A stretch of 64,000 nt of DNA from Nocardioides marmorisolisilvae (GTDB lineage Bacteria > Actinomycetota > Actinomycetes > Propionibacteriales > Nocardioidaceae): contig NZ_CP134227.1 of NCBI RefSeq assembly GCF_031656915.1, positions 2,790,001 to 2,854,000 on the forward strand, given 5' to 3'. The stretch's first letter is position 1. Each line of letters opens with the position of its first letter. A program made the position numbers and the translations under genes. Positions 1-64,000 of the stretch are shown in pieces. The notes under the pieces are model-generated. The model searched no databases. It saw nothing but the letters and a program-made list of their open reading frames with translations, and had not been told where the DNA came from.

Positions 1-469
1 CGCGCCGCTCCGCCTTCCCGACCCCACGCACCTCGAGACCGAAGGCGATGTTGTCGCGCACGGAGCGGTGTGGCAGCAATCCGAAGTTCTGGAAGACCAT
101 CGCCACGTGCTTGCGGCGCAGCTCTCGGAGCTGACTCTCGTCGGCGGTCGTGATCTCCCGCCCGCTCATCACCACAGACCCGGCGCTGGGCTCGATCAGC
201 CGGGTCAGCAGCCGGACCAGCGTCGACTTTCCCGAGCCCGACAGGCCCATCACCACGAACACCTCGCCCGGGGACACCTCGAAGGAGACGTCCTTGACCG
301 CCATCACGCAGCCGGTCTTGGCCTGCAGGTCCTTGCGGGACAGGTCGGCGTCGGGGGTGCCGATGATCGAGCCGGCCTTGTTGCCGAAGATCTTCCACAG
401 CGACTCGACCCGGAGCGCGGCGTCGCTGCTGTCCGGCGTCGCCGGAGCGGGGTGTAGGTCTGTGCTCAT
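1..469 (-). CDS. Glycine betaine/proline-type ABC transporter ATPase, partial (C-terminus off window)
   Basis: This is the ATP-binding subunit of an osmolyte ABC importer of the ProV/OpuAA type, which would energise uptake of glycine betaine or a similar quaternary amine at the membrane. The visible first ~156 residues contain Walker A GLSGSGKST and a Q-loop reading FQNFGLLPHRSV; the LSGGQ and Walker B parts lie beyond the left edge. The ATG at 467-469 overlaps the stop of the upstream choline dehydrogenase gene by one base (TGATG), so the two are probably translationally coupled. Being last in an operon after betaine aldehyde and choline dehydrogenases supports betaine or choline as substrate. 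The exact substrate cannot be read from the ATPase alone. Confidence 0.85.
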   Translation of the reverse strand, partial: MSTDLHPAPATPDSSDAALRVESLWKIFGNKAGSIIGTPDADLSRKDLQAKTGCVMAVKDVSFEVSPGEVFVVMGLSGSGKSTLVRLLTRLIEPSAGSVVMSGREITTADESQLRELRRKHVAMVFQNFGLLPHRSVRDNIAFGLEVRGVGKAERR

Positions 470-2208
470 CAGGCGTCTTCCTTCGTGGTGGGTACGCCGG
501 CGGCGTTGCGCTGGTCCCCTGGCGGGTAGAGCGGGGTGCTCTCGCGATAGCGGTAGTAGGGCACGTCGACCGCGGCCAGCGGCGTGTTTCCCGCAATCAG
601 GTCGGCCGCCTTCTCGGCAACCATCATCACGGGGGCGTAGATGTTGCCGTTGGTGACGTAGGGGAAGACAGAGGCGTCGACGACCCGCAGACCGTCGACT
701 CCGTGCACCCGCATCGTGTCCGGGTCGACCACGGACATCGGGTCCGCCTCGATCGAGCCCATCTTCGCCGTGCAGGAGGGGTGCAGCGCGGTCTCGGCAT
801 CGCGGGCGACCCAGTCGAGGATCTGCTCGTCGGTCTCCACGCTGGGCCCGGGAGAGAGCTCGCCGTCGTTGTACGGCGCGAACGCCGGCTGGGTGAGGAT
901 GTCGCGTGCGACCCGGATCGCCTCGACCCACTCCTTGCGGTCGGTCGGCGTGGACAGGTAGTTGAACTGCAGCGAGGGGTGCTCGCGCGGGTCGGTCGAG
1001 CGGATCAACACACGCCCGCGGGTGTCGGCGTACATCGGGCCGATGTGCACCTGGTAGCCGTGGCCCTCGGTGGGCGCGCTGCCGTCGTACCGGATCGCGA
1101 TCGGCAGGAAGTGGAACATCAGGTTCGGGTAGTCGACGTCCTCGTTGCTGCGCGCGAAGCCGCCGCCCTCGAAATGGTTCGTCGCGCCCAGGCCCCTGCG
1201 GTGGACAAGCCAGTCGTAGCCGATCTTCGGCCGGTTCCGCATCCGCAGGCCGGGCGCGATCGAGACCGGCTGCTTCGACGCGTACTGGATGTAGACCTCG
1301 AGGTGGTCCTGGAGGTTCTCCCCGACGCCGGGAAGGTCCGCGACGACGGGTACGCCGAGCGCGGACAGCGCGGCCGCGTTGCCCACACCGGAGAGCTGCA
1401 GCAACTGAGGCGTGTTGATCGCACCACCGCAGAGGATCACCTCGCCGGCGGCGACGGTACGGCGACCTCGGCCTGCGCGGCGGTACTCCACCCCGGTCGC
1501 CCGCTTGCCGTCGAAGACCACCCGGGTGGCCATCGCCAGCGTCTCGACCCGCAGGTTCTTCCGGTTCATCACGGGGTGGAGGTAGGCCCGCGCCGCCGAG
1601 AGCCTGCGGCCGCGGTAGACGTTGCGGTCGAACTTGGCGAAGCCCTCCTGGCGGTAGCCGTTCACGTCGTCGGTGAGGTGGTAGCCGGCCTGCTGCACGG
1701 CCTCGAAGAACGCTCCGAACAAGGGGTTGTCCGCCGGGCCTCGCTCGAGCTTCAACGGGCCGTCGCCGCCGCGCCACTCGTCGGCGCCGGCGAGGCAGGT
1801 CTCCATCCGCTTGAAGTAGGGCAGGCAGTGCAGGTAGTCCCACGACTCCATCCCCGGGTCGGCCGCCCAGCGCTGGTAGTCCAGCGGGTTGCCACGCTGG
1901 AAGATCATCCCGTTGATGCTGCTCGACCCACCGAGGACCTTGCCCCGGGCGTGGAAGACCCGGCGTCCGCCCATGTGCGGCTCCGGATCGCTCTCGTACT
2001 TCCAGTCGTACAGGCGGTTGCCGATCGGGAACGGCAGCGCGGCCGGCATGTGGATGAACGGGTCGATCCGGAAGTCGGACCGGCCGGCCTCCAGCACCAG
2101 CACGCTGGTGCCCGGATCGGCACTGAGCCGGTTGGCGAGCGCACAACCGGCAGATCCGCCCCCCACGATGACGTAGTCGTAGCGGCCGCCCGCGGTCCGC
2201 GCGCTCAC
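469..2208 (-). CDS. betA: Choline dehydrogenase-like GMC flavoprotein
   Basis: This 579-residue GMC oxidoreductase probably oxidises choline to betaine aldehyde using FAD. The N-terminus has the dinucleotide motif [11 protein letters not shown], followed by the GMC signature around GGSSSINGM. Near the C-terminus [10 protein letters not shown] carries the proposed catalytic His, and [20 protein letters not shown] is the usual closing motif of BetA proteins. Length is normal for the family (about 550-580). It overlaps the upstream aldehyde dehydrogenase gene by 4 bases and the downstream ABC ATPase gene by 1 base, giving a three-gene operon. GMC enzymes are hard to tell apart; the choline assignment rests mainly on this context. 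Confidence 0.85.
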
Positions 2209-3671
2209 GCGAACCAGCCCTGGGCCGCGGGGTCGATGTTGTGCCAGATGTGCTTGGTCTCCTGGTACTCATCGAGGCCGGCCCGGCCGAGCTCCCGGCC
2301 GATCCCGGACTGCTTGTAGCCGCCCCACTCCGCCTGCGGGACGTACGGGTGGTAGTCGTTGATCCAGACCGTCCCCATCCGCAACCGGGCGGCGACCCGT
2401 TGGGCCTTGCCGGCGTCCTGGGTCCAGACCGCACCCGCGAGCCCGTAGATGCTGTCGTTCGCGATGGCGACCGCCTCGTCCTCGTCGGTGAAGGTCTCCA
2501 CGGTCAGCACCGGCCCGAACGACTCGTCCTGGGTGACCGACATCGCGGACGAGCAGCGGTCGAGCACGGTGGGCGGGTAGTAGAACCCGTCGGCGAGCGC
2601 GGGGTCGTCGGGCCTAACGCCTCCACAGCGCAGGACCGCGCCCTCGGCGATCCCCGCGGCGACGTACCGCTCGACCTTGTCACGGTGCTGGGCGCTGGTC
2701 AGCGGGCCGGTCTGGGCCTTGTCGTCGAACGGGCCGCCGAGCCGGATCCGGCCGGCCCGCTCGACCACGGCGTCGACGAACTCGTCGTGGATCGACTCCT
2801 CGATCACCAGACGTGCACCGGCCGAGCAGACCTGGCCCGAGTGCAGGAAGACCGCGGCCAGGGCCAGGTCGAGGGCCGCTGCGCGGTCGGCGTCGGCGAA
2901 GACGACGTTGGGGTTCTTGCCGCCGAGCTCGAGGGCGACCCGTTTCACGGTTCCCGACGCGGCGGCCATGACCGCCTTGCCGGTAGCCAGACCACCGGTG
3001 AAGGAGACCAGGTCGACGCGCGGGTCCTCCGAGAGCGGAGCTCCGGCGTGCGGCCCGGAGCCGACCACCAGGTTCGCCACGCCAGCCGGCAGGCCGGCCT
3101 CGAGGAGCAGGCGGACCAGGTGGATCGCGGTGTGCGGGGTCAGCTCGCTGGGCTTGAGGACGAAGGTGTTTCCGGCGGCCAGGCACGGCGCCACCTTCCA
3201 TGACGCCTGAAGCAGCGGGTAGTTCCACGGGGTGATCAGCCCGCAGACGCCGACCGGCTCGCGCACGATCCGGCTGACCACGCCGGGGTTGCCCGTGTCG
3301 ACCACCCGTCCGGCGTGCTCCGCGGCCACGTGGCCGTAGTGGCGGAAGACGCCGACCACGTCCTCGATGTCGTACTCGCTCTCGACCAGCCGCTTACCGG
3401 TGTCCAGGGACTCCTCCCGCGCGAGCTGCGCCTTGTCGCGCACCAGCAGGTCGGCCACCCGGAGCAGCAGGTCTCCCCGCTGTCGCGCCGGAGTGCGCGG
3501 CCAGGGTCCCTCGTGGAAGGCTCGGTGCGCCGCGGCGATCGCCAGATCGGTGTCCTCCGGTCCGGCCTCGTCGATCTCCGCGACCAGGCTGCCGTCTGCG
3601 GGGCAGCGGATCTCTCGGCGACCGCCCGCACGGGCAGCCACCCAGCGTCCATCGTGGTGGATCTCCGGCAA
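2205..3671 (-). CDS. betB: Betaine aldehyde dehydrogenase (ALDH superfamily)
   Basis: A 488-residue NAD(P)-dependent aldehyde dehydrogenase, predicted to convert betaine aldehyde to glycine betaine. Visible are the cofactor-binding [12 protein letters not shown], the general-base Glu in LELGGKNPN, and the nucleophilic Cys in HSGQVCSAG. It is the first gene of the leftward betB-betA-ABC operon. The predicted start is a TTG at 3671; no better ATG lies nearby, and the protein begins close to the domain as BetB proteins do. The operator-like repeat at 3711-3746 sits about 40 bases upstream. Substrate is inferred from the neighbouring choline dehydrogenase; the ALDH fold itself is certain. Confidence 0.85.
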
Positions 3672-3710
3672 CCGCGAACCCCGCTCCTGTGTCGGTCGGT
3701 CCGGTCACGT

Positions 3711-3746
3711 GTTGCGCAGCACGCAACATGATGCCTGCAGCGCAAC
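3711..3746. promoter_or_regulatory. Candidate IclR operator upstream of betB
   Basis: Outer arms GTTGCGC (3711-3717) and GCGCAAC (3740-3746) form an inverted repeat with a 22-base spacer. A second CGCAAC (3722-3727) pairs with the left arm at closer range. The same outer arms with a 23-base spacer occur at 4621-4657, on the other side of the IclR gene. Its position just before betB suggests control of the betaine operon by that regulator, which is inferred. Confidence 0.55.
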
Positions 3747-3810
3747 TCGCCCTGCCGTTGAGGATGATGCTCCGCCGGGGGTACGTCAAGCAGTCGGCGC
3801 AGACCGTGGC

Positions 3811-4584
3811 CTAACTGCGACGCCCCCAGCCCAGCCGGAACGACACCTCGCCGGCCGCGCGGAGCAGCTGCTCGACCGCCTCCGCGACGCGCTCGTCCGC
3901 CAGCCGGAAGGTCGGCCCGGAGACGCTCATCGAGGCGATCACGTCGCCGTGGGCGTTGCGGATCGGTGCAGCCACAGCGGTCAGCCCCCGCTCGAGCTCG
4001 TCGACCGCCTCGGCGTAGCCCCGCTCGCGCACCCGCGAGAGCTCGGATCGCAGCCGGCTCTTCCGGGTGATCGTCCGCTCGGTGTACGCCGGCAGCGTGG
4101 CGAGCGCAGCGTCGAGCTGGGCCCCGTCGAGCTCGCTGAGCAGAACCTTGCCGTTGCTGGTGGCATGGAGCGGGATGTGCTGGCCCACCCAGTTGTGCGA
4201 CTGCAGTGACGAGGAGCCGGCGACCTGGTCGACGTAGAGCGCGGAGTTCTCCGAGAGCACCGCGAGGTTGACGGTCTCGCCGGTGTCTGCCGCCAGCTGG
4301 CGACAGATCGGGCGGGCCTCCTGGACCAGGTCCAGCCGGGCGGTGGTGGCGCCGGCCAGGCGCAGCATCCCGACTCCAAGGCGGTACTTGCCGCGGTCGC
4401 CGGTCTGCTCGACCAGGTCGTGGCCCTCCAGGGTGCTGACCAGCCGGAAGGCAGTGCTCTTGTGCACATCGAGCTCAGCGGCGATCTCGGTGACCCCGGC
4501 CTCACCGACCCTCGCCAGCACCTCGAGGATGTTCAAGGCGCGCTCGACGGACTGGACCCCCTCACCCGCACGTGCGATCGCCAT
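3811..4584 (-). CDS. IclR-family transcriptional regulator (betaine/one-carbon region)
   Basis: A 257-residue IclR-type regulator. An N-terminal winged helix-turn-helix (around VTEIAAELDVHKSTAFRLV, residues ~30-50) is followed by the effector-binding domain with the family pattern HATSNGKVLLSEL and the C-terminal RERGYAEAVDELERGL. The ATG at 4584 was chosen because the conserved start of the domain (GVQSVERALNILE) follows within ten residues; a longer reading frame upstream would overlap the divergent gene. It lies between the betB operon and purU, both preceded by the same inverted-repeat motif, so it probably controls both and itself. The ligand is unknown; choline, betaine or a breakdown product is a reasonable guess. 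Confidence 0.85.
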   Translation of the reverse strand: MAIARAGEGVQSVERALNILEVLARVGEAGVTEIAAELDVHKSTAFRLVSTLEGHDLVEQTGDRGKYRLGVGMLRLAGATTARLDLVQEARPICRQLAADTGETVNLAVLSENSALYVDQVAGSSSLQSHNWVGQHIPLHATSNGKVLLSELDGAQLDAALATLPAYTERTITRKSRLRSELSRVRERGYAEAVDELERGLTAVAAPIRNAHGDVIASMSVSGPTFRLADERVAEAVEQLLRAAGEVSFRLGWGRRS

Positions 4585-4620
4585 GAGGGGAGAGTAGACG
4601 AACCTCGGCAGCGGTGGGCC

Positions 4621-4657
4621 GTTGCGCATCGCACGAAGTCGTCGCAGAATGCGCAAC
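4621..4657. promoter_or_regulatory. Candidate IclR operator between the IclR gene and purU
   Basis: A perfect 9-base inverted repeat, GTTGCGCAT (4621-4629) and ATGCGCAAC (4649-4657), lies in the 97-base divergent intergenic region. Outer arms and overall span (37 bases) match the element at 3711-3746. It probably is the binding site of the adjacent IclR protein. Confidence 0.6.
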
Positions 4658-4681
4658 GACCCCCAACCGAACGAGGTGCCC

Positions 4682-5569
4682 ATGGTGCTGCCCGTATCCG
4701 CGAACGCCAGCAGTCCGGCCGGCGACTTCGTGCTCACCATCGTGTGCCCCGACCGGCCCGGGATCGTGCACGCCGTCTCGGGCTTCCTGACCGGCCACGG
4801 CGGCAACATCATCGAGAGCCAGCAGTACGGGGACCAGCTGGTCGACCGCTTCTTCATGCGGATCGACTTCGAGGTCGCCGACAGCGGCGTCACCGCCGAC
4901 CAACTCCGCGGGGAGTTCGCCGAGGTCGCGAGCCGGTTCGACATGCGGTTCGAGTTGTGGGACGCGGCCGCGCCGTACCGAACGCTCATCATGGTGTCCA
5001 AGCACCTGCACTGCCTCAACGACCTGCTGTTCCGGTACAGCACCCGCTCCCTGCAGATCGACATCCCCGCGGTGGTCTCCAACCACCCGGACGCCGAGCC
5101 GCTGGTCCGGTCCTACGGGATCCCGTTCCACCACGTCCCGGTCACCGCCGGCACCAAGGCGGAGGCCGAGGCCGAGGTCCTGCGTCTGGTCAAGGAGCAT
5201 GGCGTCCACCTGGTCGTGTTGGCGCGCTATATGCAGGTGCTCAGCGACGACCTGTGCCGCGAGCTGTCCGGCAAGGCGATCAACATCCACCACTCGTTCC
5301 TGCCCAGCTTCAAGGGCGCCAAGCCCTACCACCAGGCCTTCGAGCGGGGCGTCAAGCTCGTCGGCGCGACCGCGCACTACGTGACCGCCGACCTTGACGA
5401 GGGTCCGATCATCGAGCAGGACGTGATGCGGGTCGACCATGCGCACACCCAGGAGCAGCTCGTCTCCGCCGGCCGGGATGTCGAGGCCCAGGTGCTGTCC
5501 CGCGCCGTTCGCTGGCACTCGGAGTCACGGGTCCTGCTCAACGGCCATCGCACGGTGGTCTTCCGCTGA
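4682..5569 (+). CDS. purU: Formyltetrahydrofolate deformylase
   Basis: A 295-residue enzyme hydrolysing 10-formyl-THF to formate and THF. An N-terminal ACT-type domain (begins FVLTIVCPDRPGIVHAVSGF) precedes the formyltransferase-fold catalytic domain with NIHHSFLPSFKGAKPYHQAF and the active-site Asp in DEGPIIEQ. Length fits the family (about 280-300). The ATG at 4682 follows a purine-rich GAGGTG; an in-frame start at 4622 would begin inside the operator repeat. Its place between betaine genes and a corrinoid demethylation system suggests that it empties the one-carbon pool when methyl groups are oxidised, rather than serving purine synthesis. The formate produced could feed the formate dehydrogenase encoded at 53056-58216. 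Confidence 0.9.
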   Translation: MVLPVSANASSPAGDFVLTIVCPDRPGIVHAVSGFLTGHGGNIIESQQYGDQLVDRFFMRIDFEVADSGVTADQLRGEFAEVASRFDMRFELWDAAAPYRTLIMVSKHLHCLNDLLFRYSTRSLQIDIPAVVSNHPDAEPLVRSYGIPFHHVPVTAGTKAEAEAEVLRLVKEHGVHLVVLARYMQVLSDDLCRELSGKAINIHHSFLPSFKGAKPYHQAFERGVKLVGATAHYVTADLDEGPIIEQDVMRVDHAHTQEQLVSAGRDVEAQVLSRAVRWHSESRVLLNGHRTVVFR

Positions 5570-5591
5570 CCTCGGATCGGCCGGGGCCACC

Positions 5592-7031
5592 TCAGTCGCC
5601 GAGCTCCTTGCGGCGGCGTATGACGTACTCCTCCAGTTCGGCCCGCACTGCGTCGTCGAGCTCGGGAGCGACGTACTCCTCGAGCTTCTGCTTGTAGATC
5701 CTCTCGGCGCGCGCAGCGGCGTCCGTGCCTCCGTTGCGCATCCACCGCTCGTAGTTCTCCGAGGAGGAGAGCAGCGGGCGGTAGAAGCAGTCGCGGAACC
5801 GCTCCATGGTGTGCGCAGCGCCGAGGAAGTGGCCGCCGTGACCGACCTCCTCGTGGGCACCGAAGGCCATCGACGCCTCGTCTATCTCCAGGGGGGTGAA
5901 CTCGGCCTGCAGCATCTGCAGGATCTCGATGTCCACGACGAACTTCTCGTAGCCGGCGACCAGGCCGCCCTCGAGCCAGCCGGCGGAGTGCATCACCCAG
6001 TTGGCGCCGGCAAGGAACGTCGGCAGCATCGTCATCAGCGCCTCGTACCCGGCCTGGGCGTCGGGCACCTGCGAGGAGGTCAGCCCGCCGCCGGTGCGGA
6101 ACGGGAGCCCGAAGTGCCGGGCGATCTGGCCGGTGCAGAGCAGGCCGATCCCGGACTCCGGGGTGCCGAACGTGGGCGAGCCCGACTGCATGTCGATGTT
6201 GGACAGGAACGACCCGAAGATCACCGGGGTGCCGGGTCGGATCAGCTGAGAGAGCGCGATGCCCGACAGGGCCTCGGTGATCTGCTGGACCAGTGCCGCG
6301 GGGATCGTCACCGGTGACATCGCGCCCATCAGGATGAACGGCGTGAGGACCACGGGCTGGCCGGCGGCGGAGTACTCGAACTGGGCCTCGAGCATCCGGT
6401 CGTCCCAGCGCAGCGGCGAGTTGCAGTTGATCAGCGAGATCGACGCCGGCGTCCGCTCGATGTTCTCGCGACCGCCGAACAGGATCGAGCCCATCGCGAT
6501 GGTGTCCGCGGCATTGACGCCCGAGACCACGTTGCCCATGTAGACCTTGTCGGTCAACGTCTGCAGCGCGTAGGTCATGTCGAGATGCCGGCTGTCCAGC
6601 GGAGTGTCATTCGGCTCGCAGATCACCCCGCCCGCGGAGTCGAGGACCGGGAAGGACTGCGCCAGCTTGGTGAAGTTGCGGAAGTCGTCCATGGTCGCGT
6701 CCCGGCGTACCTCCCCCTGGCGGACGAACGGTGGACCGTAGACGGCACCGAACGCCATCGAATCGCCGCCGATGTGGATGCTGTGCTCGGGGTTGCGGGC
6801 CCGGACGTCGAACTCGGCCGGCGCCTTGGCCACCTGGGCGAGGACGAAGTCGGGGTCGAGGAAGACGGTGTTGTCCTCCACGCGCTGACCGGCCTGGCGG
6901 AACAGCTCGAGGGCGCGGTCGTCGAGGAACTCCACGCCGATCTCGGTGATCAGCTTGCGCCAGCCCTTGTCCAGGGTCGCCAGCGCCTCCTCGGAGAGGA
7001 TCTCGTAACGGGGCATCCGGTTGACGAACAT
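5592..7031 (-). CDS. MttB/MtgB-family quaternary amine:corrinoid methyltransferase
   Basis: A 479-residue member of the trimethylamine methyltransferase (MttB) superfamily. These TIM-barrel enzymes move a methyl group from a methylated amine to a Co(I) corrinoid protein. No in-frame amber codon is present, so this is the non-pyrrolysine branch, which includes glycine betaine (MtgB), proline betaine and carnitine methyltransferases. Adjacent choline and betaine genes favour glycine betaine as substrate, giving dimethylglycine. It is transcribed away from the second IclR gene, with a perfect palindrome between them. Cognate corrinoid protein, THF methyltransferase and activator are encoded just to the right. 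The substrate is inferred; family membership is clear from residues such as GAVYGPPFV and FGAHEEVGHGGHFLGA. Confidence 0.85.
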   Translation of the reverse strand: MFVNRMPRYEILSEEALATLDKGWRKLITEIGVEFLDDRALELFRQAGQRVEDNTVFLDPDFVLAQVAKAPAEFDVRARNPEHSIHIGGDSMAFGAVYGPPFVRQGEVRRDATMDDFRNFTKLAQSFPVLDSAGGVICEPNDTPLDSRHLDMTYALQTLTDKVYMGNVVSGVNAADTIAMGSILFGGRENIERTPASISLINCNSPLRWDDRMLEAQFEYSAAGQPVVLTPFILMGAMSPVTIPAALVQQITEALSGIALSQLIRPGTPVIFGSFLSNIDMQSGSPTFGTPESGIGLLCTGQIARHFGLPFRTGGGLTSSQVPDAQAGYEALMTMLPTFLAGANWVMHSAGWLEGGLVAGYEKFVVDIEILQMLQAEFTPLEIDEASMAFGAHEEVGHGGHFLGAAHTMERFRDCFYRPLLSSSENYERWMRNGGTDAAARAERIYKQKLEEYVAPELDDAVRAELEEYVIRRRKELGD

Positions 7032-7110
7032 CGGTCCTCCTGCGGCTCGCGGAATCGGCGGCGATCAGGCCACCGAAAGGCTTGACCCACCTCGCTCGGC
7101 ATCCTAGCCT

Positions 7111-7140
7111 CATGATATGGGCACCTAGTTCCATATCATG
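7111..7140. promoter_or_regulatory. Operator-like palindrome between mttB-like and IclR genes
   Basis: A perfect 10-base inverted repeat, CATGATATGG (7111-7120) and CCATATCATG (7131-7140), with a 10-base spacer in the 203-base divergent region. Arm centres are about two helical turns apart, as expected for a dimeric or tetrameric regulator. A TAGGAT box on the minus strand just to the left (7100-7105) could be the -10 of the methyltransferase promoter. The adjacent IclR protein is the likely ligand. Confidence 0.6.
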
Positions 7141-7234
7141 GAACTCTGGTCCAGCGTCCGGCGACAGCGGCAGACGCGCAAGCAGGCCCCAAGACAGGCC
7201 CAAGACAGACAGACCCAGAAACAGGAGGAGACCG

Positions 7235-8011
7235 GTGGCCAGGTCCGTCGCGCCGAACACGGGTACTCAAGCGATCGACCGCGCAGCCTTGCTGGTGGCG
7301 ACCGTGGTCCGCGCCGACGAGCCCCTGTCCTTCCTCGACCTGCACAGCGAGAGTGGGCTGCCCCGCTCGACCACCTCCCGGCTGCTGACCGCGCTCGAGC
7401 GCACCGAGCTGCTCGAGCGCAACAGCGCCGGCAGCTACGTCGCGGGGCCGCTGTTCTGGCTCTATGCCACCCGGCACGACCCGTGGGAGGAGCTGGTCCG
7501 GCTCGCCCGGCCCACGCTAGAGCGGATCGGCACCGAGACCGGTGAGACGGTCAACCTCTCCGTCGCCCGCGGCGAGCGGGTGGTCCAGGTCGCGCAGGTC
7601 GACTCGACCTATCTCCTCGGCACCCGCGACTGGACCGAGGTCGACGTGCCGGCGCACTGCTCGGCGCTCGGCAAGGTGCTGCTCGCGTACGGCGCTCTGG
7701 CGATGCCGACCGGGCCGCTCGAGCAGGTCACGCCGAGCACGATCACCGACCCCGCCACGCTGCGCCGGCAACTGGGTCAGGTCGTCCGCCGCGGCTACGC
7801 CAGCACGGTGGACGAGCTCGAGATCGGGCTCACCGGCATCGGTGCGCCGGTCCGCGGCAGTGGCGGTGAGGTCATCGCGGCACTGGGCGTCTCGGGCCCC
7901 AACCCGCGGCTGGAGGAGCGGCTCGACGAGGTCGGCCGGTTGTTGAGTGACCGAGGCGAGCAGCTTTCCGGGCTGCTCCGTCGGCGAACCCGAAAGGAAG
8001 GCGTTGCATGA
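7235..8011 (+). CDS. IclR-family regulator of the corrinoid methyl-transfer operon
   Basis: A 258-residue IclR-type regulator, paralogous to the one at 3811-4584 but clearly different. The N-terminal helix-turn-helix reads SESGLPRSTTSRLLTALE; the ligand domain contains TGETVNLSVARGERVVQV, PAHCSALGKVLLAYG and the closing RRGYASTVDELEIGLTGIG. The GTG at 7235 was chosen because GGAGG stands six bases upstream and the domain begins soon after; an ATG 51 codons earlier would lie in the palindrome region. It heads an operon with the corrinoid protein gene (ATGA overlap at 8008) and probably represses itself and the divergent methyltransferase through the 7111-7140 palindrome. Confidence 0.85.
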   Translation: MARSVAPNTGTQAIDRAALLVATVVRADEPLSFLDLHSESGLPRSTTSRLLTALERTELLERNSAGSYVAGPLFWLYATRHDPWEELVRLARPTLERIGTETGETVNLSVARGERVVQVAQVDSTYLLGTRDWTEVDVPAHCSALGKVLLAYGALAMPTGPLEQVTPSTITDPATLRRQLGQVVRRGYASTVDELEIGLTGIGAPVRGSGGEVIAALGVSGPNPRLEERLDEVGRLLSDRGEQLSGLLRRRTRKEGVA

Positions 8012-8673
8012 CACCCGAGGAGATTCTGCAAGGCCTGTACGACGACACGCTGGTGGGCAACGCGCCCCATGTGCTCGAGCTGACCCATGAGGGGCTGGCC
8101 CTGAACATGGAGCCGCAGACCCTGCTCTTCGACGCCCTGATCCCCTCGCTCGAGGAGGTGGGCGCCCGCTTCGAGCGTGGTGACTTCTTCGTTCCGGAGA
8201 TGCTGATTGCCGGCCGCGCGATGGCCGGCGCGATGGAGGTGCTCCGACCCCTGCTCGCCGAGACCGGCGTCGAGACCATCGGCAAGTTCGTGATGGGAAC
8301 CGTGAAGGGCGACGTGCACGACATCGGCAAGAACCTGGTCAACATCATGCTCGAGGGAGCCGGCTTCGAGGTCATCGACCTCGGGGTCCAGGTCGCTCCC
8401 GAGAAGTTCGTCGCGGCCATCGAGGAGCACCAGCCCGACATCGTCGGTTTCTCGGCGTTCCTGACCACCACCATGCCGATGTTCAAGGCCAACATGAACG
8501 CCCTTGAGAAGGGCGGCCTGCGCGATCAGGTGATCGTGATGGTCGGCGGAGCCCCCGTCACCCAGGAGTACGCCGATGCGGTCGGTGCCGACGGCTACGC
8601 AGCCGACGCCTCAGCGACCGTCAAGAAGGCCAAGGCTCTCCTCAAGGAGAAGCGCGCCAAGGTTCTCGCATGA
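8008..8673 (+). CDS. Corrinoid (B12-binding) methyl-carrier protein, MtgC/MttC type
   Basis: A 221-residue methyl carrier. Residues ~1-90 form the helical cap domain typical of MtaC/MttC/MtgC proteins, and the rest is the Rossmann B12 domain. The signature GDVHDIGKN places the cobalt-binding His at residue 104 (D102, H104, G107); VGFSAFLTTTM and MVGGAPVTQEYADAVGADGY complete the corrinoid pocket. It accepts the methyl group from the MttB-family enzyme and passes it to the THF methyltransferase encoded next. Start overlaps the IclR stop and its own stop overlaps the next start (ATGA both times), so expression is tightly coupled. Confidence 0.92.
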   Translation: MTPEEILQGLYDDTLVGNAPHVLELTHEGLALNMEPQTLLFDALIPSLEEVGARFERGDFFVPEMLIAGRAMAGAMEVLRPLLAETGVETIGKFVMGTVKGDVHDIGKNLVNIMLEGAGFEVIDLGVQVAPEKFVAAIEEHQPDIVGFSAFLTTTMPMFKANMNALEKGGLRDQVIVMVGGAPVTQEYADAVGADGYAADASATVKKAKALLKEKRAKVLA

Positions 8674-9569
8674 GTGGTCCGTTCAACGCCCCGCACCTGG
8701 AGACGGTGCTGAGGTCAGCGACCCAGCAGGTGGTGATCGGTCACGACACCCGCTTCTGCCTGATCGGTGAGCGCATCAACCCCACCGGCCGGCGGATCTT
8801 CCAGGAGCAGCTCAAGGCCGGCGACCTCTCTGCCATCGAGCGGGACGTGAAGGCCCAGGTCGAGGGCGGAGCCGACGTACTCGACATCAACATGGGCGTC
8901 CCACTGACCGACGAGGCCGAGCTCCTCGCCAAGGCGATCACGTTGGTGCAGGCGCTCAGCGACAAGCCGATCTGCATCGACTCCTCGGTGGTGGAAGCCC
9001 TCGAGGCCGGACTCTCGGCGTACCAGGGAAGGGCGTTGGTCAACTCGATCACCGCGGAGGACGAGCGGATGGAGCAGGTGCTTCCGCTGGTCAAGAAGTA
9101 CGACGCCGCCGTGATTGCCCTCCCGAACGACGCGGACGAGATCCCGATGGAGGTCGAGAAGCGGATCACCCTGACCCGCAAGATCATCGAGGTCGCCACC
9201 AAGGAGTACGGCATCGCTGCCGCGGATATCGTGATCGACCCGCTCGCGATGCCCATCGGCGCGGACTCCCAGATGGTCAACACCACCTTGGAGACGATGC
9301 GACGCATCCGTGACGAGTTCGGCGTGAACATGACCTGTGGCGCGTCCAATGTGTCGTTCGGGATGCCGGGTCGGCCAGCGCTGGGTGCAGCCTTCCTGCC
9401 GATGGCGATGACCGCCGGCCTGACCAGCGCGATCATGGACGCTCGCAGTCCGCAGATCGTCGAGGCGGTCAAGGCCGCCGACCTGATGCTCGGTCACGAC
9501 GAGTGGGGCGGAGCCTGGATCGCCGCGCACCGGGCGCGGCAGGCGGCCGAGACCGCGGCCACCTCGTGA
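8670..9569 (+). CDS. Methylcorrinoid:tetrahydrofolate methyltransferase (MtgA-like)
   Basis: A 299-residue pterin-binding TIM barrel related to MtgA, AcsE and the methyl-THF domain of methionine synthase. Motifs include GERINPTGRR near the N-terminus, GADVLDINMGVPL, PICIDSSVVEALEAGL and the late NMTCGASNVSFGMPGR. It would transfer the methyl group from the corrinoid protein to THF, producing 5-methyl-THF, or run in reverse. Start overlaps the preceding stop by 4 bases. Together with the MttB-like and corrinoid proteins it completes the three-component methyl transfer found for betaine in anaerobes such as Desulfitobacterium. The physiological direction here (demethylation) is inferred from the catabolic context. 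Confidence 0.9.
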   Translation: MSGPFNAPHLETVLRSATQQVVIGHDTRFCLIGERINPTGRRIFQEQLKAGDLSAIERDVKAQVEGGADVLDINMGVPLTDEAELLAKAITLVQALSDKPICIDSSVVEALEAGLSAYQGRALVNSITAEDERMEQVLPLVKKYDAAVIALPNDADEIPMEVEKRITLTRKIIEVATKEYGIAAADIVIDPLAMPIGADSQMVNTTLETMRRIRDEFGVNMTCGASNVSFGMPGRPALGAAFLPMAMTAGLTSAIMDARSPQIVEAVKAADLMLGHDEWGGAWIAAHRARQAAETAATS

Positions 9570-9576
9570 CCCCGCG

Positions 9577-11550
9577 ATGACCGACGGACCAGACTTCACC
9601 ATCGCCGACGTCGTCGACGTCGCCCGTGAGGGCCTGATCGAGCCTCCGGGCGCCGACCAGGCCGTCCACGACGGCACCGGGCGGGTCAACCTCGCCTTCA
9701 CCGTCATCACCGGGCCGGACTCGCCGCCGACCCAGCGCTCGGTGCGGGTGCCTCCCGGGGTGACCGTCTTCGACTCCGCCTCGTGGAACGGCATCGCGAT
9801 CGACTCCACCTGTGGTGGGCACGGCACCTGCCACAAGTGTCGGGTGCAGATCGCCGGCGAGGGCGTCCCGATCACCCGGCACGATGTACGCACGTTCAGT
9901 CCGGAGCAGCTCGACGACGGCTGGCGGCTGGCCTGTCTGGTCAACGCGACCCGCGACCTCGCCGTCCAGGTGCCGCCTCTGACCACCCGGCCGAAGGCTG
10001 CGACGGTCGGCGTCGGGCGGCAGGTGATCCTGCATCCCGCGATTCAGAAGCGGTACGTCGAGCTCGACGAGCCCACTCTGGCCGACCAACGCACCGACCT
10101 GGTTCGGCTGACCGACGCGATCACCGACCTCGAGCTGACCGCCGACCTGCACGTGCTGCGCCGGCTGCCCACGGTACTGCGCGCCGCCGACTTCAAGGTC
10201 ACCGCAGTGATCGTCGACGAGGACCTGATCGACGTGGAGCCGGGCGACACCACCTCGACCCGCTACGCGATCGCGTTCGACCTCGGCACCACCACGGTGG
10301 TGGCAACGCTGCTCGATGTCGGCACCGGCACACCGGTCGCCGTGGCGTCGATGCTCAACAAGCAGCAGCCGTTCGGTGGCGACGTGATCTCGCGGATCAG
10401 CGCGACCATGATGGACAAGGACACCCTCGGCCGGCTGCAGGAGGCCGCCGGCGCGACCCTCGCCGAGCTGGCGAGCGACGTGTGCCGCGAGGGCGGCGTC
10501 GATCCGGCCCAGGTCTATGAGGTGGCGATCGCGGGCAACGCGACCATGACCGCGCTCGCGCTCGGCATCGATCCCGAGCCGATCGGAGTCGCGCCGTTCG
10601 TGATGGCCACCAGCCAACCGCCGTCGGTGCTGGCCACCGACCTCGGGCTGAGCCTGCATCCGCGCGCTCGCGCCGTCTTCTTCCCCGCCCTCGGTGCGTA
10701 CGTCGGCGGAGACATCGTCGCGGGGATGCTGGCAACGGGCATGGACCGGGACAAGCGCACCCGGCTGTTCATCGACGTCGGTACCAACTGCGAGATCGTG
10801 CTCAGCGACGGCGACACGATCCTGTCCACCGCGGCGCCCGCTGGACCGGCCTTCGAGGGTGGCGCCATCCGCTGCGGCATGCGCGCCGCCGACGGTGCGA
10901 TCGAAGTCATCAAGGTCGACCCGGCCGCCGAGCCGGGCACGGACCCGGTGATCCTCGGGGTGATCGGCGACGTGGAGCCGCGCGGCCTGTGTGGCTCGGG
11001 CCTGGTCGACGCCGTGGCTGAGCTGGTCAGGGTCGGGCTGCTCGACGACTCGGGGCGCTTCATCTCTGAGGAAGCGGCCAAGGAGATCGCGCCGGCCATC
11101 GCCGATCGACTGACGAAGCTGGGCGAGGAGCGGGTCTTCCTGCTGCACCGACCCACACCCCACGCCGATCCCGCCGAGTGCGTGTACCTCTCGCAACGCG
11201 ACGTACGCGAGCTGCAGTTCGCCAAGGCGGCGATCTCCACCGGCTGGACATTGTTGCTCGAACAGCTCGGCCTGGAGCATCGCGACATCCAGCAGGTGCT
11301 CCTTGCCGGCTCCTTCGGCAGTTACCTCAGCCCCGCATCGGCAGTGCGGATCGGACTGGTCCCACGCCTGCCGGTGTTGCGAATCGTGGCGGCCGGGAAC
11401 GTCGCCGGCGAAGGCGCGAAGATGGCCCTGCTGTCGCTGCGCGAGCGCACCGGGGCGACGGCGTTGCTGGAGGAGGTGGCCTATGTCGAGCTCTCCGACC
11501 GCCCCGACTTCAACGACAAGTTCGTCGAGCAGCTCGCCTTCGGTGGCTGA
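9577..11550 (+). CDS. Corrinoid activation ferredoxin-ATPase (RACo/DUF4445 family)
   Basis: A 657-residue reductive activator that uses ATP and electrons to return accidentally oxidised Co(II) corrinoid to Co(I). After ~55 residues comes a plant-type 2Fe-2S domain with ligands C79, C85, C88 (CGGHGTCHKC) and C120 (ACLV). A linker and an ASKHA-fold ATPase follow, with IAFDLGTTTVVATLLD, GNATMTALAL, FIDVGTNCEIVLSDGD, AAPAGPAFEGGAI and CGSGLVDAVAEL. This is the 2Fe-2S type of activator (as in Carboxydothermus RACo), not the two-4Fe-4S RamA type. It lies seven bases after the THF methyltransferase. Its presence argues strongly that the upstream corrinoid protein cycles through Co(I) and needs repair in an oxic cell. 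Confidence 0.9.
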   Translation: MTDGPDFTIADVVDVAREGLIEPPGADQAVHDGTGRVNLAFTVITGPDSPPTQRSVRVPPGVTVFDSASWNGIAIDSTCGGHGTCHKCRVQIAGEGVPITRHDVRTFSPEQLDDGWRLACLVNATRDLAVQVPPLTTRPKAATVGVGRQVILHPAIQKRYVELDEPTLADQRTDLVRLTDAITDLELTADLHVLRRLPTVLRAADFKVTAVIVDEDLIDVEPGDTTSTRYAIAFDLGTTTVVATLLDVGTGTPVAVASMLNKQQPFGGDVISRISATMMDKDTLGRLQEAAGATLAELASDVCREGGVDPAQVYEVAIAGNATMTALALGIDPEPIGVAPFVMATSQPPSVLATDLGLSLHPRARAVFFPALGAYVGGDIVAGMLATGMDRDKRTRLFIDVGTNCEIVLSDGDTILSTAAPAGPAFEGGAIRCGMRAADGAIEVIKVDPAAEPGTDPVILGVIGDVEPRGLCGSGLVDAVAELVRVGLLDDSGRFISEEAAKEIAPAIADRLTKLGEERVFLLHRPTPHADPAECVYLSQRDVRELQFAKAAISTGWTLLLEQLGLEHRDIQQVLLAGSFGSYLSPASAVRIGLVPRLPVLRIVAAGNVAGEGAKMALLSLRERTGATALLEEVAYVELSDRPDFNDKFVEQLAFGG

Positions 11551-12151
11551 GGTGGGCCGCGTCGCCCTGATCGCCTGCGGCGCGCTGGCCCAGCCCGCCG
11601 CCGCGATCGCCGAACGACGTGGCTGGGCGATGGACGTGCATCCGCTCCCTCCCCTGCTGCACAACCAGCCGAAGCGGATCTCCGGTGAGGTGCGGGCACT
11701 CGCCGAGGTACTGCGCCCGCGCTACGCGAAGATCGTGATCGGGTACGCCGACTGCGGCACCTACGGTGCACTCGACGAGGTCTGTGCCGACCTGGGCCTC
11801 GAGCGACTGCCGGGGCTGCACTGCTACGACGTCTTCGGCGGTGCCTCCCGGCTGGAGAGGTTCTTCGCCGACCAGCCGGGCACCTATGTGCTCACCGACT
11901 TCCTGGTGCGCTCCTTCGCCCGCACCGTGGAGCGCGAGCTGGGCCTCGACCGCTATCCCGAGTTGCGCGACGACTACTTCGGCGCCTACACGCGGGCGGT
12001 GTGGCTGGCGCAGGAGCCGGGTGACGACGAGTTGGTGCAGCTGGCCCGAGCCGCCGCCGATCGGATGGGCCTGCCGCTGACCGTCGTACCCACCGGCGAC
12101 CGCGGCCTGGAGACCGCACTCGAGAGTCTGGTCCCGATCCAGGCTGGGTAG
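11543..12151 (+). CDS. DUF1638 protein associated with corrinoid methyl transfer
   Basis: About 202 residues, resembling the DUF1638 family: VALIACGALA near the start, HPLPPLLHNQPKRI, then YADCGTYGALDEVCAD and HCYDVFGG. Function is not established. DUF1638 genes are often found beside MttB-like methyltransferases and corrinoid activators, which fits this location. Start is either GTG at 11543, overlapping the activator stop, or GTG at 11552; the first is listed. The conserved Cys and His residues (C in IACG, YADCG, HCYD) could bind a metal or a cofactor, which is speculation. It is the last gene of the rightward operon. Confidence 0.75.
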   Translation: MAEVGRVALIACGALAQPAAAIAERRGWAMDVHPLPPLLHNQPKRISGEVRALAEVLRPRYAKIVIGYADCGTYGALDEVCADLGLERLPGLHCYDVFGGASRLERFFADQPGTYVLTDFLVRSFARTVERELGLDRYPELRDDYFGAYTRAVWLAQEPGDDELVQLARAAADRMGLPLTVVPTGDRGLETALESLVPIQAG

Positions 12152-12178
12152 CCCGCCAGGTCGTGCCGAGCCGGGCGA

Positions 12179-13024
12179 TCAGGCCTTGAGCCGCTCCAGC
12201 AGGTCGCTGCGCCAGGCCTCGGTCTCGGCGACCTGGTTGAAGGTGAAGACGTGCAGACCCTCGACCAGCGCCTCGGGCGGGGCGAGGACCGGTGCGCACT
12301 GCTCGAGGAAGCGCTCGCCGGTGAACCCACCGGGGGCCGCGAGCCGCAGGAAGGTGCCGCGGTGCTTCGAGAGGAACCGGGTGGACTCGCCCACCCCGAT
12401 CTTGGTGGCCATGTTGAGCAGCTTCGCCCGGTCGATCGGGCCGGGCATGCCCAGCAGCAGCGGCATCGTCACGCCGCGGCCGCGCATCCGCTTGATCCAG
12501 GCCCTGATCGCCGCCGGATCGAAGGTCAGGTTGCTCACCACGTGGGTGGCGTACTGCCGCTTGTCCCACATCGACTGCACCGTCAGGTCGTCGCTGATCG
12601 TCGGATGCGTCTCGGGATAGCCGGTCACGCCGACGTGCGAGAAGGGGTCGCCGAGCTCGTGCAGGTCGGCCAGCAGCGAGAACGCATCGGGGTAGTCACC
12701 GGCCGGCTCGGCATCGCCGCCGGGCACGAAGATCGATCGAATCCCCTTGCCAGTAAGGCGATCGCAGATCTCCGACAGCTCGGTGCGGTTGGTGACCATC
12801 CGCGCCGCGAGATGCGGGACCACGTCGTACCCGTGGCCGGTGAGACGTTCGGCCAGGTCGAAGGTCGACTCCAGGCCCTTGCCCGGGGATGCGGTGATCG
12901 TGACGACCCGCTCGATGGGCAGGTGGGTGAGCACCTTGTCCTCGGTGGAGGGGGTGGGCAGCACCTCGTAGCGGGCGTTCTCCAGCAGCCGGATCATCGC
13001 CGCCGTGGTCGCTTTGTTGCGCAT
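12179..13024 (-). CDS. Methylenetetrahydrofolate reductase-like protein
   Basis: A 281-residue protein of the MTHFR (MetF) TIM-barrel family. Recognisable stretches are ERVVTITASPGKGLEST (instead of the usual start with catalytic Glu), SIFVPGGDAEPAGDYPDAF and VTGYPETHP, followed by KRMRGRGVTMPLLLGMPG. In this setting it would oxidise the 5-methyl-THF made by demethylation to 5,10-methylene-THF. It is convergent with the corrinoid operon, with 27 bases between stops, so it is not co-transcribed. It is a divergent family member, shorter than E. coli MetF (about 296), with an atypical N-terminus, so a dedicated catabolic role or another electron partner is possible. Confidence 0.78.
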   Translation of the reverse strand: MRNKATTAAMIRLLENARYEVLPTPSTEDKVLTHLPIERVVTITASPGKGLESTFDLAERLTGHGYDVVPHLAARMVTNRTELSEICDRLTGKGIRSIFVPGGDAEPAGDYPDAFSLLADLHELGDPFSHVGVTGYPETHPTISDDLTVQSMWDKRQYATHVVSNLTFDPAAIRAWIKRMRGRGVTMPLLLGMPGPIDRAKLLNMATKIGVGESTRFLSKHRGTFLRLAAPGGFTGERFLEQCAPVLAPPEALVEGLHVFTFNQVAETEAWRSDLLERLKA

Positions 13025-13171
13025 TAAGGAACTCGTTTCGTGATGCGCACCAGTGTCGCGATCAGAGTACGCCGCCCGCGGGCGCAGGTACAGGCCTCGT
13101 TCGGCCCCGCCCGACGGGTCCTCCCGAGCGGAACTGCCGCGGCGACGCCGCGGCGTACGACACGTGGACGG

Positions 13172-13810
13172 TCAGTCGCTTCCCACGCCGCCGAGCACGC
13201 GGCCTGCGATCCACGCGATCGTGTCTGCGGTCTGCTGTGGAGAACCGCCCGGCTGCATGATGTGGCTGAGCACCAGTCGGACGACCAGGTCGATCAGGCC
13301 CTCGACGCGCTCGTCATCGAGGCCGGTCGGATAGCGGTGGACGTGCTCGCGGAGCATCTGTCGGGCCATGTCGAGCAGCGGTGCGGAGTTGGTCGTCAGC
13401 AGGGGCAGCAGGTCGCTCTCGGCACCCTGACGGCTGGCCAGGATCGCCCGCAGCAGCGGATTGGTCTCGCCGAGCTCGAGCGCTCCCCGGGCCGCGGCGC
13501 GGACCGCCTCGACCAGGTCGTCGGGGTTGTCGGTGAACGCCTGGTCCACGCGGTCGAGGAAGTGACCGAGCTCGGTCATCACCATCGCCTCGGCCAACTG
13601 CGGCTTGCCGCCGAGCTCGTTGTAGACCGTCTGCCGGCTCACCCCGACCCGGTCGGCCAGCTTCGCCATCGTCAGGGTCGACCAGCCATGCTCGGCGGTG
13701 AGCCGGATGGCGGTCGAGATCAGCCGCGACCGGATCGAACGGTCGTCGGTGGAGGCCGCCGGTGCCATGCCGGGCAGCCGGGACCGGAGCACCGATCGTG
13801 CCGACGCCAT
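13172..13810 (-). CDS. TetR-family regulator, probably of the alkane hydroxylase operon
   Basis: A 212-residue TetR-type repressor: the helix-turn-helix LTMAKLADRVGVSRQTVYNE lies at residues ~45-65, and a helical ligand domain follows. It is the third gene of the leftward alkB-ferredoxin-tetR operon, separated by five bases from the ferredoxin. This matches the alkane clusters of actinomycetes, where a TetR protein (AlkU/AlkX-like) follows alkB and rubredoxin genes and responds to fatty acids or alkanes. The inverted repeat at 15551-15568 before alkB is a plausible binding site. The ligand is inferred from context only. The 147 bases between this stop and the methylene-THF reductase start show no gene. 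Confidence 0.82.
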   Translation of the reverse strand: MASARSVLRSRLPGMAPAASTDDRSIRSRLISTAIRLTAEHGWSTLTMAKLADRVGVSRQTVYNELGGKPQLAEAMVMTELGHFLDRVDQAFTDNPDDLVEAVRAAARGALELGETNPLLRAILASRQGAESDLLPLLTTNSAPLLDMARQMLREHVHRYPTGLDDERVEGLIDLVVRLVLSHIMQPGGSPQQTADTIAWIAGRVLGGVGSD

Positions 13811-13815
13811 GACGC

Positions 13816-14007
13816 TCAGCCCTCCAGGGTCAACGCGAGCGCGGGGCAGGCCTGCACGGCCGCGTGCACCTTCGCCCGGTCCGACTCCGGCGGCGAGTCG
13901 TCCAGGACGTGCATCACGTCGTCGTCATCGAGCTGGAAGTACTCGTGCGCCATCGCCTCGCACATGCCGTGCCCGTCGCACAGGTCACGGTCCACCACGA
14001 TCCGCAT
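13816..14007 (-). CDS. Small 3Fe-4S type ferredoxin
   Basis: A 63-residue ferredoxin of the actinobacterial P450-associated type: MRIVVDRDLCDGHGMCEAMA has Cys10 and Cys16, and Cys54 lies in QACPALAL. Only three cluster Cys are present with His13 at the fourth position, which fits a 3Fe-4S centre. The ATG at 14007 overlaps the alkB stop by one base (TGATG), so it is coupled to the hydroxylase. It may supply electrons to AlkB's fused rubredoxin or to another monooxygenase. Having this ferredoxin instead of the usual free rubredoxins is unusual for an alkB operon. Confidence 0.88.
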   Translation of the reverse strand: MRIVVDRDLCDGHGMCEAMAHEYFQLDDDDVMHVLDDSPPESDRAKVHAAVQACPALALTLEG

Positions 14008-15500
14008 CAGGCGGCCGCAACCGGCTCGATGGCCACGAAGTCGATCTTCTCGCGCACCCCGCAGTCGGGGCAGCACCAGTCGTCGGGGATGTCGGCCCAC
14101 GACGTGCCGGCTGCGAACCCCTCGTGCTCGCAGCCCGCGGCCACCTCGTAGACGAAGCCGCAGCCGGGGCACCGGGCCGCCAGCACCTCCGCGGCCTTCG
14201 CTGCCGCCGCGGCAGCAGCGTCAGCCTCGACCTTGGCGACCCGGGCCGCCTCGTGCTCGGTCAGGCCGTACTTCGCCAGGATCTTCGCGCGCTTGCGGGG
14301 CTGGATGTTCGCCAGGGTCAGGTCGCCGCCGAAGTGGGCCACCACCCGCGGGTCCATCACGCGTCGGTAGACCGGCGGGATCAGCGCAAGCACGATCATC
14401 CCGGCGTACCCCGTCGGCAGCACTGGCGACTCCTCGAAGTCACGCAGCGTCTGGTAGCGACGGGTCGGGTTCGCGTGGTGGTCGCTGTGCCGCTGCAGGT
14501 GATAGAGCAGCACGTTGGTGGCGATGTTGTTCGAGTTCCAGCTGTGCGAGGGGTCGACCCGCTCATAGCGCTGGCGCTCGCCGACGCCGACCTTCTGCCG
14601 CAGCATTCCGTAGTGCTCCATGAAGTTGACCACTTCGAGCAGCGAGAAGCCGATCACGGCCTGCAGCACCAGGAACGGAATCACCGCGAAACCGTTGAGC
14701 CCGCCGATCTCGAGGGCGGCGACCAGGCCGACCCACAGTACGGCGGTCATCAGCCAGGCGTTGAGCACGTCGTTGCCCCAGTGGAATGGACGCCTTCCCT
14801 TGCGGGCGTAGCGCTTCCGCTCCAGGTTCCACGCACTCCTCAGGGAGCCGATCACGGTGCGCGGCCAGAACTGGTAGAAGTTCTCCCCGAACCGGCTGCT
14901 CGCCGGGTCCTCGGGCGTTGCGACACGGACGTGATGTCCGCGGTTGTGCTCGATGTAGAAGTGGCCGTAGGCGACCTGGGCCAGGGCGATCTTCGACAGC
15001 CACCGCTCGTTGGCCTCGCGCTTGTGGCCGAGCTCGTGCGCGGTGTTGATGCCGATCCCGCCGACGCAGCCGATCGAGATCGCGATGGCCACCTTGTCCA
15101 GCAGCGAGAGGTCCTGGTCGAACCAGCCGCCGAGGTGACCACCGGCGATCAGGTACATCGCGCCGACGAAGCCGACGTACTGGATCGGCAGGAAGAGGTA
15201 GGTGATCCAGCGGTAGTACTTGTCCTTCTCCAGGGCCTCGATCGCGTCGTCGGGCGGGTTGGAGCGGTCCAGCCCCGCGACCAGGTCGATGGCCGGGACC
15301 ACGCCGAGGATCACGATCGGCCCGATCCAGAACCACACACCCACGCCGGTGTACTTGTAGCCGACGATCGCGACGAAGGCGAGGGACGGCACGACCAGGC
15401 CGATCAGCCAGAGGTAGCGCTTCTTGTCGCGCCAGATCTCCGTCGTCCCTGCGGGCACTGTCGAGTTCGGAACTGTCTGGGCGACGTCTCCGGGATTCAT
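14007..15500 (-). CDS. alkB: Alkane 1-monooxygenase fused to rubredoxin
   Basis: A 497-residue integral-membrane diiron hydroxylase that oxidises n-alkanes to 1-alkanols, with its electron donor fused at the C-terminus. Histidine boxes are HELGHKR, EHNRGHHVRVATPEDPASSR, NFMEHYG and LQRHSDHHA; hydrophobic helices run from about residue 30 to 320. A linker of Ala-rich sequence (AAAAAAAKAAE) leads to rubredoxin with CPGCGFVYE and WCCPDCGV. Such AlkB-rubredoxin fusions are known in Nocardioides, Prauserella and related genera. It is the first gene of a leftward operon with a ferredoxin and a TetR regulator. Confidence 0.95.
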   Translation of the reverse strand: MNPGDVAQTVPNSTVPAGTTEIWRDKKRYLWLIGLVVPSLAFVAIVGYKYTGVGVWFWIGPIVILGVVPAIDLVAGLDRSNPPDDAIEALEKDKYYRWITYLFLPIQYVGFVGAMYLIAGGHLGGWFDQDLSLLDKVAIAISIGCVGGIGINTAHELGHKREANERWLSKIALAQVAYGHFYIEHNRGHHVRVATPEDPASSRFGENFYQFWPRTVIGSLRSAWNLERKRYARKGRRPFHWGNDVLNAWLMTAVLWVGLVAALEIGGLNGFAVIPFLVLQAVIGFSLLEVVNFMEHYGMLRQKVGVGERQRYERVDPSHSWNSNNIATNVLLYHLQRHSDHHANPTRRYQTLRDFEESPVLPTGYAGMIVLALIPPVYRRVMDPRVVAHFGGDLTLANIQPRKRAKILAKYGLTEHEAARVAKVEADAAAAAAAKAAEVLAARCPGCGFVYEVAAGCEHEGFAAGTSWADIPDDWCCPDCGVREKIDFVAIEPVAAA

Positions 15501-15550
15501 CTCGGCCTCCTCGTACGCGGCGCCATGCCGCTTTACAAAAGACTACGACC

Positions 15551-15568
15551 TGTCAAGGACGTTTGACA
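15551..15568. promoter_or_regulatory. Inverted repeat in the alkB promoter region
   Basis: TGTCAA (15551-15556) and TTGACA (15563-15568) form a 6-base inverted repeat with a 6-base spacer, about 50 bases upstream of the alkB start. Read leftward, the first arm is a TTGACA that may be the -35 box. A TetR dimer bound here would block the promoter. Candidate only. Confidence 0.4.
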
Positions 15569-15645
15569 AGAGGCGACCGAATGTAAAGTTGCAACCAAGG
15601 TCAGCCGCCGCGGGGTCGCCGCGTCGGGCGCACGAGCCGAGCCCG

Positions 15646-16413
15646 TCAGTCCAGCTCGCGGGTCAGAACGAGCTCCCCGGTGACCTCGGCCGGCTCCCGC
15701 AGGTCGGCGCGGTTGCGGTGCCCGCCGGCGACGACCCGGAGCACCATGCCGCGCTCGAGGCGGAGGTCGGTATGCCGGCGATCGACGTCGGCCACCCGGC
15801 CCCGCACCCGGTAGCGCGCGCCGCCCAGCCGCTCGACCTCACCGACAGGCCCCGCCGGGAGCACGTCGGAATCGGCGCGCAGGCTCAGCCGGCCGCCCAC
15901 GCGACCGCCCGCGACCAGACCGCCGAGCAGCCCTGGGTCCACCCGCGCCGTGAAGGTCGCTCCCGCCATCGTGAACGTGACCAGGTCGCCGTCGACGAGC
16001 TCGACCTGGCGCACCGCCCACCGTCTCCGACGCAGCCAGATGGCCGCGAGCAGCAGTGCCAGGACCCCGTCGCCCACCAGCGCGACGACCCCGAGGATGG
16101 CACTCGACACCTCGCCCGCCGGGCGGTTCTCCGACGGATGCCCCGGTACGACGCGCACCGCGATCCGACCGCTCGCGACCGCCACCCGGTAGTGCGCGGA
16201 GTCGATCCGGGCGGCGTACGTCGTGCGCTGCGGGTCGACGTCGGCCGGGAGCCGGAACCGGACGAACTGGCGCCCGGCCACCGAGTCGTGCCCGACGACC
16301 ACTGCCTTGACATCGCGTCCCGACGAGGCCAACCGCAGACCGACCCAGGCCTCGTGCGCCCACGGCAGGTTGACCAGCACCGCGACCACCAGCAGGGCGA
16401 GGATGCGGCGCAT
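15646..16413 (-). CDS. Predicted membrane protein of unknown function
   Basis: A 255-residue protein not recognised with confidence. A hydrophobic N-terminal segment (ILALLVVAVLVNLPW) could be a signal anchor. A ~90-residue region with FVRFRLPADVDPQRTTYAARI follows, then a second hydrophobic segment (AILGVVALVGDGVLALLLAAIWL), an Arg-rich turn RRRRW and a soluble C-terminal domain of about 110 residues rich in beta-type pattern. The topology resembles DUF3592-like two-helix proteins, but this is a guess. It is divergent from the nucleotidyltransferase gene at 16487. No operon partner or catalytic motif is visible. Confidence 0.65.
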   Translation of the reverse strand: MRRILALLVVAVLVNLPWAHEAWVGLRLASSGRDVKAVVVGHDSVAGRQFVRFRLPADVDPQRTTYAARIDSAHYRVAVASGRIAVRVVPGHPSENRPAGEVSSAILGVVALVGDGVLALLLAAIWLRRRRWAVRQVELVDGDLVTFTMAGATFTARVDPGLLGGLVAGGRVGGRLSLRADSDVLPAGPVGEVERLGGARYRVRGRVADVDRRHTDLRLERGMVLRVVAGGHRNRADLREPAEVTGELVLTRELD

Positions 16414-16486
16414 GGCCGAACGCTACCGAGCGGTGACCCCTAGGATGGCGCGACCGGTCGCGTGGAGCCGAGGGAAGAGGGAGCAG

Positions 16487-17191
16487 ATGCCGATCCAGGT
16501 CGTGATCCTTGCCGCCGGTCTGGGCACCCGGCTGGGCAAGCCCCATCCGAAGCCGCTGACCCCGCTGACCTCCGGTCAGAGCATCATGCGCCGCGCCGTC
16601 GACCTGCTCCGGGACGCCTACCGAGACGAGGTCTTCGTCACCGCGGTCGTCGGGTTCAAGCTCGACCTGGTGATCGAGGCGATGCCGGACATCTCGTTCG
16701 TCTACAACGAGGTCTACGACTCGACCAACACCTCGAAGAGCCTGCTCAAGGCGTTGACGCTGAGCCAGCCCGGCGGCGTGCTGTGGATGAACGGCGACGT
16801 CGTCTTCGACCGGCGCGTGCTGGACCTGGTGCACCAGCGGATCCAGGAGGGCAAGAGCTTCGTCTGCGTCAACACCTCCTCGGTCGCCGAGGAGGAGGTG
16901 AAGTACACCCTCGACGACACCGGCCACGTCAAGGAGCTGTCCAAGACCGTGGTCGGTGGGCTCGGTGAGGCGGTCGGCATCAACTACGTAGCGGACGCGG
17001 ACAAGGCTGCGCTGGTCGCCCGGCTCGCCGAGTGCGACGAGCAGGACTACTTCGAACGCGGCATCGAGGTCGCCATCGAGAAGGACGGTCTGCAGATCGA
17101 GGCGGTGGACATCTCGGCGTACGAGGTCGTCGAGGTGGACTTCGACGACGACCTGACCCGCGCCAACGAGTTCGTCGGCGAGGTGCGCTAG
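16487..17191 (+). CDS. Nucleotidyltransferase, phosphocholine cytidylyltransferase-like
   Basis: A 234-residue sugar-phosphate/choline-phosphate nucleotidyltransferase. The N-terminus shows the NTP-binding motif LAAGLGTRLGKPHPKPLTPL; YNEVYDSTNTSKSLLKAL and WMNGDVVFD (metal-binding Asp) follow, and near the end ISAYEVVEVDFDDDLTRANE. Arrangement and length resemble LicC-type enzymes that make CDP-choline. ATG at 16487 has a purine-rich GAAGAGGGAG directly upstream. Given the choline genes elsewhere in the window, a role in choline-modified lipids or polymers is possible, but a sugar substrate is equally possible. It is followed after 12 bases by the SMP-30-like gene. Confidence 0.75.
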   Translation: MPIQVVILAAGLGTRLGKPHPKPLTPLTSGQSIMRRAVDLLRDAYRDEVFVTAVVGFKLDLVIEAMPDISFVYNEVYDSTNTSKSLLKALTLSQPGGVLWMNGDVVFDRRVLDLVHQRIQEGKSFVCVNTSSVAEEEVKYTLDDTGHVKELSKTVVGGLGEAVGINYVADADKAALVARLAECDEQDYFERGIEVAIEKDGLQIEAVDISAYEVVEVDFDDDLTRANEFVGEVR

Positions 17192-17203
17192 ACGGGGCGG
17201 TCT

Positions 17204-18121
17204 ATGGTCGGGAGCATGCCGAGCTCGGATCCGGTGCTGCTTCCTGCCGACGCCTGTGAGCGCGTCGTACCCAGTGACGCGACGTGCGGCGAGTCGCCGA
17301 TGTGGTCCCGCGGCGCGGGTGTGCTGCACTGGACGGACAACGTCGGACGCACCGTGCACCGCTTCGACCCGGGCACCGGCGAGCCCACGTCGGTCGGCCT
17401 GTCCGAGGACGTGATGGACATCGGGCTGCGTGAGGAGGGCCTTGTCGTGGTGACCGCCAAGGCGTTCGCGCTGTGCGATCCCAGCACCGGTGAGCTGCAG
17501 CCCCTCGCCGCCGTGGAGGAGGACCGGCCGGACAACCGGTTCAACGACGGGAAGGTGGACCGGCGCGGCCGATTCTGGGCCGGCAGCATGAACGGCAAGC
17601 ACTGGCAGCAGCCGACCGGGGCGCTCTACCGGTTCGGCGGCGACCGTCGACCCGAGCTGGTGCTCGACGGATTGGTCTGCGCCAACGGCCTGGGCTGGAG
17701 TCCCGACGACACGGTCTTCTACCTGGGCGAGAGCTTCCGGCACGCGATCTTCGCCTACGACTTCGATCTCGACAGCGGATCGGTTTCGGGCCGCCGCCTC
17801 TTCGCCGAGGTCGATCCGGACAGCGGCGGCTTCCCCGACGGGCTGACCGTCGACGCCGACGGTGGCGTCTGGAGCGTGCACAACGGCGCGGGTCGGGTGG
17901 TCCGGTACGCGCCCGACGGCTCGGTCACGCACGTGGTCGCCGTACCCGTGCCGCAGCCGACCAGCTGCATCTTCGGCGGCCCCGACCTGGACGTGCTCTA
18001 CGTGACGACGTCACGCCAGGACATGTCCGACGAGCAGCTCGCGGAGCATCCCGACTCCGGCAGCGTCTTCGCGGTCGTGCCTGGGTTCGCGGGACTGCCA
18101 GAGCCGTTGTGGGCCGGATGA
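17204..18121 (+). CDS. SMP-30/gluconolactonase-family hydrolase
   Basis: About 305 residues forming a six-bladed beta-propeller of the SMP-30/LRE family, calcium-dependent lactonases acting on sugar lactones. Family hallmarks are CGESPMW near the N-terminus, NRFNDGKVDRRGRFWAGSMN, CANGLGWSPD and GFPDGLTVDADGGVW. These supply the metal-binding Glu, Asn and Asp. Start at 17204 is taken; an ATG at 17216 is an alternative with a GGGAG too close upstream. It lies between a nucleotidyltransferase and a GMC oxidoreductase. An oxidase or dehydrogenase producing a lactone followed by this lactonase would make biochemical sense, but the sugar is unknown. Confidence 0.85.
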   Translation: MVGSMPSSDPVLLPADACERVVPSDATCGESPMWSRGAGVLHWTDNVGRTVHRFDPGTGEPTSVGLSEDVMDIGLREEGLVVVTAKAFALCDPSTGELQPLAAVEEDRPDNRFNDGKVDRRGRFWAGSMNGKHWQQPTGALYRFGGDRRPELVLDGLVCANGLGWSPDDTVFYLGESFRHAIFAYDFDLDSGSVSGRRLFAEVDPDSGGFPDGLTVDADGGVWSVHNGAGRVVRYAPDGSVTHVVAVPVPQPTSCIFGGPDLDVLYVTTSRQDMSDEQLAEHPDSGSVFAVVPGFAGLPEPLWAG

Positions 18122-18167
18122 TCCGCAGCCCGCGCGGGCCGGCAGAGCGGACGACGAGAGGACAAGG

Positions 18168-19754
18168 ATGACCAGCACAGGTCAGGACAACCACTACGAC
18201 GTCGTGGTGATCGGCAGCGGACCGGCGGGCGGCACCCTCGCCGCCGAGCTGGCCGCCACCGGAAAGCGCATCCTGCTGCTCGAGCGGGGGGACTTCCTGC
18301 CCCGCGAGCGGGAGAACTGGGAGTCGCAGGAGGTCTTCGGCAATGCCCGCTATGGCGCCGCCGAGACGTTCTTCGACCGCGACGACCAGCCCTTCCACCC
18401 CGGCATGCACTACTTCGTCGGCGGTAACTCCAAGGTGTACGGCGCGGCTCTCTTCCGGCTCACCCCCGCCGACTTCGGCACGATCACCCACGACGGCGGC
18501 ATCTCCCCCGCCTGGCCGATCTCGTACGACGACCTCGAGCCGTACTACGTCCGCGCGGAGCATCTGTACAAGGTGCACGGGAAGCACGGCGAGGACCCGT
18601 ACGCCGGTCCCGCCAGCCAGGACTACAAGTACCCGCCCGTCCAGCACGAGCCGCGGATCCAGGCACTGTCCGACGGTCTGACGGACCTCGGCCTGCACCC
18701 CTTCCACCTGCCGATCGGGGTCGACCTGATCCAGGACGAGAACGGCAACGCGGTGCACGGGTCTCCCTGCATCCGCTGCGACCGCGTGGACGGCTTCCCC
18801 TGTCTGGTCGGGGCGAAGTCCGACGCCGAGGTGATCGCCGTGCAGCCGGCGCTCGACGCGCACCCCAACCTGACCCTGCTCACCCGCGCGCTGGTCAAGA
18901 GGCTGGTGACGGACGGGTCCGGCCGCACCGTCACCGGCGTCGAGACCCAGCTGGCGGACGGCGGCACGGAGACCTTCTCCGGTGACCTCGTCGTCCTGTC
19001 TGCGGGCTCGATCCTGTCCGCGGCGCTGCTGCTGGCCTCCGCCAACGACCGGCACCCGCGCGGGCTGGCCAACTCCAGCGACGTCGTCGGCCGGCACTAC
19101 ATGCGGCACAACAACCTCGCCCTGATGGCCCTGTCGAAGGACCCCAACCCGACCCGCTTCCAGAAGACGCTCGCCCTCAACGACTTCTACGGCCCGAGCA
19201 AGGCCTGGGACTACCCGATGGGCAACATCCAGATGCTCGGGAAGTCCGACGACTGGCAGGTCAAGGGCGAGGCGCCGAAGCTGCTCAAGTGGGGCCCGGA
19301 CATCGGCTATCGCCTCGCGGCCAGCCACTCCCTCGACTTCTGGCTGGCCGGTGAGGACCTGCCCCTGGCCGATAGCCGGGTGACGGTCCGTGCGGACGGC
19401 TCGATCAAGCTCGCGCTGCACCCGGACAACAACACCGAGGGTGTCAAGCGGTTGCGGATCCACTTCGACGGGATGCTCAACGACCTCGGCATCGCGTCGA
19501 AGTCGTTCGCCCGCGGGCTCTACCTGCACAAGGACATGGACGTCTCGGCGACAGCACACCAGGCCGGCACCGTCCGCTTCGGCACCGACCCGACGTCCTC
19601 GGCTCTGGACACCGACTGCAAGGCGCACGACCTGGACAACCTCTACGTCGTCGATGGGTCGTTCATGCCCTCGATCGGAGCGGTCAACCCCACCCTGACC
19701 ATCATCGCGATGGCGATCCGAGTCGCCGAGCGGATCGCACAGCGGTTGGGCTGA
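18168..19754 (+). CDS. GMC-family FAD oxidoreductase
   Basis: A 528-residue GMC oxidoreductase distinct from the choline dehydrogenase at 469-2208. The FAD motif is VVIGSGPAGGTLAAELA; GMHYFVGGNSKVYGAALFR is the mid-N-terminal signature, TAHQAGTVRFGTDP carries the proposed catalytic His, and GAVNPTLTIIAMAIR closes the protein. It contains a short Cys cluster (CIRCDRVDGFPCLV, residues ~201-214) typical of the gluconate/glucose dehydrogenase-like branch. AGGA lies six to nine bases before the ATG. Substrate may be a sugar or polyol, oxidised to a lactone for the neighbouring SMP-30 protein. No twin-arginine signal is visible, so it is probably cytoplasmic. Confidence 0.82.
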   Translation: MTSTGQDNHYDVVVIGSGPAGGTLAAELAATGKRILLLERGDFLPRERENWESQEVFGNARYGAAETFFDRDDQPFHPGMHYFVGGNSKVYGAALFRLTPADFGTITHDGGISPAWPISYDDLEPYYVRAEHLYKVHGKHGEDPYAGPASQDYKYPPVQHEPRIQALSDGLTDLGLHPFHLPIGVDLIQDENGNAVHGSPCIRCDRVDGFPCLVGAKSDAEVIAVQPALDAHPNLTLLTRALVKRLVTDGSGRTVTGVETQLADGGTETFSGDLVVLSAGSILSAALLLASANDRHPRGLANSSDVVGRHYMRHNNLALMALSKDPNPTRFQKTLALNDFYGPSKAWDYPMGNIQMLGKSDDWQVKGEAPKLLKWGPDIGYRLAASHSLDFWLAGEDLPLADSRVTVRADGSIKLALHPDNNTEGVKRLRIHFDGMLNDLGIASKSFARGLYLHKDMDVSATAHQAGTVRFGTDPTSSALDTDCKAHDLDNLYVVDGSFMPSIGAVNPTLTIIAMAIRVAERIAQRLG

Positions 19755-19778
19755 ACCGCAGCGCACTAACCTGACGCC

Positions 19779-20957
19779 ATGCCCGCGACCCGACTCCTGC
19801 CCACCGACGAGGCCACCGCGTTGATCGCGCTGACCCGCGACATCGCCGCCCGGGAGCTGCTGCCGCAGGTCGCGCGGGCCGAGGAGACCGAGACGTTCCC
19901 GCGCGAGGTGTTCCGCACGCTGGGCCGCGCCGGCCTGCTGTCGCTGCCCTATCCCGAGGAGTACGGCGGGGGCGGCCAGCCCTACGAGGTGTACCTGCAG
20001 GTCGTCGAGGAGATCGCCTCCGCGTGGGCGTCGGTGGGCGTCGGCGTCTCCGTGCATGCGTTGTCCTGCTTCGGGCTGGCCACCGCCGGCAGCGAGGACC
20101 AGCGCCGGCGCTGGCTGCCCGAGATGCTCTCCGGCGAGCTGCTCGGCGCCTACTGCCTGTCCGAGCCGCACGCAGGGTCCGACCCGGCGGCGATGACCAC
20201 GAGAGCGGTGCGCGACGGTGACGGCTACGTCATCACCGGGGCGAAGGCCTGGACCACCCACGGCGGCGAAGCCGACTTCTACAAGGTGATGGCCCGCACC
20301 GGCGACGCCCGCGGCGACATCTCCTGCTTCCTGGTCCCGGCCGAGGCGCCCGGGCTCTCCGCGGACCCGCCCGAGCGGAAGATGGGGCTGACCGGTTCGC
20401 GCACCTCGACGATGCGCTTCGACGGCGTCCGGGTGCCGGTCGAGCGCCTGCTGGGAGCCGAGGGCGACGGCCTGCGGATCGCACTGGCCGGACTCGACTC
20501 CGGACGCCTGGGCATCGCCGCCGTCGCGGTCGGCCTCGGTCAGGCCGCCGTGGACCACGCGTTGGCCTACGCCAAGGAGCGGGAGACCTTCGGCAAGCCG
20601 ATCATCGACCACCAGGGGCTCGCGTTCGTGGTGGCCGACATGGAGGCCGCCGTACAGTCCGCGCGCGCCACCATGCTGCACGCCGCCCGGCTCAAGGATC
20701 TGGGCCTGCCCTACTCCCGGGAGGCCTCGATCGCCAAGCTGGTCGCCACCGACGCGGCGATGAAGGTGACCACGGACGCCGTGCAGGTCCTCGGCGGGTA
20801 CGGGTACACCCGCGACTTCCCCGTCGAGCGCTTCATGCGCGAGGCCAAGGTGACCCAGATCTTCGAGGGCACCAACCAGATCCAACGGATGGTGATCGGT
20901 CGCTCGATGGCCAAGGCCAACGCCGGCACCCTCCACACGGTCGACGCCGCCGGCTGA
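19779..20957 (+). CDS. Acyl-CoA dehydrogenase
   Basis: A 392-residue FAD-dependent acyl-CoA dehydrogenase that introduces the alpha-beta double bond in an acyl-CoA. Clear signatures are YCLSEPHAGSDP (flavin and substrate loop), ITGAKAWTTHGGEADF, and QVLGGYGYTRDFPVERFMRE. The catalytic Glu sits in IFEGTNQIQRM. Length is standard. Preceded by 24 bases after the GMC gene, it could belong to the same rightward unit, followed by the SDR at 21008. Chain length preference is not readable; short or branched acyl-CoAs are common for this subfamily. Electron acceptor is presumably ETF. Confidence 0.9.
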   Translation: MPATRLLPTDEATALIALTRDIAARELLPQVARAEETETFPREVFRTLGRAGLLSLPYPEEYGGGGQPYEVYLQVVEEIASAWASVGVGVSVHALSCFGLATAGSEDQRRRWLPEMLSGELLGAYCLSEPHAGSDPAAMTTRAVRDGDGYVITGAKAWTTHGGEADFYKVMARTGDARGDISCFLVPAEAPGLSADPPERKMGLTGSRTSTMRFDGVRVPVERLLGAEGDGLRIALAGLDSGRLGIAAVAVGLGQAAVDHALAYAKERETFGKPIIDHQGLAFVVADMEAAVQSARATMLHAARLKDLGLPYSREASIAKLVATDAAMKVTTDAVQVLGGYGYTRDFPVERFMREAKVTQIFEGTNQIQRMVIGRSMAKANAGTLHTVDAAG

Positions 20958-21007
20958 CCGCGTCCAGCACCGCACCCATCCCCTTCCGATCCCCTGCAGG
21001 AGACCCG

Positions 21008-21904
21008 ATGCCCTGGACCCCGAAAGACCTGCCGGACCTGAGCGGCAGCACCGCGGTGGTCACCGGGGCCAACTCCGGCATCGGCTTCCACACGGCCCGC
21101 GAGCTGGCCGAGCACGGCGCCGGCGTCGTGCTCGCCTGCCGCAACATCGAGGCCGCGGCGGGGGCTGCCAAGAGGATGCCCGGCAGCGTCCGGATCGAGC
21201 GGCTGGACCTGTCCTCGCAGGCCTCCGTGGCCGCCTTCGCCGACCGGTGGAAGGGGCCGCTGGACCTGCTGGTCAACAACGCGGGCGTGATGACGCCGCC
21301 GCGCTACCGGGAGACCGAGGACGGCCACGAGCTGATGTTCGGCACCAACCACCTCGGCCACTTCGCGTTGACCGCTCGGTTGCTGCCCGCACTGCTCGAG
21401 TCCCCGTCGCCGCGGGTGGTCACCGTCGCCTCGGTCGCGCACCATGCCGGCAACGAGCGAGTGCTCGAGGCCAACCCCGAGGCCGGCTACCGACCGCAGG
21501 CCTACTACGGCAACAGCAAGCTGGCGAACCTGCTGTTCGCGCTCGAGCTGCACCGGCGTACGACGTCAGCAGGCTCGTCCCTGGTGTCGACGGCGGCTCA
21601 TCCCGGCATCTCCGCGACGAACCTGGTCGCGTCTCGCGATGGCCTGGGGGCGAACCCGCTGGTCCACCTCACCGCGCCGTACTTCATGCCGCTGCTGTTC
21701 CAGTCCGCGGCCCGCGGGGCGGACGCCACCCTGTACGCCGCCACCGCGGCGCAGCCGGGCTCCTACACGGGTCCGACCCGGAGGCGCGAGTGGCGCGGCC
21801 CGGTGGGCCCGGCCAGGCTCAGCCGGCACGCCCGCGACGAGGACCTGGCCCGCGCGCTGTGGGAGCTCAGCGAGCAGAAGACCGGCCTCGCCCTCGCCCT
21901 GTAG
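21008..21904 (+). CDS. Short-chain dehydrogenase/reductase
   Basis: A 298-residue SDR of the retinol dehydrogenase/protochlorophyllide reductase-like type. The cofactor motif is TGANSGIGFHTARELAEHGA with ACRN after strand 2 (suggesting NADP). NNAGVM and the catalytic YYGNSK motif with upstream Ser (VASVAH) are present. The C-terminus is longer than in classical SDRs, as usual for this subgroup. AGGAG is placed six bases before the ATG. It probably reduces or oxidises a lipid aldehyde, alcohol or ketone; substrate is unknown. It ends 10 bases before the convergent LURP-one-like gene. Confidence 0.88.
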   Translation: MPWTPKDLPDLSGSTAVVTGANSGIGFHTARELAEHGAGVVLACRNIEAAAGAAKRMPGSVRIERLDLSSQASVAAFADRWKGPLDLLVNNAGVMTPPRYRETEDGHELMFGTNHLGHFALTARLLPALLESPSPRVVTVASVAHHAGNERVLEANPEAGYRPQAYYGNSKLANLLFALELHRRTTSAGSSLVSTAAHPGISATNLVASRDGLGANPLVHLTAPYFMPLLFQSAARGADATLYAATAAQPGSYTGPTRRREWRGPVGPARLSRHARDEDLARALWELSEQKTGLALAL

Positions 21905-21914
21905 GCAACAGCAC

Positions 21915-22511
21915 TCAGCGTGACTGGAGCGCGTCCAGGGCCACCGCCTGGGCGATCACCAGTCGACGGTCCAGCGCCGGGTCGTCGACGTGCACGATGT
22001 AGTGATCGCGGAGTCGGGTCACCTTGTCGAACGCACCGATCCGGTCGGTCCCGCGCAGCCAGTCGAAGTGGTACTTGATCGGGAACGGGAAGTCCCCCGC
22101 CCACGGGATCCAGTCCCAGAGCCGCCGGAAGAGCGCCAGCCCCTGGCTGCGCTCGGTGACGGTCACCGGCTCGAGGCCGGGCTGCTCGAGAAGCCAGGTG
22201 GAGCGGAGCAGCGAGGCCTTGAACTGCTTGGTGAACACGCCGATCGGGCCACCCTCGGGGTCGGTGACGTCGTACCCGCCGTGCACATCGATCACCTTGC
22301 GGGCCTTGAACCGGGCCAGCACCGTCTGTCGCTCCCGGTCCGCGAAGAGCGTCACCTGCTCCTTGAAGGCGAGTCGCTTCTGCTCGACGAAGGCGACGAG
22401 CTCTCCCGGCGCACCGGCCTCGTCGGCGAAGACCTCGTAGCGGTTGATCATCATCGTCAGCTTCTGATGGACGTGGAAGGTGTCCTGAGCCTGCAGTGCG
22501 GTGAGGTCCAT
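21915..22511 (-). CDS. LURP-one/scramblase-like (tubby C-terminal fold) protein
   Basis: A 198-residue protein resembling the LURP-one-related family, whose beta-barrel/central-helix fold is shared with phospholipid scramblases and Tubby. The relevant patterns are VIDVHGGYDVTDPEGGPIGVF followed by KQFKASLLRSTWLL and the C-terminal hydrophobic helix DRRLVIAQAVALDAL. Such proteins in actinobacteria are uncharacterised; binding of membrane lipids has been proposed. The ATG at 22511 begins directly before the conserved domain. The gene is downstream of and in the same direction as the PucR-type regulator. Function is unknown. Confidence 0.7.
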   Translation of the reverse strand: MDLTALQAQDTFHVHQKLTMMINRYEVFADEAGAPGELVAFVEQKRLAFKEQVTLFADRERQTVLARFKARKVIDVHGGYDVTDPEGGPIGVFTKQFKASLLRSTWLLEQPGLEPVTVTERSQGLALFRRLWDWIPWAGDFPFPIKYHFDWLRGTDRIGAFDKVTRLRDHYIVHVDDPALDRRLVIAQAVALDALQSR

Positions 22512-22563
22512 GGGCACACCGTACGGAGTCGGGGGACGCGTGGTGGCGGCTCGCGAGAACTCA

Positions 22564-23739
22564 TCACTGCGACGGCGACGAGCGGGCACCGAGAGCGAGC
22601 ACCAGCTCCAGCACCGCGTCCGGATCGTCGAGCCTGTCCCCGAACAGCTCGCGCAGCTGGCCGACGCGGTAGCGCACGGTCTGCGGGTGGACGAACAGCA
22701 GGGCGGCGACGTCGTCGCGGCGGCCCTGGCACAGCAGCCAGGCGCGCAGCGTCTCGGTGAGCTTGTCCCGCGATGCCGGGCGAAGCGGCTCGAGCGGTGC
22801 GAGCACCCGGGCGCGCAGGTCGACGAGCGCGTCCGCGTCGGCACCGAGCACCAGCTCGGCGAGGTGCTCCTCGGTGTCGACCAGCCCGACCGCGGGCAGC
22901 GCCTGCGCCCGCAGCGCCCGGCGGTACGACGCGGACGCGGCCAGCCAGGGTCGCTCGGGGCCGAGCACCGCCTGTCGATCTCGCAGCGTCCGCCTCAGCA
23001 CCGGGCGACCGACGTCCGGGATGAGGAGCACGACGGTGTCGTCGGGAAGGTCCGGCGCCTCCTCGGTGACGACCAGCGTCTCGGCGCCGGCCGCCCCGAG
23101 GGCGGTCAGGATGCCGCGGACCTCGGCAGGCGCGACCAGGACAGCGGTCAGCCGGTCGGGCGGCTCCCACTCCGCGCGACGCGCGACGCGCAGCGCGTCG
23201 TCGTCGGGAGCTCCGGACAGCAGCGCGCGGCCGAGTCGCTCGCGCAGGCGTTCCCGGACCCGGCCGGTGGTCTCCAGCTCGTCGCTGTGCCCTGCCACGC
23301 TGACGGCGGACAGGTCGTCGATGAACGCGAAGACCAGCTCGGCGAAGATCACCACCCGGTCGGCCGACAACCCCGCCTCCACCGCCGTGTCCGACATCGC
23401 CCGCCACGCCACCCGCGCACCGACCCGGTAGGCCGCCAGCAGCGCATCCATGCTCCGGCCGGCCCTCGCCTCGCCACGACCCAGGCTGTAGGCGCCCGAG
23501 CGCACCGACTCCTCGGTGACCGGACGCCTCCCGCGCGAGGGCGACACCCGGTCCAGGAAGCCGGCCAGCGCGAGCGCGACCGCGGTCCGAATGGTCTGCG
23601 CCATCGGCCCGGAGAAGGCCGCCGAGTAGCTCGGCACCTCGGCGACCACGGCGGCGACCACGCTCTCGGAGACCTCCGGCAGTCGCGCACGCAGCGCGCG
23701 GGCGGCTGCGGGATCCAATTGGAGGGTCGTTGGCGGCAT
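22564..23739 (-). CDS. PucR/CdaR-type helix-turn-helix regulator
   Basis: A 391-residue regulator. Residues ~1-170 resemble the RsbRD-like helical N-terminal domain seen in PucR proteins, a GGDEF-like middle region follows, and the C-terminus has the PucR helix-turn-helix ETLRAWLLCQGRRDDVAALLF with HPQTVRYRVGQLRELFG. The ATG at 23739 was preferred over one 13 codons earlier because GGAG precedes it at good spacing. It is divergent from the ferredoxin reductase-desaturase genes, so it probably controls them. In Mycobacterium smegmatis and relatives, desaturase operons are also next to transcription regulators. Ligand unknown. Confidence 0.82.
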   Translation of the reverse strand: MPPTTLQLDPAAARALRARLPEVSESVVAAVVAEVPSYSAAFSGPMAQTIRTAVALALAGFLDRVSPSRGRRPVTEESVRSGAYSLGRGEARAGRSMDALLAAYRVGARVAWRAMSDTAVEAGLSADRVVIFAELVFAFIDDLSAVSVAGHSDELETTGRVRERLRERLGRALLSGAPDDDALRVARRAEWEPPDRLTAVLVAPAEVRGILTALGAAGAETLVVTEEAPDLPDDTVVLLIPDVGRPVLRRTLRDRQAVLGPERPWLAASASYRRALRAQALPAVGLVDTEEHLAELVLGADADALVDLRARVLAPLEPLRPASRDKLTETLRAWLLCQGRRDDVAALLFVHPQTVRYRVGQLRELFGDRLDDPDAVLELVLALGARSSPSQ

Positions 23740-23824
23740 TCTTTGTCTCCTGCGAACAAACATCAGCGAAGGATTCACATCCGCTGGTCAGGAGTTTATC
23801 CCCTCAGTCCGTCAGGCTGGACCC

Positions 23825-24946
23825 ATGAGCTTGATGCTGCGTTGGACCGGCACACCGCCCTCGACCGGTCGCGACCGACTCGTGCGGCTCCTCGAGGCGA
23901 CCACGACACCGCTACTGCCGGCCGACTACCTGGACATCTTCGCGCCCCTGCGCAGCGGCACCGACCTGCGCGCGCGGGTTCTCGACGTCGTGCCGGAGAC
24001 CAGGGACGCCGCGACGATCGTGCTGAAGCCGGGCGCCGACTGGACCGGGCACATCCCCGGGCAATACGTCCGGATCGGCGTCGACGTGGACGGGGTCCGC
24101 CAGTGGCGTGCCTACTCGCTGACCCACGGACCGCGGCGCGACGGCTCGATCTCGGTGACCGTCAAGGCGGTCCCGGACGGCACCGTGAGCCCGTATCTCG
24201 TCCACGGCCTGCGACCGGGCACGCTGGTCCACCTCGAGCAGGCCGCCGGCGAGTTCGTGCTGACCGCGGCGCCCGACAAGCTCCTGTTCGTCACCGCCGG
24301 CTCGGGCATCACTCCTGTGATCGGCATGCTGCGCAACCTGTTCCCCGTCACCGACCAGGGCGTCGTGCACCGCCAGCCGCGTGACATCACCGTGGTCCAC
24401 GTCGCCCCGAGCCGGCCGGACTCGATCTTCATCGACAACCTCGAGCAGCTCGCTGCCGCAGGGGCGATCCGCCTGGTGGCCCGGTACGACGACGAGCACG
24501 GCCTCCTGGACGTGGCCGACCTCGCCGGCCTCGTACCCGACCTCGCCGAGCGCACGACCTACGCCTGCGGCCCCACCGGGCTGCTCGACGCCCTGCAGGC
24601 CCACCACGACGAGCGGGGCCTTGCGCTCTTCACCGAGCAGTTCAGGCCCGCGTTCGTCGAGCCGGGCGAGGGCGGCACCGTCCACTTCGGCGGCAGCGAC
24701 GTCACCGTCGAGGCGGACGGCGCCACTCCGCTGCTGCAGGCCGGCGAGGACGCCGGCGTACTCATGCCGTCAGGGTGCCGGATGGGCGTCTGCTTCGGCT
24801 GTGTCGTCCCGCTGCGCGAGGGAGCCGTCCGCGACCTGCGCAACGGCGCCGTCACCACCGCGGTGCCGGGCGAGACCGACCCGGCCGGCGTCCCCATCCA
24901 GACCTGCATCTCCGCGGCCGCCGGGCCGTGCCACATCGACCTCTGA
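23825..24946 (+). CDS. Ferredoxin reductase-type flavoprotein (FNR plus 2Fe-2S), desaturase partner
   Basis: A 373-residue electron-transfer protein. The FAD-binding barrel reads WRAYSLTHGP, the NAD(P) domain has FVTAGSGITPVIGMLRNL and YACGPTGLL, and the C-terminal plant-type 2Fe-2S domain has CRMGVCFGC with the last Cys in QTCISAA. It delivers electrons from NAD(P)H to a membrane diiron enzyme. The desaturase gene follows after 24 bases, the arrangement known for Rv3230c with DesA3 (Rv3229c) in M. tuberculosis. It therefore most likely supports delta-9 desaturation of stearoyl-CoA. Confidence 0.9.
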   Translation: MSLMLRWTGTPPSTGRDRLVRLLEATTTPLLPADYLDIFAPLRSGTDLRARVLDVVPETRDAATIVLKPGADWTGHIPGQYVRIGVDVDGVRQWRAYSLTHGPRRDGSISVTVKAVPDGTVSPYLVHGLRPGTLVHLEQAAGEFVLTAAPDKLLFVTAGSGITPVIGMLRNLFPVTDQGVVHRQPRDITVVHVAPSRPDSIFIDNLEQLAAAGAIRLVARYDDEHGLLDVADLAGLVPDLAERTTYACGPTGLLDALQAHHDERGLALFTEQFRPAFVEPGEGGTVHFGGSDVTVEADGATPLLQAGEDAGVLMPSGCRMGVCFGCVVPLREGAVRDLRNGAVTTAVPGETDPAGVPIQTCISAAAGPCHIDL

Positions 24947-24970
24947 TCCATCGACCCCCGAGGAGTCCCC

Positions 24971-26158
24971 GTGACCGTCCTGACCAAGAAGCCCACCGAC
25001 CCGACCGCACATCTCACCCCCGAGGACGTCGAGGAGCTCGGCCGTGAGCTCGACGCGATCCGCCAGTCGGTGCTCGACACCCGCGGCGCCGACGACGCGG
25101 CGTACATCCGCCGGATCGTCGACACCCAGCGCAAGCTCGAGCTCGCGAGCCGGGCCGTGCTGCTGTTCTCGCTCTTCCCGCCCGCATGGCTCGCCGGTAC
25201 GGCGGGGCTGAGCGTCGCGAAGATCCTGGAGAACATGGAGATCGGGCACAACGTCATGCACGGCCAGTGGGACTGGATGCGTGACCCGAAGATCCACTCC
25301 ACGACCTGGGAGTGGGACAACGCCTCGACCGCCGAGGGCTGGAAGCACTCCCACAACGAGATCCACCACACCTACACGAACATCGTCGGCAAGGACAACG
25401 ACCTCGGCTACGGCATCATGCGCGTCGACGAGGACCAGCGCTGGTATCCGTTCTATCTGGCCCAGCCGGTGTGGAACTTCATCAACGCGTGCTTCTTCGA
25501 GTACGGCATCGCGGCCTACGACCTCGAGCTCGGCAAGAACCTCCGCGTGCCGAAGGACAAGCGCAGCCAGGAGTTCAAGGACAACACCCGCAAGACGTTG
25601 CGCAAGATCGGTCGCCAGGCACGCAAGGACTACGTGCTGCACCCGCTGCTGTCGGGACCGTCCGCGCCGACGACCTTCACCGCGAACTTCGTCGCCAACC
25701 TGGTCCGCAACCTGTGGAGCCACTCGGTGATCATGTGCGGCCACTTCCCCGAGGGCGTGGAGACCTTCGAGAAGAAGGCGATCCCGGCCAACGAGACTCG
25801 TGGTCAGTGGTACCTGCGCCAGATGCTCGGCTCGGCGAACATCTCCGGCTCGCGACTGATGCACCTGATGACCGGCAACCTCTCCTTCCAGATCGAGCAC
25901 CACCTGTTCCCCGACCTGCCCAGCAACCGGTACGCCGAGATCGCCCCGCAGGTGCGCGACGTGTTCGAGCGCTACGGCCTGACCTACGTGACCGGCTCGC
26001 TGCCCCGACAGGTCGGCTCGGCCTGGCACAAGGTGGTCCGCCTGTCGCTGCCGAACAACTTCCTCAAGGGCGGCCTCGGCGGGGTCTCGAGCAACGTCGT
26101 CAAGCTGACCTCGAAGAAGGGCCGTCGCCAGCTGGCGCGGCCGAGTGCTGCCGCCTGA
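24971..26158 (+). CDS. Membrane fatty acyl desaturase (DesA3-like)
   Basis: A 395-residue membrane-bound diiron desaturase, which inserts a double bond (probably delta-9) in an acyl-CoA. Three His boxes are present: HNVMHGQW, HSHNEIHHTYTN and QIEHHLFPDLP. Hydrophobic segments lie around LASRAVLLFSLFPPAWLAGTAGL and NFVANLVRNLW. The GTG start at 24971 follows GAGGAG. Paired with the reductase upstream in the order of the mycobacterial Rv3230c-desA3 system. Product would be oleate-type chains in membrane lipids and for temperature adaptation; regulation by the divergent PucR protein is inferred. Confidence 0.92.
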   Translation: MTVLTKKPTDPTAHLTPEDVEELGRELDAIRQSVLDTRGADDAAYIRRIVDTQRKLELASRAVLLFSLFPPAWLAGTAGLSVAKILENMEIGHNVMHGQWDWMRDPKIHSTTWEWDNASTAEGWKHSHNEIHHTYTNIVGKDNDLGYGIMRVDEDQRWYPFYLAQPVWNFINACFFEYGIAAYDLELGKNLRVPKDKRSQEFKDNTRKTLRKIGRQARKDYVLHPLLSGPSAPTTFTANFVANLVRNLWSHSVIMCGHFPEGVETFEKKAIPANETRGQWYLRQMLGSANISGSRLMHLMTGNLSFQIEHHLFPDLPSNRYAEIAPQVRDVFERYGLTYVTGSLPRQVGSAWHKVVRLSLPNNFLKGGLGGVSSNVVKLTSKKGRRQLARPSAAA

Positions 26159-26213
26159 GCCATCCGTCGGGGGCGTACGTTGGCCAGCAGGAGCCGACGA
26201 GGAGGAGCATCCG

Positions 26214-26567
26214 ATGCCCGATCCGATCGATCTGACCGACGCAGCCGACGCGGTGCTCGCCGAGGCGCACGACAGCCCGCACGGCAAGGCCTCGCGGATC
26301 GTGGTCCACGGTGAGCGACAGCGCGTGCTGCTGGTGGCGCTGCTGGCCGGCAAGGAGCTCGGCGAGCACAACGCCCCCTGGGCCGCCACCCTGCAGGTGA
26401 TCAGCGGCCGCGCCACCGTGCACGTCGGCGACGAGGCCCTGCAGATCGACGCCGGCGGGCTGGCTGCCATCCCGCAGGCCCGGCACGACCTGGTTGCCGT
26501 GGAGGACACCGTCGCGCTGCTGACCGTCGCACTCGAGGAGCCCGAGCCCGCCCGCAAGGATCACTGA
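26214..26567 (+). CDS. Small cupin-fold protein
   Basis: A 117-residue single-domain cupin. The barrel reads ELGEHNAPWAATLQVISGRATVHVGDEALQIDAGGL with EHN in place of the usual HxH and a late PQARHDLVAVED. Metal-binding residues are therefore only partly conserved (Glu, His, His). Proteins of this type in actinobacteria are annotated as cupin domain or LuxR-adjacent proteins with no known function. The ATG at 26214 follows GGAGGAG at good spacing. It is a single-gene unit, ending in a hairpin shared with the convergent enoyl-CoA hydratase gene. Confidence 0.75.
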   Translation: MPDPIDLTDAADAVLAEAHDSPHGKASRIVVHGERQRVLLVALLAGKELGEHNAPWAATLQVISGRATVHVGDEALQIDAGGLAAIPQARHDLVAVEDTVALLTVALEEPEPARKDH

Positions 26568-26586
26568 CCGCCGGCGGGGCGGTCAG
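26564..26586. terminator. Bidirectional hairpin spanning both convergent stop codons
   Basis: Perfect 9-base arms CTGACCGCC (26564-26572) and GGCGGTCAG (26578-26586) with a five-base loop. Each arm carries one of the two opposing stop codons. No T-tract follows on either side, so it may block readthrough only weakly or act with Rho. Confidence 0.5.
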
Positions 26587-27395
26587 TCCTGCCAGCGGGG
26601 CTCGCGCTTCTCGGCGAACGCGGTCGGTCCCTCGATCGCGTCGGGATGGCCGAACGCAACCATCGCGTCGGCGGCGTTGACCACCCACGGGTCCTCGCCG
26701 GTCCACGACGGATCCCAGTCGTTGCCGGCCGTGCGGGTGCGGTGCAGCATCCGCTTGCTGACCCGTACGGCGGTCGGCGCGTTGCTGGCGACCACACCGG
26801 CGAGCTCGAGGGCCTCGTCCAGCAGCCGGTCCGGCTCGACGACGCGGTTCACCAGGCCCCAGTCGTACGCCGTCGCCGCGTCCACCGCTCGTCCGGTGAG
26901 GGCCAGCTCCATGGCCCGCTTGGGGCTGATCTGGTGCTGCAGCCGGAGCAACCCGCCCGCAGCAGCCACGAGTCCCCGGCGTACCTCCGGCAGGCCGAAG
27001 GACGCCGTCGAGGAGGCGACGACGAGGTCGCAGGCGAGCGCCAGCTCGGTGCCGCCGCCCCTCGCGAACCCGTTGACCGCGGCGATCACCGGCTTGGCGG
27101 CCCAGTGCTGCACGAACCCGGCGAAGCCCCACTCGGAATGCCCGGCCGCATCGATCGACTGCCCGGCGGCGATCGCCTTGAGGTCGGCGCCGGCGCAGAA
27201 CGCCTCACCGCTGCCGGTGAGCACGACGCTCCGCACGACCGGATCCGCGCCGGCCCGTTCGAGCGCATTGCCCAACCCGGTGGCCAGAGCGGCGTTCACC
27301 GCGTTGCGGGCGCCGGGTCGGTCGAGGGTGACCAGCGCGACCCGCCCGCGGATCTCGTAGCGGACCACCTCGTCGGCGGACTCATCGGGCTGCAT
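26583..27395 (-). CDS. Enoyl-CoA hydratase/isomerase family protein
   Basis: A 270-residue crotonase. The fold is marked by ALVTLDRPGARNAVNAAL, the oxyanion-hole GSGEAFCAGADLKAIAAG, and AAVNGFARGGGTELALACD with the following FGLPEVRRGLVAAAGG. A Glu at the EVRRG position and a Gly-rich oxyanion loop are present. The catalytic Glu of true hydratases in the second loop (usually GGGCELA with Glu) is retained as GGGTELA. Start ATG at 27395 is preferred over a TTG-type start 21 codons upstream because the conserved region starts soon after. It acts in beta-oxidation or on a side-chain CoA ester; the substrate is not evident. It stands alone on the minus strand. Confidence 0.85.
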   Translation of the reverse strand: MQPDESADEVVRYEIRGRVALVTLDRPGARNAVNAALATGLGNALERAGADPVVRSVVLTGSGEAFCAGADLKAIAAGQSIDAAGHSEWGFAGFVQHWAAKPVIAAVNGFARGGGTELALACDLVVASSTASFGLPEVRRGLVAAAGGLLRLQHQISPKRAMELALTGRAVDAATAYDWGLVNRVVEPDRLLDEALELAGVVASNAPTAVRVSKRMLHRTRTAGNDWDPSWTGEDPWVVNAADAMVAFGHPDAIEGPTAFAEKREPRWQD

Positions 27396-27524
27396 GCCCA
27401 CCACGGTGGCACATCCCGGCGCCCCGACGTACCGCTCCTGCCCATCCCAAAGGATCACTGTGGGTCTGCTGAAGGTTGTCCGGCGGCATGGAATCGGTCA
27501 GATCCGCGGCCTAACGTCGGTCCC

Positions 27525-28598
27525 GTGAACCTGCTGTCCACGGGGCTGGTGGTCGTCCTCGCGACCCTGGCAGTGGGCGTCCCTCTCCTGGCCGCCTGGT
27601 GGTGGAGCGGTCGCCGGCGACTCCCGGAGGGCGATCGGCGCCGTCGAGCGCTCCGGGCAGCCGGGGTCTTCGGCAGCTGCGTGGCGGCACAGGTGGTCGC
27701 CGTCTTCCTGGTGTTCGTCGTGGTCAACGACCAGTACCAGTTCTACGCGTCCTTCAAGGACCTGATCGGCGCCACCGGGGGCACCTCCCCGATCCTGGTC
27801 AACCAGGCCGCCGACGCCCACGGCGGCCAGCTGGAGAGCATCACCATCCACGGAAGGGCCTCGCACACCACCGAGCGCGCCCTGGTCTGGCTGCCGCCGC
27901 AGTACGCCGAGCAGCGTTACCGGCACCACCGCTTCCCGGTCGTGGAGTTCCTGCCCGGCCAGCCCGCCTATCCGGGCGGGATGGTCTCCCGCTTCGACCT
28001 CGGTGGCGCTGCCGCGGCGGCGATCGCCCACGGGGCGAAGCCGTTCGTGCTCGTCGTCCCGCCGATCATGGTGCGCCCGCCCGAGGACACCGAGTGCACC
28101 AACGTCCCGCACGGGCCGCAGGCGCTGAGCTGGCTGACCAAAGACGTCCCGGCAGCGATCACCTCGCAGCTGCGAGTGAAACACCCGGGACGGCACTGGT
28201 CGATGATCGGCTGGAGCACCGGTGGCTTCTGCGCGGCGAAGGTCCTGCTCACCGACCCGCACGACTACGCGTCCGCCGCCGTGCTGGGTGGCTACTTCAA
28301 GCCGATCACCCGCGGGACGGTCCCGCATCTCTTCGGGGGCAACCCGACGCTGCGTCGGCACAACTCGCCACGCTGGCTCTACCTGCATCACGGCCTCCGT
28401 CACGATCACCTGCTGCTGATCGCCGGCCGGCAGGACGCCGAGACATGGCCGGAGACCAGCCGGATGCTGCGCACCACCCAGGGCGACCGGCGGGTCAGCT
28501 TCGTGGCGTTCCCCGCCGGGGGGCACAATGTCGGCGACTACGCGGCCTACCTGCCCGTGGTCTTCCGCTGGCTGACCAGGACCGGCGTCCTCGCGTGA
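27525..28598 (+). CDS. Membrane-anchored esterase (antigen 85/esterase D-like alpha/beta hydrolase)
   Basis: A 357-residue protein with two N-terminal membrane segments (STGLVVVLATLAVGVPLLAAW and FGSCVAAQVVAVFLVFVVVN), then an extracellular alpha/beta hydrolase domain of the esterase D/antigen 85 family. The nucleophile elbow reads IGWSTGGFCA, the acidic residue is probably in LIAGRQDAET, and the His in FPAGGHNVGDYAAYLP. Family members hydrolyse or transfer acyl groups at the cell surface, for example mycolyl transfer. A GTG start at 27525 is used. It overlaps the next gene by 4 bases (GTGA), so the two surface hydrolases are coupled. Confidence 0.8.
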   Translation: MNLLSTGLVVVLATLAVGVPLLAAWWWSGRRRLPEGDRRRRALRAAGVFGSCVAAQVVAVFLVFVVVNDQYQFYASFKDLIGATGGTSPILVNQAADAHGGQLESITIHGRASHTTERALVWLPPQYAEQRYRHHRFPVVEFLPGQPAYPGGMVSRFDLGGAAAAAIAHGAKPFVLVVPPIMVRPPEDTECTNVPHGPQALSWLTKDVPAAITSQLRVKHPGRHWSMIGWSTGGFCAAKVLLTDPHDYASAAVLGGYFKPITRGTVPHLFGGNPTLRRHNSPRWLYLHHGLRHDHLLLIAGRQDAETWPETSRMLRTTQGDRRVSFVAFPAGGHNVGDYAAYLPVVFRWLTRTGVLA

Positions 28599-29455
28599 GT
28601 CGGCGCAGACCGAGCACGGTGCCGGCTCTCGGGAGGCTGGCGCTGGCGATGCTCCTGGCCGCGGCGCTCGCAGGGTGTGCACTCTCCACGGGTGCGGCCG
28701 TTGGTCACCCGGCCGCTCGGGCCAGCCGGGCCAGTCGGGCGCCGCGCGCCGTGCCGACCCGCCCCCCGCTGCGCGCCTATCGGCCCACCACGGTGGTCGG
28801 TCTCGGCGACTCGGTGATGGCCGGATCCGCCTGTGGCTGCGCGGGCCCGGTGGCGGAGTACGCCCGGGTGGTGGGCCGCCGCAGCGGCCAGCGGGTGGTC
28901 GACATCAACCTGGGTCGCAACGGCGCCACCACATCGACGCTGCTCAGCAGGCTGCACCAGCGTGGCGCCGGACGTGACGTGATGCGCGCACGGGTCGTGC
29001 TGGTGATCATCGGCGCCAACGACCTGCTGCCCCAGCGCCGGCGTTGGGAGGACTCGGGCTGCCCGCCCTCCTGCTACGCCCCCGCCGTCGCGGCCATGGG
29101 CCGGCGGATCAGACGCGTGCTGACCCGGGTGCGGACCCTGCGCGCACATTCGCGCGGCACCGTGCTCGTCGCGGACTACTGGAACGTCTTCAAGGACGGC
29201 AAGGTGGCTCGCAATGACGGCGGCCAGCCGCTGATCGCCTGGAGCCGACGCGTGAGCCGGGCGGCCAACCGGGCGATCTGCCGCGCCGCTCGGGGGGAGG
29301 ACGCCACCTGCGTGGACACCTACACCGCCTTCGTCGGCAACGACCGTGACCCGACCGGTCTGCTCGCCGACGACGGTGACCACCCCAACCCCAAGGGAGT
29401 CGCACTGCTGGTGCGGCAGCTCGTCCGGGCGACCCCGGCGGGCGAGTTCCGCTGA
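28595..29455 (+). CDS. Lipoprotein SGNH/GDSL hydrolase
   Basis: A 286-residue SGNH-fold esterase. The N-terminus has a lipobox signal (MLLAAALAGC), predicting lipid attachment at the outer face of the membrane. Catalytic blocks are GLGDSVMAGSA (Ser), NLGRNGATTSTLL (Gly), IIGANDLL (Asn) and LLADDGDHPNPKGVAL (Asp-His). The GTG at 28595 overlaps the upstream stop. It likely deacetylates or de-esterifies a lipid or cell-wall glycan. Two Cys pairs (CGCAG and C..CYAP) could form disulphides outside the cell. The nearby LysX and alpha/beta hydrolase support a cell-envelope context. Confidence 0.85.
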   Translation: MSRRRPSTVPALGRLALAMLLAAALAGCALSTGAAVGHPAARASRASRAPRAVPTRPPLRAYRPTTVVGLGDSVMAGSACGCAGPVAEYARVVGRRSGQRVVDINLGRNGATTSTLLSRLHQRGAGRDVMRARVVLVIIGANDLLPQRRRWEDSGCPPSCYAPAVAAMGRRIRRVLTRVRTLRAHSRGTVLVADYWNVFKDGKVARNDGGQPLIAWSRRVSRAANRAICRAARGEDATCVDTYTAFVGNDRDPTGLLADDGDHPNPKGVALLVRQLVRATPAGEFR

Positions 29456-29476
29456 GCGGGTGGGCGCCGATGCGGA

Positions 29477-32400
29477 TCAGTCGAGCTGCCGGGGTCGGAC
29501 GAAGGGGAACGCCAGCACGGTCCTGATCGGCGTGCCCAGGACCGTCATCACCAGCCGGTCGACGCCGAGGCCGAGGCCTCCGGTGGGCGGCATCCCGAGC
29601 TCGAGGTCGTGCAGGAAGGCCTCGTCGAGCGACATCGCCTCGAGGTCTCCGGCCGCCGCTCTCAGGGACTGCTCGGTGAACCGGGCACGCTGGTCGACCG
29701 GGTCGGTGAGCTCGGAGTACGCCGTACCGATCTCGACCCCGCCCACGACCAGGTCCCAGCGCTCCACCAGGCCGGGACAGCTGCGGTGCGCGCGAGCCAG
29801 CGGCGAGGTCTCCCGGGGGAAGTCGACGTAGAACGTGGGCATCGTGGTGGCCGGCTCCACGACGGCGGCGTACAGCCCCTCCACGAGGGCCCCAGGACCC
29901 ATGTCGCCGCGGGTGGGCACCCCGTGCTCGCGGGCCAGCGCGAGCAGCCGGTCGAAGTCCGTGTCGAGGGTGACCCCGACACCGGTCGCCGCGGACACGG
30001 CCTCGAGCACCGGGACGACCCGCCAGGGGCCGGAGACGTCCACCAGCGCAGCACCGGGCCCTCCCAGCGGCAGCAGCTCGGCCCCGTGCACGGCGACGGC
30101 GGCGCCGCGGACGAGCCGCTCTGCGAGGGTGCGCATCACGGTGTAGTCGGCGTAGGGCCGGTAGGCCTCCAACGCGGTGAACTCGGGGTTGTGGCTTCCG
30201 TCGACTCCCTCGTTGCGGAAGTTGCGCCCGATCTCGAAGACCGGCCCCATCCCGGCGACGACGAGACGCTTGAGGTGCAGCTCGGGAGCGATCCGCAAGG
30301 AGAGATCCATCCCGTAGGCGTTGCTGAAGGTGCGGAACGGGCGCGCCGACGCTCCGCCGTGCACGGTGTGCAGCATCGGGGTCTCGACCTCGAGGTAGCC
30401 GTCGGCCTCGAGGGTCTCGCGCAGGGTGCGCACCACGGCGGAGCGGTGCCGCAGCGCCTCGGCCTGGTCGGCGTTGACGATCAGGTCCGTGGCGCGTCTG
30501 CGCACGCGGACTGCGGGGTCGTGCAGGGCGCCGAACGGCAGCGAGTGGAGCGACTTGGCCAACAGCTGCCACTCGGATACCAGCACCGAGAGCTCGCCGG
30601 ACCGAGACTTGCCGACGAACCCCTCGAGGCGGACCAGGTCTCCGCTGTCGACCAGTCCGGCGAACTCCTCGAACGCCGTCGTGGTGGCACGCTCGAGGAC
30701 CGCCTGGGCCCGGGCCTCGCGGTCGGCCAGGACCGCGAAGAGCACGCCTCCGTGGTCGCGGATGCCGACGATCCGGCCCGCGAGCGACACCTCGTGGCCG
30801 AGCGGCAGCGCGGCGAGGTCCTCGAGCTGCTGGTCCGGGGCCGGGCACCCCACGGGCCATGGGTCCCGGCCCGCGTCTGCCAGGCGTGCGGCATGGTCCA
30901 GCCGCACCATCTCCAGGTCGCTGCGTCGACAGTGCTCCCCCTGTAGGGCGGGGCGGGCCAGGTCGCGGACCCTCTCCAGGTCCGCCGGCCCGAGTCCGTC
31001 GGGAGTCTCGTGTCGGCGAAGCGGGCTCTCTGGGATGAAGCCTTCCGCCATGCCCGCGGCGATCGCGACCAGCGGCAGCGACACCCGGCCGTCGTAGCAG
31101 ATGTAGCGCGGCCGCCACTCGGGCGCGTACTTCTGGTTGGACCGGTAGAGCCGCTCGAGTTGCCAGAACCGGTCGAGCGAGCCCAGGACCGTGTAGTTCA
31201 GCCGGGTGAGGGTGCCGGCGCCCAGGCGGGCGGCGTCGGCGTACACCTTGCGGAACATGCAGAAGTTGAGCGAGACCCGCCGTACGCCGAGGGTTCCGGC
31301 GGCGCGCATCAGCTCGGCCACCACCAGCTCGACCACGCCGTTGGGCGCATCGGGGCGGCGGCGCATCAGGTCCAGGGACGCTCCGGCACGTCCCCAGGGC
31401 ACGAACGACAGCACCGCGAGCAGCCGCCCCTCGGGGTCGCGGGCGGTGCCGATGAGCAGGTTGAAGTCGGCCGGGTCACCGAGCCGGTTCAGTGCCATCG
31501 AGAAGCCCCGCTCCGGCTCGTCACCGCGCCAGTCCTCAGCGGCCGCCTCGAGCTCGGCGATCTCCTCCGGGCCGATCTCCTCCTGGCGACGGAAGGTGAC
31601 GGAGACCCCGGCGCGGCGGGCGCGCTTGACCGCGTGCCGCACCGGAGTCATCGCGGGCTGGTTGAGCGAGAAGTGGTCGGCCTCGAGCACCGCTTCGTCG
31701 CCCAGCGAGATCGGGTTCAGCCCGGCGGCCGAGTAGGCCCGGGCACCGTGCTCACTGGCGCCAAGCACGGCGGGGACCCAACCGAACTGCCGCGCCTCCG
31801 CCTTCCAGGCCGCGATCACCTCCGGCCAGTGCCGGCGCGCCCCGATCGGGTCGCCGGACGCGAGCGAGACCCCGCACAGCACCCGGTAGGTCAGCGCGGC
31901 GTCGCCGCTCGCGCTGAGGATCGAGGCCTTGTCGCGTCGGGTGGCGAAGTAGCCGAGGCTGTCGGGGTCGCCGTCCGCGAGGAGCCGACGGATGGTCAGC
32001 TCGCGCTCCGGCGACCAGGCGTTGACCAGCCGCGCGGACCGCAGGAACAGCCAGACGCTCAGCAGCAGCGTGATGCTGACGACCACCGAGGTGATCTGCG
32101 GGATCCACTCCGGTACGGCGCTCAGCGTGGCCCGGTCGATCAGGTCCGCATCACCCAGGGACCGGCCCAGGGCCGCGCCGATCAGGTGCCAGCGGACCGG
32201 GACCGATCCGGGGACGTTCAGCTCGAGCAGCACCCAGGTCACGCCCACCGCCGCCAGCAGCCCGGTGACCAGCCCGGTGGCCGCCTGCAACCAGGAGCCC
32301 GGCTGGAGGCGAGCCGGGAAGGCGCGGCGGAGGTGGAAGCACCACCACAGCATCACGACGCCACCGACGATCGAGGCGATGTCCAGCACGTGCGAACCGG

Positions 32401-32737
32401 TCTCGCCCGACCAATCCGGCGCGACCGTCTGGGGACCCCACGTGCCGAGCGAGGCCGCCGCCGCGTAGATGCCGAGCACCTGCGCCGCCGCCACCAGGAC
32501 CAGGCCGACCCGCTTGCGTCCAATGAGGGTGAAGGTGAGCACCGCAAGCCCAGACACCGAGATCAAGGAGTGCGCGACCGGGACGTTCACGATCCCGAAT
32601 AGGTCCTCGAGCCAGCTGTTGTGATGGGTGTTCCAACGCCGCACCAGCCACTCGCCCAGAGCGGCAAGGGTGGCCAGCGCGAACAGCGCGGTCAGGGTCG
32701 CCGCCTGCCGCTCCACCCGCGGACCACGATCGCCCAC
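29477..32737 (-). CDS. lysX: Bifunctional lysyl-tRNA synthetase/phosphatidylglycerol lysyltransferase (LysX)
   Basis: About 1086 residues. N-terminal ~280 residues hold several hydrophobic helices (TALFALATLAALGEWLV, VLTFTLIGRKRVGLVLVAAAQ and others), then a DUF2156/GNAT-like transferase domain. After ~residue 600 comes a class II lysyl-tRNA synthetase with OB-fold (LAGRIVGIRDHGGVLFAVL), motif 2 FEIGRNFRNEGVD and motif 3 GLGLGVDRLVMTVLG. It would charge tRNA with Lys and transfer it to phosphatidylglycerol, protecting against cationic peptides, as in M. tuberculosis LysX (1172 residues). The GTG at 32737 has GGAGG eight bases upstream; a longer in-frame region exists but lacks this site. The 268 bases before it, up to the VapC stop, show no gene. 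Confidence 0.85.
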   Translation of the reverse strand: MGDRGPRVERQAATLTALFALATLAALGEWLVRRWNTHHNSWLEDLFGIVNVPVAHSLISVSGLAVLTFTLIGRKRVGLVLVAAAQVLGIYAAAASLGTWGPQTVAPDWSGETGSHVLDIASIVGGVVMLWWCFHLRRAFPARLQPGSWLQAATGLVTGLLAAVGVTWVLLELNVPGSVPVRWHLIGAALGRSLGDADLIDRATLSAVPEWIPQITSVVVSITLLLSVWLFLRSARLVNAWSPERELTIRRLLADGDPDSLGYFATRRDKASILSASGDAALTYRVLCGVSLASGDPIGARRHWPEVIAAWKAEARQFGWVPAVLGASEHGARAYSAAGLNPISLGDEAVLEADHFSLNQPAMTPVRHAVKRARRAGVSVTFRRQEEIGPEEIAELEAAAEDWRGDEPERGFSMALNRLGDPADFNLLIGTARDPEGRLLAVLSFVPWGRAGASLDLMRRRPDAPNGVVELVVAELMRAAGTLGVRRVSLNFCMFRKVYADAARLGAGTLTRLNYTVLGSLDRFWQLERLYRSNQKYAPEWRPRYICYDGRVSLPLVAIAAGMAEGFIPESPLRRHETPDGLGPADLERVRDLARPALQGEHCRRSDLEMVRLDHAARLADAGRDPWPVGCPAPDQQLEDLAALPLGHEVSLAGRIVGIRDHGGVLFAVLADREARAQAVLERATTTAFEEFAGLVDSGDLVRLEGFVGKSRSGELSVLVSEWQLLAKSLHSLPFGALHDPAVRVRRRATDLIVNADQAEALRHRSAVVRTLRETLEADGYLEVETPMLHTVHGGASARPFRTFSNAYGMDLSLRIAPELHLKRLVVAGMGPVFEIGRNFRNEGVDGSHNPEFTALEAYRPYADYTVMRTLAERLVRGAAVAVHGAELLPLGGPGAALVDVSGPWRVVPVLEAVSAATGVGVTLDTDFDRLLALAREHGVPTRGDMGPGALVEGLYAAVVEPATTMPTFYVDFPRETSPLARAHRSCPGLVERWDLVVGGVEIGTAYSELTDPVDQRARFTEQSLRAAAGDLEAMSLDEAFLHDLELGMPPTGGLGLGVDRLVMTVLGTPIRTVLAFPFVRPRQLD

Positions 32738-33005
32738 CGTCCGGACCTCCACGTGAGCATCCAATCGCACGAACACGTCGTGGGACTGAGACGTTCCTGA
32801 ACGGCAGGAAAAGGCTGCGCCACTCAGGATTGGAGCGGCCTCGACGCCATCCTCGACAGGCTGATGGGCCTGCTCCGCACCTGTGGGGTTCCCGACCCCG
32901 CACAACGCGAAGGTTTCATCCGGCAGGTTTGAACCAGTTGCCGCCACCTAAGCCCCGGCACACCCGGTGCAACGACCGACTGGCAGGGGACAACACGCAA
33001 AGCAG

Positions 33006-33407
33006 TCAGATCGTCGACACCTTTACGTCGAACCCGTCGACCAGGAGCTCCAAGTCTGACTTGTCGGCTGTGATCACCACGGACGGAGCCAACTCGACTG
33101 CCGTCGCAGCCACGATGGCGTCCACAGTGAGGTCGCGCTTCTTGCGTCGCACCCTCTCGGCGCGGGTGCGCAGCGCTCCGGCTCGCATGGCCACACCCTG
33201 AGGCAGGTCCAAGGTCGGGACTCTCGACAGGACGTGCCAGATTGCGGCATCAGTCGGCGCGCCAGTCCCGACCTCGGCGAGAACAACCGCGGGGATGAGG
33301 ACTCGATGGTCGGCTTGCTGGGCGGCCGCCAGCCGCTCGGCCATCCCCTTGCGCTTCTCCGCCAAGGCAGAGACTGCTTCAGAGTCCAGGATCAGAACCC
33401 GCGCCAC
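33006..33407 (-). CDS. vapC: PIN-domain toxin (VapC type)
   Basis: A 133-residue PIN-domain ribonuclease. The acidic active site reads LILDSEAVSAL (first Asp), AEVGTG (Glu) and VDAIVAATAVEL with VITADKSDLELL (later Asp residues). VapC toxins cleave tRNA or rRNA and stop growth until neutralised. GTG at 33407 starts four bases after the antitoxin gene stop. The pair stands between lysX and tRNA-Leu. Codon usage is slightly less extreme in GC than in flanking genes, which fits lateral acquisition, but this was judged by eye. Confidence 0.85.
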   Translation of the reverse strand: MARVLILDSEAVSALAEKRKGMAERLAAAQQADHRVLIPAVVLAEVGTGAPTDAAIWHVLSRVPTLDLPQGVAMRAGALRTRAERVRRKKRDLTVDAIVAATAVELAPSVVITADKSDLELLVDGFDVKVSTI

Positions 33408-33411
33408 CGTC

Positions 33412-33639
33412 TCAGCGCCACTCGTCGACGTACTGCGCGACGGCATCCGCGTCGAGGGGTCCGTTGACCTCGACCAGATCGCCGATCAGGTCGTCGAGTC
33501 CGTCTCGCTCGAGCTGGCGCCGCAGGGCCAGGGTCGCGTACGCCGAGACCTTGCCGGGCTCCACTCGATCGCGGACGCGATGAAGGACGTCGGCCTCGAT
33601 TGTGAGACTGACCTTCTCGAACGTCTGCTGGCTCGTCAT
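33412..33639 (-). CDS. vapB: Antitoxin of the VapBC pair
   Basis: A 75-residue antitoxin. The N-terminus SQQTFEKVSLTIEADVLHRVRDR is a ribbon-helix-helix-like DNA-binding segment, and the C-terminus (LVEVNGPLDADAVAQYVDEW) would wrap the PIN toxin. It precedes vapC by four bases, the usual order, so it probably represses its own promoter. The ATG at 33639 has GATCGACCC upstream without a strong Shine-Dalgarno. It resembles the antitoxins annotated with DUF or CopG domains in actinomycetes. Confidence 0.75.
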   Translation of the reverse strand: MTSQQTFEKVSLTIEADVLHRVRDRVEPGKVSAYATLALRRQLERDGLDDLIGDLVEVNGPLDADAVAQYVDEWR

Positions 33640-33904
33640 GGGTCGATCCTACCAGCAAGGCGATCCGGCCGGAGCGAGTCACTTCGACTCCCACCTGCCA
33701 CACACCCTCCACTGTCACACGCCTCACCCGTTCACTGACTGACCCGGTCCTTCCCTCCACCTCTCCCTGGCCCCGCCTTCACTCACGTTCTCTCTCCACT
33801 CCACCCATCACTTCGAGTAGACGCCCAACGCGGACACTTGCGCACCGCGAGGCTTAGCACATATTTCGGCACATGAGCGTGGCGCGAACCTGAACCCAAC
33901 GACA
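33640..33904. other. Intergenic region with no supported gene
   Basis: About 265 bases between the antitoxin start and the tRNA-Leu terminator. It has pyrimidine-rich stretches and no ORF with a recognisable start or domain. The antitoxin promoter must lie at its left end; no clear -10/-35 pair was identified. Confidence 0.6.
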
Positions 33905-33930
33905 AAGCCCCGGATCCGAAGACCCGGGGC
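33905..33930 (-). terminator. Rho-independent terminator of tRNA-Leu
   Basis: On the minus strand, stem GCCCCGG (complement of 33924-33930) and CCGGGGC (complement of 33907-33913) with a ten-base loop, followed by TTTGTC. It lies 12 bases after the tRNA-Leu 3' end, as expected of a tRNA transcript terminator. Confidence 0.75.
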
Positions 33931-33942
33931 CAGCCACTCACG

Positions 33943-34026
33943 TGCGCGAGGGGGGAGTTGAACCCCCACGCCCTTTCGGGCACACGGACCTGAACCGTGC
34001 GCGTCTGCCTATTCCGCCACTCGCGC
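33943..34026 (-). tRNA. tRNA-Leu (anticodon CAG)
   Basis: An 84-base class II tRNA on the minus strand. The acceptor stem GCGCGAG (34020-34026 complement) pairs with CTCGCGC, with discriminator A at 33943. The anticodon loop TTCAGGT gives CAG, decoding CUG. A long variable arm GTGCCCGAAAGGGCG and T-loop GTTCAACTC are clear. No CCA is encoded. In M. tuberculosis a tRNA-Leu gene also lies directly upstream of fhaA. Confidence 0.95.
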
Positions 34027-34190
34027 GTGAAGCGGACACAGGCTATCCCACCCTCCGGCCGGGGCCCAAAACGAAGGTCGTGCTGCTCTCGGGTTCAGGC
34101 TCCTGCAAGGTCGGACCGATACGATCGTCGGGACCGAGGGCGCGCCGTACGGCGTGCCCACGCCTACGGATGCGCGAAAGGAGGTCGTCG

Positions 34191-34913
34191 ATGAGCGCGC
34201 TGCAACGCTTCGAGAGCAAGCTCGAGGAGGTCATCTCGACCGTCTTTGCGCGCACATTCCGCAGCGCGGTCCAGCCCGTCGAGATCGCCGCCGCGCTCAA
34301 CCGCGAGGTCGACAACTCCGCGCAGATCCTCAGCCGTGACCGGCGACTGGTCCCCAACGACTTCCACGTCGAGCTCTCGCCGTCCGACCACGAGCGGCTC
34401 TCCCAGCTCGGCCCGCAGCTGATCTACGAGCTCGTCGAGATGCTCCAGGACCACGTGACGCAGCAGTCCTATGTCTTCACCGGCCCGGTGCACATCACCC
34501 TCGAGCCCACCGATGACCTGACCACCGGCCGCTTCCGGGTGCGCAGCCGGTCGGTCTCGACCGTGACCCAGGGCGACGGCGAGCCGTTCCGGCCCTCGGA
34601 CACCCAGGTACGTCGCGCCAGCGCAGTCCTGGTCGTCAACGGCGAGGAGCTCCCGCTCAGCGCTCCGGGAATCGTGGTCGGCCGCAGCAGCGACGCCGAC
34701 CTGCGCATCGACGACCCGGGGGTCTCCCGCCGCCACGTCGAGATCCGGGTGGTAGACACCCCCGCCGGCCCGAAGGTCAGCGTCCACGACCTCGGCAGCA
34801 CGAACGGCGTGATCGTCAACGGCAAGCGCGTCGAGCAGGCCACCCTCGCCGATGGTGCCGTGCTCCGCGTCGGCAACACCACCATGACGCTGCGCCACCA
34901 GGGGGCTGGCTGA
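34191..34913 (+). CDS. fhaA: FHA-domain protein FhaA with DUF3662 N-terminal domain
   Basis: A 240-residue signalling adaptor. Residues ~1-125 form the DUF3662 domain (SALQRFESKLEEVISTVFAR), and the C-terminal FHA domain has IVVGRSSDADLRI, SRRHVEI and DLGSTNGVIVNGKRVE. FhaA binds phosphothreonine on kinases and MviN-like partners and tunes peptidoglycan synthesis. The M. tuberculosis protein (527 residues) has a long linker, absent here. The ATG follows a near-perfect AAAGGAGGT at ideal spacing. It begins the rightward cluster fhaA-fhaB-pstP-rodA-pbpA-pknA-pknB, whose genes overlap or are almost contiguous. Confidence 0.93.
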   Translation: MSALQRFESKLEEVISTVFARTFRSAVQPVEIAAALNREVDNSAQILSRDRRLVPNDFHVELSPSDHERLSQLGPQLIYELVEMLQDHVTQQSYVFTGPVHITLEPTDDLTTGRFRVRSRSVSTVTQGDGEPFRPSDTQVRRASAVLVVNGEELPLSAPGIVVGRSSDADLRIDDPGVSRRHVEIRVVDTPAGPKVSVHDLGSTNGVIVNGKRVEQATLADGAVLRVGNTTMTLRHQGAG

Positions 34914-34914
34914 C

Positions 34915-35388
34915 ATGTCCGAGCTGACCCTGGTGCTGATCCGGTTCGCCTACCTCGCGGTGCTGTGGATCTTCGTCCTCGCCGCGATCTCCGTGGTCCG
35001 TTCCGACATGTTCGGCGCCCGGGTCCCCCGCCAGGAGACCCAGGAGCGGCGCGCGAGCCGGCAGAAGCGCACCAAGCCGCCCAAGCCGCGGCGCGGCGAC
35101 CCGACCCAGGTCGTGATCGTCGAGGGCGGCAACAAGGGAGAGTCGGCCGCATTGGCCGACGCCCCGCTGCTGATCGGGCGGGGCACCGACGCCGCCATCC
35201 GTCTCGATGACGACTACGTCTCCACCCGGCACGCCCGGATCGCCAGCGACGGCGACCAGTGGTTCGTCGAGGACCTCGGCTCCACCAACGGCACCTATGT
35301 CGGCAGCCGACGGATCAGCCAGCCGATGGCACTCGGCCTGGGCAGCCAGGTCCGGATCGGCAAGACGATCCTCGAGCTTCGCAAGTGA
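34915..35388 (+). CDS. fhaB: FHA-domain protein FhaB (FipA)
   Basis: A 157-residue protein with one N-terminal transmembrane segment (VLIRFAYLAVLWIFVLAAI) and a C-terminal FHA domain: LLIGRGTDAAIRL, STRHARI and LGSTNGTYVGSRRI. It is a phosphothreonine reader that, in mycobacteria, links kinases to cell division (FtsZ, FtsQ). The ATG comes one base after the upstream stop triplet, typical for this operon. Position between fhaA and pstP agrees with the conserved order. Confidence 0.92.
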   Translation: MSELTLVLIRFAYLAVLWIFVLAAISVVRSDMFGARVPRQETQERRASRQKRTKPPKPRRGDPTQVVIVEGGNKGESAALADAPLLIGRGTDAAIRLDDDYVSTRHARIASDGDQWFVEDLGSTNGTYVGSRRISQPMALGLGSQVRIGKTILELRK

Positions 35389-35398
35389 GGCTGGCCCG

Positions 35399-36748
35399 AT
35401 GAGACTGGCACTGCGTTTCACCGCACTCTCCGACGTGGGCAGGGTGCGTCGTGACAACCAGGACTCCGGGTACGCCGGCCCGCACCTGCTCGCGGTCGCC
35501 GACGGGGTCGGCGGCGCGGCCCGCGGCGATGTCGCCAGCGCCACCACGATCCAACAGATCCGCGAGCTCGACCGTCCGCCGGGCAACGATGCGACCGAGC
35601 AGCTCGTCAGCGCGGTGCACCGGGCACACACCCGGCTGGCCGACCTGGTCGCCGACAACCCCGAGCTCGACGGCACCAGCACCACCGCGACGGTGGCGCT
35701 CTTCGACGGGGCCCAGGTGATCCTCGCCCATGTCGGCGACAGCCGTGCCTACCTGCTCCACGAGGGTGAGCTGCGCCAGCTCACCAAGGACCACACGTTC
35801 GTGCAGAGCCTCGTCGACGAGGGCCGGATCACCGACGACGAGGCGCGGGTCCACCCGCACCGCAACCTGATCCTGCGTGCGGTGGACGGGGTCCGCGAGC
35901 CAGAGCCCGATGTCTTCACGGTGCCGCTCGCGCCCGGCGACCGGATCCTGGTCTGCTCCGACGGGTGCTGCGGCTCACTCACCGACGAGGAGCTGGCCGG
36001 GCTGCTCGCCACCGATCCCCTCGACCGCGCCGCCCCCGCCCTGGTGAACGCCGCCCTCGAGGCCGGCAGCTCCGACAACGTCACCGTGGTGGTCGCCGAG
36101 GTGGTCGACGAGGACCAACACACCGACGCTGCAGAGCCGGACGCTGCGGAGCCCGACGCTGCTGAGTCCGCGTCCCCGATCGTCGTCGGCGCCGCCGCGG
36201 GCACGGTCCGCACGGGTCTGCGCGGGTCCCTGCGCCGGCGCAGGCAGGAGCCGGAGCCGCCGACCGACCCCGAGGCGCTGCGCTACGCCCCGCTGCCACC
36301 ACGGCGGTCGCCGTGGGCCCGCCGACTCGCCGTCCTGGCACTCGTCGTGGTCGTGCTGGTCGTCGCCGCGATCCTCGGCTACCGCTGGACACAGTCGCAG
36401 TACTACGTCGGTGCGCAGGGCTCGCACGTGGCGATCTACCAGGGCATCGACATGGAGGTGCCCGGGGTGACGCTGCGCCACCTCGTGACGACCGAGCCAC
36501 TGGAACTGCGGGCCCTGGGTGAGTACGACGGCGCCCTGGTGCGTGGTGGCATCACCCGATCGAGCCTGTCGTCGGCCCAGGAGAAGGTCCGCGAGCTGGT
36601 GGCCAACCACTGCAAGCCGGTCCCGAAGCAGCTGACCAAGGCCGAGAAGACCGCGTTGAAGAAGGCGCAGCGCAAGGCCAGGAAGCACCATCGTCCGGTC
36701 CCGAAGCGCCCGATGGTGCCGCCGGCCGGCTGCCCGGGGAGCGCCTGA
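35399..36748 (+). CDS. pstP: Ser/Thr protein phosphatase PstP (PP2C)
   Basis: A 449-residue membrane phosphatase. The intracellular PP2C domain (residues ~1-235) has RRDNQDSGYAG, ADGVGGAARGD, VGDSRAYLL and ILVCSDGCCG plus SSDNVTVVV. A variable linker with three copies of a five-residue repeat follows, then one transmembrane helix (LAVLALVVVVLVVAAILGY) and a ~110-residue outer domain ending in a Lys-rich tail. PstP reverses PknA and PknB phosphorylation. The ATG at 35399 gives a start directly at the domain; a longer frame upstream would overlap fhaB. Its stop overlaps the next start by one base. Confidence 0.93.
   Translation: MRLALRFTALSDVGRVRRDNQDSGYAGPHLLAVADGVGGAARGDVASATTIQQIRELDRPPGNDATEQLVSAVHRAHTRLADLVADNPELDGTSTTATVALFDGAQVILAHVGDSRAYLLHEGELRQLTKDHTFVQSLVDEGRITDDEARVHPHRNLILRAVDGVREPEPDVFTVPLAPGDRILVCSDGCCGSLTDEELAGLLATDPLDRAAPALVNAALEAGSSDNVTVVVAEVVDEDQHTDAAEPDAAEPDAAESASPIVVGAAAGTVRTGLRGSLRRRRQEPEPPTDPEALRYAPLPPRRSPWARRLAVLALVVVVLVVAAILGYRWTQSQYYVGAQGSHVAIYQGIDMEVPGVTLRHLVTTEPLELRALGEYDGALVRGGITRSSLSSAQEKVRELVANHCKPVPKQLTKAEKTALKKAQRKARKHHRPVPKRPMVPPAGCPGSA
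36125..36169 (+). repeat. Three 15-base in-frame repeats in pstP linker
   Basis: Three tandem copies of a 15-mer encode DAAEP, DAAEP and DAAES between the phosphatase domain and the transmembrane helix. Copies differ at few positions. It is an acidic, flexible spacer that could vary in copy number between strains. Confidence 0.85.
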
Positions 36749-38136
36749 TGTCCGGCATCGCCGCCTCCCGCGCGGCGGCCTTCACCGGCTTCGTGCACCG
36801 TCGGCGGCGGGGTGCGGAGTTGATGCTGCTGATCCTCAGCCTGGTCGTGGGGATCGGCGCCTACGCCGCCGTCGGCATCGGCGCCGAGGGCAAGGTCCCG
36901 GCCGACATCATCCCGTACGGCGGCTGGCTCGCCGTGCTGGTGATCGCCGCGCACGTGGCGATCCGGCTGCGGGCGCCGTACGCCGACCCGGTGCTGCTGC
37001 CGATCATCTCGGCCCTCAACGGGCTCGGGCTGGCGATCATCCACCGGATCAACATCGCCCAGCCCGACCGCGCCCCGGCGGCGCACACCCAGCTCACCTG
37101 GATGACCATCGGCGTGGTGCTGTTCATCGTCGTGCTCGTCGTACTGCGCGACCACCGGCGCCTGCAGGCGTTCACCTACACCTCCGGTCTGGGCGCGATC
37201 CTGCTGCTGCTGCTGCCCCTGGTGCCGGGCGTCGGCACCCGCATCAACGGCGCCCGGATCTGGATCCACCTCGGCCCGATGAGCTTCCAGCCGGGCGAGG
37301 TCGCCAAGGTGCTGCTGGTCGTCGCCTTCGCCGGTTACCTGGTGGTGCACCGCGACGCCCTCGCGCTGGCCGGGCGACGGGTGCTCTTCGTGGACCTCCC
37401 GCGCGGACGTGACCTCGGCCCGATCCTGGTGATGTGGCTGGTCAGCCTCGGCGTGCTGGTCTTCCAGAACGACCTCGGCTCGTCGCTGCTGTTCTTCGGG
37501 CTGTTCCTGGTGATGCTCTACGTGGCCACGGAGCGGGCGGGCTGGCTGCTGGTGGGCGCACTGATGTTTCTGGTCGGCGCCTACCTGAGCTACCTGCTGG
37601 TCGGTCACGTGCAGGACCGGGTCAACCTGTGGCTGGACCCCTTCCACGACCCGAACGGCTACCAGCTGGTCCAGGGTCTCTACGGGATGGCCTGGGGCGG
37701 CCTCACCGGTCGGGGGCTGGGTCTGGGGAGCCCCCAGATCACCCCGTTCGGCTACTCCGACTTCATCGCCTCCTCGGTCGGCGAGGAGCTCGGGCTCACT
37801 GGTCTGATGGCGGTGATCCTGCTCTACGCACTGCTGGTCGAGCGTGGACTGCGCACCGCGCTGATCTCACGTGACAACTTCGGCAAGCTGATGGCCTCGG
37901 GCCTCGCGGTGACGTTCGCACTGCAGGTCTTCGTTGTCGTCGGCGGGGTCACCGGGCTGATCCCGTTGACCGGCCTGACCACACCGTTCCTGTCGTACGG
38001 CGGCTCCAGCCTGGTCGCCAACTGGGTGATCGTGGCGTTGCTGCTGCGCATCTCGGACCAGGCCCGCAAGCCACCGCCGGAGTGGAGCGACCGTGACGAG
38101 GACGCCGACGCGACCCAGGTGGTGAGCCTGCGATGA
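36748..38136 (+). CDS. rodA: SEDS-family glycosyltransferase RodA/FtsW
   Basis: A 462-residue membrane protein of the SEDS family that polymerises lipid II into glycan strands. Multiple hydrophobic helices run through the sequence; diagnostic patterns are RINGARIWIHLGPMSFQPGEVAK and FQNDLGSSLLFFGLFLVMLYV, and the C-terminal LTGLTTPFLSYGGSSLVANW. In this cluster the gene corresponds to rodA (Rv0017c), working in elongation with the class B transpeptidase PbpA encoded next. It overlaps both neighbours (1 base and 4 bases). Assignment to RodA rather than FtsW is by synteny. Confidence 0.92.
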   Translation: MSGIAASRAAAFTGFVHRRRRGAELMLLILSLVVGIGAYAAVGIGAEGKVPADIIPYGGWLAVLVIAAHVAIRLRAPYADPVLLPIISALNGLGLAIIHRINIAQPDRAPAAHTQLTWMTIGVVLFIVVLVVLRDHRRLQAFTYTSGLGAILLLLLPLVPGVGTRINGARIWIHLGPMSFQPGEVAKVLLVVAFAGYLVVHRDALALAGRRVLFVDLPRGRDLGPILVMWLVSLGVLVFQNDLGSSLLFFGLFLVMLYVATERAGWLLVGALMFLVGAYLSYLLVGHVQDRVNLWLDPFHDPNGYQLVQGLYGMAWGGLTGRGLGLGSPQITPFGYSDFIASSVGEELGLTGLMAVILLYALLVERGLRTALISRDNFGKLMASGLAVTFALQVFVVVGGVTGLIPLTGLTTPFLSYGGSSLVANWVIVALLLRISDQARKPPPEWSDRDEDADATQVVSLR

Positions 38137-39641
38137 ATCGACCGATCCGCGTCCTCGCGGTGGGCTGCATGGTGCTCTTCCTGGCGCTGCTGCTCCGGTC
38201 CACCTACGTGCAGTACTGGGAGGCCAAGTCCCTCGACACGGTCTCCCGCCACGAGAACAACATCCGGGTGATCGACGCTCAGTTCTCCCGGCAGCGCGGC
38301 GCGATCGTGGTCAACGGAAAGGCCATCGCGGTCAGCAAGAAGTCCGGCGACCGCTACAAGTACCAGCGCACCTACCCCCAGGGCCCGGAGTACGCCGACC
38401 TGACCGGCTACTTCACCCGCGACTGGGGGCTGGGCGGGATCGAGTCCTCGCAGAACACCCTGCTCTCCGGCGAGGACGACAGCCTGTTCCTCAACCGGAT
38501 GGTCGATCTGGTGAACAACCGTCGGCCCAAGGGCGGCAGCGTGGTGCTGACCATCAACCCGGCGGCCCAGAAGGCGGCGTACGACGGCCTGAAGGGCAAG
38601 ATCGGCGCGGTCGTCGCCCTGCAGCCGGACACCGGCAAGGTGCTGGCGATGGCGTCGTCGCCGACGTACGACCCGAACAAGCTGGCCACCCACCGCTTCG
38701 ACACCGTCGGCAAGTACAAGACCCGGCTGCTCGACAAGAAGCCCAGCCCGCTGAACAACATCGGGATCGAGACGGTGGTCCCGCCGGGCTCGACGTTCAA
38801 GCTGGTCACCCTGTCGGCCGCTCTGTCGAGCGGGAGGTTCAACCCCGACTCGCTGGTCCCGGGCGCCTCGAGCATGAAGCTGCCGCAGTCGACCCACCTG
38901 CTGCACAACGAGAACAACTTCGCGTGTGGCGCAGGCAAGGTGACCCTGACCGTCGCGCTGGAGAAGTCCTGCAACGTCGCGTTCGGCACCGTCGGCGAGA
39001 AGCTCGGCATCAAGCGGCTCGCCGACCAGTCGAAGAAGTTCGGCTTCAGCCTGACCAAGGCCGGGTCGATCATCAGTCCGAACATCTACTTCCACGACCT
39101 CGACGACCCCATCACTCGACAGTCGGCCAGCCGGTTCCCGGCCGACGCTGACCCGCCGCACACGGTGCTGTCCGCCATCGGACAGGGCGACGACGCCGCC
39201 ACCCCGCTCCAGATGGCCATGGTGGCCGCCGGAATCGCCAACAACGGCACGGTGATGAGGCCCTACCTGGTCTCCGAGACCGACTCGCCCGACCTCGACG
39301 TGCTGTCGAAGACCACCCCCAAGCCGATCGCGGACCAGCCGGCGATCAGCCCATCGGTGGCCGAGCAGGTGACCGACATGATGGTGCAGGTCGTCGACAA
39401 CGGCACCGGTACGCCGGCCCAGATCCCGGGTGTGGAGGTCGCCGGCAAGACCGGCACCGCGCAGAGCGAGGCCAGCCGGCCGCCGTACGCCTGGTTCGTG
39501 TCGTTCGCGCCGGCCCAGAACCCGCAGGTCGCGGTGGCAGTGCTGATCCAGGACGCCGGGGTCGCCCGGGACCAGATCTCCGGCGGCGGCCTGGCGGCGC
39601 CGATCGCCAAGGCCGTGATGGAAGCGGTGATGCACCGGTGA
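38133..39641 (+). CDS. pbpA: Penicillin-binding protein PbpA (class B transpeptidase)
   Basis: A 502-residue peptidoglycan transpeptidase. One N-terminal membrane anchor (VLAVGCMVLFLALLLRSTYV) precedes a dimerisation region and the transpeptidase domain with S220-T-F-K (PPGSTFKLVTL), SCN in LEKSCNVAFGT, and K439-T-G (GKTGTAQ). Length agrees with M. tuberculosis PbpA (491). It cross-links new glycan made by the SEDS partner upstream. Start overlaps the preceding stop (ATGA), and its stop overlaps the pknA start (GTGA). Confidence 0.93.
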   Translation: MNRPIRVLAVGCMVLFLALLLRSTYVQYWEAKSLDTVSRHENNIRVIDAQFSRQRGAIVVNGKAIAVSKKSGDRYKYQRTYPQGPEYADLTGYFTRDWGLGGIESSQNTLLSGEDDSLFLNRMVDLVNNRRPKGGSVVLTINPAAQKAAYDGLKGKIGAVVALQPDTGKVLAMASSPTYDPNKLATHRFDTVGKYKTRLLDKKPSPLNNIGIETVVPPGSTFKLVTLSAALSSGRFNPDSLVPGASSMKLPQSTHLLHNENNFACGAGKVTLTVALEKSCNVAFGTVGEKLGIKRLADQSKKFGFSLTKAGSIISPNIYFHDLDDPITRQSASRFPADADPPHTVLSAIGQGDDAATPLQMAMVAAGIANNGTVMRPYLVSETDSPDLDVLSKTTPKPIADQPAISPSVAEQVTDMMVQVVDNGTGTPAQIPGVEVAGKTGTAQSEASRPPYAWFVSFAPAQNPQVAVAVLIQDAGVARDQISGGGLAAPIAKAVMEAVMHR

Positions 39642-40837
39642 CCGGCGCCGAGCGCTACCGCCGTACCACCCTGATCGCGACCGGTGGGATGGGAGAGGTG
39701 TGGAACGCCGAGGACACCCTTCTGCATCGTCGGGTCGCGATGAAGGTGCTCAAGCCGGAGTACGCCGAGGACCCCGACTTCCGTGAGCGGTTCGCGACCG
39801 AGGCTCGCAACGCCGCCGCCCTGCTCGACCCCGGCATCGCCACCGTCTTCGACTACGGCGAGCTCGACGACGAGGGCCGCAGCCGGCCGTTCCTGGTCAT
39901 GGAGCTGGTCGAGGGCTCCCCCCTGTCGGCGCGGCTTCGCTCGGGTCCGCTGCCACCCGACACCGCCCGCGACGTCGTCGCGCAGGCTGCCCGGGCGCTG
40001 GGCGTCGCGCACCAGTCCGGCTTGGTGCACCGCGACGTCAAGCCGGCGAACCTGCTGCTCACCCCGGATGGACGGGTCAAGGTGACCGACTTCGGCATCG
40101 CCCGAGCAGCCGACGCGGTGCCACTGACCCGCACCGGACAGATCGTCGGCACCCCGCACTACCTCTCACCGGAGCAGGCGGACGGGCGCACCGCCACGGC
40201 CGCGAGCGACGTCTACGCCCTGGGCGTGGTGCTCTTCGAGTGCCTGGTCGGAACGCGTCCGTTCAGCGGCGACACTCCGGTGACCACCGCGCTGGCCCAC
40301 CTGCGCCAACCCGTGCCGACGCTGCCGTCGGAGATCCCGGCACACCTGTCCGCGGTCACCCAGCGCGCGCTGGCCAAGGACCCCGCCGACCGCTACCCCG
40401 ACGGGTTGGCGATGGCCACCGCACTGGCCGGAGCCGACACCGCGACCGCCACCCAGGCGCTGCCTCCCGCGGTACTGCCCTCCGGTGAGCCGGCCGACGC
40501 CACCCGGGTGCTCACCGGGGTGGGGTCACGACGCGGACTGCCCCCGTGGTGGCCGCTGGGCGTCGCCGGTCTGCTCGCACTGGTGCTGGCGATCGCGCTC
40601 ATCGCCGCGCACGGCAACGGCGGCCAGCCCACCGACCGCTCCACCGCCGGCTCGACGCCCGCGACGCCCTCGAGCTCACCGAGCCCCCACACCTCCGCCC
40701 CTCCGGTGACGCCGGCGTCCGGGCACACGGCCACGCCGCCGGCCAAGCACCGCTCCGCGAAGAAGCCTCCCAAGCACAAGGGCGCCAAGAAGGGCCATGG
40801 TCCGCAACCGAACGGCAAAGGAAAGGGTCATCGATGA
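39638..40837 (+). CDS. pknA: Ser/Thr protein kinase PknA
   Basis: A 399-residue eukaryotic-like kinase. N-terminal kinase domain: glycine loop IATGGMGEVW, catalytic Lys in VAMKVL, HRDVKPANLLL and DFG in VTDFGIARAAD, with APE-like SPEQA. A transmembrane helix (WPLGVAGLLALVLAIALIAAH) precedes a ~75-residue extracellular tail rich in Pro, Ser, Lys with no PASTA domain. It phosphorylates cell-division and wall enzymes. The GTG overlaps the pbpA stop, and its stop overlaps the pknB start. The first lobe begins unusually close to the start, with an abbreviated glycine loop (no G-x-G-x-x-G at the first glycine). Confidence 0.92.
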   Translation: MTGAERYRRTTLIATGGMGEVWNAEDTLLHRRVAMKVLKPEYAEDPDFRERFATEARNAAALLDPGIATVFDYGELDDEGRSRPFLVMELVEGSPLSARLRSGPLPPDTARDVVAQAARALGVAHQSGLVHRDVKPANLLLTPDGRVKVTDFGIARAADAVPLTRTGQIVGTPHYLSPEQADGRTATAASDVYALGVVLFECLVGTRPFSGDTPVTTALAHLRQPVPTLPSEIPAHLSAVTQRALAKDPADRYPDGLAMATALAGADTATATQALPPAVLPSGEPADATRVLTGVGSRRGLPPWWPLGVAGLLALVLAIALIAAHGNGGQPTDRSTAGSTPATPSSSPSPHTSAPPVTPASGHTATPPAKHRSAKKPPKHKGAKKGHGPQPNGKGKGHR

Positions 40838-42591
40838 CTGAGCCGCACCGCATCGGCGGGCGCTACGAGCTGGGCGAGCTGCTCGGCCGGGGTGGGATGG
40901 CGGAGGTCCGCAAGGGCACCGACGTCCGGCTCGGACGCACCGTTGCGATCAAGAGGCTGCGCACCGACCTCGCCTCAGACGCGACCTTTCAGGCCAGGTT
41001 CCGCCGCGAGGCCCAGTCCGCCGCCTCGCTGAACCATCCCGCGATCGTGTCCGTCTACGACACCGGCGAGGAGCTCTCGCACGACGGCACCGACGTCGCC
41101 CAGCCCTACATCGTGATGGAGTACGTCGCCGGCCGCACCCTGCGCGACATTCTCCGCGAGGGTCGCAAGATCCTGCCTGAGCGGGCCCTCGAGATCGCCT
41201 CGGGCGTGCTGTCAGCCCTCGACTACAGCCACCGGATGGGCATCATCCACCGCGACATCAAGCCCGGCAACGTGATGCTCACTCCGTCCGGTGACGTCAA
41301 GGTGATGGACTTCGGCATCGCCCGCGCGGTCGCGGACTCCCAGAGCACGATGACGCAGACCGCTGCGGTCGTCGGCACCGCGCAGTACCTCTCCCCTGAG
41401 CAGGCCCGTGGCGAGAACGTCGACTCCCGTAGCGACGTCTACTCCGCCGGGTGCCTCCTCTACGAGCTGCTCACCGGTCGGCCGCCGTTCGTCGGCGAGA
41501 GCCCGGTGTCGGTGGCCTACCAGCACGTGCGCGAGCAGGCACCGGTGCCCTCATCGCTGGATCCCGAACTGCCGGCCGCCGTGGACGCGATCGTGATGAA
41601 GGCTTTGGCCAAGCGTGTCGACGAGCGCTACTCCAGTGCGGCGGCGATGAAGGCCGACATCGATCGGTACCTCGCCGGCCAGACCGTGCAGGCCCCGCCG
41701 GTGGCCGCGGCGGCGCCCGCGACCGCGGTGATGGCAGTGACCCCGGGCGGCCCGAGCCAGACCAGCGAGCAGCCCGCCGTGACCGACGAGCCTCGCAAAC
41801 GCAGCACCGGTCCCCTCGTCCTGCTCGCGCTGCTGCTCCTCGCCCTGATCGCGGCCGCGGTCTTCCTCGCCCCCAAGCTGATCCACGGAGCGCCCAACCA
41901 GGTGTCGGTGCCGGACCTCTCCGGGATGACCCGCGCGGCGGCACAGCAGAAGCTCTCCACCGACGGGCTCGGCCTGGGGCAGGTCAAGCACGCCGCCAGC
42001 CAGGATGTCCGCAAGGGGCAGGTGATGGGTCAGGACCCGACCGCCGGCCAGCTGGTCGACAACGGCTCCGCGGTCGACATCACCATCTCCACCGGCAAGC
42101 CGGCGGTCACCATCCCCGACGTCATCGGCGACAACAAGGACGCCGCCGCGAGCGAGCTGCGTGGACTGGGCCTGCGGGTGCACCTCAAGCAGGTGAAGTC
42201 CGACGAGGTCGCCGGCAACGTGGTCAAGGTCGATCCGAACGTGGGCGAGAAGGTCGCGGCCGGCACCAAGGTCACCGTCTCGTTCGCCAGCGGCCAGCAG
42301 ACCGTGCCGGACGTGGTCGGCCTGGACAAGGACCAGGCCAAGCAGCTGATCCGCGAGCGCGGCTTCAAGGTGAGCGTGCTGCCGGACAACAACTCGACCG
42401 AGCCGAAGGGCACCGTGACCCGGCAGAGCCCGGGCAAGGACACCCCGGCTGACCAGGGCACCACGGTGACGATCCTGGTGTCGACGTACGAGCCGCCGAC
42501 CAACACTCCGTCGCCGACCCCGACGCCGACCAACAGCCCGTCCCCGACCTCGACGCCGACCGACAGCACCGGGCCCACCCCCGGGTTGTGA
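40834..42591 (+). CDS. pknB: Ser/Thr protein kinase PknB with three PASTA domains
   Basis: A 585-residue kinase. The kinase domain has LLGRGGMAEVRKG, VAIKRL, HRDIKPGNVML and MDFGIAR. A transmembrane segment (LVLLALLLLALIAAAVFLA) precedes three PASTA repeats starting at VSVPDLSG, VTIPDVIG and TVPDVVG, then a Thr/Pro-rich tail of about 30 residues. Mycobacterial PknB has four PASTA repeats, so this one is shorter by a repeat. PASTA domains bind muropeptides or lipid II at the growing wall and trigger the kinase. The start overlaps pknA by four bases. It closes the operon. Confidence 0.93.
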   Translation: MTEPHRIGGRYELGELLGRGGMAEVRKGTDVRLGRTVAIKRLRTDLASDATFQARFRREAQSAASLNHPAIVSVYDTGEELSHDGTDVAQPYIVMEYVAGRTLRDILREGRKILPERALEIASGVLSALDYSHRMGIIHRDIKPGNVMLTPSGDVKVMDFGIARAVADSQSTMTQTAAVVGTAQYLSPEQARGENVDSRSDVYSAGCLLYELLTGRPPFVGESPVSVAYQHVREQAPVPSSLDPELPAAVDAIVMKALAKRVDERYSSAAAMKADIDRYLAGQTVQAPPVAAAAPATAVMAVTPGGPSQTSEQPAVTDEPRKRSTGPLVLLALLLLALIAAAVFLAPKLIHGAPNQVSVPDLSGMTRAAAQQKLSTDGLGLGQVKHAASQDVRKGQVMGQDPTAGQLVDNGSAVDITISTGKPAVTIPDVIGDNKDAAASELRGLGLRVHLKQVKSDEVAGNVVKVDPNVGEKVAAGTKVTVSFASGQQTVPDVVGLDKDQAKQLIRERGFKVSVLPDNNSTEPKGTVTRQSPGKDTPADQGTTVTILVSTYEPPTNTPSPTPTPTNSPSPTSTPTDSTGPTPGL

Positions 42592-42608
42592 TCTTTGGCC
42601 TGTGCCGT

Positions 42609-42626
42609 CCGGCCGGTGACGGCCGG
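42609..42626. terminator. Hairpin after pknB (convergent with DUF881 gene)
   Basis: CCGGCC (42609-42614) and GGCCGG (42621-42626) with a GGTGAC loop; the 10-mer GGCCGGTGAC is repeated directly. It lies in the 47 bases between convergent stops. No T-run follows, so termination strength is uncertain. Confidence 0.4.
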
Positions 42627-42638
42627 TGACCGCCGGGG

Positions 42639-43376
42639 TCAGCCCGCTCGGGCGTAGCGAAGGTCCGGGGCGCCCTGGTATGCCGGCATGTCCAACTGGT
42701 CGGACGTCACCAGACTCCAGCCGAGGTGGTACTGCTGGACGAAGGTCTGGTACGCCGCGACGTACTCGCTGTGTGCCAGGGCCTCGGCCAGCTTGGTCGG
42801 GTCGCCGATCCCGGCGATCCGGTACGGCGGCGCGTACGGCACTCCGTGCAGCACGACCGTATTGCCCACGCACTTGATCCCGGTGGTGGAGATGATCCGC
42901 TGGCCCTGCACGGTGACGGCCTCGGCACCACCGAGCCAGAGGGTGTTGACCACGGCTTGGATGTCCTGCTGGTGCACGACCAGCTGGTCGACCGGCACCG
43001 ACCCGTCCTCGCGGGCCCGGTCGATCACGCTCTTGGGGGCGTCGTCGAGGGTGACGGTGACCCCGGGCCCGGAGACGGCCTCGAACCCCGCCGGACCCTT
43101 GAGCCGGTCGACCTTGCGCTGCAGGTGCGTCACCCGGGTGTCGTGCACCTGCTTGGTCAGGGTGCCCACCTGAGTGTTCAGGTCGGCGACGTGGTCCTGC
43201 AGCTGGTCCACCCGACTGCGCTCCTGGAGCAGCACGGTGTCGAGGTCGGTGACACTGCTCGCCCGCAGGTCGACGCCGTGCGAGTTCAGCGCGCTGGTGG
43301 CGAACAGGGTCCCGGCCGCGACGAAGCCGACCAGCGTGACGAGACGCCAGCCCCGCACCGTCGGCCGCCTGGACAT
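42639..43376 (-). CDS. DUF881 cell-envelope protein
   Basis: A 245-residue protein with an N-terminal membrane anchor (LVTLVGFVAAGTLFATSAL), a coiled-coil-like stretch (VDQLQDHVADLNTQVGTLTK) and the extracellular DUF881 domain (GPGVTVTLDDAP, QDIQAVVNTLWLGGAEAVTVQG and YAPPYRIAGIGDP). DUF881 proteins are found beside crgA in the kinase cluster of many actinobacteria (Rv0012 in M. tuberculosis). Function is unknown; the location suggests wall growth or division. It is divergent from the CrgA gene with 32 bases between starts, leaving little space for two separate promoters. Confidence 0.85.
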   Translation of the reverse strand: MSRRPTVRGWRLVTLVGFVAAGTLFATSALNSHGVDLRASSVTDLDTVLLQERSRVDQLQDHVADLNTQVGTLTKQVHDTRVTHLQRKVDRLKGPAGFEAVSGPGVTVTLDDAPKSVIDRAREDGSVPVDQLVVHQQDIQAVVNTLWLGGAEAVTVQGQRIISTTGIKCVGNTVVLHGVPYAPPYRIAGIGDPTKLAEALAHSEYVAAYQTFVQQYHLGWSLVTSDQLDMPAYQGAPDLRYARAG

Positions 43377-43408
43377 ATGACTACGCTAGCCGAGATCCGC
43401 CACCCGTC

Positions 43409-43909
43409 GTGACGGCCGAAGGAGCCCCCACCTTGTCCAAGCGCACTGCTCGCAACCCGATCTTCGCGCCGAGCGGCTACCGCACCTCGATCACCCGCTG
43501 CGCCGTCGCGGTGCTGCTGGTGCTGGTCGGGATCGCCTGGATCGCGGTGTACGTCAACTTCGCGAAGGACGCCGCGCTGTACAACCCGAAGCTCGGCGGC
43601 GCGAAGCCCTCCGACCCGCTGCCGTGGATGGCCGACCTCAAGCGCTGGAACTACCTGATCGGCTTCGGCCTGATCCTGATCGGGATGTCGGTCTCGGCGC
43701 ACCCCGACACCCCGCTGGGCCGTGGCCGGGGCGTGGTCGTCGGCATGCTGTTCAGCTTCCTGTTCGGGCTGGCCTACATCCTCGTCTACTACTTCATCGG
43801 CGACCACATCTCCGACGTTCCGGTGATGAAGGACCTCAACCAGCTCAACCTGGTGGTCGGAATCGGCTTCATGGCGGTCGGGTTCACCTTCGCCACGAAG
43901 TGGGAGTGA
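43409..43909 (+). CDS. crgA: CrgA-type cell division protein, apparently tandem-duplicated
   Basis: A 166-residue protein. The usual CrgA is about 80-100 residues with two helices. Here the first unit is VLVGIAWIAVYVNFA, then LPWMADLKRWNYLIGFGLILIGMSV. A second unit repeats the pattern: LFGLAYILVYYFIG, then VPVMKDLNQLNLVVGIGFMAVGFTF, ending TKWE. Four membrane helices are therefore expected. CrgA recruits PBPs and FtsQ to the division site in Streptomyces and mycobacteria. The GTG at 43409 is used; a TTG at 43433 is an alternative. It keeps the crgA position beside DUF881 in the conserved cluster. Confidence 0.8.
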   Translation: MTAEGAPTLSKRTARNPIFAPSGYRTSITRCAVAVLLVLVGIAWIAVYVNFAKDAALYNPKLGGAKPSDPLPWMADLKRWNYLIGFGLILIGMSVSAHPDTPLGRGRGVVVGMLFSFLFGLAYILVYYFIGDHISDVPVMKDLNQLNLVVGIGFMAVGFTFATKWE

Positions 43910-43938
43910 ACCGCTCCGGTCGAATCACACCGGTGTAG

Positions 43939-43971
43939 TTATCCACAGTGTTGTCCCCAGGCTGGGGACAA
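43939..43971. repeat. Perfect 21-base palindrome with adjacent DnaA-box-like sequence
   Basis: TTATCCACA (43939-43947) matches the consensus DnaA box. It is followed by TTGTCCCCAG (43951-43960) and CTGGGGACAA (43962-43971), perfect 10-base arms around one G; each arm is one base off a DnaA box. It lies in the 116 bases between crgA and the HNH pseudogene. It may serve as terminator of crgA, a DnaA-binding cluster, or both. Confidence 0.55.
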
Positions 43972-44025
43972 CCTCGGTCACATCGGGCGCGGCGAACCGC
44001 GTGGCGGTGTGCCTCGCGAGGGCGG

Positions 44026-44867
44026 TCAGGCAACCTGTGCCGGCGACGGACCGGGGATGCGCGGCGGTGGTTGTTGTCGTCTTCGGCGGAGGGTGATCTC
44101 GCCGTTGGGGTGGAGGTGGTGGGTGTAGTGGTTGTCGTGGATGCGGTGGTGGTGCCAGCCGAGGGGGATGGCGTTGTGGAGGTCGGTGGGTCCGCCGGTG
44201 GTCCAGGGGTCGATGTGGTGGATCTCGGTCCAGGCGAAGGGTCGCTGGCAGCCGTGGGCGGCGCAGGTGGGGTAGGTCAGGGATAGGGCGGCGCGTTGGG
44301 CCTTGGTGTGCAGTCGGGTCTGTCGGCCCAGGTCGAGGGGGACCGATGCGGTGCCCAGGACGGCGGGGATGAGGCCGGCGTTGCAGGCCAGTCGGCGGGC
44401 GGTGCCGGCGCTGAGGATGGTCTCGGTGTCGGTGGTGGCGCCGGCCAGGCCGTCGCGTAGGTGGGCCAGGTCGAGGTGGATCATGATGGTGGCCCCGACC
44501 CGGCCGTGGTTGGCGTGTCCGTCGGTGGGCAGGTGCTCGAGGAGTTCGGTCAGGGCGTGGCCGAGGAGCTCGTGGTAGCCGTAGTTCTCCGGCGCGGACT
44601 CATCGACCCCACCGCCCGGGCCCCCGTCCGGGCGGGTGTGGTGGCGGCGGGGTGCGGTGAGGTGGTGCAGGTGGGTGAGCAGGAGTTGGGCGTGTAGGTC
44701 GGGGATGATGAAGTGGCCCTCGGTGGTGCCGTCGCCGCCTCAACCCCATCGACCCCGTCGTCCGTGAGCTCCTCCTCGGCCACCCCGGTCGTGGCCGAGG
44801 CCAGCAGCGCCAGCGCCGCACGCAGGTCCGCGATCCGTGTGGCCGAACCAACGAGCGTCCCGAACAT
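44026..44867 (-). pseudogene. Broken DUF222/HNH endonuclease (13E12-repeat family)
   Basis: Two pieces of one gene in different frames. From 44867 the first ~45 codons read MFGTLVGSATRIADLRAALA, then the frame ends in meaningless Thr/Ser/Pro-rich sequence. In another frame, a piece starting near GTTEGHFIIPDLHAQ continues through LACNAGLIPAVLG to the HNH motif CAAHGCQRPFAWTEIHHID and ends at 44026. Intact family members have ~150 more residues between start and the DGTTEGHF block, so an internal deletion joined the two parts with a frameshift. DUF222 proteins form large actinobacterial families of unclear function, often considered mobile repeats. The HNH part itself is intact. Confidence 0.8.
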
Positions 44868-45009
44868 GTGCCTATACTATCGAACACACGTGCGACGTCC
44901 AAGACATTATCAAACCTGTGGACAGCGCTACAGGTTCTCGAATCCGAACGGCATGACCCACACCACGGAGCTCCCCAAGCCCCGCCGAGACCGAAACGGC
45001 GACACACCC

Positions 45010-45945
45010 TTAGCTGGTCAGCGACACGGCACGAACGGCGATCAGGGCCAGCGCGACCACCGCCAGTCCGATCGTGCCCACCGCCTGCGCGGGCAGCCGG
45101 ATCGACCTGGGCGGGTAGACGATCACGGCGGCGACGATCGCCCCACCGAGCAGGCCGCCGAGGTGGCCCTGCCAGGAGATGTTGGCTGCGGTGAAGGTGA
45201 AGACGAGGTTCAGCGCCAACCAGATCCACAGCTGCTGGACCGGTGCCTTGATCTTCAGGCCGACCACGATCAGCGCGCCCATCACGCCGAAGATCGCCCC
45301 CGAGGCGCCCTCGGTGAGCGTGGTGGGCGAGGACCACAGCATCACCGCCGCGCTGCCGAACAGTCCCGAGATCAGGTAGACCGCCAGGAACCGGGTCCGG
45401 CCCAGCACCATCTCCAGCGGCGGCCCGAGGAACCACAGCGCGAGCATGTTGAACCCGATGTGCAGCGGCTCGGCGTGGGTGAACACCGAGGTGATCACCT
45501 GCCACCCGGCGCCATCGGCGACGCCGGGGAACCAGTGACCGTTCTGGGTGTGGCACAGCGCCGCACCATGGATCGCCGGGTAGAAACCGCCCAGGTCTGC
45601 GGTGTCGCAGCGTCCCCGAGGCAGCAGCGACAGCACTTGGAACAGCCGGCCGTTCGATCCACCGTCGGCGAGCACGGCAAGCCAGACCAGCACGTTGGCG
45701 ACGATCAGCCCGATCGTGGTCTGGTGCGGGTTGCCCGGCACGCTGCCGCCGTACGGCAGGGTGCCGGCACGAGTGCTGCGAGCACCCTCCTTCACGCACG
45801 TCGGGCACTGGAAGCCCACCGACGCCTGGCGCATGCAGTCGGGGCAGATCGGGCGCTCGCAGCGCTGGCACCGGATCCAGGTCTCACGGCCGGGGTGCCG
45901 GTAGCACTCCGGCGCGGCCCCAGCGCCCTCGGGCGACTGGGTCAC
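45010..45945 (-). CDS. Rhomboid-family intramembrane serine protease
   Basis: A 311-residue rhomboid. The N-terminus has a zinc-ribbon-like segment ([24 protein letters not shown] and CPTC), followed by six or seven helices. Catalytic Ser is in [15 protein letters not shown], catalytic His in [11 protein letters not shown], and [13 protein letters not shown] is the HxxxN oxyanion motif. It cleaves single-pass membrane proteins within the bilayer. The GTG at 45945 overlaps the cyclophilin stop (GTGA), so the two form an operon, as in many actinobacteria. Substrates are unknown. Confidence 0.9.
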
Positions 45946-46466
45946 CCCCGGCTGACCTCCACCGACTCGATCACCACGGGCTCGACAGGACGGTCGCCCG
46001 GCCCGGTGCGGGTGGTGGCGATCGCGTCGACGACGTCGCGGCCGGCCTGGTCGGCGACCTCGCCGAAGATGGTGTGCCGGTGGTTGAGGTGCGGGGTCGG
46101 CGTGACCGTGATGAAGAACTGCGAGCCGTTGGTGGCCGGGCCGGCGTTCGCCATCGCGAGCAGGTAGGGGCGGTCGAACTGGAGCTCGGGGTGGAACTCG
46201 TCCTTGAAGGTGTAGCCGGGCCCGCCGGTTCCGGTGCCCAGCGGGCAACCACCCTGGATCATGAATCCGTCGATCACCCGGTGGAACCCGAGGCCGTCGT
46301 AGAACTTCTCACCGGAGCGCCCGGCGTCGTCGTTGTAGTCCTTGGTGCCCTCGGCCAGGCCGACGAAGTTGTCGACGGTCGCCGGCGCGTGGTCGGGGAA
46401 GAGGTTGAGGACGATGTCGCCGCGATTGGTGTGCAGCGTGGCCTGGGAGGCCTGGGAGTCAGCCAT
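45942..46466 (-). CDS. ppiA: Cyclophilin-type peptidyl-prolyl isomerase
   Basis: A 174-residue cytoplasmic PpiA. The core reads [30 protein letters not shown] with catalytic Arg, and [25 protein letters not shown] (Gln-Phe-Phe). It catalyses cis-trans isomerisation before proline. Start at ATG 46466 gives the usual ~10-residue leader; a longer frame upstream crosses sequence without homology. It corresponds to Rv0009 (ppiA) in the M. tuberculosis origin-proximal region and forms an operon with the rhomboid gene. Confidence 0.93.
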
Positions 46467-46603
46467 GGATTGCCTTCGGTCTCGTCGGGTACGGCGACCA
46501 GGGGTCGCCCATGATCCTGACCCGATCCTGCCACGACCGGGTTTGCGTGCCACAGCTACCCGGGCATGATCGATAACAAGACGACGAGAGGATCGAGAGC
46601 CGG

Positions 46604-47203
46604 ATGTTTGCCAAGTCGAAGAACATCAAGGATCAGGCGCAGGGTCTGGTCGACCAGGTGGCGCCCCATGTCGAGAACGCCCGGGAGCAGATCGGCCCGC
46701 TGCTGGTCGAGGCCCGCGAGAAGGCCGCACCGCACGTCGCAGAGGCCCGCGAGCGCCTGGTCAGGGACGTGATCCCGGCCGTCCAGTCCGCGCTCGAGGA
46801 CGCCCGCGAGCAGGCCGGCCCGGTGGCCGAGGAGGCCAAGCGGCGTGGGCTCGCGGCGGCTGCCGTGCTCGCCGGCGAGCAGCCCGCCTCGCGCAAGTCG
46901 GGCAAGAAGAAGTGGATCGCCCTGCTGGCCGTGCTCGGTGGTGCAGCGGTCGCCGCGAAGAAGGTCCTCGGCGACAGCGGCGGTTCGCACGTCGCCTACA
47001 CCCCGCCCCCGCCGCCGGCTCCGCCGCGCCCGACCGTCGTACCCGACCCTGCACAGTCCGCAACGACCGACGACGCCGCCGGCGCCACCCCGGCCGAGGC
47101 GGTGGCCGACGCCACCGACGAGCCGCACCCCGTCACCACTCCGGACGACCCGGCCACCGTGACCGATGCGCCCGGACCCGAGACCGGTCCCGACGAGGCG
47201 TGA
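46604..47203 (+). CDS. Conserved hypothetical protein with amphipathic helices and Pro-rich tail
   Basis: A 199-residue protein. The first ~95 residues are long amphipathic helix with repeats of the type [27 protein letters not shown] (phased about 11-14 residues), resembling apolipoprotein or plasmid-type coiled helices. Then a basic stretch SRKSGKKKW and one transmembrane segment ([18 protein letters not shown]) come, followed by [10 protein letters not shown] and an acidic Thr/Ala-rich tail. The ATG at 46604 was chosen for its position just before the helix; an ATG at 46566 is in another frame. Similar proteins are common next to ppiA/rhomboid in actinobacteria. Function unknown; a membrane-surface role is likely. 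Confidence 0.7.
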
Positions 47204-47206
47204 GCC

Positions 47207-47581
47207 TCAGCGGGCGGAGACCTCCGGGAACTCCGCCCGCACCCGCCGGATCGCCCGGCGCTCGGCCCAGAACGAGACGAACGGGATCGTCCCGCTGAGC
47301 AGCGTGATCGCGGTGAAGCCCATCTGCCAGCGCGCCTTGAGCGCCAGCATCAGCGCCACCAACACGAAGACCATGTAGATGAATCCGTGCGCGGTGCCCA
47401 GGTAGAGATTGATGTTGGTGCCCAGCCGCTGACCGGACTCGCCGACCTGGAGGAAGCCCGGCCAGAAGTTCGGCCACCAGTCGTGGGCGTACTTCAGCGG
47501 CACGCCGACCACGACGAGAGTGATGATGGACAGACCCACCACGGTGGCCAGCACGCGGTAGGCGTTGTACAGGGCCTTCAC
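47207..47581 (-). CDS. DUF3817 membrane protein
   Basis: A 124-residue protein with three or four hydrophobic helices: ALYNAYRVLATVVGLSIITLVVVGVPLKYA, then GTAHGFIYMVFVLVALMLAL and MGFTAITLLSGTIPFVSFWAERRA. This pattern is DUF3817, usually found next to SURF1 or cytochrome genes. The GTG at 47581 fits the start of the first helix. No enzymatic motif. It follows SURF1 in the same direction with 76 bases between, so it may be co-transcribed with it. Confidence 0.8.
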   Translation of the reverse strand: MKALYNAYRVLATVVGLSIITLVVVGVPLKYAHDWWPNFWPGFLQVGESGQRLGTNINLYLGTAHGFIYMVFVLVALMLALKARWQMGFTAITLLSGTIPFVSFWAERRAIRRVRAEFPEVSAR

Positions 47582-47657
47582 GCGCTCGAAGGTACCCGTA
47601 TGACCCAGCGCACAGCCGGACGGGTGAGCCGCAGAGCAGCCGGAGGCGAGGGCCGGG

Positions 47658-48398
47658 CTAGGCGCCGGACCTGGTCGCCTCGGCCGCCGCCACCTCGGGG
47701 GCATCGAGCTGGTCGCGGCACCAGCGGATCCAGACGTAGATCGCGAAGCCCCCGAAGAACCACCACTGGGTGGCGTAGAGCAGGTTCCGCAGCCCGGTCG
47801 CGCCGGAGACCGACGGGCCGACAGGCGCACTCACGCGGGCCAGTCCGGCGGTGCCGTCGCTCGCGTCCCGGCTCACCACGTACGCCGAGTAGAGGTCGGC
47901 GTGCACGTGCTGGGTCAGGCTGGCGATCCGCATCGAGGTGATCACGTCGTCGCGCGGGTTCAGATCGGCCTCGCCGCTGCCCTCGCCGGCCTGCAGCCAG
48001 CCGGTGATCGAGACCGAGCCGTGCGGCAGCGCGGCGTGGGCGGTCGGGCTCCAGCCGCGTACGACGGGCATCGCCGACCGGCCGATCAGCACCGGGGAGA
48101 CCACCCAGAATCCACGGGTGCCGTGGTGCTGACGGCCGGACACATAGACGGTGCCCGACGGAAGCCAGGTGCCGCTGAACGTGACCGGCCTGCCCAGCGA
48201 CCCGCCGGGGAACGGGCTGTCTCCGCCCATCACCGACGCCAGCGGCACCGGCCGCGCGTGGGTCAGGTTGCGGGCGGCGGCCGCGCGGTCGCCCGACCAC
48301 ACCGAGAGCTGCCAGAGCCCGAGCAGCACCGCAGCCGCCACGGCCAGCAGCATCAGCAGGTGCGCAGCCCATGCGCGGGCGGACAGCAGGGTGGGCAC
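47658..48398 (-). CDS. SURF1-family cytochrome oxidase assembly protein
   Basis: A 246-residue SURF1-like protein. Two transmembrane helices bracket the protein: LLMLLAVAAAVLLGLWQLSVW at the N-terminus and NLLYATQWWFFGGFAIYVWIRW at the C-terminus. The intervening domain contains GRPVTFSGTWLPSGTVYVSGRQHHGTRGFWVVSPV. SURF1 inserts heme a into the aa3-type terminal oxidase. Start is ATG 48398, 30 bases from the divergent metallo-hydrolase start. This supports an aerobic organism. Length and motif order are standard for actinobacterial SURF1. Confidence 0.88.
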   Translation of the reverse strand: MPTLLSARAWAAHLLMLLAVAAAVLLGLWQLSVWSGDRAAAARNLTHARPVPLASVMGGDSPFPGGSLGRPVTFSGTWLPSGTVYVSGRQHHGTRGFWVVSPVLIGRSAMPVVRGWSPTAHAALPHGSVSITGWLQAGEGSGEADLNPRDDVITSMRIASLTQHVHADLYSAYVVSRDASDGTAGLARVSAPVGPSVSGATGLRNLLYATQWWFFGGFAIYVWIRWCRDQLDAPEVAAAEATRSGA

Positions 48399-48428
48399 GA
48401 AGCAAGGCTACGTGTCAGGATCGGGGCC

Positions 48429-49262
48429 GTGAGCACCGCCGTGCACCACCTCAACTGTGCCACGATGGCGCCCGCGCTCGCCGCCGGTGGGCGCGTCACC
48501 CCGGTCCGGATGGTGGCGCACTGCCTGCTGGTGGAGGCACCCGACCGGCTGGTGCTGGTCGACACCGGGTTCGGCACCGCGGACCTGGCTTCGCCGCGGA
48601 AGCGGATGGGACTGGGCTTCGTCTCGGCGATGCGACCCGCGCTCGACCCCGCGGAGACGGCGGTCTCCCAGGTGCGCGGCCTCGGGCACGATCCGGCCGA
48701 CGTCACCGACATCGTCCTCACCCATCTCGACCTGGACCACGCCGGCGGTCTGGGTGACTTCCCGGCCGCCCGGGTGCACGTGTACGCCGACGAGCTGGCC
48801 GCTGCGCGGGCCCGCCGTACCCTCAACGAGAAGGGCCGCTACGTGCCCGCCCAGTGGGCGCACGGACCGCGCTGGACCACCCATGCCGCCGCCGGTGAGG
48901 AGTGGCTCGGCTTCGCCGCGGTCACCGCCCTGGCCGACGACGTGCTGCTGGTGCCGCTGCACGGGCACACCCGGGGTCACTGTGGCGTCGCCGTACGCCG
49001 GCCCTCCGGAGGCTGGTTCCTGCACGCCGGCGACAGCTACTTCTTCCACGACGAGGTACGGACGCCGCCGGCGTGCCCGAGCGGGCTGCGGATCTTTCAG
49101 TCGTTGATGCAGATGGACGGCAAGGCCCGGGTCGCCAACCAGGAGCGGCTGCGTCACCTGCACGCCGACCACGGACCCGGCTCGGGTGCGGCCGAGGTGG
49201 TGACGGTCTTCAGCGCCCACGATGCGACCGAGTACGACGCCCTCGCGGGCGGCACCGACTGA
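48429..49262 (+). CDS. Metallo-beta-lactamase fold hydrolase
   Basis: A 277-residue MBL-fold protein. The metal site reads LTHLDLDHAGGLGDF (HxxxDH with a leading His) and a later Asp/His pair in LHGHTRGHCGVAV and LHAGDSYFF. The N-terminus CATMAPALA and GGRVTPVRMVAHCLLVE are typical of the AttM/AhlA-like lactonase group that cleaves N-acyl homoserine lactones. The GTG at 48429 was selected by start of similarity. Substrate is unproven; lactone or thioester are both possible. It is a single gene divergent from SURF1. Confidence 0.85.
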   Translation: MSTAVHHLNCATMAPALAAGGRVTPVRMVAHCLLVEAPDRLVLVDTGFGTADLASPRKRMGLGFVSAMRPALDPAETAVSQVRGLGHDPADVTDIVLTHLDLDHAGGLGDFPAARVHVYADELAAARARRTLNEKGRYVPAQWAHGPRWTTHAAAGEEWLGFAAVTALADDVLLVPLHGHTRGHCGVAVRRPSGGWFLHAGDSYFFHDEVRTPPACPSGLRIFQSLMQMDGKARVANQERLRHLHADHGPGSGAAEVVTVFSAHDATEYDALAGGTD

Positions 49263-49406
49263 GGTCGATCCCCTCCCCGACCTCGACCGTCGCGGCGGCC
49301 CGAAGGTGGACCATCCCTGAAATCCTGAACCCCCTTCGCGGCGCCTTGACCCGACCTACGATTCAGCCACCAGCGCTCCCGATGCGCCGGGCGGAGGGAC
49401 AGGTCG

Positions 49407-51047
49407 ATGGGGCAGCCGGGCAGGTCGACGCTGCGCAGGTCGACGCTGCGCAGGTCGACGTTGGCCGCGATGGCGGTCGGCGCCCTGCTGACCGGCTGCG
49501 CCACGGTCCAGCCGACCGCCACCGCCCCGGCCGGGGGGCGCGCCGGACAGGTCGTCGCGTTCAGCGGCGCCGAGGCCCCGGGCGCCGTCCACGCGACCCC
49601 GCCGGACGGCCGTGACACCCGGGTGCTCCCCTCGAGCACCACACCGACGCCGCCGTGGCACGCCAGCGGCCGGCGGCCGAACATCCTCCTGATCACCGCG
49701 GACGACGCCTCGATCCTGGACCTGCCCTGGATGCCGCACGTGCGCAAGCTGATCGGCTCGCACGGCGTGACGTTCGCCGACGCGATCGCGCCGACGCCGA
49801 TCTGCGTACCGGCACGCGCGTCGCTGCTCACCGGCCAGTACGCACACAACCACGGCGCCGTCACCATCTCCGGTCCCCGCGGTGGGTTCCCCGCCTTCCG
49901 GGACACCGACACGGTTCCGGTCGCGCTGCAGCGCAACGGCTACGCGACGCTGTTCACCGGCAAGTACCTCAACGGGTACGGCGACCACGACCCCCGCTAC
50001 GTGCCGCCCGGCTGGACCGACTGGCGGGGACTGGCCATCGGCACCTACGACTTCTTCAACCAGACGGTCAACGTCAACGGCCGGCTGGTGCCCTCGCACC
50101 GCTACTCCACGTTCACCGTGCGGGACCAGGCCGACCAGTTGATCCGACAGCATCGCGGCCACAAGCCGTGGTACCTGTGGGTGAACTACGTCGCTCCGCA
50201 CGTCGGCGCCCCGGTCCAGCGCGGAGACCCGATGCGGATCGACCGTGGCACCAACGCCGCCTACCAGACCACGGTGCCGGCGCCCAGCGACTTCAACCGG
50301 TACGCCGGCATCCACCTCCCCCGTCGGCCCGACATGTTCGAGCGGGACACCCGTGACAAGCCGCGGATCTCGGTGGCCCGGCATCGGCTGGACGCCCGTC
50401 AGAAGGCGGCCATGCGGATCGTCTTCGAACGACGGATCGAGGCGGTCCGGGGCGTCGACCGGGCGGTGGCGAGCCAGATCCGGGTGCTGCGGCGTACCCA
50501 CCAGCTGGCGAACACCGTGGTCATGTTCACCTCGGACAACGGCTATGTCACCGGCGAGCACAACTACGACGGCAAGCTGTGGCACTACAACGAGATCCTG
50601 CGGATCCCCGCGTTGATGCGGGGTCCGGGCGTGCCACGCCACCAGGTCGTGCGCACCGCGATCACCAACCCCGACATCGCCGCCACCATCCTCGCGCTGG
50701 CGCGGACCACGTCGCTGCGGCCGCTCGACGGAGTCGACATGATGCCGTGGCTGAACGCCCCGACGCAGCTGCGGGTGATCCCGATCGAGGGCTGGGCGGT
50801 GCACAACGGGCGACAGCAGCGCTACACCGGAGTGCGGGTCGGGAAGTGGACCTACATCCGCTACCACCGCGGCGCCCAGGAGATGTACGACCGGTCCTGG
50901 GACCCCTACGAGCTGCACTCCCTGCAGCGCCGGCCGGCGTGGGTCGACCAGCTCCACCAGTTGCAGCGACTGACGAGGAAGTACCACGCCTGCCGCGCCA
51001 ACACCTGCCCCAAGGCGTTCTACCCGGTCAGCCCGAGCCGCTCGTAG
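49407..51047 (+). CDS. Lipoprotein sulfatase (type I, formylglycine-dependent)
   Basis: A 546-residue secreted sulfatase. The N-terminus RSTLRRSTLRRSTLAAMAV precedes a lipobox-like LLTGC; the mature protein starts with a Ser/Pro/Gly-rich spacer. The sulfatase motif ICVPARASLLTGQYAHNHG holds the Cys (residue 133) to be oxidised to formylglycine; metal ligands are in LLITADDAS and MFTSDNGYVTGEH. It would hydrolyse sulfate esters outside the cell. The enzyme that makes formylglycine is encoded next to it on the other strand, with 20 bases of 3' overlap. The first residues come from a 15-base DNA repeat. Confidence 0.88.
   Translation: MGQPGRSTLRRSTLRRSTLAAMAVGALLTGCATVQPTATAPAGGRAGQVVAFSGAEAPGAVHATPPDGRDTRVLPSSTTPTPPWHASGRRPNILLITADDASILDLPWMPHVRKLIGSHGVTFADAIAPTPICVPARASLLTGQYAHNHGAVTISGPRGGFPAFRDTDTVPVALQRNGYATLFTGKYLNGYGDHDPRYVPPGWTDWRGLAIGTYDFFNQTVNVNGRLVPSHRYSTFTVRDQADQLIRQHRGHKPWYLWVNYVAPHVGAPVQRGDPMRIDRGTNAAYQTTVPAPSDFNRYAGIHLPRRPDMFERDTRDKPRISVARHRLDARQKAAMRIVFERRIEAVRGVDRAVASQIRVLRRTHQLANTVVMFTSDNGYVTGEHNYDGKLWHYNEILRIPALMRGPGVPRHQVVRTAITNPDIAATILALARTTSLRPLDGVDMMPWLNAPTQLRVIPIEGWAVHNGRQQRYTGVRVGKWTYIRYHRGAQEMYDRSWDPYELHSLQRRPAWVDQLHQLQRLTRKYHACRANTCPKAFYPVSPSRS
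49421..49460 (+). repeat. 15-base tandem repeat in the sulfatase signal region
   Basis: CAGGTCGACGCTGCG occurs at 49421-49435 and 49436-49450, then partly again from 49451 with changes after CAGGTCGACG. It encodes RSTLR-type repeats in front of the hydrophobic signal segment. Copy number could change by slippage without shifting the frame. Confidence 0.85.
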
Positions 51048-51996
51048 CGCACCGGAAGCCGAGGTTGGCAGCCGTCGAGTCCGGCGGGCTGCTCGACCGG
51101 GCAGCCACCCGGTAGCGGTGGCAGTAGGAGTGGTGGCACAGGTAGGAGCCGCCGCGGATCACCCGCGCCGACCCGGCCGCCGGTCCTTGCGGATCGTGCT
51201 CGGGGCTGGTGGCGTAGTAGCCCGGGTCGAACCAGTCCGCGCACCACTCCCACACGTTGCCCGCGCTCTGGAAGATCCCGAGGCCGTTGGCCGGGTAGGC
51301 CCGCGCGGGTGCGGTGGTGAGGTAGCCGTCGGCGAGGGTGTTGTGCTCGGGGAACTCGCCCTGCCAGATGTTGCAGCGGTGCATGCCATCGGGGGTGAGC
51401 TCGTCACCCCACGGGAACCGCGCCCCGTCCAGCCCCCCGCGAGCGGCGTACTCCCACTCGGCCTCGGTCGGGAGCCGCTTGCCGGCCCAGGCGGCGTACG
51501 CCGTCGCGTCGTCATGGGAGATGTGCACGACGGGGTGGTGCGACCGGCTGGCGATGTCACTGCCGGGCCCCTCCGGATGGCGCCACTGCGCGCCCCGGAC
51601 GGCGTACCACCAGGGCGTCGCGGCGGGCTGTCCGACGATGTCTGACCGGTCCCCGGCGAAGGCCAGGTGGAAGACCGCGGAGAACCCGAACTGCTCGGCC
51701 GTGGTGACGTGACCGGTCGCCTTCACGAAGCGCCCGAACTCGGCGTTGGTGACCGTGGTGGCGTCGAGGTGAAACGCATCGAGGCCGACCCGGTGCACCG
51801 GTCGCTCGCCGTCGCCGTCGTACCCCTCGTCGAAGGCATCGCCCATCGCGAAGCTGCCCGCAGGCACCGCGACCTGGCCCCTCGTGCTGCGCCGACGCTG
51901 GTGCTGCGCCCGGGCGTCCGTGCCGCCGGCCGGGCTCGCCGCTCGGGCCGCCGGTTGGGGCGCCGGTCGGTCCGGGGGTGGTACGCAGCAGGACAT
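51028..51996 (-). CDS. Formylglycine-generating enzyme (FGE/SUMF1 family)
   Basis: A 322-residue FGE, which converts the Cys of the sulfatase CxPxR motif to formylglycine using O2 and copper. The family core reads AGSFAMGDAFDEGYD, HVTTAEQFGFSAVFHL, GKRLPTEAEWEYAARGG, CNIWQGEFPEHNT and NVWEWCADWF. The two active-site cysteines are C287 and C292 in GGSYLCHHSYCHRYR, spaced exactly as in the Streptomyces coelicolor enzyme. ATG at 51996 (MSCC) is taken; an upstream start is longer but lacks similarity. It is convergent with and overlaps the sulfatase. Cytoplasmic. Confidence 0.95.
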   Translation of the reverse strand: MSCCVPPPDRPAPQPAARAASPAGGTDARAQHQRRRSTRGQVAVPAGSFAMGDAFDEGYDGDGERPVHRVGLDAFHLDATTVTNAEFGRFVKATGHVTTAEQFGFSAVFHLAFAGDRSDIVGQPAATPWWYAVRGAQWRHPEGPGSDIASRSHHPVVHISHDDATAYAAWAGKRLPTEAEWEYAARGGLDGARFPWGDELTPDGMHRCNIWQGEFPEHNTLADGYLTTAPARAYPANGLGIFQSAGNVWEWCADWFDPGYYATSPEHDPQGPAAGSARVIRGGSYLCHHSYCHRYRVAARSSSPPDSTAANLGFRCATSGSG

Positions 51997-52123
51997 CGAC
52001 GGTGAGCGTACGCCCGCACTTCCCGGCATGGAGGGCGAACGGCCCGGGTTCGAAATCCAGGGCACCGGGTACGACCCGCCAATCTCGGCGGCCACCCCGG
52101 GACGCTGAGAGGAGGAGGACACC

Positions 52124-53056
52124 GTGGCCCTGCGTGACCGCCTGTTGGCTCTGCACCGGCAGGGCCGCAGCTGGGAGGAGATCGGCGACGAGGCCCAGAT
52201 CCCCGCGGGCCAGGCCTACTTGATCGTGACCGGCCGACCTGCCGACGGCAGCGACGCCGTGGGACCCGAGTTCCTCTCCGAGCGGGGCGACCTGCTGATG
52301 CACGGCAGCCAGGCACTGTCGAACCCGCCCACCGAGGTGCCCACCGAGCACGAGGTCGTCGACCGCTGGCTCAAGGCTCGCGCCGCGGCGGACGGACCGA
52401 TGCAGGACGCGGCCCGACGGCGTACGGCGGAGCCGCCGCCGATCGATGACGACAGCGACTCCGACGACGTCGTGGACGTCCTGGGCCATCAGCACGGCCA
52501 GGTGAAGTTCCTGATGGAGCAGCTCGAGGCCATCCCCGGCGTACGCGTCGGTGGCTCCGAGGAGGACCAGCAGCGACGCGTCTCGATCGTCGACATGATG
52601 CGCGTCCGGCTCTCCCAGCACGAGTCGATGGAGGAGGCGCACTTCTGGCCCGCGGTCCGCGAGCATCTCGAGCAGGGTGAGGATCTGGCGGCCGGGGCCG
52701 AGGAGCAGGAGCAGCGCGGCAAGGACCTGCTCCAAGAACTCGACGGCAAGCCGGGCGGCGACGACGAGTTCGACGAGCTCGTCGAGCAGTTGGTGCTCGC
52801 GCTGCGCACCCACGTCGCCTACGAGGACACGGTGTTCTTGAAGGTCAAGGAGCAGATGCCCGACGACGTCCGGGCGAAGGTCGGCAGCACCATCAAGAAG
52901 AAGATCGCCAAGGCACCCACCCGCCCGCACCCACATGCGCCGGCCGGCACCGGCATGGCCGCGAAGGTGGCGGCGGCCGGCGCCGCACCGCTGGACAAGG
53001 CACGGGACGCGATGGGCGAGCGGCCCGCGAAGCGCAAGGGCAAGGAGGAGGAGTAG
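52124..53056 (+). CDS. Hemerythrin-domain protein of the formate dehydrogenase operon
   Basis: A 310-residue protein. Residues ~1-45 may form a small helix-turn-helix-like domain (LHRQGRSWEEIGDEAQIPAGQAYLIV). Residues ~115-240 form an HHE/hemerythrin fold with likely diiron ligands in LGHQHGQVKFLMEQL, LSQHESMEEAHFWPAVREHLE and RTHVAYEDTVFLKVKEQ. The C-terminus is Lys/Ala-rich and disordered. GTG at 52124 follows GAGGAGGAG. Its stop overlaps the GTG start of the formate dehydrogenase subunit by one base. It may sense or store O2 or protect the dehydrogenase, which is inferred from position. Confidence 0.82.
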   Translation: MALRDRLLALHRQGRSWEEIGDEAQIPAGQAYLIVTGRPADGSDAVGPEFLSERGDLLMHGSQALSNPPTEVPTEHEVVDRWLKARAAADGPMQDAARRRTAEPPPIDDDSDSDDVVDVLGHQHGQVKFLMEQLEAIPGVRVGGSEEDQQRRVSIVDMMRVRLSQHESMEEAHFWPAVREHLEQGEDLAAGAEEQEQRGKDLLQELDGKPGGDDEFDELVEQLVLALRTHVAYEDTVFLKVKEQMPDDVRAKVGSTIKKKIAKAPTRPHPHAPAGTGMAAKVAAAGAAPLDKARDAMGERPAKRKGKEEE

Positions 53057-56000
53057 TGGCGGTCTCGATCGGGTGGCCCGTGCTGGCCCAGTGGAAGGCG
53101 GGCGACCCGCTCGCCCGCGGCAAGGGCGCGAAGTCGCGGCGCTCCGCCGAGCTCCGGCCGCGCACCGCCACCGCGGACAAGGTCGTCAAGTCGATCTGTC
53201 CGTACTGCGGGGTGGGCTGCGCCCAGAACATCTACGTCAAGGACGACGAGATCGTGCAGATCGAGGGCGATCCTGACTCGCCGATCAGTCGTGGACGGCT
53301 CTGCCCGAAGGGCTCGGCCACCCTCGAGCTCGCCACCGGCCCGGCCCGGAAGTACCAGGTGCTGCACCGCAGTCCCGGGGCTGCCGACTGGGAGGAGATG
53401 AGTCTCGACGAGGCGATGGACCGGATCGCCGACCTGGTCATCGCCACCCGCCGCGACACCTGGCAGGAGGAGCACGAGGGGCGGCGTACCCACCGCACGA
53501 TGGGGATCGCCTCGCTCGGCGGGGCGACGCTGGACAACGAGGAGAACTACCTGATCAAGAAGCTGTTCACCTCGCTCGGGATCATCCAGGTCGAGAATCA
53601 GGCCCGGCTGTGCCACAGCGCCACCGTCGCCGGGTTGGGCACGTCGTTCGGCCGCGGCGGATCCACCACCGCGATGCAGGACCTGCAGAATTCCGATTGC
53701 ATCGTGATCGAGGGCTCGAACTTCGCCGAGGCGCACCCGGTCGGCTTCCAATGGGTGATGGAGGCGAAGGCCCGCGGCGCGACCCTCATCCACGTCGACC
53801 CCCGCTTCAGCCGGACCAGCGCGCTGGCCGACATCCACGTGCCGATCCGGGCCGGCTCCGACATCGCCTTCCTCGGCGGGATCATCAAGTACGTCCTGGA
53901 CAACGACCTGTGGTTCCACGAGTACGTCGTCAACTACACCAACGCCACCCACATCGTCGTGGAGGAGTTCGAGGACACCGAGGACCTCGACGGGCTGTTC
54001 TCGGGGCTGCACGAGGGCGAGCAGGCCTACGAGAACGACAACTGGCAGCTCGAGGGCGTCGAGCGTCGGTCCGAGGAGCGGCCTCACGACCAGGCCTACC
54101 GGGACGAGCTCGCCGCGGTGAAGAGCGCCGGGCACGCGGAGTCGCACGGCTCCGGCGGTGCCGGCATGCGCGGCCAGCCCGAGGACGACCCGACCCTGCA
54201 GCACCCGCGCTGCGTGCTCAACCTGCTGCGCCGCCACTACGCGCGCTACACCCCGCAGATGGTGCAGGACGTCTGCGGCATCCCGCCCGATCTGTTCGAG
54301 AAGGTCTGCCGGACCATCACCGACTCGTCCGGACCGGAGCGCACCACCGCGTTCGCCTATGCGGTCGGCTGGACCCAGCACACCACCGGCTCCCAGTTCA
54401 TCAAGGCGGCCGGCGTCCTCCAGCTGCTGCTGGGCAACATCGGCCGGCCCGGCGGTGGGATCCAGGCCCTGCGCGGGCACGCCAGCATCCAGGGCTCCAC
54501 GGACATGGCGACGCTGTTCAACCTGCTCCCCGGCTATCTGCCGATGCCGCACGCCTACCAGCACGGCAGTCTCGACGAGTACATCGAGGGCGAGCGTACC
54601 GAGAAGGGCTACTGGGCCGACTGCCGCGCCTACGCGGTCAGCCTGCTCAAGGCCTGGTTCGGCGAGCACGCACGAGAGGAGAACGACTACTGCTTCGACC
54701 ATCTGCCCAGGATCACCGGGAGCCACAGCACCTACGACACGACGATGCTGCAGCTTGACGGCACCTGCAAGGGCTTCTTCCTGCTCGGTGAGAACCCGGC
54801 TGTCGGCTCCGCGAACGCGAAGATGCAACGGATGGCGATGGCCAACCTCGACTGGCTGGTGGTCCGGGACTTCTCGCTGATCGAGTCGGCCACCTCCTGG
54901 AAGGACGGCCCGGAGATCGACAGCGGCGAGCTGGCGACCTCCGACATCGGCACCGAGGTGTTCTTCCTACCGGCGGCCTCGCACACCGAGAAGAACGGCA
55001 CGTTCACCAACGCGAACAGGCACGTGCAGTGGCACTTCGCCGCGAAGGAGCCGGACGGAGATGCCCGCAGCGAGCTGTGGTTCATGTACCACCTCGGCCG
55101 CATCATCCGCGAGAAGCTGGCCGGCTCCGCCGACCCGATCGACCGTGCGGTCCTGGACCTGACCTGGGACTACCCCGTCGAAGGCTCGATCGACGAGCCC
55201 AAGGCCGAGGCGGTGATCGCCGAGATCAACGGGTACGACGCCAAGGGCGCCCCGCTGGCGTCGTACGAACAGCTCAACGAGGACGGCTCGACCGCGTGCG
55301 GTGCCTGGATCTACTGCGGGGTGTACGCCGACGGCGTCAACCAGTCCGCGCGTCGCAAGCCCGCCACCGAGGACAACTGGCTCGGCATGGAGTGGTGCTG
55401 GGTGTGGCCGGCGAATCGACACATCCTCTACAACCGTGCCTCCGCCGACCCGGACGGCAAGCCGTGGAGCGAGAAGAAGGCGCTGGTCTGGTGGGACGAG
55501 GAGAAGGCGCTGTGGCAGGGCCACGACATCCCTGACTTCAGCGCCGCCAAGGGACCGCACTACCGTCCGCCGGCCGGCGCGACGCGGGCCGAAGCGCTCT
55601 CCGGCATCGACCCGTTCGTGATGCAGCCGGACGGCAAGGGCTGGCTCTACGTGCCGGCCGGTCTGGTCGACGGTCCGATGCCGACGCACTACGAGCCGCA
55701 GGAGTCACCGGTGCCCAACGGTCTCTACGCACAGCAGCGCGACCCGGTCCGGCAGCTCTACGCGCACGAGCACAACCGCTACCAGCCGAGCGGCGACGAC
55801 CCCGGTGCGGACGTGTTCCCCTACGTCGCCACGACGTACCGATTGACCGAGCACTTCACCGCTGGCGGGATGTCGCGCTGGTCGGCGTACCTCTCCGAGC
55901 TGCAGCCGGAGATGTTCTGCGAGGTCTCACCCGAGCTGGCGCGAGAGCGCGGCCTCGAGCACGGCGAGTGGGCCACGATCGTCACGGCACGCAACGCGAT

Positions 56001-56310
56001 CGAGGCGCGGGTCATGGTCACTCCTCGGATGGCGCCGCTGAGGGTGATGGGCCGCACCGTGCACCAGGTGGGCCTGCCCTACCACTGGGGGACGAACGGC
56101 TACTCGACCGGTGACTCGGCCAACGACCTGACCGCGATCGTCTGCGACCCGAACATCCACATCCAGGAGGTGAAGGCGCTGACCTGCGACATCCGGCCCG
56201 GCCGCCGGCCACGCGGCAAGGAGCGGGTCGAGTACGTCCTGGACTACCAGCGTCGCGCCGGCATCACCCCGGAGACCGGAATGGAGACCGGAATGGAGAC
56301 CCGCCGATGA
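53056..56310 (+). CDS. Formate dehydrogenase major (molybdopterin) subunit
   Basis: A 1084-residue Mo/W-bis-MGD oxidoreductase oxidising formate to CO2. The 4Fe-4S motif is CPYCGVGCAQN with RGRLCPKGSA. The active-site block NQARLCHSATVAGLGTSFGRGG places Cys186 (codon TGC) where FdnG-type enzymes have selenocysteine. Then come GSNFAEAHPVGFQWVMEAKARGATLIHVDPRF, LLLGNIGRPGGGIQALRGH, and the C-terminal HEVGL-type QVGLPYHWGTNGYSTGDSAN. Length fits the FdnG/FdoG-like respiratory type. The N-terminus lacks a twin-arginine signal, suggesting a cytoplasmic active site. It is preceded by a hemerythrin gene and followed by the electron-transfer and membrane subunits, both with overlapping starts. Confidence 0.92.
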   Translation: MAVSIGWPVLAQWKAGDPLARGKGAKSRRSAELRPRTATADKVVKSICPYCGVGCAQNIYVKDDEIVQIEGDPDSPISRGRLCPKGSATLELATGPARKYQVLHRSPGAADWEEMSLDEAMDRIADLVIATRRDTWQEEHEGRRTHRTMGIASLGGATLDNEENYLIKKLFTSLGIIQVENQARLCHSATVAGLGTSFGRGGSTTAMQDLQNSDCIVIEGSNFAEAHPVGFQWVMEAKARGATLIHVDPRFSRTSALADIHVPIRAGSDIAFLGGIIKYVLDNDLWFHEYVVNYTNATHIVVEEFEDTEDLDGLFSGLHEGEQAYENDNWQLEGVERRSEERPHDQAYRDELAAVKSAGHAESHGSGGAGMRGQPEDDPTLQHPRCVLNLLRRHYARYTPQMVQDVCGIPPDLFEKVCRTITDSSGPERTTAFAYAVGWTQHTTGSQFIKAAGVLQLLLGNIGRPGGGIQALRGHASIQGSTDMATLFNLLPGYLPMPHAYQHGSLDEYIEGERTEKGYWADCRAYAVSLLKAWFGEHAREENDYCFDHLPRITGSHSTYDTTMLQLDGTCKGFFLLGENPAVGSANAKMQRMAMANLDWLVVRDFSLIESATSWKDGPEIDSGELATSDIGTEVFFLPAASHTEKNGTFTNANRHVQWHFAAKEPDGDARSELWFMYHLGRIIREKLAGSADPIDRAVLDLTWDYPVEGSIDEPKAEAVIAEINGYDAKGAPLASYEQLNEDGSTACGAWIYCGVYADGVNQSARRKPATEDNWLGMEWCWVWPANRHILYNRASADPDGKPWSEKKALVWWDEEKALWQGHDIPDFSAAKGPHYRPPAGATRAEALSGIDPFVMQPDGKGWLYVPAGLVDGPMPTHYEPQESPVPNGLYAQQRDPVRQLYAHEHNRYQPSGDDPGADVFPYVATTYRLTEHFTAGGMSRWSAYLSELQPEMFCEVSPELARERGLEHGEWATIVTARNAIEARVMVTPRMAPLRVMGRTVHQVGLPYHWGTNGYSTGDSANDLTAIVCDPNIHIQEVKALTCDIRPGRRPRGKERVEYVLDYQRRAGITPETGMETGMETRR
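56272..56300 (+). repeat. 12-base tandem repeat at the end of the formate dehydrogenase gene
   Basis: GAGACCGGAATG repeats at 56272-56283 and 56284-56295, then starts again as GAGACC before the stop. It encodes ETGM-ETGM-ETRR, an extra tail right before the overlap with the next gene. Variable copy number in relatives would be expected. Confidence 0.85.
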
Positions 56311-57209
56311 GCCTCACCTGGCTGGACATGCCCGGCCTCCGCAACGGGCAGGACGCCGCGAAGGGCAGTGGGTACGACGACCCGCCGCCGCGAATGGGCT
56401 TCTTCACCGACACCTCGGTGTGCATCGGCTGCAAGGCCTGCGAGGTGGCATGCAAGGAGTGGAACCAGATCCCCGAGGACGGGCTGAACTGGACCGGCAT
56501 GTCGTATGACAACACCGAGGGCCTGGGCGCCGACAGCTGGCGGCACGTGGCGTTCATCGAGCAGACCAAGCCGATGGCGGGTCAGGTGACGGGCAGCGAG
56601 CAGCCCCAGACGGGCGCCGGCGAGCCGGGTCAGGCCGAGGGGGTGCGCTGGCTGATGGCCTCCGACGTCTGCAAGCACTGCACGGAGGCGGCCTGCCTCG
56701 ACGTCTGCCCGACAGGCTCACTGTTCCGCACCGAGTTCGGCACCGTGGTCGTGCAGGAGGACATCTGCAACGGCTGCGGCTACTGCGTCTCGGCCTGCCC
56801 GTACGGCGTGATCGACCAACGACCCGACGACGGCCGGATGTGGAAGTGCACGCTGTGCTACGACCGGCTCTCCGTGGGCCAGGAGCCGGCGTGCGCAAAG
56901 GCGTGCCCGACCGACTCGATCCAGTTCGGCCCGCTCGACGAGCTCCGGGCGAAGGCCGACGAGCGGGTGCAGCAGCTGCACCGCGACGGCGTCATGGACG
57001 CCCGGCTCTACGGCAATGATCCCGACGACGGCGTGGGCGGGGACGGCGCCTTCTTCCTGCTCCTCGACGAGCCCGAGGTCTACGGCCTTCCGCCGGACCC
57101 GGTGGTCACCACCCGCGACCTGCCCCGGATGTGGCGCCGGGCCGCGGCGGCGACCGGCGCGCTGGCCGCGGCGGTCGCGGTGGCCTTCGTGACGGGCGGT
57201 GCCCGGTGA
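56307..57209 (+). CDS. Formate dehydrogenase iron-sulfur subunit
   Basis: A 300-residue ferredoxin-type subunit (FdhB/FdnH-like) carrying electrons from the catalytic subunit. Four 4Fe-4S clusters are indicated by CIGCKACEVACKEW, CKHCTEAACLDVCPTG, CNGCGYCVSACPYGV and CTLCYDRLSVGQEPACAKACP. Near the C-terminus a hydrophobic segment (AAAATGALAAAVAVAFVTGGA) may anchor it. Start overlaps the major-subunit stop (ATGA) and its end overlaps the NrfD gene (GTGA). A short Pro/Gly-rich insertion lies between the first two cluster regions. Confidence 0.92.
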   Translation: MSLTWLDMPGLRNGQDAAKGSGYDDPPPRMGFFTDTSVCIGCKACEVACKEWNQIPEDGLNWTGMSYDNTEGLGADSWRHVAFIEQTKPMAGQVTGSEQPQTGAGEPGQAEGVRWLMASDVCKHCTEAACLDVCPTGSLFRTEFGTVVVQEDICNGCGYCVSACPYGVIDQRPDDGRMWKCTLCYDRLSVGQEPACAKACPTDSIQFGPLDELRAKADERVQQLHRDGVMDARLYGNDPDDGVGGDGAFFLLLDEPEVYGLPPDPVVTTRDLPRMWRRAAAATGALAAAVAVAFVTGGAR

Positions 57210-58216
57210 CCAGCTCGGCGACGACCAAGGACGGCCTGCAGGGTGCCCGCCCGGACACCGAGGCCACCGTCGGTGTCAACGTCCCGCCCGGTGGTGGCGG
57301 CCCACGACGTCGGCGCCGACGCGAGGAGCCGGAGTTCCGGTCCTACTACGACCTGCCGGTGCTCAACGACGTGGTGTGGTCACCGATCGACATCGGCGGC
57401 TACCTGTTCCTCGGCGGTCTCGCCGGCGCGAGCGGTGCAGTCGCCGGGGCGGCCGCGCTGACCGGGCGACCCGGCCTGGCGCGGGCCGCGACCTACGCGG
57501 CCGCGGGGGGTGCGCAGGTGTCCTTGGGTCTGCTCATCCACGACCTGGGCCGGCCGTCGCGGTTCCTCACCATGCTGCGGGTCGTCAAGCTGACCTCGCC
57601 GATGAATGTCGGCGCCTGGCTGTTGGGGGCCTTCTCCGCCACCAGCACCGTCGCCGCGCTCAGCCGGGCCACGGGTAGAGCTCGACCGATCGGCGCGATC
57701 GCCACGGCCGCCACCGCGGTGCTGGGGCCGGCGGTGGCGACGTACACCGGGGTGCTGATCTCGGACACGGCGGTGCCGGCCTGGCACGACGGGCACGAGC
57801 TGATGCCGTTCGTCTTCGCCAGCAGTGCGGTCTCGTCAGCCGCGGGGGTAGGTCTCCTCGCCGCACCGGCCATCGAGAGCGGACCGGTGCGCGCGCTCGG
57901 GGCGGCCGGTGCGGTCACGGAGGTGGCCCTCGGCAGGCTGATGCAGCGGCGGATGGGCATCGTCGAGGAGGCCTACCGCACCGGTCGGGCGAAGTGGCTG
58001 ATGCACGCCGCCGAGGGCCTGACACTCGCCGGCGCGGCGCTGGCCGCCACCGCCCGCTCCCGTCCCGCCCGGCTGGCCGCCGGCGCGAGCCTCGTCGTCG
58101 GATCGGCCCTCACCCGTTTCGGCATCTTCGCCGCCGGTGTCCAGTCGGTCCGTGACCCGAAATACACCGTCGTTCCGCAGCGGGAGCGACGTGATGCGGC
58201 GTCGGGCTCGCACTGA
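57206..58216 (+). CDS. NrfD/PsrC-like membrane subunit of formate dehydrogenase
   Basis: A 336-residue integral-membrane protein of the polysulfide reductase NrfD family. After a ~55-residue basic cytoplasmic stretch, YLFLGGLAGASGAVAGAAAL begins the first of about eight helices; LGLLIHDLGRPSRFLTMLRVVKLTSPMNVGAW is the family signature and ALIETG-like part is replaced by YTGVLISDTAVPAWHDGHELM. It would pass electrons to menaquinone, making the complex a quinone-reducing formate dehydrogenase. No heme b ligands of the FdnI type are obvious. It ends the four-gene operon. Confidence 0.85.
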   Translation: MTSSATTKDGLQGARPDTEATVGVNVPPGGGGPRRRRRREEPEFRSYYDLPVLNDVVWSPIDIGGYLFLGGLAGASGAVAGAAALTGRPGLARAATYAAAGGAQVSLGLLIHDLGRPSRFLTMLRVVKLTSPMNVGAWLLGAFSATSTVAALSRATGRARPIGAIATAATAVLGPAVATYTGVLISDTAVPAWHDGHELMPFVFASSAVSSAAGVGLLAAPAIESGPVRALGAAGAVTEVALGRLMQRRMGIVEEAYRTGRAKWLMHAAEGLTLAGAALAATARSRPARLAAGASLVVGSALTRFGIFAAGVQSVRDPKYTVVPQRERRDAASGSH

Positions 58217-58221
58217 TCCTC

Positions 58222-58238
58222 CCCGGCGGTTGGCCGGG
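58222..58238 (+). terminator. Hairpin after the formate dehydrogenase operon
   Basis: CCCGGC (58222-58227) and GCCGGG (58233-58238) with a five-base loop, six bases after the NrfD-like stop. Without a T-tract; weak intrinsic or Rho-assisted terminator. Confidence 0.4.
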
Positions 58239-58300
58239 CAGCCTCTGGTGGGTTTCGGCGAACGATCGTGGACGCTCCAGGATCTTGAGATGATCCGCAT

Positions 58301-59218
58301 GTGAGCCCGGACGAGCGATTGCGAGAGCTGGCCGTGAGGCACGCTGCCTTCGCGTGGCTCGACAGCCAACGGGCCGCCGGTAGGGAGACCTTCAGCCAGA
58401 AGGACACCACTAACCTCACCTTGGCCGGCGAGTCCATCCGGCTGATGCCCACCCAGCAGGGAATCTGGAAACCGGGGCAACTCGCCGCCGCTCTCGCGAT
58501 CAGGACGGTCTACCGCCCGGATGGCTCCGATCGCCCGTACGACGATGCCGTCGGCACCGACGGGTTCTACCGGTACAAGATGCGCGGAGACGATCCCCAC
58601 CATTTTCAGAATCGGGCCCTGCGCACGGCGATGCACGAACGCCTACCGTTGATCTGGTGGCTCGGCGTCCAGGGCGGCGGGTACAGCGCGCTCTATCCCA
58701 TCTACCTCGTGAGCGAGGAGAGAACTCAGCTGCAGTTCGTCGTGGACATCGATACGGTGCCCCAGCCCGACATCATCTGGCCTTCCACAGAGCTTGAGCT
58801 CGACCCTTCGTATCGGCAGCAACTCACCAAGCTCCGCCTTCACCAGCGACCCTTCCGGGCTGCGGTGTTGCGGGCGTACCGGACCTCGTGCGCAGTCTGC
58901 TCCTTCCGTCACAGTGACCTGCTCGATGCGGCACACATCCAGGAAGACAGCAGCGGTGGGCGACCAGTCGTGACCAACGGGCTGACCCTATGCAAGATGC
59001 ACCACGCGGCATATGACCGTCGGATCCTTGGGATCACACCCACGTACGAAGTGCGTATCAACGCAAAGGTCCTCGAAGAAGTCGACGGCCCGATGCTGCG
59101 TCATGGGATCCAAGAGTTCCATGGCAAGCGCCTGATGGTGTTGCCGGACCGCCGCACAGACCGTCCCGATCGATCTCTACTCGAAGAGCGCTTTCAGACC
59201 TTCCTCAACGCCAGCTGA
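58301..59218 (+). CDS. HNH endonuclease (putative restriction-type)
   Basis: A 305-residue protein with an N-terminal region of unknown fold and an HNH_2-type domain: Cys-containing SCAVCSFRHSDLLDAAHIQED, then NGLTLCKMHHAAYDRRILGI. The first Cys pair and the His-Asn/His-His arrangement suit a zinc-bound ββα-metal nuclease. Similar proteins are called HNH endonucleases or modification-dependent restriction enzymes. The GTG at 58301 is the start; the segment before it is 84 bases with a hairpin. Codons are less GC-biased than in the neighbouring formate dehydrogenase genes, suggesting acquisition. It lies only 80 bases from the tRNA-Ala remnant and may belong to an older island. Confidence 0.8.
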   Translation: MSPDERLRELAVRHAAFAWLDSQRAAGRETFSQKDTTNLTLAGESIRLMPTQQGIWKPGQLAAALAIRTVYRPDGSDRPYDDAVGTDGFYRYKMRGDDPHHFQNRALRTAMHERLPLIWWLGVQGGGYSALYPIYLVSEERTQLQFVVDIDTVPQPDIIWPSTELELDPSYRQQLTKLRLHQRPFRAAVLRAYRTSCAVCSFRHSDLLDAAHIQEDSSGGRPVVTNGLTLCKMHHAAYDRRILGITPTYEVRINAKVLEEVDGPMLRHGIQEFHGKRLMVLPDRRTDRPDRSLLEERFQTFLNAS

Positions 59219-59298
59219 GTCATCCGACGAAGCCAGCCGGTTGATCCTGCCCGCTGCGGGCGTCCGATCAGCTCTCAACGGTGCCTCGGGACATCGCA

Positions 59299-59354
59299 GT
59301 GAGTGGAGCCAAGGGTGTGATCTGTGAAGAGATTCCGTGAGTGGAGCCAAGGGG
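59299..59354. repeat. 17-base direct repeat of the tRNA-Ala 3' end
   Basis: GTGAGTGGAGCCAAGGG occurs at 59299-59315 and again at 59337-59353, where it continues into the tRNA-Ala fragment. Part of the tRNA acceptor stem (TGGAGCCAAGG) is thus present twice, with a 21-base gap between the copies. A second, shorter remnant suggests two integration events at the same site. Confidence 0.8.
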
Positions 59355-59385
59355 ACTCGAACCCCTAACCCCCTGCTTGCAAAGC
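59342..59385 (-). tRNA. 3' fragment of tRNA-Ala(TGC), likely att site of the element
   Basis: On the minus strand, the loop TTTGCAA with the 3' half of its stem (GCAGG), then variable and T arms (GGTTCGAGTCC) and the acceptor strand ending GGCTCCA. The 5' half of the tRNA is missing: beyond 59385 the sequence no longer matches tRNA-Ala. Fragment spans anticodon loop to 3' end, the usual crossover region of tyrosine integrases. The integrase gene begins 154 bases further right. An intact tRNA-Ala should lie at the far end of the element, outside the window. Confidence 0.85.
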
Positions 59386-59448
59386 GCCCCGGAGGTCGGT
59401 TGAATAGTGCCTAAGAGCAGAGAAAACGCGGTCTGTGGTAGCCAAAGA

Positions 59449-59477
59449 TTCCCCCACAGTGACATAGTTTCCCCCAC
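59449..59477 (+). repeat. Direct repeats upstream of integrase, candidate arm-type sites
   Basis: TTCCCCCAC at 59449-59457 and 59469-59477, exactly 20 bases (about two helical turns) apart, between the tRNA fragment and the integrase gene. Tyrosine integrases often bind such repeats beside the core site. The other bases of the 153-base leader show no gene. Confidence 0.5.
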
Positions 59478-59538
59478 CAGTCCCCCGCAGGGACTCCCTA
59501 TGCCAACGCAGCATGGGGTTGGGAACGGAGGTCTCGGG

Positions 59539-60717
59539 ATGGCCAGAAGGCGCGGCTTCGGCGAGGTCGAGCGGCGCGTGAGCGCGTCCGGCACGGTCAC
59601 CTACCGCGCGCGCTATGCGATGCCCGACGGGACCCGCTACTCGCGGACGCTGGCGACCCGGATGGACGCCGAAGCGTGGCTGGTCGGCGAGCGGGGGCTG
59701 ATCGATCGGGACGAGTGGACGCCGCCGCAGGCACGGCGCGCGGCCGAGGAGAAGCGGCAGCGCGATGCCGCGTTCAACACGGTGGCGGGCTTCGCCGAGC
59801 GGTACCTGTCCGAGCGCTCGCTGCGGCCGACCACGATCCGGGGCTATCGCAAGTTGCTGGCGAACCGGATCCTGCCGTACTTCGGGGAGACACCACTGAC
59901 CGACGTGTCCCTGACGGACATCAAGAGGTGGCGGGCGTCCCTCGACCCGACCACCGAGGCGACCAACGCAGCCGCCTACCGTCTGCTCCGCTCACTGCTC
60001 CAGGCCGCGGCCGAGGAGGAGCTCATCGACCGCGCGCCGCCGAAGGTGCGCGGTGCGAGCTCGGCGCCGGTGAGGAATGTCGCCGTCCCAGCGACCCTCG
60101 ACGAGTTGGCCGTCATCATCGACGCGATGCCCGAGCGGCTGAGGCTGCTGATCGTGCTCGCCGCATTCGTCGGTCTGCGCGAGGGCGAGCTGCTGGAGCT
60201 GCGCCGCTCGGACGTCGACGGCGTGGCCGGTCGGATCGACGTCACCCGCAAGGTCGACAAGGACGCAGATCCGGGTACACAGGGCGCCTGTCCCGACTGC
60301 GGCCGCCACATCAGCTCGCCGAAGACGAGGAGCGGGGTGCGCACGGTCCACGTCCCGCCGCCTTTCGTGAAGATGCTCCAGGAGCACCTGCTCGAGCACA
60401 CCGCCGAAGGCCCGACCGGGCTGCTCTTCCCCGGCGACCGAACCGACCACATGAGCGTGCGCTTCCTGATGGACCGCTACCGTCCGGCCCGCGAGGCGGC
60501 CGGCCGACCCGACCTGACGATCCACCACCTCCGGCACACCGCCCTCACGCTCGCCGGCCAGCACGGAGCGACGGCCGCCGAGCTCCAGGCGCGCGCCGGC
60601 CACGCCTCGCAGGCCGCGATGGCGATCTACCAACACGCCACCCTCGACCGCGACAAGGCGCTGGCCGAGAAGATCGGTCAGACGTACGAGGCGTGGTCCG
60701 CCGACCGCACGTCGTGA
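59539..60717 (+). CDS. int: Tyrosine-type site-specific integrase
   Basis: A 392-residue phage-type integrase. The N-terminal arm-binding region (RRVSASGTVTYRARY) and SAM-like core-binding domain (FAERYLSERSLRPTTIRGY) precede the catalytic domain: Arg in GLREGELLELRRSDV, HHLRHTALTLAGQHG with His-x-x-Arg, and the nucleophile Tyr in MAIYQHATLDRDKALAE. An insertion CPDCGRHISSPKT after the first Arg block resembles a small zinc-binding loop. ATG at 59539 has GGAGG eight bases upstream; a longer frame from 59407 would start inside the leader repeats. It would integrate and excise the element at tRNA-Ala. Confidence 0.93.
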   Translation: MARRRGFGEVERRVSASGTVTYRARYAMPDGTRYSRTLATRMDAEAWLVGERGLIDRDEWTPPQARRAAEEKRQRDAAFNTVAGFAERYLSERSLRPTTIRGYRKLLANRILPYFGETPLTDVSLTDIKRWRASLDPTTEATNAAAYRLLRSLLQAAAEEELIDRAPPKVRGASSAPVRNVAVPATLDELAVIIDAMPERLRLLIVLAAFVGLREGELLELRRSDVDGVAGRIDVTRKVDKDADPGTQGACPDCGRHISSPKTRSGVRTVHVPPPFVKMLQEHLLEHTAEGPTGLLFPGDRTDHMSVRFLMDRYRPAREAAGRPDLTIHHLRHTALTLAGQHGATAAELQARAGHASQAAMAIYQHATLDRDKALAEKIGQTYEAWSADRTS

Positions 60718-60759
60718 CAAGCTGGGACGTGTGAACTACAGTTGACACAACAGACCAAG

Positions 60760-61053
60760 ATGCTTGAAAGCGAAACCTACCTCCGCTGGGTGGACGGCTT
60801 GCGCGACCGCAGGGCCGCGATGCGTGTCCAGGTCAGGGTGGATCGGCTCGCAGCCGGCAACCCGGGCGACGTGAGACCAGTCGGCGCTGGCATCTCGGAG
60901 ATGCGGATCGACTACGGGCCGGGATACCGGGTCTACTTCCAGAAGCGCGGCGACACGCTGGTCGTTCTCCTGTGTGGTGGCGACAAGTCCACACAGCCGA
61001 AGGACATCGAGAACGCCAAACGGATTGCGAAGGAGTGGAAGCACGATGGCTGA
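60760..61053 (+). CDS. higB: RelE/HigB-type toxin
   Basis: A 97-residue toxin of the addiction-module killer family. Characteristic pattern: YLRWVDGLRDRRAAMRVQVRVDRLAAGNPGDVRPVGAGISEMRIDYGPGYRVYF, followed by VVLLCGGDKSTQPKDIENAKRIAKEW. Such proteins cleave mRNA on the ribosome. ATG at 60760 is taken; a TTG at 60742 in frame is possible. Its stop overlaps the antitoxin by eight bases. Toxin-before-antitoxin order is typical of HigBA. Only 42 bases separate it from the integrase stop, so it is well placed to keep the element. Confidence 0.85.
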   Translation: MLESETYLRWVDGLRDRRAAMRVQVRVDRLAAGNPGDVRPVGAGISEMRIDYGPGYRVYFQKRGDTLVVLLCGGDKSTQPKDIENAKRIAKEWKHDG

Positions 61054-61339
61054 GAGGTTCACGCCGTACGACTCGGCAGATCACATCAAGTCACTCGAGG
61101 ACATCGCCTACTACCTCGAGGCCGTCCTCGAGGAGGCCGGCGACGACCCTGCCTTCATCACCCATGCTCTCGGCGTGATCGCACGGGCCCAGAACTTCAG
61201 CGATCTTGCCCGCAAGGTCGGCATGAGCCGCGAGGGCCTCTACAAGTCTCTCTCCAACAACGGGAACCCGAGCTTCGCCACGATCTACAAGGTGGCTCGG
61301 GCTCTCGGGCTTAAACTGGAGTTCCACTCCGTCGCCTGA
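61046..61339 (+). CDS. higA: HigA-type antitoxin (addiction module antidote)
   Basis: A 97-residue antidote with a helix-turn-helix domain: NFSDLARKVGMSREGLYKSLS with FATIYKVARALGLKLEF. The N-terminus (DSADHIKSLEDIAYYLEAVLEEAGDDP) is typical of putative addiction module antidote proteins. ATG at 61046 overlaps the toxin stop by eight bases. It neutralises HigB and represses the operon. The 139 bases after it up to 61478 show no gene. Confidence 0.85.
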   Translation: MAERFTPYDSADHIKSLEDIAYYLEAVLEEAGDDPAFITHALGVIARAQNFSDLARKVGMSREGLYKSLSNNGNPSFATIYKVARALGLKLEFHSVA

Positions 61340-61478
61340 CGGTCACCTCGACGGACCCAAGCGTTAGGGGCAGCAAGGCCAGAGCAGCGGTGCGACGAGC
61401 GTCCTTCCGCCCAGATAGGGCTACCCACAGGATTGATTCAAGGTCGACGGTGTGGCGGCGTACGGCTGACGGACTCTG

Positions 61479-61766
61479 CTAACGCTCGTCGGCGCTGGTT
61501 GAGACCGGTGCGACGAGAGGGAGTTGAACAGACCCGTCGGCGGGCGGTTGGTCCTCTTTTGATCGACTACGGCGACTAGAGACTTCTCCCTGGAATGGTG
61601 CCACGACGGTCAGCGATGCTGGTTCGGTGAGTTCGCCCCAACCACACGCCTCGGCAATCAAGTTCCGAGAGGTGGGAGAAAGCGTCTTGGCAGGCAGTGC
61701 CTTCAACCAACTGACGGAGTACGCCGCTTGAGACATCAACCAATCAGGCTCTCGATTCATGGCCAT
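61479..61766 (-). CDS. Small unknown protein downstream of the deaminase
   Basis: A 95-residue product starting MAMNREPDWLMSQAAYSVSW, with PLVAPVSTSADER at the end and a basic RRSRSKEDQ stretch. No family recognised; no membrane segment, no HTH. The ATG at 61766 has GAGGGA upstream. An alternative TTG start at 61814 would overlap the deaminase stop by three bases. It is transcribed after the deaminase gene in the same direction with 44 bases between, so it probably belongs to the same defence unit. Function unknown. Confidence 0.55.
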   Translation of the reverse strand: MAMNREPDWLMSQAAYSVSWLKALPAKTLSPTSRNLIAEACGWGELTEPASLTVVAPFQGEVSSRRSRSKEDQPPADGSVQLPLVAPVSTSADER

Positions 61767-61810
61767 CTCGTTTCCCTCACTCACGGTTTGAACTTCTACG
61801 AAGCCTAGGA

Positions 61811-63436
61811 TCAAGCACCGACAGTGCTCGTTGATGTGGAGTCGTCGCCGTCATCAAGATTGTCGTCTGACTCAGTTGCCTTCGACTCGGGCGGTTGCTC
61901 ACGCAACCGACGCACCACCGAGGTGATCGCCAGGACAACCTCGCTCTCCTTCGTTTGGACGGCGACGTCACTCCAGCCGAAACCCACCGGACACGCCGAA
62001 CCAGGGTCATGTTCAGCGATCCCGTTTCCAACCCGCCGCTCACCGGACCGGAAGACATCGTCATACCGATGCGGACCGAAGCCCACGAACGGTCGGAACG
62101 GCACACGCTCGAGGTTCGTGGGCTCCACCCTGCGCACAGTCAGCGGAGGAACCGTATCGATCAGGTCGCCAAAGAGATCCCCCGCGAGGCTCTTCGGATA
62201 GGGCTCGATGTATTGCACCTCGACGATCCCAGCGCCGATAATGAACTTGGTGCACTCGTGGCACGGAAAGGTAGTGGTGTACAGGCGTGCCCCGGCGATC
62301 GCCACTCCGCTTCTGGCGGCATCGACGATCGCGGCCTGCTCCGCGTGCAAGCAGCGGGTGAACTCGATCAACGATTTCGCGCGAGTTCCGTCCAGCACGG
62401 ACCTGCCGTTGGCGTCGGGTGCGGTCGCCTCGCGCAAGATCGCATTGCCGCCGGCCGCGTTTCGTTCCTCAGTGAAGTACCGCGCCTTCGCAAGGCGATC
62501 GATCAGCTCTCGGATGACCCGCTCGGTGTAGGCAGGGTTGGGGTCGGCCCCAGCCTGGAAGTCGCGGTGATCGGGCTCGTCGCCCTCCCGATACTGACCG
62601 CCGCCGGGCCTCGGCACCTCGTTCGTCCCTGGCAAATACGGTGTACCCAACCGGGGAACGATGACCGCACCAACTTGTCGACCGATGGCAGCGGACCTCA
62701 GTGCGGCCGCTTGGGCATGTCGCATCGCCTCCTCGTCCGCGGTCGGTGTCAGGAACGGAGCCGCGAAGACACCGCGCACGAATCGCTCCACCTCCCGGCG
62801 CCACTGACCACCCCGTTGGACGGGTAGGAAGAAGTCGGCCTCAGAGAACACGTCCCGGACGTGCTGACCATGCGCTGCGTCGGGATCAGCTTCGTCGCGT
62901 GCGATCAGGGCGGCGGCGCGTGCCTCCGGGGCGGCCGAGAAGCTCCCCTCCTGCTTGGCCAGGACGTCTGCGAGGTTCGTCGTGCGAACGGCGCTGTCCT
63001 CCACGATGGAGACGAGCCAGAACGCCGTGCCGTACACACTCTTCAGCAGGTCTGCTTCACGCGGGTGCTTGAGGCTGTCGAATACGAAGCAGGTGGGCTG
63101 TGGACCGTCGCCTTCGCTCGGCTGGCGAATGCTCGCGACACGCGCAACGGCCATTGCGGCTAGGGCACTGTCGTCTCCAGCTCCTCGGCGCAATCGGTCG
63201 CCCGCGTCCATCCGCGCCTCGTAGTACCCGCGATCCGTGAGGCGAGGAAGCGGGTCGGCGGTCGGAGCCACCGCGTCGAGCAGGTCAGCGAGTCGGACGT
63301 GCTCGACGCGATAGTCGTATGGGCGAAGAGTCGCGATGAGCGCCTTGACGACCTGGGCCCGGCTGGAACCGATTGGCGCCACCAAGCCGAGGAAGACGTC
63401 GTGACGCTCCGGCTCGTCGTCGGCGAGTCTCTTCAA
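61811..63436 (-). CDS. AvcD/DCD-like antiphage dCTP deaminase
   Basis: A 541-residue protein. The C-terminal half is a zinc-dependent cytidine/deoxycytidylate deaminase: H364-A-E366 in CLHAEQAAIV and P391-C392-H-E-C395 in TFPCHECTKF. The N-terminal ~230 residues resemble a P-loop nucleotide kinase-like domain starting VFLGLVAPIGSSRAQ, with a degenerate Walker A lacking Lys. Order and length fit the anti-phage dCTP/dCMP deaminases (AvcD, DCD) that deplete dCTP during infection. A TTG start at 63436 is used since the in-frame region upstream has no ATG or GTG before a stop. In Vibrio the enzyme is kept inactive by an RNA antitoxin (AvcI); a similar RNA here is not proven. Confidence 0.8.
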   Translation of the reverse strand: MKRLADDEPERHDVFLGLVAPIGSSRAQVVKALIATLRPYDYRVEHVRLADLLDAVAPTADPLPRLTDRGYYEARMDAGDRLRRGAGDDSALAAMAVARVASIRQPSEGDGPQPTCFVFDSLKHPREADLLKSVYGTAFWLVSIVEDSAVRTTNLADVLAKQEGSFSAAPEARAAALIARDEADPDAAHGQHVRDVFSEADFFLPVQRGGQWRREVERFVRGVFAAPFLTPTADEEAMRHAQAAALRSAAIGRQVGAVIVPRLGTPYLPGTNEVPRPGGGQYREGDEPDHRDFQAGADPNPAYTERVIRELIDRLAKARYFTEERNAAGGNAILREATAPDANGRSVLDGTRAKSLIEFTRCLHAEQAAIVDAARSGVAIAGARLYTTTFPCHECTKFIIGAGIVEVQYIEPYPKSLAGDLFGDLIDTVPPLTVRRVEPTNLERVPFRPFVGFGPHRYDDVFRSGERRVGNGIAEHDPGSACPVGFGWSDVAVQTKESEVVLAITSVVRRLREQPPESKATESDDNLDDGDDSTSTSTVGA

Positions 63437-63796
63437 CGTTCCGGGAGTATCTGGCGCTTCGGGTGTCAGCTCGGCACCTTCTCAGGATGACGGAGCACTA
63501 CCGGCTGCGTGCCCTCGGGGCTGAGACTACAGCGCAGTTGCCGGGCGCCGGCTCCGTGGTGAGCCAGTCGATTCCTTGTGAGCGTGCAACCCACAAGCGG
63601 ACACCGAGTCGTCCCCCTCCAGGCACTGCGACCACCTCGACGTCTGCGACCACTGCGACGGCACCTCGACCTTTCGAGCCTGACGCCCTGCGCCCACCAC
63701 TGATGTCGCCTTCTCGCTACCCCAACCTCGGCGCGTCGCTTGACATCACCTTGGCAGAACGCGCATTCTGCTTTGACAGTGTCAAAGGAGGTCGTC
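63437..63796. other. Intergenic region between deaminase and rightward gene
   Basis: About 360 bases without a convincing protein gene; ORFs here lack ribosome binding sites and similarity. It must contain the deaminase promoter at left and the rightward promoter at right. It could also encode a small antitoxin RNA for the deaminase, which is a hypothesis based on AvcI in Vibrio. Confidence 0.5.
63754..63787 (+). promoter_or_regulatory. Two abutting palindromes before the partial gene at right edge
   Basis: GCAGAA (63754-63759) and TTCTGC (63766-63771) form an 18-base palindrome with one mismatch. It touches CTTTGACA (63771-63778) and TGTCAAAG (63780-63787), a perfect 17-base palindrome with one central base. 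The second ends with the AAAGGAGG ribosome site. TTGACA boxes occur at 63740-63745 and within the palindrome. Probably operator sites for the regulator of this gene. Confidence 0.55.
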
Positions 63797-64000
63797 ATGC
63801 CAGACGGCGATGTATTCACCCGCGGAGTGGCGCGACGGTGGCGAAATCTGGCTGCGGCGTTGCGTGATGGCCTGCCAGCGGAAGAGTGCGCTCTGCGAAT
63901 CGAGCACAGCCTCGCAGCGGAGCTTCGTAAAGCTGGCGGGCTCGCCCGCCCAGGCCTTGAGGACCTGCTGAATGCCGACGCCGTCGATGAAACTCAAGTT
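63797..64000 (+). CDS. Hypothetical protein, partial (runs off right edge)
   Basis: An open frame of 68 codons starting MPDGDVFTRGVARRWRNLAA and continuing past the window. AAAGGAGGT stands directly before the ATG at optimal spacing, and two palindromes lie just upstream, so it is very likely a real gene. The visible part is probably a helical domain (LRIEHSLAAELRKAGGL) of unknown family. It may be the next cargo gene of the tRNA-Ala element. Confidence 0.65.
   Translation, partial: MPDGDVFTRGVARRWRNLAAALRDGLPAEECALRIEHSLAAELRKAGGLARPGLEDLLNADAVDETQV

Follow-up and report, generated by a model that had tools for sequence, protein, structure and literature searches.

A corrinoid-dependent demethylation island in an aerobic actinomycete and its proposed role in choline and glycine betaine catabolism

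Genes of the island

The window analysed here, a stretch of 64,000 nucleotides from Nocardioides marmorisolisilvae, carries a set of genes for corrinoid-dependent methyl transfer at 5592-13024. An earlier note, made from the sequence alone, had named six components there: an MttB-family methyltransferase, a corrinoid protein, a THF methyltransferase, a 2Fe-2S activator, a DUF1638 protein and an MTHFR-like enzyme. All six are present, with family scores far above chance. The neighbouring betA and betB are confirmed by profile matches, and the osmolyte ABC ATPase is real but cut by the window's left edge.

1..469, minus strand: choline/betaine ABC transporter ATPase gene, 5' part (TIGR01186 proV, 372 bits, above cut-off; the rest lies left of the window)
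469..2208, minus: betA, choline dehydrogenase (TIGR01810, 842 bits, cut-off 732)
2205..3671, minus: betB, betaine-aldehyde dehydrogenase (best NCBIfam match TIGR01804 BADH, 601 bits, under the cut-off of 668.6)
3811..4584, minus: iclR1, IclR-family regulator (family match; start codon read off the sequence)
4682..5569, plus: purU, 10-formyl-THF deformylase (TIGR00655, 350 bits, above cut-off; ends read off the sequence)
5592..7031, minus: mttB/mtgB-like non-pyrrolysine methyltransferase, proposed glycine betaine:corrinoid methyltransferase (PF06253, 618 bits)
7082..8011 (ORF limits), plus: iclR2, IclR-family regulator, opening the corrinoid operon (family match)
8008..8673, plus: mtgC, corrinoid-binding protein (PF02310 and PF02607; DVHDIG motif at residue 102)
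8670..9569, plus: mtgD/mtgA-type methylcorrinoid:THF methyltransferase (pterin-binding PF00809)
9577..11550, plus: RACo/RamA-like 2Fe-2S ATP-dependent corrinoid activator (PF14574/PF17651/PF17650/PF00111)
about 11552..12151, plus: DUF1638 protein, likely corrinoid reactivation partner (71.5 bits)
12179..13024, minus: MTHFR-like flavoprotein, proposed methyl-THF oxidiser (PF02219, 37.7 bits)
53056..58216, plus: formate dehydrogenase-N-type genes (alpha 53056-56310, beta 56307-57209, NrfD-like 57131-58216)

The island is wider than 5592-13024. purU and betBA lie inside the window; the choline/betaine ABC transporter, a DMGDH-like enzyme and ETF lie beyond its left edge, where genes for a permease, an OpuAC binding protein, the DMGDH-like enzyme and ETF follow the ABC ATPase gene (locus L103). 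purU was detected by comparison; it had been omitted from the earlier note, as had the IclR gene at the head of the corrinoid operon (ORF 7082-8011). The start of iclR2 is uncertain, probably 3' of a palindrome in its promoter and before 7271. The formate dehydrogenase-N-type genes, which are not contiguous with the island, are a possible formate sink. A sulfatase at 49407-51047 scores 93.7 bits against the choline-sulfatase cut-off of 433, so we do not claim it as betC. No Rfam match to a cobalamin riboswitch reaches the gathering threshold in the window or in L103; CobN was found in the host genome. We reject a foreign origin of the island: there is no GC break, and mttB is present in 111 of 341 genomes of the family.

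How stable is this arrangement? We compared the best 80 of 346 stretches, all actinobacterial, chosen for closeness to the MttB protein of the window; 54 of these are long loci of at least 21 kb each. The genes for MtgC, MtgD, RACo and DUF1638 adjoin mttB in all 54, and the MTHFR-like gene is found in 52, betB and betA in 43 and purU in 42. The DMGDH-like gene appears in 21; elsewhere it may often fall outside the stretch compared. In another genome of the same phylum (L114), mtgD, raco, mttB, mthfr and betA share one orientation. An even sample of the phylum held 50 other genomes with PF06253, none marked as belonging to the same class or nearer, so the trait is patchy in the class.

The MttB-like protein and the first demethylation

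With PF06253 the MttB-like protein far exceeds the curated cut-off of 25 bits, as expected for the non-pyrrolysine MttB superfamily; with TIGR02369 (trimethylamine methyltransferase MttB) it scores 274 bits and does not reach the equivalog cut-off of 525. A pyrrolysine enzyme is excluded, since Leu317 aligns with the X of 7xcl in a single uninterrupted frame that has no in-frame stop.

In MtgB, a tyrosine, an asparagine, an arginine and a histidine were proposed as betaine ligands from docking, not mutagenesis (PMC6855144, where the numbering is shifted by one). By alignment all four are kept here, as Y98, N202, R312 and H348. The earlier note had named an active site lacking all residues conserved in MtgB as evidence against its reading; with all four proposed ligands in place, that objection does not arise. 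The four residues occur in the main copies of all 80 compared loci and also in 4yyc and DhMtgB; they are absent from pyrrolysine MttB, and paralogs, among them L132, L122 and the second copy in L080, do not retain them. In a tree built without MtpB, MtcB, MtyB and both Ruegeria proteins, DhMtgB falls outside the node that unites the window protein with 4yyc, and this node also contains many paralogs without the tyrosine. The aromatic pocket is unlike that of DhMtgB: I350 is replaced by W352 and F354 by G356, WLEGG standing in place of ILQYF.

The host genome has a single mttB. For the Rieske oxygenase alpha subunit, no PF00848 match was obtained in the genome at E 0.001; no GbcA was thus found, and we reject the GbcAB route. 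None of the 341 family genomes exceeds the cut-off of the GbcB model, the host's best score being 155.7 bits. In 38 genomes the model reaches 230-365 bits, and 8 of these also have MttB against about 12 expected, which shows no clear complementarity. PF02574 occurs once in the genome, in an open frame of 1350 residues, with pterin and B12 modules matching around it on the same strand (L002). Given this MetH-sized frame, no separate BHMT was found, and we reject the BHMT route.

The same frame bears on a different reading, in which the corrinoid and pterin proteins act mainly in methionine synthesis, as a split enzyme of the kind seen in Phaeobacter and Ruegeria, and MttB is an extra methyl donor. 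Homologous modules are reported to serve methionine synthesis in roseobacters (PMC5764234; PMC12478193), and a PF02574-type protein adjoins the cluster in 9 of the 80 loci. Against this, the host's PF02574 domain sits in the MetH-like frame, and relatives are equipped likewise: all 18 genomes checked have a match. In 17 of them, among which are 8 of the 9 that carry the additional PF02574 neighbour, the frame of the best match measures 1184-1647 residues; in the eighteenth (G739) it measures 472. On the strength of these frames we reject methionine synthesis as the main role; it is barely credible.

Might the enzyme demethylate choline, proline betaine, carnitine or some similar quaternary amine instead, the adjacent bet genes serving quaternary-amine catabolism in general? 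The altered aromatic pocket would allow for it. MtcB and MtyB, 53% identical enzymes of the MttB family, are described as acting on carnitine and gamma-butyrobetaine (PMC8604678). In Paracoccus methylovorus the same six-part set has a spermidine/putrescine-type transporter and a creatininase gene nearby, and the annotation of the stretch shown includes no bet genes; its MtgC, MtgD, RACo and DUF1638 counterparts are about 48, 45, 32 and 41% identical to those described here. We nevertheless judge another substrate unlikely. This genome has a single MttB, and no other enzyme for the first step of betaine breakdown was found in it; betBA recurs in most of the long loci, the YNRH residues separate the main copies from the paralogs, and one operator motif is common to betB and the DMGDH-like gene.

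Predicted regulation and the proposed pathway

Two types of operator are predicted, a GTTCCA-N5-TGGAAC palindrome and a GATACGCAAC-type site, at the following positions (no strand assigned):

3707..3728: weakly scoring near-palindrome 5' of betB, predicted IclR1-type operator
4617..4638: site in the iclR1/purU intergenic region, predicted operator (motif scan)
7128..7144: palindrome GTTCCA-N5-TGGAAC, predicted IclR2 operator, in the divergent mttB/iclR2 promoter
13012..13033 and 13034..13055: two weak predicted operator sites at the start of the MTHFR-like gene (motif scan)

We trained a motif on 29 sites upstream of betB, iclR1 and purU. Outside the training zones and at a threshold of 9, 43 of 62 loci have a match upstream of the MTHFR-like gene, and 22 of 26 have one upstream of the DMGDH-like gene; only 5 matches in the 80 loci fall elsewhere than at the genes listed. 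The window's own sites at betB and the MTHFR-like gene score weakly and are outscored by a site at 38039 that has no known link. Palindromes with up to 3 mismatches number 19 in the window against 15.7 expected, no excess over chance, so we use only the exact match. The two IclR regulators are predicted to act through these two operators; which regulator binds which motif, and with which effectors, we can only infer.

We assign a probability of about 0.84 to the reading, drawn from sequence comparison, that the island serves aerobic catabolism of choline and glycine betaine, the first N-methyl group being removed by corrinoid methyl transfer and not by an oxygenase or BHMT. The earlier note had suggested this route for choline, and the single mttB and the negative searches for PF00848 and for a separate BHMT support it, as does the gathering of betBA, the choline/betaine ABC transporter, the DMGDH-like enzyme, ETF and purU in one island. 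Choline would be imported by the ABC transporter and oxidised to glycine betaine by BetA and BetB. The MttB-like enzyme would take one methyl group off glycine betaine, which becomes dimethylglycine, and load it onto the Co(I) of MtgC; MtgD would pass the methyl on to THF. The MTHFR-like flavoprotein may then oxidise methyl-THF, giving methylene-THF; once this is converted to formyl-THF, PurU would release formate that a formate dehydrogenase could burn. Dimethylglycine would be oxidised onward by the FAD/THF DMGDH-like enzyme with ETF.

The O2-linked neighbours cited in the earlier note are real: a desaturase-family protein of AlkB type that also has a rubredoxin domain, and SURF1 at 47658-48398. 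Co(I) is oxygen-sensitive, and the mttB/corrinoid promoter has its own palindrome, unlike the motif at the bet genes. Both facts would suit an anaerobic pathway that a facultative or microaerobic host uses only under oxygen limitation. We consider this very unlikely: the genome has two COX1 genes, oxidation of the methyl group to formate and of dimethylglycine via ETF needs an electron acceptor, and the aerobe Ruegeria pomeroyi is reported to run a homologous route (PMC12478193). In aerobic catabolism, the reading we favour, O2 or side reactions would oxidise Co(I) to Co(II), and the RACo-type ATPase, aided by DUF1638, would restore Co(I).

MtgC carries the cobalamin-binding motif DxHxxG in its B12-binding domain (D102-H104-G107), although it stays under both NCBIfam MtgC cut-offs (NF047996, 200.9 of 370 bits; NF047995, 160.2 of 310). 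The activator has the full set of 2Fe-2S, RACo linker, middle and ASKHA C-terminal domains. DUF1638 and MttB occur together in 108 of the 341 family genomes and are both absent from 229; MttB is alone in 3 and DUF1638 in 1 (Fisher p 2e-84, kinship among genomes ignored). The predicted DUF1638 structure is confident (mean pLDDT 90.2), but none of the Foldseek matches is convincing (the best has E 8e-4 and TM 0.27), and the profile search gives only matches at E 0.22 or worse; we therefore dropped the attempt to read a mechanism from the fold.

A wider proposal is not quite an even bet: that aerobic members of the Actinomycetota, in the Nocardioidaceae and elsewhere, begin glycine betaine breakdown solely with a stand-alone corrinoid demethylase apart from methionine synthesis, that a dedicated RACo-DUF1638 pair keeps it functional in air, and that a two-operator IclR regulon couples choline oxidation to methyl-THF oxidation. 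If so, the corrinoid activator would always require DUF1638, a fold of unknown biochemistry, as its partner, a role that the island setting makes directly testable. Soils are rich in glycine betaine from plants and fungi. A chemistry once linked to strict anaerobes would extend to actinobacteria common there, and a demand for B12 would be added to soil betaine turnover.

Comparison with known systems

The DhMtgB of Desulfitobacterium hafniense (MtgBCA, PDB 2qne / 9yce) is likewise a non-pyrrolysine MttB-type enzyme, about 41% identical and with the four proposed ligands; it differs in its anaerobic host and its aromatic pocket, and the window protein is nearer to 4yyc (438 versus 396 bits). 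Among solved structures, the MTHFR-like protein matches 7xg9 best (114 bits versus 33 for the next), which we take to be the MTHFR of Sphingobium SYK-6. The SYK-6 MTHFR is reported to run in the reverse direction and to pair with a LigM-type demethylase (PMC13001107), whereas the protein here would pair with MtgD. The split methionine synthase of Phaeobacter inhibens has the same B12 reactivation pair of a RamA-like protein and DUF1638 (Price et al. 2018, PMC5764234); there it serves methionine synthesis and here, probably, catabolism. For DUF1638 itself that paper offers no specific proposal.

The closest parallel is the cobalamin-dependent MtgBCD demethylation of glycine betaine in aerobic Ruegeria pomeroyi and other marine bacteria, which includes a RamA-like protein, DUF1638 and MetF2; Sinorhizobium meliloti is reported to have it too (Mausz et al. 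2025, PMC12478193). The novelty that the earlier note implied for aerobic corrinoid demethylation was therefore set too high: systems of this kind were already described. As described there, the two share an MttB-family protein, a corrinoid protein, a THF methyltransferase, a RamA-like protein, DUF1638, a MetF paralog for methyl-THF oxidation, downstream dimethylglycine oxidation and an aerobic host. The MtgB, MtgC, MtgD, RamA-like, DUF1638 and MetF2 types all stand together in our island, matched by family and not by orthology to the Ruegeria proteins. In Ruegeria, according to the same source, mtgC and mtgD also make methionine, in a dual use with the separate homocysteine module MtgE, and two MttB-family proteins rise on betaine. 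Here there is no separate MtgE, and the single PF02574 domain lies in a MetH-type frame, so that the host does not need mtgCD for making methionine; the components are gathered in a single island that includes two IclR genes and is conserved among relatives. With one mttB, no oxygenase or BHMT route detected and a separate MetH-type frame, the host offers a cleaner test than Ruegeria. As far as the literature searched goes, what is new is the actinobacterial form, the separation from methionine synthesis and the predicted two-operator regulon.

The corrinoid island and its genome

The earlier note described a corrinoid demethylation set and suggested that it serves choline catabolism through glycine betaine. 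Pfam and NCBIfam matches bear out every part it named, but the gene set was incomplete: purU had been overlooked. The island extends about 21 kb, from the ETF alpha gene to the MTHFR-like gene, in a genome that forms a single contig of 4.23 Mb. Its corrinoid operon is tightly packed. The gene for the IclR regulator iclR2 overlaps mtgC (corrinoid protein), mtgC overlaps mtgD (THF methyltransferase), raco (a RACo-type 2Fe-2S activator) starts 8 bases downstream of mtgD, and DUF1638 begins with a GTG codon at 11552, two bases past the raco stop. The operon and the MttB-family gene mttB are divergently oriented, and the MTHFR-like gene is convergent with the operon's end.

Genes for one-carbon oxidation in the window
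4682-5569, convergent with mttB: purU (ends from our reading of the sequence; family match confirmed)
53056-58216: formate dehydrogenase genes (NF041513, 1904 bits)

The bet operon runs past the left edge of the window into L103, the locus in which the island continues, with genes for a choline/betaine ABC ATPase, a permease and an OpuAC binding protein. After the transporter genes, L103 carries a dimethylglycine-dehydrogenase-like (DMGDH-like) enzyme of DAO+GCV_T architecture and then ETF beta and alpha. Elsewhere in the window are a fatty-acid-desaturase-family (AlkB-type) protein fused to rubredoxin (14007-15500), an adjoining TetR-family regulator (13172-13810), a sulfatase gene with a convergent formylglycine-generating-enzyme-like gene after it (49407-52122), and a phage-type integrase gene (59407-60717).

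The genome holds one MttB copy. Its one PF02574 domain lies within a 1350-residue frame, adjoined on the same strand by pterin and B12 modules; this frame is of the MetH type. A search of the genome for PF00848 returned no match. A MetF of normal type lies at 4.21 Mb (299.7 bits), and the island MTHFR-like protein scores 36 bits in the same genome-wide MTHFR search; a third, weak MTHFR-like protein lies outside the island, near genome position 2936097 (2.936 Mb; locus L106). CobN is present, consistent with the cell making its own B12. The genome also has two COX1 genes, a sign that it respires aerobically. GbcB-like reductases scoring 230-365 bits (model cut-off 500) occur in 38 of 341 family genomes and are possible relatives of the oxygenase route.

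The MttB active site and its phylogeny

The closest solved structures to the window MttB are 4yyc (438 bits) and Desulfitobacterium hafniense MtgB (DhMtgB; 2qne and 9yce, 396 and 395 bits), with pyrrolysine MttB far behind at 131 bits. The betaine ligands proposed for DhMtgB are Y94, N199, R309 and H345 (PMC6855144), numbers that fall one residue later in the printed 9yce numbering. By alignment, their equivalents in the window protein are Y98, N202, R312 and H348. All four proposed ligands are thus present, whereas the earlier note would have counted an active site lacking every residue conserved in MtgB against its reading. The pocket motif is WLEGG here, whereas DhMtgB has ILQYF.

We aligned 133 sequences: the window protein, three PDB chains and all MttB matches of at least about 330 residues from loci L003-L102, L107-L112 and L114-L133, shorter matches being left out. 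All four ligands (YNRH) occur in 80/80 main copies of the 80 loci (the best 80 of 346), in 24 of the 49 remaining non-PDB sequences, the window's among them, and in 4yyc and DhMtgB. The corresponding residues are NNRQ in the second L080 copy and GCYY in pyrrolysine MttB. Paralogs at L080:18935-20482, L122 and L132 (56-58% identity) replace Y98 with N or Q and H348 with Q; they are candidates for acting on other substrates.

A FastTree tree built from 71 of these sequences gives local support 0.956 to the clade from the window protein to L102 (34 sequences). A node of 60 sequences, many without the Y, unites it with 4yyc (0.904), and DhMtgB branches outside that node (0.999). The window MttB is therefore not simply a transferred anaerobic MtgB. 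Given this topology, the substrate is suggested by the ligands and the gene context rather than by the tree.

Conservation and predicted regulation

Scanning the MttB protein against genome contigs gave 346 stretches, and the best 80 bear actinobacterial names throughout (Nocardioides, Marmoricola, Pimelobacter, Mumia, Phycicoccus, Geodermatophilaceae, Kineosporia, Asanoa and others). The closest MttB relatives with names belong to Marmoricola, Nocardioides and Pimelobacter (89-92% identity for the first five loci), which would probably place the host in Nocardioidaceae.

Neighbour genes in loci 21 kb or longer (54 of the best 80 of 346; tblastn, E at most 1e-15)
mtgC, mtgD, raco, DUF1638: 54 each
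MTHFR-like: 52 (absent from L094 and L102)
ABC ATPase: 47 (44 at 50% identity or more)
betB, betA: 43 each
purU: 42
permease: 39
binding protein: 23
DMGDH-like: 21
FTHFS: 19
BCCT: 14
PF02574-type gene: 6
iclR1: 49 (at least 50% identity)
iclR2: 53 (at least 45% identity)

The two iclR queries cross-match, so close matches alone were counted. Over the full set of 80 loci (best 80 of 346), which includes many short ones, the five core genes number 77, 75, 74, 69 and 62. At L114, in a genome of the same phylum, mtgD, raco, mttB, mthfr and betA are co-oriented and betA is 76.5% identical. Paracoccus methylovorus plasmid p1 (L107, 2228-10440) carries all six parts as well (activator, THF methyltransferase, MTHFR, DUF1638, B12-binding protein and MttB), together with an MTHFR C-terminal-domain protein; nearby are genes for a creatininase and for a spermidine/putrescine-type transporter.

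Among 341 family genomes PF06253 occurs in 111 and DUF1638 in 109. Comparing the lists by eye, we found both in 108, neither in 229, MttB without DUF1638 in three (G056, G271, G278) and the reverse in one (G094); Fisher's p is 1.8e-84, a statistic that ignores relatedness. An even phylum sample has PF06253 in 51/396 genomes, a count that includes the window's genome. Not one of the remaining 50 is marked as belonging to the same class or nearer; within the class the trait is thus patchy.

A palindrome, GTTCCA-N5-TGGAAC, lies between mttB and iclR2 (7128-7144) and is the single exact match in the 64 kb window. Exact TTCCA-N5-TGGAA occurs 50 times in the 1.505 Mb of the 80 loci (best 80 of 346): 48 sites, in 47 loci, lie at most 250 bases upstream of mttB and the other two farther upstream, by 946 and 1272 bases. 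A second motif, around GATACGCAAC, gives 130 matches at threshold 12 in the same best 80 of 346: upstream of betB (35), iclR1 (26), the MTHFR-like gene (24), the DMGDH-like gene (20), purU (15), BCCT (4) and the ABC ATPase (4), with 2 elsewhere. These upstream zones make up 18.8% of the sequence scanned. Ten matrices with permuted columns returned between 0 and 16 matches each, chiefly elsewhere.

Retrained solely on the upstream sites of betB, iclR1 and purU (29 in all), the motif at threshold 9 matches the MTHFR-like upstream zone 61 times (both strands counted) and the DMGDH-like one 26 times, with 7 matches near corrinoid genes and 5 elsewhere. By locus, these two zones outside the training set are matched in 43/62 and 22/26 at threshold 9, and in 20/62 and 19/26 at threshold 13. 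The window's sites score 14.4 at iclR1/purU, a weak 10.5 at betB and a weak 9.7 and 9.0 at the MTHFR-like gene; the mttB palindrome region scores 9.7, a site at 38039, for which no link is known, 11.3, and the DMGDH-like site in L103 a strong 20.7. We infer from position which IclR protein may bind which motif.

A putative betaine route and its known relatives

In the proposed route, the MttB-like protein would move a methyl group from glycine betaine to Co(I)-MtgC, yielding dimethylglycine and CH3-Co(III)-MtgC. MtgD would pass the methyl to THF, regenerating Co(I), and the MTHFR-like enzyme would oxidize CH3-THF to CH2-THF, which would proceed through formyl-THF to formate (PurU) and CO2. RACo and DUF1638 would rescue Co(II). 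The best solved relative of the island MTHFR-like protein is 7xg9, which we take to be the Sphingobium SYK-6 MTHFR. A review describes an MTHFR subfamily favouring methyl-THF oxidation, with Sphingobium SYK-6 as an example (PMC13001107). In 12 aligned DUF1638 proteins the invariant residues are Y65-A-D-C-G-T, G88, H90-C91, T115-D-F-L and G131-L-D-R; the predicted structure is confident, and comparison of this model with known folds gave no convincing match.

A RamA-like protein and DUF1638 have been tied to a split methionine synthase (Price et al. 2018, PMC5764234). According to Mausz et al. 2025 (PMC12478193), Ruegeria pomeroyi requires mtgC and mtgD for betaine growth and methionine synthesis and raises RamA, DUF1638 and MetF2 on N-osmolytes; about 70% (108/156) of marine genomes with MtgBCD are without MetH, and Actinomycetota contribute 5% of mtgC reads. 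Among the literature matches listed, we found no other description of the actinobacterial form. MetH-sized frames are present in 17 of the 18 genomes we checked, the frame in the remaining one being shorter. At nine of the 80 loci (best 80 of 346; L076, L079, L081, L082, L087, L090, L092, L095 and L099) the cluster adjoins an MtgE-like gene of the PF02574 homocysteine-methyltransferase type, and eight of these nine genomes have a further PF02574 domain in a MetH-sized frame.

Judged by its genes, the island belongs to an already known kind, aerobic MtgBCD. It is a known kind with new features because, unlike the Ruegeria pomeroyi system, it appears separate from methionine synthesis and forms a compact, conserved island with a predicted regulon.
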